A stretch of DNA of 36,611 nucleotides from a virus: positions 1-36,611 of IMG/VR virus record IMGVR_UViG_3300030329_004213. One strand, given 5' to 3'. Below the pieces are notes generated by a model that was given only the letters and a program-made list of their open reading frames with translations, ran no database searches and was not told where the DNA came from. Made by a program: the position numbers and the translations under genes. Every line of letters starts with the position of its first letter. Positions within the stretch are counted from its first letter, which is position 1. This document shows, piece after piece, positions 1 through 36,611 of the stretch.

Positions 1-81
1 TGGTTCTTTGTTTTTTAATGTGGTTAAGAACCCGACGCAAATGCCAAACTCAATCCACAATTCTTAGATTTAATTCCCTAG

Positions 82-123
82 CCAATATATATATTATAGT
101 CTTTCTGGCCAGAGAAGTAAAGT
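82..123 (-). promoter_or_regulatory. Leftward sigma70-like promoter, one copy of a 42-bp inverted duplicate
   Basis: Read on the minus strand this holds TTTACT (116-121), a 17-base spacer and TATAAT (93-98). The spacer carries the perfect palindrome TCTGGCCAGA (104-113). All 42 bases are identical to 13807-13848 in the opposite orientation. It lies just past the end of the polymerase gene and points out of the window, so it should drive genes to the left. Bases 1-81 hold no gene I can support. Promoter function is inferred from the consensus match and from the duplication. Confidence 0.75.
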
Positions 124-129
124 GTTATT

Positions 130-2937
130 TTACAACTTTCTCCATTTTTCTATGTGCACCTTACGAAATCCAGGTCTGATTAAACCTTTTATCAAATACC
201 AGTCACCAATCCTACCCTCCTCAACAATTGGCTTACCAATCTTGGGATATTTGAAACGGTCTATGCCACATATGATTGGACCTGTGTCGTCTTCAAACGT
301 CATATTCAACCAAAGGTTATGGGTCTCAACCCTGCGACCACCTCTCTTGGCTAAGTTGACGGTTTCGTTCATGTCTCTAAGGTTTTTCTCTTTTAGCTTA
401 CCAAAAAATACATACCGTCCAGGAGTGTCTGCGTCTAGGGTAGCAATGTCACTAATTTTAGATTTTATGTTGTGCTGTTGTGGATTTTCCTTTATGTGGC
501 CAAACTTACGCTCGCATTCAAAAATATCATCATAGGCTGTTGTTCCACTTGCTAGGAGTTTTTCTTGACGTGGTGTTAAAGGTTGTTTAAGATTACGACG
601 ATTAATTATGTCCTCTGCCATTTTGGGACCAATGCCCTTGATGCCCAGCAACCCACCAATCAACTTTCCGTTTTGCACCGACCAGTTGATCTCAGATTTT
701 TGCTGATCGTAGGGCAGATATTCTAATCCCTCTCGGACAACCTCCCTTAACAACCTAACTGCTTGCTCGTCGTCTTTGACGTTGCGGAGACATGCAGCAG
801 CAAACTCTAACGGAAACTTAGACTTCAGTACACAGCACCAATAACTAACCAGCCCATAGCTAATGGCGTGACTGCGGTTAAATGCCCATGAGCCCATTGT
901 GTTTATGTGTTTCCAAATGTTCTCTGCATCCTGTTCGGATATTCCATTTTCCTCCGCACCTGCTTTAAACTTTACCCAATATTGGTCGAAAAATTCTTGC
1001 CCTAAACTTTTACTCATCGCTTTGCGTAATGAACTAACGTCTTCCCAGCTCAGCTTGCCGATCTCCCGACCGATGGTCATAACCTGTTCCTGATAAACAA
1101 CAACCCCATGCGTTACTTTTGTTATCTTCTCGGTGAGTGGGTGTAAGTATTCTGTAGGAGTTTCTCCGGTGTGACGTTTGATGTATTCCGTAGTGCCTCC
1201 AGAAACTAATGGTCCAGGACGACCCAATGCGGTAATTGCAGCAATGTCCTCGAACTTGTGCACCTTCATTTGGTGGGTAACGGATTGTAAGGCATAGCCT
1301 TCAAACTGGAATATGCCTGTGTACTTTTCGTCATTCAAAATGGCAAATGCTTTTTTATCGTCTAGTGGGTAATTTAAAAGTTGGTCTCTGGTCCACCCAA
1401 CCTGATCTAATATGTCTTGTATTACAGACAGTGTGCGTAAACCCAAAGCATCTATCTTCAATAGATTAAGACTTTCAGCATCTTTTTTATCTATCTGGGC
1501 TGCAGTGGTCTGGGCACTAACCGAGCAATACTTATGAACAGGATCTTCGGTCACCAATATGGCAGCAGCATGAACACCGTTGTGTCGAGCGTGATTTTCC
1601 ATATCAGCTGCAATGGCCATCTGTGGGTATTTTTCCAGCACTTTTTTGCCAACATCTAAATCGTTAAATGTATCTAGTATACAAAGTGCTGATCGGGCAT
1701 CTCCACTACTTCTTTCAATAATCGCTCCCTTCAGATCGTTCACCTCCCATGCTGGTACTCCTAGCTCCTTGGCAACTTCGCTAATGGTTATCTTGGCTTT
1801 GTAACGACTCACCGTTCCTAGCCTAGCAACTTTTTCTTCGCCATATTTATTCTTCAAATATTCAAAAACCATCTCCCTGCGATCATCCTGAAAGTCTATA
1901 TCAATATCCGGCAAGTCTTCCCTTGTTATATCTATGAATCGCTCAAATAAAAGGTCGTGCTCTATAGGGTCAATATCCGTTATGGCTAACAGGTAGCAAA
2001 CCAAACTCCCAGCCGAAGAACCTCTAGCTGGACCAACCAGCATGTGCTGTTTCGCATATTTGATCATATCCGCTATGACAAAAAAATAATCCTCAAAATC
2101 CTTTTCTTTAATTAGCTCTAATTCACGTTTTAAGCGTTTTTTGTACACAGGGTTGTTTAAGTCTACCTTGCGGTCTTTTGCACCTTGTAAGCACAGCTCT
2201 CGTAAAGTCTTAGAGGACTTAAATCCTATCATTTGTGCAGTGGGCAGTGTGGCATTACATTGCTCTGCAATTTTGTAGGTGTTCTCGATGGCTTCCTCAG
2301 GCAACCAAGGCACAGCATCCCTCAGCTCCCACTCGTCTAACAGATGCATTGCTTTGCTTCGCTCTGTGCGGTTGCGTCCAACCAGCACTTCATAAGCCTT
2401 GCGATCTGTGGGGTAAGGAAATAGATTGTCACTGACAGCCACAGGGCGAAAGTGTTTGTCGTGACAAAATTGCAAAGCCTTCCGGCTACTGGTTGGACTG
2501 AACTCTATATATAAATTATTTTTGCGAGGCAGTAAACCCCACTCTGGAGTTGTACCACTCAGAATTATCACGTTATCACTAACATCAAACAGATCAACAT
2601 AAGAAATTCTGGGAACGTAATAAAATTGCTCCTTAGATGTGCTTTTCGTAACCAGCTTGTAAATCTCTTGTAAACCATCATTGTTCCTCCCCAAAAATGT
2701 CATCAAGTTAGTTGCCTGCTTGATACGTTCTGTTGCATCCTCTACAACTGCCAGCTCTACACCAAATATTGGTTTCTTACCTGCTTTGGAGCAGTGCTTG
2801 TTAAAGGGCACATGTCCCCAAGTGCCACCAAAATCTGTTATGCCTATGGACTCTTGTTCACAGTTTTGTATAATTTTTTCAACCGACCCATAAGCTGTTC
2901 GGAAAGAATACTCTGTGCGCACTTTTAGGTTAATCAC
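130..2937 (-). CDS. dnaE: DNA polymerase III alpha subunit-like replicative polymerase (DnaE family)
   Basis: Replicative family C DNA polymerase. From the N-terminus there is a PHP domain with ITDFGGTWGHVPF, a palm with PDIDIDF (about 343-349), the third catalytic aspartate in LKIDALGLRTL (about 496), HARHNGVHAAAIL, GRPGPL, helix-hairpin-helix GIKGIGPKMAEDI and a C-terminal OB-fold. It has 935 residues against about 1,160 in E. coli, so the tau-binding tail is probably missing. The first PHP metal motif reads KVR instead of HxH, so PHP nuclease activity is doubtful; proofreading probably comes from the exonuclease just upstream. I chose GTG 2937: GGAGG lies six bases before it and GTGA overlaps the exonuclease stop. 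An upstream GTG at 2961 would place that site inside the gene. Confidence 0.95.
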   Translation of the reverse strand: MINLKVRTEYSFRTAYGSVEKIIQNCEQESIGITDFGGTWGHVPFNKHCSKAGKKPIFGVELAVVEDATERIKQATNLMTFLGRNNDGLQEIYKLVTKSTSKEQFYYVPRISYVDLFDVSDNVIILSGTTPEWGLLPRKNNLYIEFSPTSSRKALQFCHDKHFRPVAVSDNLFPYPTDRKAYEVLVGRNRTERSKAMHLLDEWELRDAVPWLPEEAIENTYKIAEQCNATLPTAQMIGFKSSKTLRELCLQGAKDRKVDLNNPVYKKRLKRELELIKEKDFEDYFFVIADMIKYAKQHMLVGPARGSSAGSLVCYLLAITDIDPIEHDLLFERFIDITREDLPDIDIDFQDDRREMVFEYLKNKYGEEKVARLGTVSRYKAKITISEVAKELGVPAWEVNDLKGAIIERSSGDARSALCILDTFNDLDVGKKVLEKYPQMAIAADMENHARHNGVHAAAILVTEDPVHKYCSVSAQTTAAQIDKKDAESLNLLKIDALGLRTLSVIQDILDQVGWTRDQLLNYPLDDKKAFAILNDEKYTGIFQFEGYALQSVTHQMKVHKFEDIAAITALGRPGPLVSGGTTEYIKRHTGETPTEYLHPLTEKITKVTHGVVVYQEQVMTIGREIGKLSWEDVSSLRKAMSKSLGQEFFDQYWVKFKAGAEENGISEQDAENIWKHINTMGSWAFNRSHAISYGLVSYWCCVLKSKFPLEFAAACLRNVKDDEQAVRLLREVVREGLEYLPYDQQKSEINWSVQNGKLIGGLLGIKGIGPKMAEDIINRRNLKQPLTPRQEKLLASGTTAYDDIFECERKFGHIKENPQQHNIKSKISDIATLDADTPGRYVFFGKLKEKNLRDMNETVNLAKRGGRRVETHNLWLNMTFEDDTGPIICGIDRFKYPKIGKPIVEEGRIGDWYLIKGLIRPGFRKVHIEKWRKL

Positions 2938-3467
2938 AAATGGCCCTCCTTTTTGTACCACTTTATAATTTCTATCATCGCTAAAACATCCTCCACCGAT
3001 CTGTGTGCCTTTGCATGCTCTTTTTCTGTTACCTCCTTGTAGATATCTCCGAGCTTGCGTTTTCTCCCCCAGATATATTCACCAATCTCAATCGTGCAGA
3101 TGTGTTCGTATGGCCATGGGAAACAGTTCATTTTATCATACCGCTGAAGTTCAAATTTTAATATTTTGCGGTCAAACGGTAGATTGTGAGCAACCAATGT
3201 TTTCTCTCCCAAGAAAAATTCACACAGCTTAGTGTAATGAGCCATGAATGGTTTCTTGTCCTTCAGATCATCATCCGTGATGCCTGTAATTTTAGTAATC
3301 TTTGGGTCGAGCTGTTGCTGTGGGTTGACCAAAAACTCTAGCCGATCAATCTCTTTCAAATCATCGTCCAGCTTGATGGCACCGAACTCAATAATCTTTG
3401 GTTGGGTGACTAGATCAGAACCCTCCGCTTTGGGCAAACCTGTTGTTTCCAGATCAAACGCTATCAT
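2934..3467 (-). CDS. dnaQ: DnaQ-like DEDDh 3'-5' exonuclease
   Basis: Probable proofreading exonuclease. Exo I is FDLETTG (D5, E7), Exo II is AHNLPFD (H94, D99) and Exo III is HRSVED (H155, D160), giving a complete DEDDh set in 177 residues. It is a single domain, like the catalytic half of the bacterial epsilon subunit, and no clamp-binding tail is obvious. Its stop overlaps the polymerase start as GTGA, which suggests translational coupling and a working polymerase-exonuclease pair. Its own start overlaps the end of the preceding gene by 14 bases and has only a weak AGAGAG ribosome site. A role in RNA or general nucleotide trimming cannot be excluded, but the pairing favours proofreading. 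Confidence 0.93.
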   Translation of the reverse strand: MIAFDLETTGLPKAEGSDLVTQPKIIEFGAIKLDDDLKEIDRLEFLVNPQQQLDPKITKITGITDDDLKDKKPFMAHYTKLCEFFLGEKTLVAHNLPFDRKILKFELQRYDKMNCFPWPYEHICTIEIGEYIWGRKRKLGDIYKEVTEKEHAKAHRSVEDVLAMIEIIKWYKKEGHL

Positions 3468-3765
3468 CTTTACTCTCTCTGTCTAACGACTCTAGAATAA
3501 ATGCATAAACACCCATGTCGTGGATTGAGTCTAAGTGAGATACTGGCCAGTTCTGAGTGTATCTTGTTAGCTTAGCAACCAACATATTTATAATACCAAA
3601 ACGGTTGTGTTCCTTTTCGGTGTTAAGCTGAACACCATTAGGAAACAACGTCATCATCACTTTACCATGCTGGTGGTAGTTGTCGCCATAAGCCTTGTTT
3701 CTTTCTTTAAAAGTTTTAAGAGCATCCTTAAATACAGATTCAACACTATTCTCTTTCATATTCAT
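3454..3765 (-). CDS. DUF1599/DUF6378-like small phage protein (possible nucleotide-related role)
   Basis: A 103-residue protein with ERNKAYGDNYHQHG near the N-terminus and INMLVAKLTRY...HLDSIHDMGVYAFILESL near the C-terminus. This layout (a Lys/Tyr-Gly segment, then a helix with a K-x-x-R block, then an aspartate-rich helix) is that of small all-alpha phage proteins annotated as DUF1599/DUF6378 or nucleotide-modification-associated domains, some of which are compared with MazG-like pyrophosphohydrolases. No enzymatic role can be read directly. It sits inside the nucleotide and replication operon, overlapping the genes on both sides. Met1 and Met3 are both possible starts; neither has a strong ribosome site. 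Confidence 0.7.
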   Translation of the reverse strand: MNMKENSVESVFKDALKTFKERNKAYGDNYHQHGKVMMTLFPNGVQLNTEKEHNRFGIINMLVAKLTRYTQNWPVSHLDSIHDMGVYAFILESLDRESKDDSV

Positions 3766-3943
3766 CTTTCCACTTTGCCATTTGTTTTAAAAGATTTTCT
3801 GCACATTCCACCCTACCGTATACAATGTCATCAGTATTATCTGAAGTGACTTCTTCGTCCTTTTTGGCTTTAACTTCTGCTCCGGCATATGCTTCGTTTA
3901 TTAAATACTTTTCAATCTTTTCTAAAAGTTCACTGTCCTTCAT
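3746..3943 (-). CDS. Small hypothetical protein
   Basis: A 65-residue protein I do not recognise: MKDSELLEKIEKYLINEAY, an acidic/lysine middle and an amphipathic C-terminal helix rich in K, W and E. I chose ATG 3943 because AAAGGAGG lies six bases upstream. An earlier in-frame ATG at 3961 would put this ribosome site inside the gene. It overlaps the following gene by 20 bases. No membrane segment or cysteine motif is visible. Its place in a tightly overlapping operon supports it being a real gene. Confidence 0.6.
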   Translation of the reverse strand: MKDSELLEKIEKYLINEAYAGAEVKAKKDEEVTSDNTDDIVYGRVECAENLLKQMAKWKDEYERE

Positions 3944-3972
3944 CACCTGCCTCCTTTTCATCCTTTCTTTAA

Positions 3973-4209
3973 TTAATTCCTTAACAAAAATTCTGTAGTC
4001 TTAGATAAACATGCAGTCAGAACAGTTCCTAGTTTACGTCTTTGTGATTCGTTGTAAACTGCTGCTCTTATTTCTCTAAGAAGTTCGTATGCTGGCGAGT
4101 GGTTTAAGTTCTGTTTTAACTTTATCATACTTTGTTCATCTATGGCAAATATCCTAGCAACTCTTTTACCATCCATATATATGTCATTATTTTTTATTAC
4201 CAGACTCAC
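3973..4209 (-). CDS. Small hypothetical protein
   Basis: A 78-residue protein not recognised by family. The N-terminus looks like a short beta-hairpin (SLVIKNNDIYMDGKRVARIF) followed by helices with NHSPAYELLREIRAAVYNE. GTG 4209 is preferred: GGAGGA stands nine bases upstream and the GTGA overlaps the stop of the phosphatase gene, the same coupling device used elsewhere in this operon. The longer frame starting at 4239 would include the ribosome site. The hairpin plus charged helix could be a small nucleic-acid-binding or adaptor fold, but nothing proves that. Confidence 0.6.
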   Translation of the reverse strand: MSLVIKNNDIYMDGKRVARIFAIDEQSMIKLKQNLNHSPAYELLREIRAAVYNESQRRKLGTVLTACLSKTTEFLLRN

Positions 4210-4646
4210 TTTGTTTTGTCCTCCATAGATAAACAACACACCTTGTTATCACGCCACATGTTGACGCACTCTTTACGATCTTCTATCGCAAACCATATAT
4301 TTTTATTACAATGTTTCATTAAGAAAATCTCTTCTTTGACTTGCCAGTCACTCCTTTTATCTCCGTTAGGACGCATGTGTAGTAGGTCCCATGGTATGTC
4401 GTAACGCTTTAACCAGTCCACTGTTTCATTACGCCATTTTTCTTCCCTAGCTGTGATTATTATGATTTTAATCTCTTCAGGGTCACTAATTTTTAATGCT
4501 CGCAATATGTTACAAGTATTTTCTATCGGAATGTCTTCACAGGCTCTAGAATTAAACTCATCATAGCGTTTTTCTCTAAACAGGTGCATTCTATGATTAG
4601 AGTCGCAAAGGGTTCCATCCAGATCAGAAATTACCCACCTATCCAT
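4206..4646 (-). CDS. HAD-superfamily phosphatase, Pnk 3'-phosphatase-like
   Basis: A 146-residue HAD hydrolase. Motif I is ISDLDGTLCDS (D8, D10), motif II is IIITARE, the motif III lysine lies in KRSDWQVKEEI and motif IV is IEDRKECVNMW. The lid and spacing resemble the stand-alone phosphatase half of T4 polynucleotide kinase, with no kinase half (no P-loop). Likely substrates are 3'-phosphate ends or nucleotides, but other HAD substrates are possible. I chose ATG 4646, with GGAG just upstream, over the frame opening at 4670. It overlaps both neighbours. A repair or RNA-end-processing role in the replication operon would make sense. Confidence 0.83.
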   Translation of the reverse strand: MDRWVISDLDGTLCDSNHRMHLFREKRYDEFNSRACEDIPIENTCNILRALKISDPEEIKIIIITAREEKWRNETVDWLKRYDIPWDLLHMRPNGDKRSDWQVKEEIFLMKHCNKNIWFAIEDRKECVNMWRDNKVCCLSMEDKTK

Positions 4647-5110
4647 GATGGCTCCTCTCTGCGTGTCCACTTTGATTGATGTATTTTTTCTCCGTTGTAA
4701 TAGTCTCGATATGCTTTAACAGCATCTTTGTTTTTGTATTTGTCGGGCATAGCCTGAGCAAAGTCTGTTACGTTATCGGAAAAATCTAGCGTCTCAGGAG
4801 TTTCTATTAAATACTTTATTAATTTTTTATAAGAGCTATGAATTTTATTGTAACGGTGAGAGTACTCAAAACACAAAGCTACAAAATAATTTAATGCCCA
4901 GTAGTAGTTTCTATTGTTTTCCCGAACCCATTTAGTGCAAGGGTGGTTGTGAAAGCAAGGTTTATAAAGATGTGGACTAGGATTGATTGCAGCTAAGTGA
5001 TGAGCAGTACAAAGCATCTGTGCTGATTCTAATATCATCTTTACAACATGTTTGTCGTGATGTGCTTCTGCTGCTAACCATGGATCTTTATCTAAAATAA
5101 ATAAATTCAT
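4631..5110 (-). CDS. Conserved phage protein with HHDKHVVKMILE motif
   Basis: A 159-residue protein of a family I recognise from marine T4-like and other phages but whose function I do not know. Conserved landmarks are AHHDKHVVKMILESAQML (histidine-rich helix), the HNHPCTKWVREN segment, FAQAMPDKYK and AYRDYYNGEKIHQSKWTRR near the end. Several His, Asp and Cys residues could bind metal or nucleic acid. The start has TTGAGAAAGGA upstream, the favoured ribosome-site context in this genome. It is the first gene after a small gap with a candidate promoter at 5136-5164, and its end overlaps the phosphatase gene by 16 bases. Confidence 0.75.
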   Translation of the reverse strand: MNLFILDKDPWLAAEAHHDKHVVKMILESAQMLCTAHHLAAINPSPHLYKPCFHNHPCTKWVRENNRNYYWALNYFVALCFEYSHRYNKIHSSYKKLIKYLIETPETLDFSDNVTDFAQAMPDKYKNKDAVKAYRDYYNGEKIHQSKWTRREEPSWIGG

Positions 5111-5135
5111 ATAATTCCTTTCTCAATAAGTTTTA

Positions 5136-5164
5136 ATTATACCTTAATGTTTGTACCGAGTTAA
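5136..5164 (-). promoter_or_regulatory. Candidate internal leftward promoter
   Basis: On the minus strand: TTAACT (5159-5164), a 17-base spacer and TATAAT (5136-5141), about 26 bases before the start codon of the gene at 5110. It overlaps the end of the 57-residue gene upstream and would boost the downstream half of the operon. Inferred from consensus only. Confidence 0.5.
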
Positions 5165-5317
5165 AGTTATTTCTTGAAAATCTTCAGCCATCTCTAATGC
5201 TAAATCTACAAAATCAGGATACTCCTCTCTGATTATAGAAGGTGGTTTGCCTGACGTTGCTGCTCCGTGGATTAGTGTAATTAAAAATGCCATATGTATA
5301 TCTTCTAAATCTTCCAT
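5144..5317 (-). CDS. 57-residue hypothetical protein
   Basis: A short gene of 57 residues beginning MEDLEDIHMAFLITLIHGAA and ending EITLTRYKH, acidic and probably helical, family unknown. It has AAGGA about six bases before ATG, and its start lies one base beyond the stop of thyX, which fits the operon spacing. The centre reads SGKPPSIIREEYPDFVDLAL; no known motif. It is supported by ribosome site, spacing and by filling what would otherwise be an empty stretch of about 200 bases. Confidence 0.6.
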   Translation of the reverse strand: MEDLEDIHMAFLITLIHGAATSGKPPSIIREEYPDFVDLALEMAEDFQEITLTRYKH

Positions 5318-5318
5318 T

Positions 5319-5966
5319 TTAATCCTTGTTTAAAGGTTTTGCCATGCTTGGTGCTGCCCACTCGGTTGGTGTAAGGAAAGGTTTTGCCCAAGGATGAGTA
5401 TTAACCACTTCTTTGACCATTAACTTAAATACTTCTTGATATTCCCCCTGAGCACGTGGAGATAGGCGAGACTTGGCCATTTCGTGCAGAGTTCTTAAGC
5501 TAAATTTTGCCACAATGTTTGTATGTATGTTTGTGGGCAATATACCACGAGCGTCTTCTGCAGGAACTAGCTCTCGTAGAGCTTGGTAACATTCATTTAT
5601 CTGCTTCATCGCTCTGTCGTATATAGCTCTGCTCCACTTGTCTTTCATAATTCTATCGGGTGTGTAATAGGTAAACCCAGCCATGTCAACAGTACGTTGC
5701 GACTGCTGTGCGTATGAGCCTTGGCGAGTTCTTACAAACTGATGGGTAAACCCTCTGCTAACCTCTCTTACATCAAATGTATAATCAATAAACTCCCAAG
5801 AAGATTTTATTGTGTTTAGCATGTAGTCTAGCTCTGCTTGTTTTTTCTCTTGATCCCACTCGGAAACTTTTTGATAAGCATCCTCGTCGTTCATAAGCCT
5901 AGTGTTTTTTGTAAACAACAGTAAGTTTACTGCGTCGCTTGTTGCGTTGATTAATTTAACTTTCAT
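5319..5966 (-). CDS. thyX: Flavin-dependent thymidylate synthase ThyX
   Basis: Makes dTMP from dUMP using methylene-tetrahydrofolate and FAD/NADPH. The 215-residue protein carries the ThyX signature as RTRQGSYAQQSQR (79-91), a variant of RHRxxSxNxxSxR with Thr for His and Ala for Asn. It also has NIVAKFSLRTLHEMAKSRLSPRAQGEYQ, matching the C-terminal nucleotide-binding helices that end in an R-x-x-x-x-QxE/QGEYQ block. Length fits the family. ATG 5966 is chosen for AAAGGA upstream and the ATGA overlap with the methyltransferase-like gene. Supplying thymidylate during host shutdown is the usual phage role. The flanking flavin-type and methyltransferase-like genes make a modified-base pathway worth considering. 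Confidence 0.92.
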   Translation of the reverse strand: MKVKLINATSDAVNLLLFTKNTRLMNDEDAYQKVSEWDQEKKQAELDYMLNTIKSSWEFIDYTFDVREVSRGFTHQFVRTRQGSYAQQSQRTVDMAGFTYYTPDRIMKDKWSRAIYDRAMKQINECYQALRELVPAEDARGILPTNIHTNIVAKFSLRTLHEMAKSRLSPRAQGEYQEVFKLMVKEVVNTHPWAKPFLTPTEWAAPSMAKPLNKD

Positions 5967-6478
5967 TGATTTTTTCCTTTCTTTATTAATTGACCTACTA
6001 ACATCAAATTTCTTCCAACCACACCCATTATACATTGCGATTGTATTTTTAGCTCCCATTCAAAACCTGTTGTTTCTGGTTTATAATATGGGTTATTCAT
6101 TAGCATTTTGAATGATGACTCTGTCCAAAAAGATTTATGAGTAAGATCTTGATATGCTAATTCTGATTTGTAGTACGGTACACCATATTGAAATATGCCA
6201 TCATACATCAAAACTCTTTGCACTTCTTTTAAAAACAATATGGCATCTTCACCTGTTAAGTGCTCCATAAAATGGTAACAATGGATAATTGATACCTCGC
6301 CATCGTTTGATGGTATTAGATTTTTAGGGAACTCCCAACTTGGTAATCCAAGATTCATGTCTGCTGAAGATTTTTTTGTACCACTTTCTCCAATACCAAT
6401 TGTAACTCCGGATTTAGGTTTATCCAAAGCACCTATGTCTCGGTCAAGTGCTAACTTTGCTAAAAGTCTATGATCCAC
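5963..6478 (-). CDS. SAM-dependent methyltransferase-like protein
   Basis: A 171-residue protein resembling the Methyltransf_11-type class I fold: DMNLGLPSWEFP, then SIIHCYHFMEHLTGEDAILF with the motif IV-like I-x-H-x-x-x-x-E-H-L pattern, then EVQRVLMYDGIFQYGVPYY in place of the usual ExxRVLKPGGxLxIxVP. The expected glycine-rich SAM loop at the N-terminus is reduced to GVTIGIGESGTKK, so the fold is partial or diverged. Substrate unknown. GTG 6478 is the start, with AAAGGA upstream and an 11-base overlap with the oxidoreductase-like gene; the stop overlaps thyX as ATGA. Such short enzymes are sometimes sugar- or small-molecule-specific. Confidence 0.7.
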   Translation of the reverse strand: MDHRLLAKLALDRDIGALDKPKSGVTIGIGESGTKKSSADMNLGLPSWEFPKNLIPSNDGEVSIIHCYHFMEHLTGEDAILFLKEVQRVLMYDGIFQYGVPYYKSELAYQDLTHKSFWTESSFKMLMNNPYYKPETTGFEWELKIQSQCIMGVVGRNLMLVGQLIKKGKNQ

Positions 6479-7394
6479 TTATTTCCTTTCTTAGTCTAAA
6501 ATAATGGTTTTTGTTTTCTATAAATTTTTCTACAATTTGTATATCTTTTACCACATCGTCCAACAGTAGTTGACGCCAAGTGGCAAACCGCCCAACCGAG
6601 TAAATATTGTATTCTGTTGTCATGGCGTAAATAAAATTCTTTCTTTTTTGCTCGTTTATTGGCATTATTTTACCATACTTTTGACAAGAGATTTCTAAGT
6701 CCGTTAGCTTATTAACTTGAAACCCGAAACAGTCTTTTAACAAACCCATTAAGTTTGGTCCTGCTTTGCCTTCTGGTTCTTTTGCGTATTCCGCAATCAC
6801 AACATTACCAATGATTGAAATTCGATATGGTGCATCTAATGGGTCTGGGCAGTAGACTGTTTGATAAACCTCACAACTGGGGTCTGCGATTATACCTCGT
6901 TGAGTCCATATTGGTTTAACAGGAAATTCTGGTATCTCTGGCCAACTTACCATCTTCATCAATACAGGCATAGGTATTGTGGATATTTTGATCTCTTCGC
7001 TCTTTAATTTTTCTAGATCCAGCGGTGATGAATATTGTATTTGACAGTTGCTGGCCATTTGCGATATCAGGTCTAGGGGTGCGATGTAACGCTGAACTTC
7101 TTGCAGGTTATTTATTGAGCGATTAATCACAGAGCCTGTTACTTTTAAAGCATACATGTTGTTAAAAAATAAATTAGACTCTTTAATTATATTTTGTTCA
7201 TGGCGGATAGCCTTTTGCACCATTACTTTTTTAAACGGTATGCCACAAGCTGTACCCACTCCATTAGTCCGGAAACGTAACAATGCAGAGTGGTTGTTGG
7301 GCAGACTTGTTTGTGCCTCTCGGATTATTGGTTTAAATCTTCTTAACATATTAGCAGATAATAATCCCGCTAAGCCTGCACCGTATACAATCAT
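6468..7394 (-). CDS. FAD-dependent oxidoreductase-like protein, UDP-galactopyranose-mutase-like layout
   Basis: A 308-residue protein with a dinucleotide-binding start, MIVYGAGLAGLLSANMLRR (GxGxxG at 5-10), and a C-terminal segment NIYSVGRFATWRQLLLDDVV recalling the GRxxxYxYxxMDxVI FAD-contact region of UDP-galactopyranose mutases and related flavoproteins. It is shorter than those mutases (about 370-390). The middle has no clear motif. The substrate is unknown. It is transcribed just ahead of a methyltransferase-like gene and thyX, so flavin chemistry on a nucleotide or sugar is plausible. The start has AAAGGA before ATG. Alternatives are a generic NAD(P)-binding protein or an amine oxidase relative. 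Confidence 0.72.
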   Translation of the reverse strand: MIVYGAGLAGLLSANMLRRFKPIIREAQTSLPNNHSALLRFRTNGVGTACGIPFKKVMVQKAIRHEQNIIKESNLFFNNMYALKVTGSVINRSINNLQEVQRYIAPLDLISQMASNCQIQYSSPLDLEKLKSEEIKISTIPMPVLMKMVSWPEIPEFPVKPIWTQRGIIADPSCEVYQTVYCPDPLDAPYRISIIGNVVIAEYAKEPEGKAGPNLMGLLKDCFGFQVNKLTDLEISCQKYGKIMPINEQKRKNFIYAMTTEYNIYSVGRFATWRQLLLDDVVKDIQIVEKFIENKNHYFRLRKEISGS

Positions 7395-7411
7395 TTTTAT
7401 TCCTTTATTTG

Positions 7412-7711
7412 TTATGCGTTTGCTTTTATAAATGCAACCTCTTCAATATAATCTTTTTTGTTTTCAAACTGTGGTATCTTATCCGCATCGTTTAACGAAA
7501 CGTCTAACCATCCTGCTTGCCCCATTTCACGACCCAAAGCTACACGACAACGTATTTCATGGTCGTTGTGTAACATTTGGTAAGTTATGGGAAACACATC
7601 TGTGTCATCTAAATTTTTCTGCAACCAATCGATGTCTAGTTGGCGATTCAGATTTTTCCGAATCGCCTTTTTTGCATATTTGATTAACAGGTCTTTTGTA
7701 AAGTAGTACAT
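7412..7711 (-). CDS. Hypothetical protein
   Basis: A 99-residue protein, family not recognised. It begins MYYFTKDLLIKYAKKAIRK, a basic amphipathic helix, then has a mixed middle with HNDHEIRCRVALGREMGQAGWLDVSL and an acidic C-terminus. No membrane segment. AGGAGG sits six bases before ATG, overlapping the stop of the preceding gene two bases upstream, so the two are translationally linked. A histidine-aspartate cluster (HNDHE) is visible but I cannot assign it to a metal site. Confidence 0.6.
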   Translation of the reverse strand: MYYFTKDLLIKYAKKAIRKNLNRQLDIDWLQKNLDDTDVFPITYQMLHNDHEIRCRVALGREMGQAGWLDVSLNDADKIPQFENKKDYIEEVAFIKANA

Positions 7712-7713
7712 TA

Positions 7714-8304
7714 CTATCCTCCTGATTGTAGTTGTAATCTATTTCTCTTTACATCCCAAAGTAAATCATTCATTCTACCACCAAGCTCTAAATATTTTTC
7801 AACAGTTAATTCTTCGTCAGAATTATGATTTAAAATTATGTTGTAAGATTTCCATCCAAAAGTTCCTTCACGTCTAGGATTTTTATCAACAACTACAACT
7901 ATTGTATCTTGTTTATTAGCTTTCACGCTCTTTTCCTTATTAGTTGTTTTAGTTGCAACCAGCTGTTCATAATTGCCCTTAACATTATTGTTAGGCAGTA
8001 TGTTGGCTGACTTTGAATTGTTTGTAAGTGCTTCGTCAATATGTTTGCTTTTTTGCATAACTGCCATTGTCCTCTTTACAGCTGTTTTTTTGTCGGCAAA
8101 TCGCCTAATATTTTCTTTGCTGTATTGATTGTAAACTCTAACCATCGCAGAACAACTAATGTTAGCATTGTTTAGCATTTCTTCTGCACTACTAACAATA
8201 ACCGAATTATCATTGCCGAATGAAAAATAAGGGTCATTAATCAAGCTGTCAGTTGATTTGCTTTTACAAACTTCGCCAGTTACTAAATTAATATTGTAAT
8301 ACAT
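7714..8304 (-). CDS. Conserved phage hypothetical protein with C-terminal GGRMNDLLWDVKR motif
   Basis: A 196-residue protein in two parts. Residues about 40-85 form SAEEMLNNANISCSAMVRVYNQY then IRRFADKKTAVKRTMAVM, a segment I associate with phage and bacterial proteins using a compact helical DNA-binding-like unit. The C-terminus TVEKYLELGGRMNDLLWDVKR is a second conserved-looking segment. A polar lysine-rich linker joins them. Function unknown; DNA binding is a guess from layout and basic charge. It is the first gene after a small gap with a candidate promoter and an AAAGGA ribosome site, so it may start a sub-operon leading to thyX. Confidence 0.6.
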   Translation of the reverse strand: MYYNINLVTGEVCKSKSTDSLINDPYFSFGNDNSVIVSSAEEMLNNANISCSAMVRVYNQYSKENIRRFADKKTAVKRTMAVMQKSKHIDEALTNNSKSANILPNNNVKGNYEQLVATKTTNKEKSVKANKQDTIVVVVDKNPRREGTFGWKSYNIILNHNSDEELTVEKYLELGGRMNDLLWDVKRNRLQLQSGG

Positions 8305-8349
8305 ATTTTTCCTTTCTCAATTAGTTGTCTTAATTAACAACTTAAACAT

Positions 8350-8378
8350 ATTATGAACCAAACTGTGCAGAAAGTAAA
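8350..8378 (-). promoter_or_regulatory. Candidate internal leftward promoter
   Basis: On the minus strand: TTTACT (8373-8378), a 17-base spacer and CATAAT (8350-8355), 46 bases before the start of the gene at 8304. The -35 box and first spacer bases match the 42-bp promoter pair elsewhere in the window. Downstream lies a short inverted repeat, AGTTGT/ACAACT (8323-8328 and 8337-8342), a possible operator. Confidence 0.55.
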
Positions 8379-8400
8379 CAATTTTATTTTCCCTTTATAA

Positions 8401-9861
8401 TCATATACTAAAATGCCTTAATCCACGAGGTCTAACTAGGAAAAGGTTTTTTCTAGCACGAGTCAACGCAACATACCAAACTCGGTTCTCCTGATCCTCA
8501 CCAAGACTCTCCCAGCTCTTACGACCCATATCGGTTAACAATACAACATTGTCTGCTTCGCCACCTTTGCTTTGGTGAATTGTTGATATGTTTATTTTAG
8601 TTTCTTGGTGAAACTTTTGTTTATTGAACAAACAAGTGCGTAAATACTCTCGCTCGTCTGGTGGTATATTTCTTAAAATATCTATCCAGCTCTGCATTAA
8701 AGATTCTTTGGGTAGTCCTATGTCATTCACATTATAAGTTTCTCTGTTTGGTAATGTCACATTAAAATCTAAAAACTTAATTAAGTTTTTAGCATCGTGT
8801 CTTTTTAATTCTTTACCATTGCGGAGACTTTCCCAAGCAACTATTGCACGAGTCATTTCAGTGTCCAAGGAATTTTTACCATTGTAGGTGTAACCATAGC
8901 CCTGTTGCCTGACGCATTGTTTTAACCTGTTCAGCAAATATTTACTCCTGCCTAAAAGCATCCAACTCTCTGTACTGTTAAACTTTATTTCTTGCTCGGA
9001 AGAAACATACTCCACCTTGCCCTCGTCTAGTCTTGGTGCCCATGGCTTAACATAGCGGTGTTTAATTCTTTTCACAACTTCAAACGCCAACCGATGAACA
9101 CTGCGAGGTATGCGGTAGCTTTGAGGTAGAATTTTACGATCACCCTTTAGACTTAAAAATTTATTTATGTCCGCACCAGCCCAACCAAATATTGCTTGGT
9201 CATCGTCACCAGCAATATAGACTTCATTGGCTAATGAAGCAGCTTTTATTGCAACCTTGTATTGAAGCGAGGACAGATCTTGTGCCTCGTCAAAAATGCA
9301 AATATCCACTGGTAGGGAAAAATCGTACTGCTCCAACATGTCTGTAAAATCGTACAAACCATTTTGCTTTTTATATCTTTGTAAAGATTTACCATATTGT
9401 TTAACAGCGTGTAGGGTTAAGTCTGGAGTGTTGAGTAGTGCGTGGCAGTCTTCAATAGGTTTTAAAGTTATACGAGACAGTGCCTCCGATCTGGCACATT
9501 TATCACCTAGTCCATCTCCAATGTGTAAGCCTAGATCCTCATCATAAATGCCTCGGAACTCTATGCCCAAAGCCTTGCCCAACTTTTTGTAATGAGCATT
9601 GGTCATAACCTCATCACGCCTCAAACTTAACTCTTTAAAAGCCAAACTGTGCAATGTGCGAAAGTAAGGAAATCTCGACTCATCAAATTTAAACTGCGCA
9701 ATGGCACGTTCTTGTGCTTCGTGTGCAGCTTTACGAGTAAATGCTAGGTAAGCAATCCGCTCAGGAGGTACACCACGTGCCAAAGCACCCTCTACAATTT
9801 TTAGTAGTGTTGTGGTTTTGCCTGTTCCTGGAGGTCCAAGAATAATCTGCACGTATCTCAA
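8401..9861 (-). CDS. UvrD/Rep-like superfamily 1 DNA helicase
   Basis: ATP-driven 3'-5' helicase of the UvrD/PcrA class. Motifs in order: Walker A GPPGTGKTT (9-17), motif Ia-like AYLAFTRKAA (37-46), Walker B DEAQD (191-195), motif III AGDDDQAIFGWAGAD (217-231), motif IV QSYR, motif V STIHQSKGGEADNVVLL, motif VI VWYVALTRARKNL. At 486 residues it is shorter than UvrD (about 720) because the 1B and 2B insertions are small. The start is TTG 9861, with GGAGG nearby and TTGA overlapping the primase stop. The tight coupling to the primase suggests it unwinds the replication fork. Confidence 0.93.
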   Translation of the reverse strand: MRYVQIILGPPGTGKTTTLLKIVEGALARGVPPERIAYLAFTRKAAHEAQERAIAQFKFDESRFPYFRTLHSLAFKELSLRRDEVMTNAHYKKLGKALGIEFRGIYDEDLGLHIGDGLGDKCARSEALSRITLKPIEDCHALLNTPDLTLHAVKQYGKSLQRYKKQNGLYDFTDMLEQYDFSLPVDICIFDEAQDLSSLQYKVAIKAASLANEVYIAGDDDQAIFGWAGADINKFLSLKGDRKILPQSYRIPRSVHRLAFEVVKRIKHRYVKPWAPRLDEGKVEYVSSEQEIKFNSTESWMLLGRSKYLLNRLKQCVRQQGYGYTYNGKNSLDTEMTRAIVAWESLRNGKELKRHDAKNLIKFLDFNVTLPNRETYNVNDIGLPKESLMQSWIDILRNIPPDEREYLRTCLFNKQKFHQETKINISTIHQSKGGEADNVVLLTDMGRKSWESLGEDQENRVWYVALTRARKNLFLVRPRGLRHFSI

Positions 9862-11387
9862 AAGTCCTCCGTCACTTCTGATGGCACATCTAACTCATCT
9901 CCATCATCATAGTACTCTGGTGCCGGAACTGACCAAACTTTAACAGGCTTGCCCTTAATTCTAAAAGTTTTACGGTCTCCTCCTAAGTTCCGCAACCAGC
10001 TCCAAACTTGGTGCTGAGATGGATAGCGGAAACGCCTAGACTCTAGGTAGATAAATAAATCCTCTGAGCGGAAAAAGACTTTACCTTCCTCCGAGTTATG
10101 CCAAGGCTTGGCGTTCATAATTTCGTCCTTCTGCCGAGCCTGTACTTTGCCTGTTAGGAAGGAATCAAATATTTTCTCAAACTGTCCTTGTGGCGAAGCA
10201 TCATCTGGGTCTTGTATAATTTCCACACTAGCTAGTAGTTCGTTAATGCGTTGCTCCCAACGTTGTGGAGGCATAGTGGCTGGGCATTTGTTGAGCTTAT
10301 CTACGCAAAGTTTTTGAAGCTGACGTTGATCAAGTAACTGCGGTGTTGTGACCTCTATTCTCTCGCCCTGCATCTCAATGTACCAACGTACACTGTTGCG
10401 GTTTTCTGTCTCGTATTTTGTAATGGAATCGATTTCAATAGCCAACCCACCACCAACTCCCCCAACCCCAAACTCCCGCTTCATACATTTACTTTTCTCG
10501 CAGTAGTTACACACAGGTGGTTGTTTGCAAGTGTAGGCATAGGTTTTACGACTAACCGATTTCACTAGCCCATTAACTTCTGAGCTAGGCAAAGGTGATT
10601 CCAAGTGTTCGTAGTTGAATTTCATTAGATCTTCTTGCCAGTCGTCGGGATTTTTCTTACGGAAATAAACACCCACATTGAACAAAGAAATGTTTCTTCC
10701 TCCCTCCGGGAACCCCATCGTCATGATGTGCTGAAGGCATGGTGGTCCATCCTTAAAATGATCAACAAGATCGGGTTTAAATCCTTCTAGTTTTTCAAAT
10801 GTTGTACGTTTCTTTTTTGCCACCTTTATGAAGTTATCTAATGATAATTTCTTACCATTGTGAATGGCATAACGATCTGTTTCATCTCCATCCCAATAAC
10901 ACAAATTAATCCAGTTGCCTCGGTCACGCTCGTTGGCTCGGCTGATTTGCTTTGGAAAAATCTCGGCTCCCCCATAGCCTAAACCAGCAGCAAATTCATT
11001 AAGTTTTGCCACCATATCAATGGCAGGTATAGCAGGCTCACAGAATAGGTAAAGGTGTGCTCCCCCAGACTTGCTTCTGCATAGCACCAGTGGAGTTTTA
11101 CGGATCTTCTTCTCCAACTCCTCCAGAGACTGATTCAGCTTGACCTCTCCTCGGATGTCTATGTCTATGACGCCAAAGTGACAGCTGTTGTCTTGCCTGA
11201 GCATGATAATGCCCAATATGTAATCCGAGCCTGTTAAGTGTTCAGTAAAATTTTGCTCCGTGGCAGGCTCACTTACTGTGATTGCCCGACCGGACATTTT
11301 CCCATCTTGTTCTTTCTGTTTTACACGGTACTGCCCGTGGGCACTTTCGTACCCACGAAACAGTTCCATAAAGGATTTAACATCCAT
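9858..11387 (-). CDS. Archaeo-eukaryotic primase-type primase-polymerase (TOTE-like AEP)
   Basis: Probable primer synthesis enzyme. The AEP core shows FGVIDIDI (D75, D77), CRSKSGGAHLYLF (H111) and GGAEIFPKQ with GNWINLCYW downstream, the pattern of the primase in TOTE conflict systems and PrimPol-like phage primases. It is followed by a PriCT-like region (about 217-280, NISLFNVGVYFRKK) and a four-cysteine cluster (C287, C293, C296, C301) likely to bind zinc. The C-terminal 180 residues are unassigned and hold no Walker motifs, so the helicase is a separate gene. 509 residues. Start ATG 11387 lies five bases after the previous stop with a weak ribosome site. Stop overlaps the helicase start. 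Confidence 0.86.
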   Translation of the reverse strand: MDVKSFMELFRGYESAHGQYRVKQKEQDGKMSGRAITVSEPATEQNFTEHLTGSDYILGIIMLRQDNSCHFGVIDIDIRGEVKLNQSLEELEKKIRKTPLVLCRSKSGGAHLYLFCEPAIPAIDMVAKLNEFAAGLGYGGAEIFPKQISRANERDRGNWINLCYWDGDETDRYAIHNGKKLSLDNFIKVAKKKRTTFEKLEGFKPDLVDHFKDGPPCLQHIMTMGFPEGGRNISLFNVGVYFRKKNPDDWQEDLMKFNYEHLESPLPSSEVNGLVKSVSRKTYAYTCKQPPVCNYCEKSKCMKREFGVGGVGGGLAIEIDSITKYETENRNSVRWYIEMQGERIEVTTPQLLDQRQLQKLCVDKLNKCPATMPPQRWEQRINELLASVEIIQDPDDASPQGQFEKIFDSFLTGKVQARQKDEIMNAKPWHNSEEGKVFFRSEDLFIYLESRRFRYPSQHQVWSWLRNLGGDRKTFRIKGKPVKVWSVPAPEYYDDGDELDVPSEVTEDF

Positions 11388-11392
11388 GATGT

Positions 11393-12184
11393 TTACATTG
11401 CTTCTTCAGATTGGACTGGGGTTGCTTTTACGTCCCCAGTATTTATGCGTGTTTTAAAGTCTCTTGCTTCAAGGTAAAGATTAGCACCATTAGGTAGCTG
11501 ATTTAATATACCGCCAGATTTAGCATCGTACAACATCTCAACATTCCAACCAAACCAACTTCCTTTATCATTTTCCTCTGGGACTGTGGTCAGCTTGTAC
11601 GCTGTCCAAAACATCGCAGGATTGATGGTGTTGCCTTCTTCTGTTGGATGAGGAATTTGTAAACGGTTAATCATCGAGTTCCATCTGCGAGCTTTTTTGA
11701 GTTGACTACTGCTCATGCTGAGGACTGCTGGGGTGTGACTACCGTCTTTATCTATTACAAATAGGAAGTATTCCGCATTGACGACTATTTCGGTGCCTTG
11801 GTCTGTGATCATTTTTCCGTCCTGATTTTCACAACCTGATAACACCGAGGCGTCGTTGCCGTGATCGGCTACAAAACCACCTCTGTCGGGTTTCCACTCC
11901 ACATGGGCACGCCTGTAACTTAAAGGTATAACCGTTACACCCTCCTCACCATCAAACACCTTGTTGCTAACTGAGTCGTAAATGTGTCCAGCCTCAGCAC
12001 CCTCCACATACGATCCATCACGTTTGTTGACTTGTGGGGAAAGAGCCTGAAGGATCGACAGTCTTGGGATCATCATATCCTCTTGTGTCATATTCTCTGC
12101 TGCTGTGCCTGCGTCTTCAATTAACAAAGATGGGTCGACTTTTGTTGCCACTTCTGTATTTTGTTTCTTCACTACTTTAGCCAT
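11393..12184 (-). CDS. Conserved phage replication-cluster protein, possible ssDNA-binding protein
   Basis: A 263-residue protein of a family I have seen beside phage replication genes. Landmarks are MIPRLSILQALSPQVNKRD, GHIYDSVSNKVFDGEEGVTVIPLSYRRAHVEWKP and PAMFWTAYKLTTVPEEND. The middle is rich in beta-strand pattern with aromatic residues, compatible with an OB-like fold, and the ends are polar. Some phage annotations call such proteins single-strand-binding; I cannot verify this. AAGGAG precedes ATG 12184. The start is one base after the stop of the preceding gene, and the primase follows directly, which fits a role in replication. No zinc or nucleotide motif. Confidence 0.65.
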   Translation of the reverse strand: MAKVVKKQNTEVATKVDPSLLIEDAGTAAENMTQEDMMIPRLSILQALSPQVNKRDGSYVEGAEAGHIYDSVSNKVFDGEEGVTVIPLSYRRAHVEWKPDRGGFVADHGNDASVLSGCENQDGKMITDQGTEIVVNAEYFLFVIDKDGSHTPAVLSMSSSQLKKARRWNSMINRLQIPHPTEEGNTINPAMFWTAYKLTTVPEENDKGSWFGWNVEMLYDAKSGGILNQLPNGANLYLEARDFKTRINTGDVKATPVQSEEAM

Positions 12185-12185
12185 A

Positions 12186-12779
12186 TCATTTATCTCCTTT
12201 TTCGATTTTAGCTACACGACCTGTGTAAATTTTAAATGTCTCGTGAGGAACTTGCTTACCCTCAGACAAACGTTCTTTTATAAAGGCTTTAAGAGTGCCT
12301 GCGTGTACGTCGGTAAACTTTTTGTAGAAGATTTTTTTAGCGTCTAGGTCTTTAATAAACTTGGTACACTCAGCATCTTCCTTGCTACCGAACTGAATCC
12401 GTACATTGTTTTTAATAATGTCAGACCCACCATTGTCCCGCAACCACTCCAGCCCATCATACTTCCGCTCTGCTAACTGGAGTTGCTCCTCGCCACGTGC
12501 ACGCTCAATAGCGGTGGCGGTGGGTAGAGCAGCACTGATGACTTCGCTGACTGATACCTTTGCTCCGTTGTTAAGTGTGAAGTTACGAATGTTCAACTCC
12601 TGCATCAAATCAGGTAGGGTTGATTCGGCTAGTGTTCTGAGGCTTTGCTTCTTTAACCGCAGTTGAGTTTCCAGTTGCTCAACCTCTTTTTCAAGCTCCT
12701 GCATCTGTAGCCCAACTTTAGCAACTGCACCTAAATCTCCGGACGAAGGTGCCACGTCCTCAAGCAAATCAATTGTCAT
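12186..12779 (-). CDS. Conserved phage protein with coiled-coil N-terminus
   Basis: A 197-residue protein. Residues about 20-60 are a heptad-like coiled coil (QMQELEKEVEQLETQLRLKK). Then comes STLPDLMQELNIRNFTLNNG, KYDGLEWLRDNGGSDIIKNNVRI and a C-terminal HAGTLKAFIKERLSEGKQVP...FKIYTGRVAKI. The same order of blocks occurs in a widespread phage family of unknown function next to replication genes; superficial likeness to Gam-type coiled-coil proteins is possible but unproven. AAAGGA precedes the start, and ATGA overlaps the stop of the preceding gene. Confidence 0.66.
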   Translation of the reverse strand: MTIDLLEDVAPSSGDLGAVAKVGLQMQELEKEVEQLETQLRLKKQSLRTLAESTLPDLMQELNIRNFTLNNGAKVSVSEVISAALPTATAIERARGEEQLQLAERKYDGLEWLRDNGGSDIIKNNVRIQFGSKEDAECTKFIKDLDAKKIFYKKFTDVHAGTLKAFIKERLSEGKQVPHETFKIYTGRVAKIEKGDK

Positions 12780-13147
12780 AATTTTCCTTTCTTTAGTTCG
12801 AGGGTAACAGGCATGTACCAGCCTTTGCGTCTATCCCTTTCACCCTCCTCGATATTTCGCTCCCAACGGAGCACCTGCACTTGTGGGGACTTTTCTGCTG
12901 CGATCATACAAGTTATCATCACTGCGATTGGGTCACCACCTCCTGGCCACAACAAGTAATCGTTGGGTCCGAAGTTTTCCATAATGCGTCTGGCTTTTAA
13001 GATGCTTGGTCCTGGAAGGAATTGAGGTTTTTCATTTGCTTCAAAAACCACCTCCAACTTACCATACCGAGCAGCATCTGTTAAGTCAGGCATCCACCCA
13101 AATTTATTCTTTACTGGGCGATTTACTACATACACTGTTGTTAACAC
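12776..13147 (-). CDS. Conserved phage hypothetical protein, first gene of the leftward operon
   Basis: A 123-residue protein. Landmarks: FGWMPDLTDAARYGKLEVVF, then LPGPSILKARRIMENF, NDYLLWPGGGDPIAVMITCM (a Gly-rich loop after a tryptophan) and QVLRWERNI...GWYMPVTLEL. I recognise the arrangement from other phages but have no function. I chose GTG 13147, six bases after AAAGGAG; the frame can be opened further upstream at TTG 13165, but that would put the ribosome site inside the gene. It follows the main leftward promoter, so it should be among the earliest replication-operon products. Confidence 0.7.
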   Translation of the reverse strand: MLTTVYVVNRPVKNKFGWMPDLTDAARYGKLEVVFEANEKPQFLPGPSILKARRIMENFGPNDYLLWPGGGDPIAVMITCMIAAEKSPQVQVLRWERNIEEGERDRRKGWYMPVTLELKKGKL

Positions 13148-13175
13148 GCTTTGCTCCTTTCTCAATGTGAAAATA

Positions 13176-13204
13176 AGTATAGCCTATATTATACTATAAG
13201 AAAA
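13176..13204 (-). promoter_or_regulatory. Main leftward promoter of the replication operon
   Basis: On the minus strand: TTTTCT (13199-13204), 17 bases and TATACT (13176-13181), about 29 bases before the first start codon. A second TATAAT-like box lies at 13188-13193. Just upstream is an inverted repeat ATTTCAC/GTGAAAT (13206-13212 and 13229-13235) that could be an operator. Inferred from consensus. Confidence 0.6.
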
Positions 13205-13425
13205 TATTTCACAAAAAAAAATTAGTGTGTGAAATTTAGAAAAATGTGGTAACGATGGTTTCGGTTGTGTAATTGTTATTAATTATTAATTATTTACTAA
13301 AGTTTCCGAAGTTTTATTTTAAGGGTAACGTAAACCAGTGTTTGGTAACGATAAAAAAGTTGTAGTGTAATTAGCGGTTATGGTTTAATATATAGTATGA
13401 GTTTCTTCTTATGTGGTCTTAGAGT
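13205..13425. promoter_or_regulatory. Divergent control region with three GGTAACG repeats
   Basis: No gene is visible here. The stretch is AT-rich and carries GGTAACG three times in the same orientation (13248-13254, 13324-13330 and 13344-13350), two of them 20 bases apart (about two helical turns). A weak rightward promoter is possible: TTGTAG (13360-13365), 18 bases, TTTAAT (13384-13389). Between lies a run of ATTAATTATTAATTAT. The repeats plus AT-rich DNA between divergent operons could be an operator array or an origin; I cannot tell which. Confidence 0.5.
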
Positions 13426-13836
13426 GTGGTTAGTGTTGGTCACCTCCTAGGGTTATTCCTAGCCATGCTCTCCTTTTGTACTGAGGCTGTTACTTTTTGC
13501 ACAATCAGAGATTGCTACGAGGTTGAACAATCAGAGCTGGACAAACGGCTGGATTGGTGCGATTATAAAAGTAAAATGATTATGTTGGTTGTGCACTGGA
13601 AACAAATCAATCGGTTTCAACAGGTGCGATGGGTGGCTGGAGGTAAGGAAGTTGTTTGCATGAAACGTATCCCAAATATGTTTTTAAGTGGGCAGGAAAC
13701 TGAACAGCAACTGCGGTGGTTGGAAAAGCTAAGATGCTCGGTGCAGAATTTAAAAGTGGATTCGGTTTTGGCAGGGCAAAAATATTTTAATGATTGTGTA
13801 GAAAAGACTTTACTTCTCTGGCCAGAAAGACTATAA
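13426..13836 (+). CDS. Possible secreted cysteine-rich protein
   Basis: A 136-residue frame opening with GTG at 13426 (alternative ATG 13465), without a good ribosome site. The N-terminus GHLLGLFLAMLSFCTEA resembles a signal peptide core and cleavage region but lacks the usual basic residues before it. The rest has six cysteines (FCTIRDC, LDWC, VVCM, LRCSV, NDC) and basic, amphipathic stretches. The stop falls within the -10 box of the next promoter. Family unknown. The even spread of cysteines and absence of frameshifts argue for a real gene, and a periplasmic product acting against host or superinfecting phage is conceivable. The start is uncertain. Confidence 0.45.
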   Translation: MVSVGHLLGLFLAMLSFCTEAVTFCTIRDCYEVEQSELDKRLDWCDYKSKMIMLVVHWKQINRFQQVRWVAGGKEVVCMKRIPNMFLSGQETEQQLRWLEKLRCSVQNLKVDSVLAGQKYFNDCVEKTLLLWPERL

Positions 13837-13848
13837 TATATATATTGG
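13807..13848 (+). promoter_or_regulatory. Rightward early promoter, second copy of the 42-bp inverted duplicate
   Basis: TTTACT (13809-13814), a 17-base spacer and TATAAT (13832-13837), 38 bases before the next start codon. The spacer contains the perfect palindrome TCTGGCCAGA (13817-13826), a likely site for a regulator. It is identical over 42 bases to the minus-strand copy at 82-123; the match stops abruptly on both sides. Confidence 0.8.
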
Positions 13849-13886
13849 TTGAGGGAAACCAACTAACTGAGAAAGGAAAAATATAT

Positions 13887-14267
13887 ATGAAATTCAAACT
13901 TTACAATTTTGACAGACTTACCAAGGAAGAAGTAGATTTTGTAAACGAAAATGGTCATGGGAGTCTTCCTAAGCATGAGGTGAGCATGAGACTTGGGCAT
14001 GGAACGAGCGACAGAAATCGTATAGAAGTTTTGAAGATGGTGGGTGAATGTTTTGAAACAGGCTGGTTTAACCATGTAGCAAATGTGACTTGCGATACTT
14101 TTGATGATGTGTTTCGGTTAACAAATGATCCAAGTGTGACTGAAGAGGAATATAACAGTTGTGTTGAAAGGTTGCTCCCAATGCACAGTGTTTCGGTTGG
14201 TGATGTTGTTGAGAATGAAAGTGGTGAAAAGTTTTTATGTGACCGCTTGGGTTGGACTAGGGTTTAA
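13887..14267 (+). CDS. Early hypothetical phage protein
   Basis: A 126-residue protein with no assigned function. It begins MKFKLYNFDRLTKEEVDFVN and ends SVSVGDVVENESGEKFLCDRLGWTRV. This ending (a VGD turn, then a C/Y residue and a final GW) recurs in small phage and conjugative-element proteins. Net acidic. ATG 13887 has GAGAAAGGA upstream, the usual context in this genome. It is the first gene after the duplicated promoter and is followed by a second small gene and then a terminator, so it is most likely an early host-takeover product. Confidence 0.72.
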   Translation: MKFKLYNFDRLTKEEVDFVNENGHGSLPKHEVSMRLGHGTSDRNRIEVLKMVGECFETGWFNHVANVTCDTFDDVFRLTNDPSVTEEEYNSCVERLLPMHSVSVGDVVENESGEKFLCDRLGWTRV

Positions 14268-14317
14268 ATTTAAGGGGGAGAATTTCCTCCTCCTCTATTT
14301 TTTAGAAAGGAAAATAT

Positions 14318-14668
14318 ATGGCTTACATTTCTACTGAAGACGTTAAAAAGATTCGGGTTGCTCTGAAAAAAGAGTTTGGTAAAAAACTAAAATTCAGTGT
14401 TCGCAGAGTAGGTCACCACTCTGTTGATGTCACGATCAAATCTGGGGAGCTTAATTTTTTTGACATAATGGGAACTCCTGGCAGACCAGTTCTAATTAAC
14501 CACTATCGTTTGGATAGTTTTGGGGAGCACAAACCTTTGTTTGAGAAAATTGTTAAAATCATCAAAACAGCACCAGACAATAAATGGCGTAATCATAGTG
14601 ACTTGGTGAGTGATCATTTTTTTATGTCATTTTATTTTTATATAAAAATTAATTATGGAAGAACATAG
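14318..14668 (+). CDS. LPD29-like early protein
   Basis: A 116-residue protein. The opening AYISTEDVKKIRVALKKEFGKKLKFSVRR followed by SVDVTIKSGELNF matches my memory of LPD29 (large polyvalent protein-associated domain 29), with its helix, a FSVRR strand and a V-x-V strand. LPD29 is often found as one module in large phage and plasmid proteins; here it is nearly alone. Its function is not known; a role in inhibiting host defence has been proposed for polyvalent domains in general. AGAAAGGA precedes the start. The C-terminal residues (FFMSFYFYIKINYG) are aromatic. The stop sits inside the terminator hairpin. Confidence 0.72.
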   Translation: MAYISTEDVKKIRVALKKEFGKKLKFSVRRVGHHSVDVTIKSGELNFFDIMGTPGRPVLINHYRLDSFGEHKPLFEKIVKIIKTAPDNKWRNHSDLVSDHFFMSFYFYIKINYGRT

Positions 14669-14692
14669 GGACTTCAGGTCCCTTTTCTTTTT
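14667..14692 (+). terminator. Rho-independent terminator of the early cluster
   Basis: AGGGAC (14667-14672), loop TTCAG, GTCCCT (14678-14683), followed by a T-rich run with one C to 14692. It overlaps the stop codon of the previous gene and separates early genes from the virion module. No clear consensus promoter is seen between it and the terminase small subunit. Confidence 0.82.
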
Positions 14693-14740
14693 GCTGAAAA
14701 ACGGTTACACTTATTTGAAAAAAAGTTTAACAAAAACATT

Positions 14741-15265
14741 ATGCCTAAGAAAAAAGTTCAAGTGCAGAGACCTGTAAAAGATGGGCCACCTGTAAAGCCA
14801 AAAGCCTGGAACGGTAGGTTTCAGTCGGTTGAACCAATGAAGAACCAAAAGAAAGCTAGAAAAGAACCGTACAAATGGAACCATCATGCAACGGTAAACT
14901 GGATAATGGGACAAGCAGATCCGGTGGGTTTTCTATCGCAAGTTATGCAGGGTAAAGAGATTTTTCCTGTCTATAGCCAGCAAGAAAATGGTGAAGTTCA
15001 AAACATTGGCAAGATTTCCGCTGACCCCGAACTAAGAGTCATGGCAGCAAAGACTTTGCTCGGGAAATGTGTACCAGATTTAAAAGCAGTAGAGATAAAA
15101 GCTCAAGTTGAGCAACATAAAATTTTAGATGTAACAAGGCTATCAGACAATGACCTCACAACGATTGAACGAGTACTTGAGCACGCTGTCATTGACGGAG
15201 ATCCGAGCAGAGAAGATGCGGAGGTCGTTAAGGGAGTTCACAAAGAGCTCTTGGCCAACGATTGA
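14741..15265 (+). CDS. terS: Terminase small subunit (probable)
   Basis: A 174-residue protein directly before the terminase large subunit. The N-terminal 50 residues are strongly basic (MPKKKVQVQRPVKDG). A central region with NWIMGQADPVGFLSQVMQGKE and DPELRVMAAKTLLGKCVPDLKAVEIK has the helical pattern common in phage small terminases, and a C-terminal helix follows. DNA-recognition and large-subunit activation are the family roles. Identification rests mainly on position and the central block, since small terminases diverge. The start lacks a strong ribosome site. The end overlaps the large subunit frame. Confidence 0.8.
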   Translation: MPKKKVQVQRPVKDGPPVKPKAWNGRFQSVEPMKNQKKARKEPYKWNHHATVNWIMGQADPVGFLSQVMQGKEIFPVYSQQENGEVQNIGKISADPELRVMAAKTLLGKCVPDLKAVEIKAQVEQHKILDVTRLSDNDLTTIERVLEHAVIDGDPSREDAEVVKGVHKELLAND

Positions 15266-16658
15266 ACCTGGACGGGATTTTTACGATAATTGGCACATAG
15301 ACGCAATATCTGACCATTTACAGGCAGTTGTAGAGGGGAAGATCCGCAGACTGATCATAAACATTCCACCAAGGCACATGAAATCAATTTCGGTGGCAGT
15401 GGCACTTCCTGCATGGACTTGGGCTGTTCAGCCAGAGAAACGCTTTTTGTTTGCCAGCTACGCCTCCAGCCTGTCGATTAGAGACTCGGTTAAATGCCGA
15501 AGGCTTATAGATTCTCCTTGGTACAAAATGCACTTTGGAGATATGTTTGAGCTGACCACTGATCAGAATCAGAAGCAACGGTTTGAGAACAGCAAGACTG
15601 GTTACCGGATAGCAACCTCAGTGGACGGAGCGTTAACTGGTGAGGGTGGAGACATTATTGTGATTGATGATCCGCACAATGTTAGAGAGGCAGAGTCGAG
15701 CACTGTCCGAGAGGGTGTTCTTGAATGGTGGGATCAAGCCATGCAAACTCGCCTTAATGACCCGAAGACTGGAGCGTTTGTTCTGATAATGCAACGAGTG
15801 CATGAACAAGACCTTACTGGGCACATACTCGCTAATGATCTAGAGGGCGAGTGGGATCATCTCTGCCTTCCAGCCAGATACGAGATCGGTCATCCGACAC
15901 CTACTCGCTCAAGTTTGTTTTTTACTGACCCTCGTACTGAGGAGGGCGAGTTGCTTTGGCCAGAAAGGGTTGATAGTAAAACTATGAGTGTGTTGGAGAA
16001 AAGTTTGGGCAGTTATGCTTCGGCTGGTCAACTGCAGCAACGCCCAATGCCTAAAGGTGGCGGAATATTAAAAAAAGAGTGGTGGGTGCCATGGGAAAAT
16101 GAGTATCTTCCTGAAATTGAGTATATACTACAAAGTTGGGACACTGCTTATGGGACAAAGGAGCAAACATCTTATTCTGCTCGGACTACTTGGGGAGTGT
16201 TTAGGGAGAAGGGTCAAATTAATGCAATTGTTTTAGATATGTGGTATGATAGGGTAATATATCCGGAGTTACGCAAAATTGCTCAGGAGAGCTATGACGA
16301 ATATGAGCCAGACGCAGTGTTAATTGAAAAGAAAGCCAGTGGCCAGAGTTTAATTCAGGATTTACGTATGGCAGGAGTTCCTGTTATTGCCTATACACCT
16401 GACCGAGATAAACAGGCTCGTGCTCATGCCAGCTCTGCTTTGCTAGAGGATGGCAGAATATTTTATCCTTCTAATCGTAATTGGGCAAAAGACTTAATAG
16501 ATATTTGTGCAGCATTTCCTGCAGGAGACAATGATGATATTGTGGATACTTGCACACAAGCATGGCTGAGGTTACGCAAAGGATGGTTTGTGACACACTC
16601 GGCTGATTATGATGGCGAAGACGAGTTGCCAAAGAAAAGGATGACAGTGTATGGCTGA
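15150..16658 (+). CDS. terL: Terminase large subunit
   Basis: DNA-packaging ATPase and nuclease. Walker A-like PPRHMKS (73-79), Walker B IIVIDDPH (169-176) and the RNaseH-like nuclease start LQSWDTAYG (D331), with DDIVDTCTQAW near the end supplying further acidic residues. 502 residues, typical length. ATG 15150 overlaps the small subunit by 116 bases; the in-frame ATG 15216 (Met23) would shorten the overlap and begins MRRSLREF. Both have weak ribosome sites. Its stop lies inside the portal start region (the two overlap by eight bases). Confidence 0.95.
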   Translation: MTSQRLNEYLSTLSLTEIRAEKMRRSLREFTKSSWPTIEPGRDFYDNWHIDAISDHLQAVVEGKIRRLIINIPPRHMKSISVAVALPAWTWAVQPEKRFLFASYASSLSIRDSVKCRRLIDSPWYKMHFGDMFELTTDQNQKQRFENSKTGYRIATSVDGALTGEGGDIIVIDDPHNVREAESSTVREGVLEWWDQAMQTRLNDPKTGAFVLIMQRVHEQDLTGHILANDLEGEWDHLCLPARYEIGHPTPTRSSLFFTDPRTEEGELLWPERVDSKTMSVLEKSLGSYASAGQLQQRPMPKGGGILKKEWWVPWENEYLPEIEYILQSWDTAYGTKEQTSYSARTTWGVFREKGQINAIVLDMWYDRVIYPELRKIAQESYDEYEPDAVLIEKKASGQSLIQDLRMAGVPVIAYTPDRDKQARAHASSALLEDGRIFYPSNRNWAKDLIDICAAFPAGDNDDIVDTCTQAWLRLRKGWFVTHSADYDGEDELPKKRMTVYG

Positions 16659-19083
16659 GAATGATAATATTCCCTTTGCAGAGGGAGCACCACCGGATGA
16701 TTTACAGATTGAGGTTTTAGGCAATGATGTTTTGATTGGAGATCCTGATTCTGATTTACCGCCAGAAAAAGATTCCGCATTTGATGATAACTTGGCTGAG
16801 GACATGGATCACAAAACGCTTGATCGGATTGGTAGTCAGCTCATGGGCTATTACAACAACGACCGAGAATCAAGATCCGAGTGGGAGAATCGTTACAAGT
16901 CTGGGCTGAAGACATTAGATGTTGAGGGTGGTTTAGAAGAAGGCGAAGAAGAACGAGCCAGTCGGGGATTGAGCACTGTTATTCACCCGATGATTGCCGA
17001 GGCTGCAACCCAGTTCAATGCTCGTGCTATTGCCGAGCTGTATCCTTCGGGTGGTCCAGTTAAAACAGTTATCATTGGCGAACCAAACGAAGAACTAGAA
17101 GACCAAGCTCGCAGAGTTAGAGAGTTTCTGAACTACCAAATTACTCAGGAGATGCCGGAGTATTTCCCTGACCTAGATCAGATGCTTTTTCAACTCCCGT
17201 TAATTGGTCATACATTTAAAAAAATATGGTGGGACGCTAACCTCCAACGCCAACGTAGCATGTTTGTGAGGGCAGAAGACTTTGTTGTTTCGCCAGAGAG
17301 TAATGATTTGAGAACATCGGTTCGTTACACTCATGTTATAAGGATGCCAAAAAATGAATATAACAAATATGTTCAAAATGGTTACTATATGGCTGTCAAA
17401 AGCGACCCAGACAATGCACAGTATGGTGACGACACAGTGGGTCAGATTGAAGGTGTGGATAAGTACGGTGAAGGAACGCAAGATAAAATAATGACGTTGC
17501 TGGAGATGCACGTTTATCAATCGTTTGAAGACGAGCAAGAAGAGGACGAGGTGGCGTTGCCGTATGTTGTTACAATAGATGCGGATTCAGAAAAAATTGT
17601 AAGTGTGCGAAGAAACTGGCACGAAGACGACGAGAACAAAGAACGTCGCAACTGGTTTGTTAGCTATAAATTTCTTCCAGGGATAGGGTTTTACGGTTTT
17701 GGACTTTTTCATCTGATTGGTGGTTTGGGTAAGGCTGCAACTGGTGCATTGAGAGCTTTGCTTGACTCGGCTAGTTTTGCCAATATGCAAGGTGGCTTCA
17801 AGTTAAAGGGCAGAGTGTCCGGTGGTGATTTAGAAGTTAATCCTGGAGAGTTTGTAGATTTAGACGCAACTGTTGACGACATAAATAAAAGCATTATGCC
17901 GTTACCGTTTAAAGAGCCCAGTGGCACTTTGTTTCAGTTGCTAGGGTTTATTGTTGAGGCTGGGCAGAGGTTTGCAGCCACAGCAGATTTAAATGTTGGA
18001 GATGTTAACCCAAACGCTCCAGTTGGTTCTACGGTTGCTTTAATAGAGCAAGGCAGTAAAAGTTTCAGTGCTATTCACAAACGGCTTCACCACTCTCAAG
18101 GAGAAGAGTTTAAACTGTTAGCACAATTAGACGCAGAGTATATGCCGGAGCAGTTAGAGTTTAGCGTTGCAGGAGCCAATGCTTTTATTTATGCTAGAGA
18201 CTTTGACGAGCGAGTGGACATTGTTCCGGTCAGTGACCCGAATATATTTAGCACAGCACAACGCATTGCCCAAGCACAGGCGATTCTTGAGATGGCAAAT
18301 AGTGCTCCCGAACTCCACGACCGATACAATGCTTACAAGCGAATGTACGAAGCAATCCGGATACCCAATATTGAGGAAGTTTTAAAAGAGCCGGACGAGG
18401 CTGTGAGGCTTGATCCCATTGATGAGAACATGTCGGTGATGTACGGCAAAGCGATCCGAGCTTTTCCTGAGCAAGATCATCAGGCACACATCTTGGTTCA
18501 CATGCAGTTTATGCAAGATCCGTCGCTGGCTGGCAACCCTGTTGCTCAACAAAGTATGGGACCAATACTAACTGCTCACATTGCCGAGCATATTGCGTTG
18601 CTGTACCGTCAACGAATGCAAGAAAGTATCGCAATGCCGTTGCCTAATTTGCCTAATTTACGTGATCCGCAATTTAAGTTTGAGGACATTGATCCGGAAA
18701 CCGACATGATGATTAGCCAGAGAGCTGCACAAGTGGTTCAACAGGCACCTCAAATGCAAGCCATTGCCGGGATTGCTAATATGGGAGGTCAACAACAGAG
18801 AGATCCATTACAATATGCGCAACAACTTGCCGAGCTTGAGGCTCAATCACTACAACAACGGACACAAGCTCAGATTGCTGCCGACCAAGCCAAAGCACAG
18901 TCCGACATTCAGATTAAACAAGCCGAAGCCCGTCAAGACATGGAAATAGACGCAGCCAAGGCACGAGCCGACCTTGAGGCAAAGGTCAGGAAATTAGAAG
19001 CTGACTTACAACTGGAGCGTGAAAAGAACGCTGCAAAAATACAAATGGAAGCAATGAAAAATGTACAACCTCCCACCAATTAA
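16651..19083 (+). CDS. Portal protein
   Basis: Forms the dodecameric ring through which DNA enters and leaves the head. At 810 residues it matches the long portals of short-tailed phages (P22 gp1 is 725). Landmarks: RSEWENRYKSGLKTLD, GLSTVIHPMIAEAATQFNARAIAELYPSGGPV, LPLIGHTFKKIWWD and FRA-like EDFVVSPESNDL. The C-terminal 120 residues (from about 690) are helical and rich in Gln, Ala and Lys, a likely barrel. The N-terminal 50 residues are acidic. ATG 16651 overlaps the terminase stop. The last 23 bases overlap the next gene. Confidence 0.94.
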   Translation: MAENDNIPFAEGAPPDDLQIEVLGNDVLIGDPDSDLPPEKDSAFDDNLAEDMDHKTLDRIGSQLMGYYNNDRESRSEWENRYKSGLKTLDVEGGLEEGEEERASRGLSTVIHPMIAEAATQFNARAIAELYPSGGPVKTVIIGEPNEELEDQARRVREFLNYQITQEMPEYFPDLDQMLFQLPLIGHTFKKIWWDANLQRQRSMFVRAEDFVVSPESNDLRTSVRYTHVIRMPKNEYNKYVQNGYYMAVKSDPDNAQYGDDTVGQIEGVDKYGEGTQDKIMTLLEMHVYQSFEDEQEEDEVALPYVVTIDADSEKIVSVRRNWHEDDENKERRNWFVSYKFLPGIGFYGFGLFHLIGGLGKAATGALRALLDSASFANMQGGFKLKGRVSGGDLEVNPGEFVDLDATVDDINKSIMPLPFKEPSGTLFQLLGFIVEAGQRFAATADLNVGDVNPNAPVGSTVALIEQGSKSFSAIHKRLHHSQGEEFKLLAQLDAEYMPEQLEFSVAGANAFIYARDFDERVDIVPVSDPNIFSTAQRIAQAQAILEMANSAPELHDRYNAYKRMYEAIRIPNIEEVLKEPDEAVRLDPIDENMSVMYGKAIRAFPEQDHQAHILVHMQFMQDPSLAGNPVAQQSMGPILTAHIAEHIALLYRQRMQESIAMPLPNLPNLRDPQFKFEDIDPETDMMISQRAAQVVQQAPQMQAIAGIANMGGQQQRDPLQYAQQLAELEAQSLQQRTQAQIAADQAKAQSDIQIKQAEARQDMEIDAAKARADLEAKVRKLEADLQLEREKNAAKIQMEAMKNVQPPTN

Positions 19084-19264
19084 TCCAGCAGCATTCTCAG
19101 GCAACCAAGCTCCTTCGCAACTACCAGCACAGCCCATGGACGCTGAAATGTCGGAATATCTGCTTAGAAAGATAGAGGAGATAAAACGTAGAATGGGTGC
19201 TGAGGGAGCAAGTCTCGGTGCTTTTAGTAGTATAATAAAAAATTTAGGAGAACAAGATGGCTAG
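19061..19264 (+). CDS. Small hypothetical protein after portal
   Basis: A 67-residue protein overlapping the end of the portal gene. It starts MYNLPPINPAAFSGNQAPSQ, proline-rich, then has a basic helix EYLLRKIEEIKRRMG and ends with NLGEQDG. Family unknown; small proteins like this are common between portal and scaffold genes. No ribosome site is obvious, so translation may depend on coupling to the portal. Its stop overlaps the next start by eight bases. Confidence 0.6.
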   Translation: MYNLPPINPAAFSGNQAPSQLPAQPMDAEMSEYLLRKIEEIKRRMGAEGASLGAFSSIIKNLGEQDG

Positions 19265-19538
19265 TATTGATGTAGAAAATATTGATGTTTTGGCAAGTGA
19301 TTTTGAAAACAAGATGGGCTTTGCTCATAACAGTGCAGGACTTGAAATGACCGACGGTCAGCTCGTCAATTTTATGTTGCTTTGCAATCACGAGATGTTG
19401 GGCTTTGGTGACGAGGACGAGGAGATGATGGAAAGCGAACCTCATGGCGAAGTTAAAATTGTAAAGATGGGTAAGGGTGATGCTCGGGAGATGATGGATA
19501 AACTTTTAGGTCATGATCCGTTAAGACTTGTGGAGTAA
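19257..19538 (+). CDS. Small acidic hypothetical protein
   Basis: A 93-residue acidic protein. Residues about 55-65 are a run of Asp, Glu and Met (GDEDEEMMES), and HGEVKIVKMGKGDAREMMDKLLGHDP forms the C-terminal part. TTTAGGAG lies seven bases before ATG, a good ribosome site. Function unknown. Its placement before the two paralogous leader-bearing genes suggests a head-associated accessory protein. Confidence 0.65.
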   Translation: MASIDVENIDVLASDFENKMGFAHNSAGLEMTDGQLVNFMLLCNHEMLGFGDEDEEMMESEPHGEVKIVKMGKGDAREMMDKLLGHDPLRLVE

Positions 19539-19541
19539 GTA

Positions 19542-20138
19542 TTGGCCAGACTAATTACCAAAGTAATAAAGAGTCTTCTGCCCAAAGACTTAGGATCTTT
19601 AGGCAATTTAGAAGAGGCTAAAAGTGCAGGTGCTCTTGTGCCTCTGGACAAACAGGAAGTTGTCCCTTCTCGTAGGGAGTTTTTAAAAAAGGCAGGAAGC
19701 ACAGCAGTTCAAACCGCATTGCCTCGTGGGGCATTAGCAACTTTAGCAAAAGAAGCAATTAAAACTCCTTTAGCAAAAGAAGCAATTAAAACGCCCTCTC
19801 TTCCTAGTTTAAGTTTAAGCGGTTTAAGTTCTTTTAAAAATAAAATGGATCAGTTAGTTGAAATGGCAGTTGATGAAGGTCGGGAGATGGACTCGGAGCT
19901 TATGATGGACATGGATGAGGCTGATTTTATTAAAGATTTATTAGAAATGGAGATAGGAGATGTAGAAGATTTTGAGGGGAGTTTTCTCGAAGATATGGTT
20001 GATGAGCTAAGAGAAAAATATCCTGAGGCAACTGATCAAGAAATATTTGATAAATTTGGATCACTTTTTTCTGGTGCTCCTAAAATTTTTGCTAATGTTA
20101 TACCTCAATCAAAATTAAAGTATGATGCTGGTGATTAA
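19542..20138 (+). CDS. Leader-bearing paralogue 1 with Tat-like SRREFLKK motif
   Basis: A 198-residue protein starting at TTG 19542. Residues 1-70 closely match those of the next gene: a basic amphipathic start (MARLITKVIKSLLPKDLGSL), KSAGALVPL, then VPSRREFLKKAG, followed by STAVQTALPRG. SRREFLKK fits the twin-arginine consensus SRRxFLK, and the mildly hydrophobic stretch after it could act as a weak signal region. A 9-residue unit, LAKEAIKTP, follows twice. The C-terminal 100 residues are acidic and unlike anything I know. It is not similar to the second paralogue beyond residue 70. A shared leader with exchangeable cargo is one reading; true Tat export is unproven. Confidence 0.7.
   Translation: MARLITKVIKSLLPKDLGSLGNLEEAKSAGALVPLDKQEVVPSRREFLKKAGSTAVQTALPRGALATLAKEAIKTPLAKEAIKTPSLPSLSLSGLSSFKNKMDQLVEMAVDEGREMDSELMMDMDEADFIKDLLEMEIGDVEDFEGSFLEDMVDELREKYPEATDQEIFDKFGSLFSGAPKIFANVIPQSKLKYDAGD
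19742..19795 (+). repeat. 27-bp tandem duplication encoding LAKEAIKTP
   Basis: Two consecutive in-frame copies (19742-19768 and 19769-19795) of a 27-base unit, identical but for one base, each encoding LAKEAIKTP. It lies at the border between the shared leader and the divergent C-terminal part, suggesting a recent slippage at the junction. Absent from the second paralogue. Confidence 0.9.
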
Positions 20139-20908
20139 TGGCTAAAATTACCAAAATAATAAAGACTTTATTGCCCAAAGATTTAGGTTCTTTAGGCAAT
20201 TTAGAAGAGACTAAGAGTGCAGGTGCTCTTGTACCTTTGAAAAAGCAGGAGTTTGTCCCTTCTCGCAGGGAATTTTTAAAAAGGGCAGGAAGTACAGTAG
20301 CTCAAACCGCATTGCCTCGTGGAGTGTTGACAACTTTAATTGAAAAAGGATTAGAGCAGGAGCCAATTATTGGACCACCAGGAGAAATTAAATCCTTTGG
20401 TGGGACAGTATTCAAGAGCTTTGATCAAATGATGAATTTTCTCAAAGACCTCTGGGAGGTAAGAACAGGAGATCCGATCTCTAAAAAAGAGCTTTTGGAA
20501 AAAGACATGGCTGAATATTTAAACTATTTTGAAAATAACGATACTTACCACCAATCACCCGAAGCATTCTCCAAAGGAGCGAACATAGAGGTGCTTGACA
20601 CTATTGAGTATGATGAAACAGAGGATGGACGAGAGCTAACAAAAGCTGTTGCTGATGTCAAAAAGAAATACTTTGGTGACAAAACAGTTGATTATGGTGG
20701 TGTTGCTGGTGATGATATAACGACAGAAGCATTTCGACTTGAGCATGGTCCCGATGCTCCAGAAAATGAGGAAGACGCTATTATAGAGTGGATAAAAAGC
20801 AAAGGCATAGAAGAAACACCTTATTACAAAAAACTTAAATCATTTAGAAATATTACATTCGATGATAAACTTGAATGGATTCGAGAACAAGTTAAAAAGA
20901 AAAAGTAA
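20138..20908 (+). CDS. Leader-bearing paralogue 2 with Tat-like SRREFLKR motif
   Basis: A 256-residue protein. Its first 67 residues (MAKITKIIKTLLPKDLGSL, KSAGALVPL, SRREFLKRAG, ALPRG) match paralogue 1, and the DNA over about 190 bases is also close, so the duplication is fairly recent. The remaining 190 residues are different: a helical region about 85-130, then DIEYDE-type acidic stretches, YYKKLKSFRNITFDDKLEWI and a lysine tail. No enzyme motif. The start TAATG overlaps the stop of paralogue 1. Position after the portal favours a virion component; Tat-like export in the host is a second possibility. Confidence 0.7.
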   Translation: MAKITKIIKTLLPKDLGSLGNLEETKSAGALVPLKKQEFVPSRREFLKRAGSTVAQTALPRGVLTTLIEKGLEQEPIIGPPGEIKSFGGTVFKSFDQMMNFLKDLWEVRTGDPISKKELLEKDMAEYLNYFENNDTYHQSPEAFSKGANIEVLDTIEYDETEDGRELTKAVADVKKKYFGDKTVDYGGVAGDDITTEAFRLEHGPDAPENEEDAIIEWIKSKGIEETPYYKKLKSFRNITFDDKLEWIREQVKKKK

Positions 20909-21042
20909 TGCCAGTCTATAAAGTCAAAAACGGTTATCGTTGGGGAAAATCAGGTAAAATATATAAAACCCGAAAACAAGCCGAAAAACAAGGTCGAGCA
21001 ATTTACGCATCAGGATATAAAAATGGTAGCAAGAAAGTTTAG
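20908..21042 (+). CDS. Tiny basic protein 1 (AIYASGYK motif)
   Basis: A 44-residue protein starting MPVYKVKNGYRWGKSGKIY and ending AIYASGYKNGSKKV. It is lysine-, tyrosine- and glycine-rich. I recognise this small family from head-gene regions of marine phages; the AIYASGY ending is common there. Its start overlaps the previous stop (TAATG) and its end overlaps the next gene. Function unknown; DNA-binding is plausible from charge. Confidence 0.75.
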   Translation: MPVYKVKNGYRWGKSGKIYKTRKQAEKQGRAIYASGYKNGSKKV

Positions 21043-21211
21043 AAAAGTTGCAAAAACTAAAAAAGGAGTTCCTAAGAGCTATCTCTCGGGAGCAAGGAAC
21101 AAAAAAGCAAAAGAAAAAGAAATTTTATCAACAAGAGAAAAGTACAAAAAGGGTCAATACATAAACATTAAGAAAGTGAGCGAGAGTCGTGCCAAACAAG
21201 CCAAAACCTAA
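21023..21211 (+). CDS. Tiny basic protein 2 (KKGVPKSYLSG motif)
   Basis: A 62-residue, strongly basic protein: KTKKGVPKSYLSGARNKKAKEKEI then a lysine-rich helix with TREKYKKGQYINIKK. The KGVPK-x-Y-x-x-G signature recurs in small marine-phage proteins of unknown function. It overlaps both neighbours. No membrane segment or cysteine. Confidence 0.7.
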   Translation: MVARKFRKVAKTKKGVPKSYLSGARNKKAKEKEILSTREKYKKGQYINIKKVSESRAKQAKT

Positions 21212-21440
21212 AGTAAGCAAAAGTGATGAAAAATTTTTAAAAGATAAAGCTAAAAATAGCAAATTTACTTATGGTCAGCTGAAAAATGTTCTGAACCGAG
21301 GCAAAGGTGCTTATTTGAGCAGTGGTAGTAAAAATGTGAGTATGACTGCTTGGGCTAGAGGCAGGGTTAATAGTTTTGTGAGTGGTAAGGGTGGTGCGAG
21401 AAAAGCTGACGCAGATTTATTGAAAAAGAAGAAAACATGA
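21189..21440 (+). CDS. Tiny basic protein 3 (WARGRVNSFV motif)
   Basis: An 83-residue protein starting at GTG 21189. Features are KFTYGQLKNVLNRGKGAYLSSGSK, then VSMTAWARGRVNSFVSGKGG, then DADLLKKKKT. The W-A-x-x-R-V-N-S-F and final D-x-D-L pattern resembles DUF5824-like phage proteins. Function unknown. It overlaps the genes on either side by 23 and 4 bases. Confidence 0.72.
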   Translation: MPNKPKPKVSKSDEKFLKDKAKNSKFTYGQLKNVLNRGKGAYLSSGSKNVSMTAWARGRVNSFVSGKGGARKADADLLKKKKT

Positions 21441-21589
21441 AAAAAGGACTATACGCAAACATACACGCAAAGCGTAAAAGAATCAAAGCTGGGTCTGGTG
21501 AGCGTATGAAAAAACCAGGAGCTAAAGGCTCACCAACAAAGGCTAATTTTAAATCAGCAGCAAAAACTGTTAGGAGAAAACGATCATGA
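21437..21589 (+). CDS. Tiny basic protein 4 (MKKGLYANIHAKRKRIK)
   Basis: A 50-residue, highly basic protein. MKKGLYANIHAKRKRIKAGS followed by KPGAKGSPTKANF is a pattern I associate with many marine phage and cyanophage genomes, near capsid genes. No known activity. ATGA overlaps join it to the genes before and after, so the run is translated as a unit. Confidence 0.8.
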   Translation: MKKGLYANIHAKRKRIKAGSGERMKKPGAKGSPTKANFKSAAKTVRRKRS

Positions 21590-21738
21590 AAAAATCCGTA
21601 CAAGCACCAAAAGGTTTCCACTGGATGAAATCTGGTAACAGTTATAAGTTAATGAAAAATCCGGCAGGTGGTTACAAACCGCATAAGGGAGCAAGCACTA
21701 AAGCAAGTTTTGAAATTCAAAAGGTGCACAAAAGTTAA
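21586..21738 (+). CDS. Tiny basic protein 5 (YKLMKNPAGGYKPHKGAS)
   Basis: A 50-residue basic protein with HWMKSGNSYKLMKNPAGGYK, HKGASTKASFEIQKVH. It resembles another very small marine-phage family with a conserved tail KVHK. Probably translated by coupling (ATGA with the previous gene, TAATG with the next). Function unknown. Confidence 0.78.
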   Translation: MKKSVQAPKGFHWMKSGNSYKLMKNPAGGYKPHKGASTKASFEIQKVHKS

Positions 21739-21995
21739 TGGCAGAGTATAAAGGCAAAAAAGTAAAGCTCAACAACCCTCGAAGAATTAGAAAGGGGGAA
21801 ACCAGCTATGGGAAAAAGAAAAGCGTGGTTTACGTCATGGATGGGGATAGGGTGAAGCGTGTGACGTTTGGTGATCCGAATATGCGTATTAAGAAAAACC
21901 AAAAAGGTCGTAGGAGTAATTTCCGCTCAAGACACAACTGCGATAATCCTGGTCCAAAAACAAAGGCACGTTACTGGTCGTGCAAGGCTTGGTGA
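21738..21995 (+). CDS. Conserved small protein with FGDPNM, RHNCDN and RYWSC motifs
   Basis: An 85-residue protein I know from marine phage genomes. It has KGKKVKLNNPRRIRKG, VVYVMDGDRVKRVTFGDPNM and RRSNFRSRHNCDNPGP..ARYWSCKAW. Two cysteines, a histidine and a tryptophan are close together and could bind metal. The gene is usually near head genes, sometimes close to prohead-associated proteins; function unassigned. It overlaps the preceding gene and is followed three bases later by the ADP-ribosyltransferase-like gene. Confidence 0.8.
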   Translation: MAEYKGKKVKLNNPRRIRKGETSYGKKKSVVYVMDGDRVKRVTFGDPNMRIKKNQKGRRSNFRSRHNCDNPGPKTKARYWSCKAW

Positions 21996-21998
21996 GTT

Positions 21999-22661
21999 GT
22001 GGCTGGTGTTCTTAAAAAATTAGCAAAGGAAGGTATTGAGAATGCTTCTGACTTTTTAAAAAGTTTTCGCAAAAAGACCTATTACCATGTTTCACCAAAC
22101 CCAGATATTGAAAAATTTGAAGTCGATTACCCATCATCCTTTGGTGATAGAGCAACAAGAGGTGCCATATATTTTACATCAGACCCTACATATGCTGAAG
22201 ACATACTGGAAGAATTAGAAGAAGCCAGATACTCATTTGATGAGCTTGGAGATAAGGAATTTGAACCTTATACAACCTACCCTGTTAAAATAAAAAAAGG
22301 AAAAATATTTGATTTTACAAATAAAAAGCAAATGGAAAAATTAGAAACTAATTTAAGATCTGCTTTTTCAAAAAAAAATTATAGAGATTATGCTTGGCTT
22401 CAATATGTTAATGAAATTGGTGAAGGAAATTACAAATATCTAGAAGATCCAGATGTACAAAAAGTTCTTAAAAAATTAGGCTTTAGAGGATATAAAACGA
22501 GTGAGCCAGGAACAGTTGGATTGTTTTACCCTGAAGATGTAAGGTCTATATTTGGCAAGTTCAACCCTGAAGATGCAAAATCAGGTAATATATTAAAGGC
22601 AGTTGTGCCTGTAGGTGGATTAAATTTATTAGGAGCAACTAATGGCGAAAGCGAAAATTAA
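21999..22661 (+). CDS. ADP-ribosyltransferase-like protein (polyvalent ART type)
   Basis: Probable NAD-dependent mono-ADP-ribosyltransferase. From residue 28: YYHVSPNP, then GAIYFTSDPTYAEDIL (55-70, the Y-F-x-x-D-x-x-x-A block of ART-PolyVal proteins), YPVKIKKGKIFDFTN (94-108), KKLGFRGYKTSE (158-169) and GLFYPEDVRSIFGKFN (174-189). The order fits the small ART domains of phage polyvalent proteins. A clear catalytic glutamate near the end is not obvious. It starts at GTG 21999. The N-terminus (MAGVLKKLAKEG) is basic and amphipathic and the C-terminus (VVPVGGLNLLGATNGESE) is glycine-rich and then acidic. The host target is unknown. Confidence 0.72.
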   Translation: MAGVLKKLAKEGIENASDFLKSFRKKTYYHVSPNPDIEKFEVDYPSSFGDRATRGAIYFTSDPTYAEDILEELEEARYSFDELGDKEFEPYTTYPVKIKKGKIFDFTNKKQMEKLETNLRSAFSKKNYRDYAWLQYVNEIGEGNYKYLEDPDVQKVLKKLGFRGYKTSEPGTVGLFYPEDVRSIFGKFNPEDAKSGNILKAVVPVGGLNLLGATNGESEN

Positions 22662-22833
22662 AAAAGTAGCACAGGCAGAAATACGAGCAGCAAAAAGTTT
22701 TTTAGAAAAGCGAGGAATAAAGTCCAACGAGATTAGTCCTAAAAAGTTTGCTCAATTGGCCAAAAAACTCGATAAAGGCTTTCAAGAAGTATTGCAAATC
22801 CTTGCTGCCACCCTTTCCGCAGGTCAAGTGTGA
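22642..22833 (+). CDS. Small basic helical hypothetical protein
   Basis: A 63-residue protein overlapping the end of the ART-like gene. MAKAKIKKVAQAEIRAAKSF, then LEKRGIKSNEISPKKFAQLA, gives two or three basic amphipathic helices. Such a short form could bind DNA or the virion interior. No family recognised. It ends three bases before the polyvalent gene start. Ribosome site weak; translation may be coupled. Confidence 0.6.
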   Translation: MAKAKIKKVAQAEIRAAKSFLEKRGIKSNEISPKKFAQLAKKLDKGFQEVLQILAATLSAGQV

Positions 22834-22836
22834 TTG

Positions 22837-25203
22837 ATGGCTAAGATTTTACCAGAATCTTTTTATAAAGTTTACCAAGAGTTTGTTGACCCTGTGGCCA
22901 AGGTTGTAGCTCCTGGATATAAGCCTCGACCAACCTCTATAGATTTACAACCTTTACCAGAACCAGAACCAGAACGTCCAGCAGAGCTAACCCAGTTGCC
23001 ACCAGCTTCTGTTCAAGACAAGACTCGTGATTTTGTTCGTAATGTAATAAGCAAAGCAGGAGTACCACGTGACAAAGCACAAAGTGCTGCTAGGTATATT
23101 GTTGGCGATATTAATGCACCTTTAACACAAGGTGGTATTGGAGCTTTGGACTTTACTCCGGCTGGTTTATTGTTTGCTGGTCAACAAGCATACCGAGATT
23201 TAAAAGAAATAGATCCTAAAGTGGATCCGATTTATTCACCTATTTTACCAATGGCTGATTTAGGGTTGTCGGCTGTCGAAGCAACTGTGCTGGGTAAGCC
23301 AATGGTTACAGCTCTGAAAAACCCTGCTGTAAAAGAGTTTGCAAAAAATTTATCAGAAAAACTCAAACCAACAGAATTAAAAGGTCCACTGTCACAATTA
23401 TCACGATTGAATCAACTTAACATAGTTCCTGGTGGTCCCAAAGGTGCTTTAACTAATTTGCCTTACCAAGACCAAGAAGGATTTTACAGCGTTGTACAGG
23501 AAACAATCCCGTTAATTAAACGTGGTAAGGGGACTGGGCAAGATTTTGTTAATGAGATGAGGTCGCAGGCTGTAAAACAAGGTTATCCTGTAAAGTCCTT
23601 CAATAATGAAATAAAAGCAATGGATCTAAATTTAGATTCTGAATTTACTAAAGAAAAATTTGCACAGCATCTTAATGATAAGAGATTTACGGTTAATGTT
23701 GTTGAAAACAGAGATATCGACGAAATCGAAGACCGAAACCAGCTTGAATTTGATCTTGACCGTGGAAAGCCAGGAGAAACTGCGATAATGATTCATGGTG
23801 AGCACGTCCTTACTATGGTCCGAGAGCGTGACCCCTCCAACCCCATGGACCGAAAGTATTATATAAAAACGACGGATGGGGAGCAATTGACAGATTTCAC
23901 TGCAAGCACTTTAGCAGAAGCTGGAGTCCAAGCAAGAATGTTTTTAGACAGAAAAGGGTACACGGATGGTGCCGCATCAACAGGATTAAAGTGGATGGAT
24001 GAGCATGCTTTGTCTGATCTGGTAGAGATTGATGAAGAAGAATATATGATGCCACCACAGCAAAATAGAAGAGAATTTTTAATAACTTCTCCTGAAGTTG
24101 GAGAATTTAAAAAAGGTCATTTTAACAAACCAAAGGATACTGTGGTGGCGAGTGTGATGGCTTCTGACTGGAATGCTCCTGTTAAAACAGCAGACGACAG
24201 TATTTCGCCAAACGCTACAATTTTATACGGTGATGAGCTGCAATCGGATCATGCAATGGCAAACAGCAGACGACAGCAAAGAACAAAAATTATGGAAGGA
24301 GATGTGTTCCCGTTGTTAGATGACCTTGAATATTTGGCAGAGGCATTTGAAATGTTAGGCGTAGATGCTCGCCACCACTCAAATTATCGAAAAGGAATTT
24401 TATATGCTGCGAAAAAAATTAAAAATGCGAGTATGGCGGAATCAAATCCTTCTGCACCATATTATACTGCTATGTTTGCCGATGACGTATCAGATGCAAT
24501 TACGCATATGATACGAAGTCTGAATGAAATTGTTTTGTCTGGAGATCAGATTGATGAGGTTTTAAAAAATCCAAGATTGAAGTCTATTATTTATGGCGAC
24601 AGCAAACTAACTCCTGACTCCTACGATCACAGAACCTTTCCCACGCTCGTTGGCTCGGCTGATTACACCAACAAGAATAGTTTAGCTGAGAAATTATCTT
24701 CTGCTGCAGCAAAACTAACTCAAATAGGAAGTGTGCACACAAAACCGAACTCCGATGTTCCCAATCCTTGGCAAGATACTTGGCACGAGTTGGCGTTGAA
24801 GAAACTTATGAGACAAGCAGTCGATGAAGGCTATACTTATGTCATGGTTCCTAAATCAGAAACTTTAGTTACAAAATGGAGTCCAGGTCCAGCAACAAAA
24901 GAAGCTCCCCAAGGAGCTTACAGAAAAATGTATCAAACGGTTTATGATCGTAAAATCCCTAGTGTTTTACAAAAGTATGCTAAAAAATATAATAGTGAAT
25001 TAACGGATGGGGAGATTGGGAGAGCTGATTTTGGAGACGAGCCAGGAATGGATGAATCAAACCTTCCGGTAACTCTGATTAGAATTACTCCAGAGATGAA
25101 AAAAGCTGTTAAGCAAGGACAACCCTTATTTAATATTGCTGTGGGAACCGCAGCAGGTGCTGGAGCTTTATCGACACTAGATCAAGAGGAGCCAGCTCAA
25201 TAA
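22837..25203 (+). CDS. Large polyvalent-type phage protein
   Basis: A 788-residue protein (ATG 22837; an in-frame TTG lies just before it). A region near 216-241 reads FYSVVQETIPLIKRGKG..FVNEM, like the polyvalent unit with a FYSxLxxxI helix and a WL-type helix. Around 427-475 comes GHFNKPKDTVVASVMASDW and LYGDELQSDH, the ExQSDW-like pair. Near 645-670 is WQDTWHELALKKLMRQAVDEG, and near 750-765 ITPEMKKAVKQGQPLFN. These blocks in this order match large phage polyvalent proteins (Pelagibacter phages and others); I know no firm function. The N-terminus is proline-rich. The C-terminus is a glycine-alanine tail then acidic residues. Probably ejected with the DNA. Confidence 0.75.
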   Translation: MAKILPESFYKVYQEFVDPVAKVVAPGYKPRPTSIDLQPLPEPEPERPAELTQLPPASVQDKTRDFVRNVISKAGVPRDKAQSAARYIVGDINAPLTQGGIGALDFTPAGLLFAGQQAYRDLKEIDPKVDPIYSPILPMADLGLSAVEATVLGKPMVTALKNPAVKEFAKNLSEKLKPTELKGPLSQLSRLNQLNIVPGGPKGALTNLPYQDQEGFYSVVQETIPLIKRGKGTGQDFVNEMRSQAVKQGYPVKSFNNEIKAMDLNLDSEFTKEKFAQHLNDKRFTVNVVENRDIDEIEDRNQLEFDLDRGKPGETAIMIHGEHVLTMVRERDPSNPMDRKYYIKTTDGEQLTDFTASTLAEAGVQARMFLDRKGYTDGAASTGLKWMDEHALSDLVEIDEEEYMMPPQQNRREFLITSPEVGEFKKGHFNKPKDTVVASVMASDWNAPVKTADDSISPNATILYGDELQSDHAMANSRRQQRTKIMEGDVFPLLDDLEYLAEAFEMLGVDARHHSNYRKGILYAAKKIKNASMAESNPSAPYYTAMFADDVSDAITHMIRSLNEIVLSGDQIDEVLKNPRLKSIIYGDSKLTPDSYDHRTFPTLVGSADYTNKNSLAEKLSSAAAKLTQIGSVHTKPNSDVPNPWQDTWHELALKKLMRQAVDEGYTYVMVPKSETLVTKWSPGPATKEAPQGAYRKMYQTVYDRKIPSVLQKYAKKYNSELTDGEIGRADFGDEPGMDESNLPVTLIRITPEMKKAVKQGQPLFNIAVGTAAGAGALSTLDQEEPAQ

Positions 25204-25955
25204 TGGCAAGAGTTACCAGAGCAATGAAGTTGCTTGCAACCCGACCAGAGCTGGGTAATTTCTTAGAGTCTATAAAGAATAAAGCTGATAAAAAGTTGGC
25301 TGAAAAGTACATAGATCCTCGTTTACAGCGTTTTATAGATGAGAATCCGGAGCTGGTAGATGTTTACGAACCCCAACAGCTTTACGATGCTTTTACTCCA
25401 ACAGTCACTCCAGAAGGCACAGTTGTACCATCACAAGTTGTTACCATCGCTCCGTCAGATTTTAGAAAACTCGCAATGCCTTTACCAGAGTCTGATCAGG
25501 CAAAAATGGACAATGCGTTGAGTATGATCGGTCAGGAAAGGCAAAAATATTTACTAGACTATATGCCTTTTTTGCGTTACAGTGTAACTCCTGAAGCACC
25601 AGCAGTTTACATTAAAGGGCATCAAGGTCGCCATCGCACTCGAGCCATGAGTGAGTTGGGTTATCCTTATGGTGTTTTTAAAATGAATCCTGATCAGAGA
25701 TTTATTGATTTTGAAGACCGATCAGCGAGAGATAAATTTTACCAATTACAAGAAAAGTTAAAAGACCTGCCTGTTGATACTCCTGTTTACGGTGAAAGGA
25801 TGCAGGCTTTGGACTTTGAGGATGCTATGGATCTGAACGAGTACAATCAAGCCATGGATAAAATATCTGAAGAACCACCTGTTGGTGTTTTAGGCCAGCT
25901 GATGAAAATTTTTGGCGTTGGTGGTTTAGGTGTTGGATTAACAAAAGACGAATAA
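25203..25955 (+). CDS. ParB-like nuclease-fold protein
   Basis: A 250-residue protein. The start MARVTRAMKLLATRPELG is basic and amphipathic. Residues about 139-153 are GHQGRHRTRAMSELG, matching the GxHxGRHR-type box II of ParB/Srx-like domains, after VYIK. The segment SDFRKLAMPLPESDQAKMD resembles the box I region (an L-x-P segment). Some ParB-like phage proteins are DNases; whether this one cuts is untested. The end, MKIFGVGGLGVGLTKDE, is glycine-rich with an acidic tail, like the two genes before it. It overlaps the polyvalent gene start-stop by one base. Confidence 0.75.
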   Translation: MARVTRAMKLLATRPELGNFLESIKNKADKKLAEKYIDPRLQRFIDENPELVDVYEPQQLYDAFTPTVTPEGTVVPSQVVTIAPSDFRKLAMPLPESDQAKMDNALSMIGQERQKYLLDYMPFLRYSVTPEAPAVYIKGHQGRHRTRAMSELGYPYGVFKMNPDQRFIDFEDRSARDKFYQLQEKLKDLPVDTPVYGERMQALDFEDAMDLNEYNQAMDKISEEPPVGVLGQLMKIFGVGGLGVGLTKDE

Positions 25956-25977
25956 TTTATAGAAAGTAATATATAAT

Positions 25978-26106
25978 ATGAACCGTAGTCAATTTTCATC
26001 ATTAATATCGAAAGGAAGTAAAATGAAATATGGAAATATGAAAAAAAAGAAGCCAATGAAAAAGATGGTTAAAAAGCCAATGAGGAAAAAAGGTGGAAAA
26101 TACTAA
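25978..26106 (+). CDS. Very basic 42-residue protein
   Basis: ATG 25978 opens MNRSQFSSLISKGSKMKYGN and ends MVKKPMRKKGGKY, mostly lysine, methionine and arginine. An internal ATG 26023 has a better ribosome site (GAAAGGA). I recognise the N-terminal MNRSQF...KGxKMKxGN form from marine phage genomes. Probably nucleic-acid-binding or structural. Either start is possible. Confidence 0.7.
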   Translation: MNRSQFSSLISKGSKMKYGNMKKKKPMKKMVKKPMRKKGGKY

Positions 26107-26233
26107 TAATGACGTTGTTGAAGTTCATGTGACAGGAGTTTCCATCTCCGGAAAGGTAAACAATGACACTAACGGAAGTGATGAGGAAGGCGAAACAGAA
26201 GCTCCAGGAACAGAAAACAACGATAGCAAATGA
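26093..26233 (+). CDS. Possible overlapping small acidic ORF
   Basis: A 46-residue frame from GTG 26093 with VVEVHVTGVSISGKVNN followed by an acidic tail (GSDEEGETEAPGTE). It overlaps the next gene by 71 bases in another frame. GAGGAAAAAAG precedes the start. Both frames cannot both be under strong constraint by chance, so one may be spurious. Confidence 0.3.
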   Translation: MENTNNDVVEVHVTGVSISGKVNNDTNGSDEEGETEAPGTENNDSK

Positions 26234-26360
26234 TATGGTATCAGGACGTATGACGGATTTTAATGGTTATACGAGAAACGTCGGGGTGGCAGAAGGCTTA
26301 CAACAGGCTTGTGACATTATTGACGAATTTATTAAAAAACTAGACGAAGAGGATGAATAA
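26163..26360 (+). CDS. Small hypothetical head-region protein
   Basis: A 65-residue protein: MTLTEVMRKAKQKLQEQKTT, then MVSGRMTDFNGYTRNVGVAEGL, then ACDIIDEFIKKLDEEDE. Helical; the middle YxxxxGVxEGLxxACDIID segment resembles small phage head-completion-region proteins of unknown function. GGAAAGG precedes ATG. Placed just before the co-chaperonin gene; its last bases adjoin that start. Confidence 0.65.
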   Translation: MTLTEVMRKAKQKLQEQKTTIANDMVSGRMTDFNGYTRNVGVAEGLQQACDIIDEFIKKLDEEDE

Positions 26361-26361
26361 C

Positions 26362-26718
26362 ATGTCTCATCAACATGATTTACCAGTACCAATGGGCTGG
26401 AAAATTTTAGTAAAGCCCAATGAACCAAAAAAACATACCCAAGGTGGTATTGTGATCCCAACCAAAGCAATCGAAGCAGAAGAGTATCTAACAGCACATG
26501 GTACAATTTTAGCTATGGGTGATTTAGCTTATAGAGAAAGAGATACAGGTGCAGTTTGGAAATCTCGTAATTTTCCAAAAGTTGGTGATGATATTACTTA
26601 TGGCAAATATTCAGGTCAGAAACTTATTGTTAATGGCCAGAAAATGCTTTTATTAAACGATGACGAGGTCACTTCTATCCTTCCCGAAGGAGCTGAAATA
26701 ACCTCTTATATTAATTAG
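26362..26718 (+). CDS. GroES-like co-chaperonin
   Basis: A 118-residue Cpn10-like protein. MGWKILVKPNEPKKHTQGGIVIP has the beta-strand then mobile-loop pattern (GGI-V-I-P), followed by A-x-G-x-I-L-A-M-G, VGDDITYGKYSGQKL and NGQKMLLLNDDEVTSIL, the GroES barrel endings. It has the usual phage insertion RERDTGAVWKSRNF. It should form a heptameric lid for host GroEL, as T4 gp31 does for its capsid protein. ATG 26362 follows the previous stop by one base. An upstream ATG at 26353 is in frame but sits too close to its ribosome site. It lies directly ahead of the scaffold and capsid genes. Confidence 0.88.
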   Translation: MSHQHDLPVPMGWKILVKPNEPKKHTQGGIVIPTKAIEAEEYLTAHGTILAMGDLAYRERDTGAVWKSRNFPKVGDDITYGKYSGQKLIVNGQKMLLLNDDEVTSILPEGAEITSYIN

Positions 26719-26727
26719 GAGATTGTT

Positions 26728-27615
26728 ATGGCTGAAGATCAGATAAAAGAAATAGAACAGGAAATAGACAGTAAGGTTGCAGAACAAAAAAATTCAGAAG
26801 AGGATTTTCAGATTGAAATTACCGATGCTGAAGAGCAAAAGCCTGAACAAAAAGTGGAGCAAGAAACGACTGAAGAGCAATATGGAGCAAAGGTACAAAA
26901 AAGAATTAAAAAATTAATATCAGAGCGTAAAGCTGCTGAGCAACAGACTGCTGAACTCCAGCAACAATACTCTCAGTTGCAGGCTAGACTAGATCGTTTA
27001 GAAAAAGGCACTCAGCACCAAGCCGAAAACAACTTTCAAAAACGCTACCAAGAAACCAGATCAGCACTAACTAAGGCTGTAGAGGAGGGTGACACAGAAG
27101 CTCAAGTTAATTTTTCAGAGCAGTTGGCTGACATGAGAGCTGCGATTAGAGTTAACGAGTTGCAGAAATCACAAATTACACAACAACAGCAACCTCCTGC
27201 TCAACCAAGATCTAACGAACCAGCACCTCCACAGAAAGCAATGAGCTGGTGGCGAGAAAATGAATGGTTCAACTCTGCAGGTTTTGAGAAAGAAACTGCT
27301 GCTGCAAGAGCCATAGACGTTCAATTAGACCTGGAAGGTTTGGATAAAAATTCCTCCGAATATTACGAAGAATTAAATAATCGTTTACGAAAAATATATC
27401 CAGAGTTAATATATCCTAAAGAAACACCAAAGCGAGCAAAAAGTAGACCGCCTGTTGCACCCACTGCTGGTGGCTCAGCTGGTGTTTATAAAGGTAACAG
27501 AGTTCGTTTAACGCAGGATCAACTTAGGATGGCCAGAGAGCTTGGTATAACAGATCAGGATGCTTTAAAAAAATATGAAGCAGAAGTTAGAAATCAATCA
27601 AGGAGGAACAACTAA
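26728..27615 (+). CDS. Scaffolding protein (probable)
   Basis: A 295-residue protein directed at procapsid assembly. The N-terminal 60 residues are acidic, then a long coiled coil (KVQKRIKKLISERKAAEQQT, EKGTQHQAEN) runs to about 140, then a Gln/Pro-rich linker (QQQQPPAQPRSNEPAPP), a WWRENEWFN block and a basic C-terminal region with LTQDQLRMARELGITDQDALKKYE, which could bind the coat protein. This is the standard layout of short-tailed phage scaffolds; identification rests on layout and position. AGGAG precedes the start. It overlaps the next gene by one base. Confidence 0.78.
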   Translation: MAEDQIKEIEQEIDSKVAEQKNSEEDFQIEITDAEEQKPEQKVEQETTEEQYGAKVQKRIKKLISERKAAEQQTAELQQQYSQLQARLDRLEKGTQHQAENNFQKRYQETRSALTKAVEEGDTEAQVNFSEQLADMRAAIRVNELQKSQITQQQQPPAQPRSNEPAPPQKAMSWWRENEWFNSAGFEKETAAARAIDVQLDLEGLDKNSSEYYEELNNRLRKIYPELIYPKETPKRAKSRPPVAPTAGGSAGVYKGNRVRLTQDQLRMARELGITDQDALKKYEAEVRNQSRRNN

Positions 27616-28094
27616 TGGCTAGACGAAATGTAAGAGCGAACGAAACTAGAAAAGACATACGAGTAGAAGAGGCTCGGCAGGAAACTGCATGGAAACCACC
27701 CTCTTTATTGGATGCTCCTGAACCTCGACAAGGAATGGTCCAAAGGTGGATTGCTACCTCGATTCAAGGTAAAGAAACTCCAGACAACGTGTATAAACGT
27801 ATGCGTGCAGGCTGGAACCCACGTCCCTCGGACACAGTGAGTGATAAGAGATACCCAACTATTAATCACGGTCAATGGGCAGGTTGTATTGGTGTTGAAG
27901 GAATGTTGCTGTGCGAAATGCCTGTGGAAAAACACAGAGCAATGAAAGACTATTACTCCGGTAAAAACGCAGAGCAAAATGAGTCCGTCGCCAACGATCT
28001 GGAAAAATTGGGAAGACGCTCGGGGTTGCCAATATCGCAAGATAGGCAAACAACAACGAGTCGTGGTCAAGATGTATCGATCATGAATGATTAA
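27615..28094 (+). CDS. Conserved head-module protein
   Basis: A 159-residue protein: MARRNVRANETRKDIRVEEARQETAWKPPSLLDAPEPRQGM, then RWIATSIQGKETPDNVYKRM, then INHGQWAGCIGVEGMLLCEM, then a long helical region and PISQDRQTT. The same order occurs in other marine short-tailed phages between scaffold and capsid; function not known to me, but a second scaffold or a head component fits. It shares a single base with the scaffold gene (TAATG). Confidence 0.7.
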   Translation: MARRNVRANETRKDIRVEEARQETAWKPPSLLDAPEPRQGMVQRWIATSIQGKETPDNVYKRMRAGWNPRPSDTVSDKRYPTINHGQWAGCIGVEGMLLCEMPVEKHRAMKDYYSGKNAEQNESVANDLEKLGRRSGLPISQDRQTTTSRGQDVSIMND

Positions 28095-28119
28095 TTTATT
28101 GCTTTAGGAGAAAAAAGTA

Positions 28120-28671
28120 ATGGCAAATGTAGACGCAGCATTTGGTTTCGTACCAGTACGAACCATGAGTGGATTTGCCCCAAGAGCCAATAAATACACC
28201 ATTGCATCAGGTTTAGCAGAAAACATTTTTACAGGTGATTTGTGTATTATTGATGCGAATGGCCAAGTTACACCTCACACCGCAACAGAGGTTAATAACA
28301 TTGGAGTATTTGGTGGGGTAAGTTACACCGCATCCGATGGTAGTTATGTATACAGTCAGTATTGGCCATCAGGCACAACAGCTACTGACATAATTGCTTA
28401 TATTTATGACGACCCATATACTGTATTTAAAGTACAATCAGCTGGCAGTCCAGCACAAACTAATATTGGTAACTGTGCAGACGTAGTGGCAGGAACTGGT
28501 TCTACTACAACAGGGATATCGGGTTTTGAGATTTCAGGAACAATGGCTAATAGTGCAGCAACAGCTAAAATTATTGCTTTGTATGATGCTCCTGAAAATT
28601 CTTTTGGAACCAACGCTGTCATGGAAGTGCTTATAAACGAGCATCTTCTAAAAGACAGTGCTGGCATTTAA
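28120..28671 (+). CDS. Capsid decoration or accessory structural protein (probable)
   Basis: A 183-residue protein rich in Ala, Gly, Thr and Ser, with the beta-strand pattern of capsid-decorating proteins: MANVDAAFGFVPVRTMSGF, YTIASGLAENIFTGDL, GVFGGVSYTASDG, DDPYTVFKVQSAG, GFEISGTMANSAATAKIIALYD. Position directly before the coat protein gene supports a head role. No signal peptide. AGGAG lies nine bases before ATG. I do not know a named family with certainty. Confidence 0.68.
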   Translation: MANVDAAFGFVPVRTMSGFAPRANKYTIASGLAENIFTGDLCIIDANGQVTPHTATEVNNIGVFGGVSYTASDGSYVYSQYWPSGTTATDIIAYIYDDPYTVFKVQSAGSPAQTNIGNCADVVAGTGSTTTGISGFEISGTMANSAATAKIIALYDAPENSFGTNAVMEVLINEHLLKDSAGI

Positions 28672-28687
28672 TAGGAGGGTATAAACA

Positions 28688-29596
28688 ATGGCAATGAATA
28701 GAGCTCAATTTGCTAAAATGCTCGAGCCAGGATTGAACACCCTCTTCGGTCTTGAGTATGATAGTTATCCACCAGAGCACGCTCCGGTGTTCGAAGCCAA
28801 TAGCTCAAACAGAGCATTTGAAGAAGATGTTTTGTTAGAGGGGTTTGGTAATGCTCCGGTTAAGAATGAAGGTGCTGCTATATCATATGATACTGCAAGC
28901 CAGCAATGGACTGCACGCTATCAGCATGAAACAATCGCTTTAGCTTTCAGTATAACAGAAGAGGCAGAAGAGGATGGCCAGTATGGATCGATTGCTTCTC
29001 GTTACACAAAAGCATTAGCACGTTCAATGGCAGCAACTAAAGAAATTAAAGCAGCAAATATTCTTAACAATGCAACAACTGCTGGCTTTACAGGTGGTGA
29101 TGGGGTGACTCTTTTAAGCACATCTCATCCAACTCGTAACGGGAACCAAAGTAACACATTGGCTACTGCTGCAGACCTTTCCGAAACTTCACTAGAGTCT
29201 ATTCTTATTCAGATTGCTGATATGAAAGACGATCGTGGACTTAGGGTTGCTGCACAAGGCACAATGTTAATTGTCCCAACTGCTTACACTTTTGTGGCAG
29301 AAAGGTTACTAGAGTCACAGCTTAGAACAGGCACAGCTGATAACGACATCAATGCTATTAGGTCTGGTGGTTACTTACCACAAGGCTACCATATTATGCG
29401 TAGACTTTCAGACTCGGATGCATTCTTCGTCAAAACTGATGTTCCTGATGGCTTAAAAATGTTCCAACGTTCTCCTCTTAAAAAGGGCATGGAAGGTGAC
29501 TTTGAAACAGGGAATGTACGCTATAAAGTGCGTGAAAGATATTCTTTCGGGTTTACTGATTGGCGTGGACTTTTTGGTTCCGAAGGAGCTGCATAA
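28688..29596 (+). CDS. Major capsid protein (gpT-like, HK97 fold)
   Basis: A 302-residue coat protein, building the icosahedral head. MNRAQFAKMLEPGLNTLFGLEYDSYPPE, AFEEDVLLEGFGNAPVKNEG, QHETIALAFSITEEAEEDG, LIVPTAYTFVAERLLES and VRERYSFGFTDWRGLFGSEG match the gpT-like coat proteins related to phage Mu, including the E-loop-like and A-domain regions. No N-terminal scaffold fusion is present, consistent with a separate scaffold gene. AGGAGGG precedes the start. It is followed directly by a strong hairpin. Confidence 0.92.
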   Translation: MAMNRAQFAKMLEPGLNTLFGLEYDSYPPEHAPVFEANSSNRAFEEDVLLEGFGNAPVKNEGAAISYDTASQQWTARYQHETIALAFSITEEAEEDGQYGSIASRYTKALARSMAATKEIKAANILNNATTAGFTGGDGVTLLSTSHPTRNGNQSNTLATAADLSETSLESILIQIADMKDDRGLRVAAQGTMLIVPTAYTFVAERLLESQLRTGTADNDINAIRSGGYLPQGYHIMRRLSDSDAFFVKTDVPDGLKMFQRSPLKKGMEGDFETGNVRYKVRERYSFGFTDWRGLFGSEGAA

Positions 29597-29601
29597 CAAA
29601 A

Positions 29602-29631
29602 TAAGGGGAAAGGCAATAGCCTTTCCCCTTA
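29602..29631 (+). terminator. Strong hairpin after the major capsid gene
   Basis: TAAGGGGAAAGGC (29602-29614), loop AATA, then the complementary GCCTTTCCCCTTA (29619-29631). The 13-bp stem is perfect but no strong T-run follows (ATCTTT), so it may work partly as a terminator or as an RNA-stabilising end that leaves the capsid message most abundant. Bases 29632-29685 hold no gene. Confidence 0.75.
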
Positions 29632-29685
29632 ATCTTTAACTTCTGACAGCGTAAAGCTGACAATAGCCAAGACAGGAGATTAATT

Positions 29686-30168
29686 ATGGCTAATACTACA
29701 TTCACAGGACCAGTGCGGTCCAAAGATGGTTTCGATGCCATCATAACTAACAGCACAACAGGAGCTGTTACTAATACAATGTCTATGGAAACCTATGTGG
29801 CAACTGTAACCGTTGCTGACGGTGATACCACAGGCAAAGAATCTGCTATTGGTATTCCTTCTAATTTTATCCCAATGGGTGTAATGATAGCTGTTACTGG
29901 AGCTGCATCTAATGCTGTTAATTTACAAGACATAGGCACAGATGCCGATACGGATGGATTTGTAGACGGTATTTCAGCTGCAGTAAACTCAGTGGGATTT
30001 AAAGGGTTTTTCCCTTGCAATGGCGTTTTAGGAATGTCTGGAGGAGCTACTACAGCAGCCACTGCCACAGCAGATGAGGTTGAGATTGTTCTCTCTGGAG
30101 ATCCCGGAGCAGATACTACTGTTGTTATGAAATTCTTTGGGCTATCTAGTTCTTCTGACGCTTCTTAG
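29686..30168 (+). CDS. Structural protein, Ig-like or beta-rich
   Basis: A 160-residue protein with the Gly/Ala/Thr/Ser profile of phage beta-sandwich structural proteins: MANTTFTGPVRSKDG, AVTNTMSMETYVATVTVADG, TDADTDGFVDGISAAVNSVG, GDPGADTTVVMKFFGL. No enzymatic motif. A GACAGGAG ribosome site precedes ATG. Likely head-tail or decoration component given the capsid and tail-adaptor neighbours. Confidence 0.65.
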   Translation: MANTTFTGPVRSKDGFDAIITNSTTGAVTNTMSMETYVATVTVADGDTTGKESAIGIPSNFIPMGVMIAVTGAASNAVNLQDIGTDADTDGFVDGISAAVNSVGFKGFFPCNGVLGMSGGATTAATATADEVEIVLSGDPGADTTVVMKFFGLSSSSDAS

Positions 30169-30183
30169 TAAGGAGGATAGATT

Positions 30184-30597
30184 ATGGCAGACATTACAAC
30201 ATCAACTAAAATATCAGAAAGCACTCGTGAGGTCGTTTACGCTTTTCAGTATCAATATGTTGACACAGGTAATGAAAGTGCTGTGCTTAAAATAGATGTA
30301 TCTGGGTTAAGTAATAGTGCAGATGGTAGTGCTTGCACAGGAGTTCGGATAGCAGAAATATGGTGGGTTATATCCGCAATGACTGTAGAGGTGTTGGCTG
30401 ACGCAGACACAGACGTTATTATGTTGCATTTAACAGAAGGGCAAAGCGGTTACCAAAACTTTTCTACATTAGGAGGGTTGCCTACGAGCTCTGGTTATGG
30501 AACTAATGGTACAGGCGATATAAAATTTACCACTACTGGTGCAGGTGCAACAGGTGATGCTTACCAAGTTGTTATCCGAGCAATAAAGCAATACTAA
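30184..30597 (+). CDS. Structural protein, beta-rich
   Basis: A 137-residue protein with a strand-rich pattern: STREVVYAFQYQYVDTGNES, LKIDVSGLSN, GVRIAEIWWVISAMTVEVLAD, DVIMLHLTEGQSGYQNFS and a Gly-rich C-terminus. AAGGAGG precedes ATG. Overlaps the next gene by one base (TAATG). I recognise it as a common marine phage structural type but cannot name it. Confidence 0.65.
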   Translation: MADITTSTKISESTREVVYAFQYQYVDTGNESAVLKIDVSGLSNSADGSACTGVRIAEIWWVISAMTVEVLADADTDVIMLHLTEGQSGYQNFSTLGGLPTSSGYGTNGTGDIKFTTTGAGATGDAYQVVIRAIKQY

Positions 30598-31277
30598 TGA
30601 CAACTTCAGGCACAGTCGCATTTAGACCTAATGTAGAGGAAATAATTTCCGAAGCATACGAACGTTGTGGTATTGATGCTCAAACTCGCACAGGTTATCA
30701 TGCTGAATCAGCTCGACGCAGTTTAAACATGCTTTTTTCCGAATGGTCCAATAGAGGTATAAACTATTGGGCTGTTCAGAATAATACTCTTAGCCTTGCA
30801 GCAGACACGAAAAATTATACTTTGCCTGTTGGTACAATAGATTTAATTGATGTTGTGGTGAGAGAAACGGTTGGTAGCACAACAACAGATACTTCTGTAG
30901 AAAGAATTAGCATAGCAGACTATAATCAACTGCCTAATAAAAGCTCTTCTGGTAAGCCTAGTCAGTATATGATTGATAAACAGTACACACCTGTAATTTA
31001 CATATGGCAAGTTCCTGAAGACACTTCTTATAGTTTAGTTTATTGGTCAATAAACCAATTAGAAGATATCACAGAGTCTAATCAAGATGCAGATGTGCCC
31101 TATAGGTGGTCGGATTGTATTTGTGCAGGACTAGCAAGTAAATTAGCTATGAAGTATCAACCAGAAAAATTTGATATTCTTAACCAAGTTTATGAAAGGG
31201 CTTTTGAATTTGCAGCCTCTACAGACAATGATGGTGTTAGTATGAGGATTCGTCCAACAGGGTTAAATTTATCATAG
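30597..31277 (+). CDS. Head-tail adaptor, P22 gp4-like (probable)
   Basis: A 226-residue protein. PNVEEIISEAYERCGIDAQ, then ARRSLNMLFSEWSNRGINYW, LSLAADTKNYTLPVGTIDLI, YTPVIYIWQVPED and SDCICAGLASKLAMKYQPEK match the order of P22 gp4/gp10-type tail accessory factors found in short-tailed phages. Its role is to dock on the portal and stabilise DNA. No signal peptide or catalytic residues. It overlaps the preceding gene as TAATG. Confidence 0.8.
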   Translation: MTTSGTVAFRPNVEEIISEAYERCGIDAQTRTGYHAESARRSLNMLFSEWSNRGINYWAVQNNTLSLAADTKNYTLPVGTIDLIDVVVRETVGSTTTDTSVERISIADYNQLPNKSSSGKPSQYMIDKQYTPVIYIWQVPEDTSYSLVYWSINQLEDITESNQDADVPYRWSDCICAGLASKLAMKYQPEKFDILNQVYERAFEFAASTDNDGVSMRIRPTGLNLS

Positions 31278-31278
31278 T

Positions 31279-31599
31279 ATGCTTAGGCGAGCAAAAGGCA
31301 AAAAATCAGTAGCAATTAGTGATATCACAGGTTTTGAAGTTCCGTATAGGAAACTAAAAACTACTTGGGATGGGCTGAAAGTTGAACCAGAAGAGTACGA
31401 TCACAAACAACCTCAGTTAACTCCTAGGAAAAATATAATAGATGCTGTTGCACTTTTTAAACCTAGAGCAGATGCAGATCAGGAAGAGGTTGCTTTTTTT
31501 GTAGGCTACAATTATTCTTTAACACAAGATAGAAATAAAATAAATGTCGGCATTGCTGCAAAAGGCACAATAGGAAATTTTACAATATCGGTGAGCTAA
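31279..31599 (+). CDS. Conserved structural protein, short paralogue
   Basis: A 106-residue protein whose first 80 residues match the next gene: KGKKSVAISDITGFEVPY, LKTTWDGLKVEPEEYDHKQP, IDAVALFKPRADAD, FFVGYNY. This N-terminal domain occurs in many marine phages (SDxxGxxVPYxxLxxTWxGLxVxPxEY) and its function is not known. The rest differs: it ends KGTIGNFTISVS without repeats. Starts one base after the previous stop. Probably a fibre or tail protein that arose by tandem duplication. Confidence 0.7.
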   Translation: MLRRAKGKKSVAISDITGFEVPYRKLKTTWDGLKVEPEEYDHKQPQLTPRKNIIDAVALFKPRADADQEEVAFFVGYNYSLTQDRNKINVGIAAKGTIGNFTISVS

Positions 31600-32406
31600 G
31601 TGGTTAAATACGCAAAAGGCAAAAAATCAGTCGCTATGAGCGATATTAGTGGATTTAAAGTGCCGTATAAATCGTTGAAGACTACTTGGAAAGGTTTAAG
31701 AGTTGAGCCAGAGGAGTATGATAAAAAGCACCCTCAACTAAGACCTCCTAGGAATGTAATTGATGCAACATCACTCTTTAAGCCTAGACCGAGTTCTGAT
31801 CCTGATGATGTAAGTTTTTTTGTAGGTTATAATTATGGAGATATATTTACTGACCCTAGACTGCGTCCAGGAGTAGGAGTAAATGCTGTGGGTGGGGTTG
31901 GTTTTGACCCTAGAACAGATCTGCTTATATCTACGGACACAGAGCCAAGTGGAGTTGCAGGCACTGGAGCAATAGGAACAGAAACACCAGAGGCATCTAT
32001 AACTGAAACAGGGCTGGCTGGTACAGGTGCAGTGGGAACAGAAGTACTTGAAACATCTATCACTGAAACAGGAGTTGCTGCTACAGGTGCAGTGGGAACA
32101 GAAGCACTAGAGGCATCTATCACTGAAACAGGGCTGGCTGGTACAGGTGCAGTAGGAACAGAAGTCCCAGAGGCATCTATAACTGAAACAGGAGTTTCTG
32201 GTGCGGGAGCAATAGGGACAGAAACATTTGAAACCTCAATTACAGAGGTGGGAGTTGCTGCTACAGGTGCGGTTGGAACAGAAGTTCCAGAAGCATCTAT
32301 CACTGAAACAGGAGTTGCTGGTACAGGTGCGGTTGGCAGCGTTTCGATAGAAACAAACAGAGCTTGGGGTGAAGACACTTGGGGTTCTGGAACTTGGGGA
32401 CGTTAA
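31600..32406 (+). CDS. Conserved structural protein, long paralogue with 20-residue repeats
   Basis: A 268-residue protein starting at GTG 31600. Residues 1-85 match the upstream paralogue. After about residue 107 come six tandem 20-residue units (consensus EVPEASITETGVAGTGAVGT) plus a decayed one, and it ends NRAWGEDTWGSGTWGR, a tryptophan-glycine tail like that of some phage fibres. The regular alternation suggests a beta-repeat stalk. No catalytic motif. A virion fibre or spike that varies in length by repeat number is the best reading. It ends one base before the next gene. Confidence 0.7.
   Translation: MVKYAKGKKSVAMSDISGFKVPYKSLKTTWKGLRVEPEEYDKKHPQLRPPRNVIDATSLFKPRPSSDPDDVSFFVGYNYGDIFTDPRLRPGVGVNAVGGVGFDPRTDLLISTDTEPSGVAGTGAIGTETPEASITETGLAGTGAVGTEVLETSITETGVAATGAVGTEALEASITETGLAGTGAVGTEVPEASITETGVSGAGAIGTETFETSITEVGVAATGAVGTEVPEASITETGVAGTGAVGSVSIETNRAWGEDTWGSGTWGR
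31981..32340 (+). repeat. Six tandem 60-bp repeats inside the structural gene
   Basis: Units start at 31981, 32041, 32101, 32161, 32221 and 32281, exactly in frame, each coding for about 20 residues of the form E-x-x-E-(A/T)-S-I-T-E-(T/V)-G-x-(A/S)-(A/G)-x-G-A-(V/I)-G-T. A decayed unit precedes them. Differences are mainly at a few alternating positions. Confidence 0.92.
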
Positions 32407-32407
32407 T

Positions 32408-33034
32408 ATGAATTATACAGAATTGGTTGCTAATATTAAAAATTTTATAGAGGACGATTCAACTGAGCTATCAGACTCTATTAATGTAATAATTGCTCAG
32501 ACTGAAGAAATGATTTTCCAAAAGTTGCCGAGCTTACCTTGTTTCAGAAACTCAGTCACAGGAACATTTGTTGTAGGAACTTCGGAATACACTGTTGCTA
32601 ATGCTAGGATGATACGTCAGGTTTCTTTAACAGACTCTAGTAGTAATGTTAATTATTTAGATCATAGAATAGATTCCTATTTAAGAGATTACTGGAAAAA
32701 CTCAGCAACAACAGGTACACCAATAATGTACAGCACTAAAAATGCTACAACTTCAGGCACAGTAATAACTTTAGCTCCAACTCCTAGTGCTACTCTTTCT
32801 TATCAGGTAGACTTCATATCACCAGAAACAGGTTTATCTTCATCAAATACTAACACTTGGATAGGAGATAATGCAGAGAATGTACTACTCTCTGGTGCTT
32901 TATATGAAACTTCAGCTTTTCTTAAAGCTGGAGAAACGCTAAAATTATATAAAGGACAGTTTGACGAGGCAATACAATTGTTTCAACAAGAAATGGCTCG
33001 TGATTACACGGCAGAATACAGCGGAGGGATTTAA
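32408..33034 (+). CDS. Tail adaptor or tail-tubular-like protein (probable)
   Basis: A 208-residue protein. MNYTELVANIKNFIEDDSTELSDSINVIIAQTEEMIFQKL begins the common short-tail adaptor pattern (a helical N-terminus with W/F-I-E-x-D and an AxTEE helix), followed by a beta region (CFRNSVTGTFVVGTSEYTV) and C-terminal helices (ALYETSAFLKAGETLKLYKG). Predicted to sit between portal and tail knob; a gp11 or tail-tubular-A-like role is inference. I chose ATG 32408, which begins two bases after the previous stop; an upstream frame overlapping the previous gene exists but lacks a better ribosome site. Confidence 0.7.
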   Translation: MNYTELVANIKNFIEDDSTELSDSINVIIAQTEEMIFQKLPSLPCFRNSVTGTFVVGTSEYTVANARMIRQVSLTDSSSNVNYLDHRIDSYLRDYWKNSATTGTPIMYSTKNATTSGTVITLAPTPSATLSYQVDFISPETGLSSSNTNTWIGDNAENVLLSGALYETSAFLKAGETLKLYKGQFDEAIQLFQQEMARDYTAEYSGGI

Positions 33035-33450
33035 TGGCAATTACACAAGCAATGTGCACTTCGTTTAAATCAGAAATTTTAGACGAACAGCATGACCTTG
33101 CATCAGATACAATTAAAGTGGCGTTGTTTACTAGCAGTGCGAGTCTTGGTGCTAGTACCACAGCTTATTCAACAAGCAACGAAGTTAGTGGTAGTGGTTA
33201 TACTGCTGGGGGAGTTGCTTTGACTAGCACTACGGTTTCAACCTCTGGCACTACAGCTTTTTTTGATGCTGATGATCCAACATGGACTTCAGCTAGTTTT
33301 ACTGCACGAGGTGCATTGATTTATAATGACACTAATGGAGATAAAGCAATAGCTGTTTTAGATTTTGGTGGTGACTTTACAGTTTCTAGTGGGACATTCA
33401 AAATTGTATTTCCAGCAGCAGGAACAAATGCAATAATTAGGATAGACTAG
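33034..33450 (+). CDS. Conserved tail or fibre-associated structural protein
   Basis: A 138-residue protein. DTIKVALFTSSASLGASTTAYSTSNEVSGSGYTAGGVALT followed by WTSASFTARGALIYNDTNGDKAIAVLDFGGDFTVSSGTF is a pattern I know from many phages, a beta-sandwich structural component of unknown job, often near fibres. It starts directly on the preceding stop (TAATG). No ribosome site of note. Confidence 0.75.
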   Translation: MAITQAMCTSFKSEILDEQHDLASDTIKVALFTSSASLGASTTAYSTSNEVSGSGYTAGGVALTSTTVSTSGTTAFFDADDPTWTSASFTARGALIYNDTNGDKAIAVLDFGGDFTVSSGTFKIVFPAAGTNAIIRID

Positions 33451-33460
33451 GAGTTTAGTT

Positions 33461-34762
33461 ATGGCTAGTAGTTATGTAAATGATTTACGACTCAATGAGA
33501 TGGCAACAGGTGATGCCTCTGGTACATGGGGAAATGTCACCAATACTAACCTAGAGCTGATTGCTGAAGCGTTTAGCTATGGCACCGAAAACTTGGGCAG
33601 TGATGCTAATACTACTATTACAGTAGCTGATGGTGCAACAGATGAGGCAAGATCTTTATATTTGAAAATTACTTCTACTTCACTTAGTGCAGATAGAGAA
33701 GTGACCCTTGCTCCAAACACATTATCTAAAGTTTGGATTATAGAAAACGCCACCACAGGCGGTAAAGCTATAACAATTAAACAAGGCTCAGGTGCTACTA
33801 TTACTATTCCTAATGGCGACGTGAAAATGGTTGCCACAGACGGTGCTGGGTCTAGTGGTGCTGTTTACGATTTATTAGTTGATTTGAACATTGCTACCAA
33901 GTTAACAATTAAAAACCCAGCCACGAGTTCTAGTCCGGCAACATTATTATTACAAACTGGCGATACTGATATTGCTGCTGATGATAAGTTGGGAGTAATA
34001 AATTTTCAGGCTCCTGACGAGGGCACAGGCACCGACGCATTGTTGGTTGCAGCAGGAATTGAGGCTGTATCCGAGGGCGACTTCAGTAGCAGTAGCAATG
34101 CAACTAAACTAAGTTTCAAAACGGCTAGTTCTGAGGCTGCTGCTGAAAAAATGTCGCTAAGTTCCGCAGGACTATTGACCATAGCTGACGATCTCGTCAT
34201 TGGCGATGGGAAAACAATTGGTAGTGCGTCTGACACGGATGCCATAACCATCGCATCCGATGGAAAAGTTACACTGGCAGAAATTGCAACTGTCGCCAAA
34301 GGCGTGGCGTTTCCAGCCACGCAAGTTGCTAGTTCAGATGCGAACACTTTGGACGATTACGAAGAGGGGACGTTCACGGCTACCGCTACAGTAGGTGGCT
34401 CTAGTACCACACAGTCGAACAGTGCTGGATTTTACACAAAAATAGGACGTATATGCCATATCACTTGTCGGGTTACTTTAACAAGTTTGGGGTCGGGAAC
34501 GGGTACGTTCCTTGTAAGTCTGCCCTTTACGGCCAGTAACCATTCTGTGCCAAGTGGCACGCTTTTGCATTACGGGTTAAACTTTGCGGGGAGTTCTGGA
34601 ACAATTACGGCAAATCAAGTTTATGCAATTGCCACGGCCAATGCCGCCAGCTTTTCTCTTGCAACAAGTTTTGGGGGGTCAACTTTGCAGGTGAATACAG
34701 GAGCACAATTTTTAGCTAACAACACCGACTTTATGCTCAGTTTGAGGTATTTCACAACATAA
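33461..34762 (+). CDS. Tail fibre protein
   Basis: A 433-residue fibre. Residues 1-120 (SYVNDLRLNEMATGDASGTWG, SLYLKIT, WIIENATTGGKAITIK, DVKMVATDG) match the next fibre gene at 35619, so this is a conserved anchoring domain. The middle (SSPATLLLQTGD, NFQAPDEGTGTDA, SSNATKLSFKTASSEAAAEK) recalls marine phage fibres. A C-terminal head-like part opens LDDYEEGTFTATATVGG. GTFT after DDYEEG is a known phage-fibre marker; the rest is receptor-binding-like. The centre is more GC-rich than its surroundings, suggesting mosaic exchange. AGGAG precedes the start. Confidence 0.8.
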   Translation: MASSYVNDLRLNEMATGDASGTWGNVTNTNLELIAEAFSYGTENLGSDANTTITVADGATDEARSLYLKITSTSLSADREVTLAPNTLSKVWIIENATTGGKAITIKQGSGATITIPNGDVKMVATDGAGSSGAVYDLLVDLNIATKLTIKNPATSSSPATLLLQTGDTDIAADDKLGVINFQAPDEGTGTDALLVAAGIEAVSEGDFSSSSNATKLSFKTASSEAAAEKMSLSSAGLLTIADDLVIGDGKTIGSASDTDAITIASDGKVTLAEIATVAKGVAFPATQVASSDANTLDDYEEGTFTATATVGGSSTTQSNSAGFYTKIGRICHITCRVTLTSLGSGTGTFLVSLPFTASNHSVPSGTLLHYGLNFAGSSGTITANQVYAIATANAASFSLATSFGGSTLQVNTGAQFLANNTDFMLSLRYFTT

Positions 34763-34774
34763 GGAAAACGACAA

Positions 34775-34978
34775 ATGAATGTGACAACAAGAGTGGTTGG
34801 AGAGTTTAAATTTATAGAGATACGAGAGGAGACAGACGGTGCGATACACAGGCGAACTATTTCGCCTCTTGATGACACAAGTTCTGAGAGTGATGAGATA
34901 AAAGCTCTAGTTGCGGAGCATCACACGGACTCTGTAAAAACTGCTTATTTGACGGCAGTGAGTAAGACACAAATTTGA
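34775..34978 (+). CDS. Small hypothetical protein between fibre genes
   Basis: A 67-residue protein: MNVTTRVVGEFKFIEIREET, then IHRRTISPLDDTSSESDEIKAL, then EHHTDSVKTAYLTAVSKTQ. Possibly a fibre chaperone or assembly helper by position, but no motif shows it. AAGGAAAA precedes ATG. Confidence 0.6.
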   Translation: MNVTTRVVGEFKFIEIREETDGAIHRRTISPLDDTSSESDEIKALVAEHHTDSVKTAYLTAVSKTQI

Positions 34979-35097
34979 GTTGTTCAAAGGTGTTGCTGTT
35001 TGGAGAAGTGGTTTTTTTGGTTTTGGCGGGATTGTCTTTAGTAGGGTTTGTAATACTTTTAATTTATATAATATATTTAAACAGTTTGGATGAATAA
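34975..35097 (+). CDS. Possible 40-residue membrane protein
   Basis: A frame from TTG 34975, overlapping the previous stop as TTGA, with one hydrophobic helix VVFLVLAGLSLVGFVILLIY and a short acidic end (NSLDE). It could be a small holin-like or spanin-like membrane protein; no other lysis gene is in the window. Ribosome site weak; GTG 34990 or 35008 are alternatives. The stop adjoins the next ATG. Confidence 0.45.
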   Translation: MSCSKVLLFGEVVFLVLAGLSLVGFVILLIYIIYLNSLDE

Positions 35098-35607
35098 ATG
35101 TTTGGTACGCCCCAATATTCAGCTACAGGTTTTTCAGATGGTAACTTTAATGTTAATGGGGCGATAACCTTAACAGGACAAGCTATAACTTCATCTGTTG
35201 CTAGTGTTACTCCTAGTGGGGCGGGGAATATAACAGTTACTACTGCAGGTGCAATAACATCTGGGTTATCTAGCGTTACAGTTGCTGGTGGGGCAGGGGT
35301 TACTTTAACTACTGCAGGGGCTATTACTTCTGGGGTAGCAAGCGTTACTCTTACTGGAACAGGAAATATAACAGTTACTACTGCAGGTGTTGTTATTTCT
35401 GCTACTAATAATGTAACACCGGGGGGAGGTGCTGGAATTAGTGTTGATGGATTACTTATAACCGCAGGTGAAGGTGGTATTGCGGGATTCTTTGCAACTG
35501 TCCCAGAAGGCCCAGATGGACAGTGGTCAGAGATATCAAACGGCCCTTCCGGTAGTTGGACGGAAATAACAGAACCTAGTACAATTTGGACGGAAATACC
35601 TTCTTAA
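35098..35607 (+). CDS. Structural protein with 23-residue beta repeats
   Basis: A 169-residue protein. Residues 30-98 are three 23-residue units such as ITSSVASVTPSGAGNITVTT, then a decayed fourth one (SATNNVTPGGGAGISV), giving a short beta-solenoid or stalk. The C-terminus repeats WSEI, WTEI and WTEI motifs (from QWSEISNGPSGSW). Such W-x-E-I endings occur in phage fibre and base-plate accessory proteins. Adjacent to two fibre genes. Confidence 0.68.
   Translation: MFGTPQYSATGFSDGNFNVNGAITLTGQAITSSVASVTPSGAGNITVTTAGAITSGLSSVTVAGGAGVTLTTAGAITSGVASVTLTGTGNITVTTAGVVISATNNVTPGGGAGISVDGLLITAGEGGIAGFFATVPEGPDGQWSEISNGPSGSWTEITEPSTIWTEIPS
35185..35391 (+). repeat. Three tandem 69-bp repeats in the structural gene
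   Basis: Three in-frame 69-base units encoding residues 30-98, of the form I-T-S-x-x-x-S-V-T-x-x-G-x-x-x-T-T-A-G, followed by a decayed unit to about 35454. Confidence 0.82.
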
Positions 35608-35618
35608 TAGGATAAAAA

Positions 35619-36611
35619 ATGGCAAGTACATATTCGGATAGATTACGGTTAGAACTCATAGGCTCAGGCGAACAGTCGGGTACATGGGGTACAACTACAA
35701 ACGTAAATATAGGCACTCTTATAGAGGAAGCTATAGCAGGACACGCTACAGTGTCTATGTCAGATGCTAATTACACCCTAACAGCTAATAGTGGGGTCAG
35801 TGACGAAGCAAGACAAATGATAATTAAACTGACAGGCACATTGTCTGCCTCTAGAAATGTTATTTGCCCCACTAAAGAAAAATTGTATGTAGTTGATAAC
35901 GCTACTTCTGGCAGTCAATCTATTGTATTTAAAACATCCTCTGGGTCAGGGGTAACTATTGCTAATGGAGATAAAGTCTTAGTATTTTGTGACGGCACAA
36001 ATGTAGTTGCGGGCTTAACTAATTTAGGGGCAGCATTAGCACCGGAGGGTGGAGGTACAGGGTTAACAGCTGCAGGTACAAGTGGTAATGTATTACGGTC
36101 TAATGGGTCTGCTTGGGTGTCTTCTCCTATTATACCTACTGGTTCGGTAATGTTATTTTACCAATCTGCGGCCCCCACTGGTTGGACTAAATCTACTAGC
36201 CATAATGATAAAGCTCTACGAGTAGTCAGTGGTTCAGGTGGAGGATCAGGTGGTAGTGTAGCATTTACTACAGCATTTGCTACAAGTAGGGCGGTAACAG
36301 TATCTGGTAGTGTGTCTACATCTGTAAGCACAGGAACTACTGGTGGTACAGCCCTTACTATAGAAAATATTCCCGGTCACACTCACTACGTATATACACA
36401 TGCGGGTGTACAGGCTTCAGAAAATACAGATGGTGCTGGAGGAGGGGATTCTACTACAAGAGTAAACAGTAAAACTACAGGTGCTACAGGTGGATCGGGG
36501 TCAAGTACATCAGGTTCTGAATCTACCTCAAAAGCATCTTCTACAGCACATACGCACAGCATACCTGCGTTATCAGCTACTTCTAGTTTTTCGGGATCAG
36601 GTACAACAAAT
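35619..36611 (+). CDS. Tail collar fibre protein, partial at window end
   Basis: The first 331 codons of a longer gene; the stop is outside. The N-terminal 110 residues (MASTYSDRLRLELIGSGEQSG, IIKLT, VVDNATSGSQSIVF) match the fibre at 33461. Then comes GGGTGLTAAGTSGNVLRSNG (a common fibre segment) and a tail-collar domain: PTGSVMLFYQSAAPTGWTKS, followed by NIPGHTHYVYTHAG and TAHTHSIPAL histidine-glycine loops. Likely the distal adhesin. The Gly/Ser/Thr-rich part between could bind metal ions through paired histidines. TAATAGGATAAAAA precedes ATG. Confidence 0.85.
   Translation, partial: MASTYSDRLRLELIGSGEQSGTWGTTTNVNIGTLIEEAIAGHATVSMSDANYTLTANSGVSDEARQMIIKLTGTLSASRNVICPTKEKLYVVDNATSGSQSIVFKTSSGSGVTIANGDKVLVFCDGTNVVAGLTNLGAALAPEGGGTGLTAAGTSGNVLRSNGSAWVSSPIIPTGSVMLFYQSAAPTGWTKSTSHNDKALRVVSGSGGGSGGSVAFTTAFATSRAVTVSGSVSTSVSTGTTGGTALTIENIPGHTHYVYTHAGVQASENTDGAGGGDSTTRVNSKTTGATGGSGSSTSGSESTSKASSTAHTHSIPALSATSSFSGSGTTN

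Follow-up and report, generated by a model that had tools for sequence, protein, structure and literature searches.

Shared terminal elements on portal-proximal proteins of a CRP-901-type marine phage suggest a capsid-targeting or ejection signal

The internal proteins of phage T4 have only an N-terminal leader in common, which directs their packaging before they are injected (PMC12373910), and in phage P1 the first ~30 residues of DarB, a large polyvalent-type protein, are enough to load a reporter (PMC9024508). In the relevant passages of Iyer et al. (2017), polyvalent proteins are predicted to be packaged and injected, and ART, PBECR and ParB-like domains are described beside portal and terminase genes; the passages of that paper on transmembrane segments, signal peptides and twin-arginine motifs do not describe shared end-tags (PMC5512222). 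The phage group analysed here likewise carries ART, PBECR and ParB-like domains in a head gene region. The P1 Dar proteins have no common consensus by BLAST, whereas here a consensus extends across many families. No report of such tags in CRP-901-type phages was found in the open-access literature.

The window, i.e. the whole 36.6 kb virus record that was analysed, represents a marine podovirus-type phage of the CRP-901 type, whose relatives are described as globally distributed (PMC10149686). Its portal gene (16651-19083 on the plus strand, marked + below; phrog_1216, E=7e-37) is about 72% identical to its counterparts in the Roseobacter phages CRP-901/902 and 43% identical to the one in pelagiphage HTVC023P, and forms the left border of the region under study, which extends to a GroES-like gene (at 26353), a scaffold-like gene (at 26728) and the major capsid gene (at 28688; PF25209, E=1.8e-16). 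The element that recurs in this region (GAL-type motif) is Gly-(Ala/Val/Ser)-Leu preceded by a hydrophobic residue; it lies in roughly the first 60 residues of a protein or in its last 45. A small conserved protein directly 3' of the portal (19061-19264, +) has the C-end motif SLGAFSSIIKNLGE, and a regex scan located LGAFSSI in it (19214-19234, +); its relatives have the C-ends LGAFTNLLRN or IGALNNLMKE, or MGALSAIADA near the C-end. The window also encodes a bacterial-type DNA polymerase III alpha (130-3467, minus strand; PF07733, E=5.9e-71), adjoined by an exonuclease gene (PF00929, E=8.2e-27), a ThyX-type thymidylate synthase (5319-6059, minus strand; PF02511, E=2.4e-36) and a tail-region ORF (31600-32406) with a run of near-identical GxxGTGAVGTExxEASITE-type repeats.

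Two genes named here for a twin-arginine-like motif, RR protein 1 (19542-20138, +) and RR protein 2 (20138-20908, +), overlap at the stop of the former and the start of the latter. Their products begin with MARLITKVIKSLL and MAKITKIIKTLL, respectively, and share a module of ~75 residues, comprising the tag MAKITKIIKxLLPKDLGSLGNLKE, a stretch often with GALVPL, and SRREFLK..LPRGAL, followed by different C-terminal domains; RR protein 1 is an orthologue of L091:8001. The two N-ends are one homologous module and therefore constitute one observation, not two. The tag of RR protein 1 is MARLITKVIKSLLPKDLGSLGNLEEAKSAGALVPLDKQ (19542-19655, +). An HMM of the module (alignment A3) matched the two window sites and three tandem L091 paralogues with differing C-parts, and its tag part matched the starts of two proteins of relatives, one with PBECR5 (E=7.6e-9) and one of ART type (E=1.7e-4). 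In alignments A4 and A5 no segment was sufficiently conserved to be used in scanning the collection. Both RR proteins contain GAL-type motifs (AGALVPL, LGSLGNL), and the C-terminal Gly-hydrophobic-then-acidic pattern is absent from both.

The twin-arginine-like motif reads SRREFLKK in RR protein 1 (19668-19691, +) and SRREFLKR in RR protein 2 (20261-20284, +). Since SRREFLKK and RRDFLKRA match the Tat consensus, and a similar module is present in an otherwise different phage protein, the RR proteins might be genuine Tat substrates sent to the host periplasm, e.g. for blocking superinfection, with a module unrelated to virions. However, the RR pair is internal (residues 33-87) instead of near the N-end, the 15 residues that follow are weakly hydrophobic (KD 0.43-0.74, one charged residue), and the part upstream is a tag common to cargo without RR. 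The position of the RR pair and the low hydrophobicity downstream ruled out Tat export as the main reading, and we regard it as very improbable; the module is probably a further tag part in some cargos and not a working Tat export signal. The similar module mentioned above, TPMSRREFLKKAGNAALSQAAKGILP, belongs to a 360-aa protein (L105:7746-8828 / L110:3601-4683, contig 3300001844_000102) that adjoins a 1477-aa protein in an otherwise different phage; L107 and L108 have no ORF of at least 60 aa with an RR motif and were taken as chance matches. The RR proteins are separated from the ART-like gene by five small consecutive, very Lys/Arg-rich ORFs (21023-21995), which are conserved in L091.

The ART-like protein (21999-22661, +) starts with MAGVLKKLAKEG, forming a predicted amphipathic N-helix (muH z 1.7), and its C-terminal tail NILKAVVPVGGLNLLGATNGESEN (22587-22658, +) ends in GGLNLLGATNGESEN. 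It had no Pfam match and stayed below the curated score of ART-PolyVal (PF18760); the name reflects its position and its alignment with ART-PolyVal relatives. A clear ART-PolyVal member occupies the same place in L002 (L002:12300, E=2.5e-18), and the tails can be aligned. The ART alignment matched no PDB sequence, and the structure model (pLDDT 40) was unreliable and kept out of the fold search. The GAL-type motif is degenerate (GGLNLL); a relative (L013:10106) has LGALGAV. The polyvalent-type protein (789 aa; 22834-25203, +, with an ATG at 22837 as an equally likely start) had no Pfam or PHROG match and has relatives of 42-68% identity. It ends in GTAAGAGALSTLDQEEPAQ with the GAL motif AGALSTL, within a tail, PLFNIAVGTAAGAGALSTLDQEEPAQ (25123-25200, +), that is near-identical in four relatives. 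The start of the next gene (25203-25955, +) overlaps its stop. This gene encodes a protein with an N-helix (MARVTRAMKLLA), the motif GHQGRHRTRA and a C-terminal tail, GVLGQLMKIFGVGGLGVGLTKDE (25884-25952, +), which ends in GVGGLGVGLTKDE; the protein carries the motif VGVLGQL, and relatives end in SVAGVPLGALGGLPDEQN and SVFGALPFITGEQTDE. Residues H140, G142, R143, H144 and R145 are invariant in four relatives, and a Foldseek search with a structure model of moderate confidence (pLDDT 70-79 over part of the core) ranked sulfiredoxins best (probability 1.00, E about 0.007), followed by Noc and ParB, none below E=0.001. The fold search together with the GHxGRHR-type motif points to a ParB/Srx-type fold. 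Searches of phage records by tblastn with the ART-like, polyvalent-type and ParB/Srx-fold proteins returned no match.

The ends quoted in an earlier note on this DNA are indeed present in the five proteins that start at 19542, 20138, 21999, 22834 and 25203. Of the four similar N-ends that the note had listed, two belong to the RR module, and those of the ART-like and ParB/Srx-fold proteins resemble each other at chance level only (Smith-Waterman 23). Its Gly/Ala-rich-then-acidic C-ends were recovered in three window proteins; GAL/GVL proved the sharper common element. The note had named relatives lacking the terminal pattern as a point against it: four polyvalent relatives keep the tail, a relative of the ParB-like protein (L091:14034) is without it, and in the polyvalent relatives from another phage group (L082:3876-6551, L095:36-2681) about 38 residues, containing two similar repeats (RGIGTLNEIARTMF, RGVSGLSSVARNMF), extend beyond the GAGALSTLDKEE tail.

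We gathered relatives by portal (80 loci), by polyvalent protein and by N-module, and defined as cargo the ORFs between the portal and GroES/scaffold genes, with the remaining ORFs of these loci as controls. For metagenome contigs the start codons are guesses, and families derive from simple ORF calls; many contigs are related, and counts are therefore given by family. With regexes tested on the same data in which the motif, three letters of little information, had been found, xG[AS]L occurred in the last 45 residues of 14/37 cargo families (shuffle mean 1.6, maximum 6) versus 4/81 controls (2.8) and in the first 60 residues of 12/37 (shuffle 3.6, maximum 7) versus 4/81 (3.3), and hydrophobic-G-[AS]-[LF]-x-[NSD]-[LIM] matched 30 times in portal-proximal ORFs, where 0.8 were expected, and never in controls. 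Less biased are a ranking of tripeptides and a split of isolate genes by cluster, the isolates being also among the loci. Without a preset pattern, GAL was the top tripeptide of the last 45 residues in all 200 draws of one member per family; it was present in about 12.9 of the 37 cargo families (shuffle mean 0.8) and in 1/81 controls, and the best tripeptide of any kind in shuffled C-ends reached at most 6 families. At the N-end (first 60 aa) the leaders were GAL (about 8.5, shuffle 1.2) and GVL (about 7.9), an enrichment weaker than at the C-end, with a shuffled best tripeptide of up to 8. Other letter orders of GAL were not enriched in cargo ends. The motif had a density of 4-6 per 1000 aa at the termini, compared with 1.1 in the middle part of these proteins and about 0.5 in control ones. 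It is not universal, since many portal-proximal families lack GAL at either end. At the C-end, GAL often has a Gly/Ala-rich stretch before it and acidic residues after it, and the Gly-hydrophobic-then-acidic tail itself was found in 12/45 portal-proximal families and 3/41 controls. The idea that unrelated domains carry common ends thus holds beyond chance across relatives, once the pattern is redefined as GAL-type. The N-ends, described in the earlier note as basic and amphipathic, exceeded control genes in amphipathicity (37 vs 81 families, p=7e-5) but equalled them in net charge (p=0.63, same families).

In the complete isolate genomes of CRP-901 and CRP-902, terminal xG[AS]L was restricted to two putative virion-cargo clusters (12/38 genes vs 0/94 others, p=8e-8; the two phages are closely related, so that orthologues count twice), namely the portal-proximal genes and a cluster that follows the tail genes (CRP-901 gp31-36, CRP-902 gp32-37). 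We infer from its position that the latter encodes internal virion proteins; CRP-901 gp32 is annotated as a virion structural protein, most genes of the cluster were unnamed by PHROGs, and none had a family match to known ejection proteins. Effector domains of the ART-PolyVal and PBECR type, as characteristic of polyvalent-type proteins, occur in the head gene region of relatives (e.g. PBECR5 in L002:9301, 3.9e-20).

Within single genomes, non-homologous cargo proteins may begin alike: among pairs from one contig, an N-end score of at least 45 was reached by 5/133 cargo pairs and 1/1517 control pairs. Four proteins of CRP-902 start with MANPxK (gp65, MANPVKGAIGQLGERVID; gp66, MANPVKGAISQLGENVIN; gp68, MANPIKGALGEIGKTAIG; gp72, MANPVKDLFSTLGRGVID), of which gp65 contains PBECR5 (2e-11) and gp68 GNAT (above cut-off); an ART-type and an RR protein of one relative (G3:13187 and G3:14254) have a common longer N-tag, and two divergent ART-type proteins of L075 carry a near-identical C-tail of ~20 residues. 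PBECR5 proteins have different N-ends in different phages. Such examples give the impression of systematic tag replacement, which is not demonstrated, because N35-vs-core divergence of orthologues equalled that of control genes (p=0.57; no excess N-terminal divergence). As in T4 Ip1, Ip2 and Ip3, a leader is thus placed on otherwise non-homologous proteins in CRP-902 gp65/gp66/gp68/gp72 and G3:13187/14254; the window RR proteins share this feature but are one family. Unlike in T4, the leader varies by phage lineage, a second motif occurs at the C-end, and the cargo has ART, PBECR and GNAT domains; packaging is shown for T4 and predicted here. No prohead protease of a recognisable type was found among the head genes scanned.

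Because the shared ends exceed chance and the motif genes are confined to two isolate clusters, these ends are best read as a common virion-linked signal, and we judge it slightly probable that the end elements are a capsid-targeting or ejection signal on the cargo of CRP-901-type phages. The locus between portal and scaffold encodes a changing set of effector-type proteins (in this group ART, PBECR RNase, GNAT, ParB/Srx fold, polyvalent protein), whose end elements may bind to some part of the head during assembly, i.e. the portal, the scaffold, the small portal-following protein or an internal core; the bound cargo would be loaded into the prohead and delivered with the DNA into the host. 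The addressing to the prohead is suggested by analogy with the T4 internal proteins and the P1 DarB leader, and the position beside portal and scaffold agrees with the published picture of packaged and injected polyvalent proteins (PMC5512222). The delivery step is probably the same as that of podovirus ejection proteins (T7 gp14-16, P22 gp7/16/20), and genes of the putative internal-virion-protein cluster in CRP-901/902 carry the end motif too; the cargo here consists of effector-type enzymes. A more far-reaching version seems doubtful: a two-ended address, composed of a lineage-specific amphipathic N-tag and a GAL-type element at either end, might be recognised by a head component without proteolytic removal on many unrelated effectors and internal virion proteins, so that new effectors would be recruited by gaining a tag. 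If the end elements are a capsid-targeting or ejection signal, the effectors that an abundant group of marine phages injects would be predictable from sequence, and a possibly protease-free packaging signal would stand alongside those of T4 and P1.

The tails might instead act on membranes. Membrane helices usually have a mean KD above about 1.6 over about 19 residues; the KD19 maxima of the three window C-tails (1.11, 1.23 and 1.43) lie below this value and do not indicate C-terminal transmembrane anchors, and GAL is also found where no hydrophobic stretch is present (LPKDLGALGNLKE; RERMGAGDMGALSAIADA), which together favour a recognition motif over membrane insertion. It therefore appears unlikely that C-tails and N-helices are membrane-active segments which, as in T7 gp14/gp16, aid ejected proteins in crossing the host inner membrane or residing in it and are not packaging signals, even though this main rival agrees with the hydrophobic, Gly-rich and then acidic tails and the raised amphipathic moment of the N-ends, and podovirus ejection proteins do possess membrane segments (PMC8954989). 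We give equally little credence to neutral or structural ends, i.e. low-complexity linkers that recombination has spread among adjacent genes, GAL being preferred without a shared function: N-modules shared by neighbouring genes are what local duplication predicts, and the orthologue swap test was negative, but GAL is enriched while its permutations are not, it is found again in diverged phages and in another gene cluster apart from the first, and it is nearly unchanged across the five polyvalent tails compared. Less probable still, the ends could link cargo proteins with one another or with the small portal-following protein, and packaging would proceed via the resulting internal core complex; in line with this, that small protein has the same C-end motif in several phages, and genes of the putative internal-virion-protein cluster carry it as well.

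No comparable shared cargo ends were seen in the L097-L104 contigs, HTVC023P, phiGT1 or the L082 contig, except for a different C-end motif in HTVC023P. This motif, RGxGAAxRGxxF, is common to unrelated HTVC023P proteins (L088 gp32 and gp51) and recurs in the small portal-following proteins of the L082/L095 phages (L095:5145-5351, L122:4003-4206); perhaps it is the tag of another group. The contig behind L001/L130-L133 (3300030098_002071, 77.7 kb) has two portal-like and two capsid-like genes and thus looks like two phages joined in assembly. A near-identical GPYASGY, possibly a further shared element, recurs in relatives, in several cargo proteins that are unrelated in other respects (L002:8541-9014; L002:9301-10689, L003:4553-5647 and L084:121-1194, at the C-end; L002:13733-16384, at the N-end).
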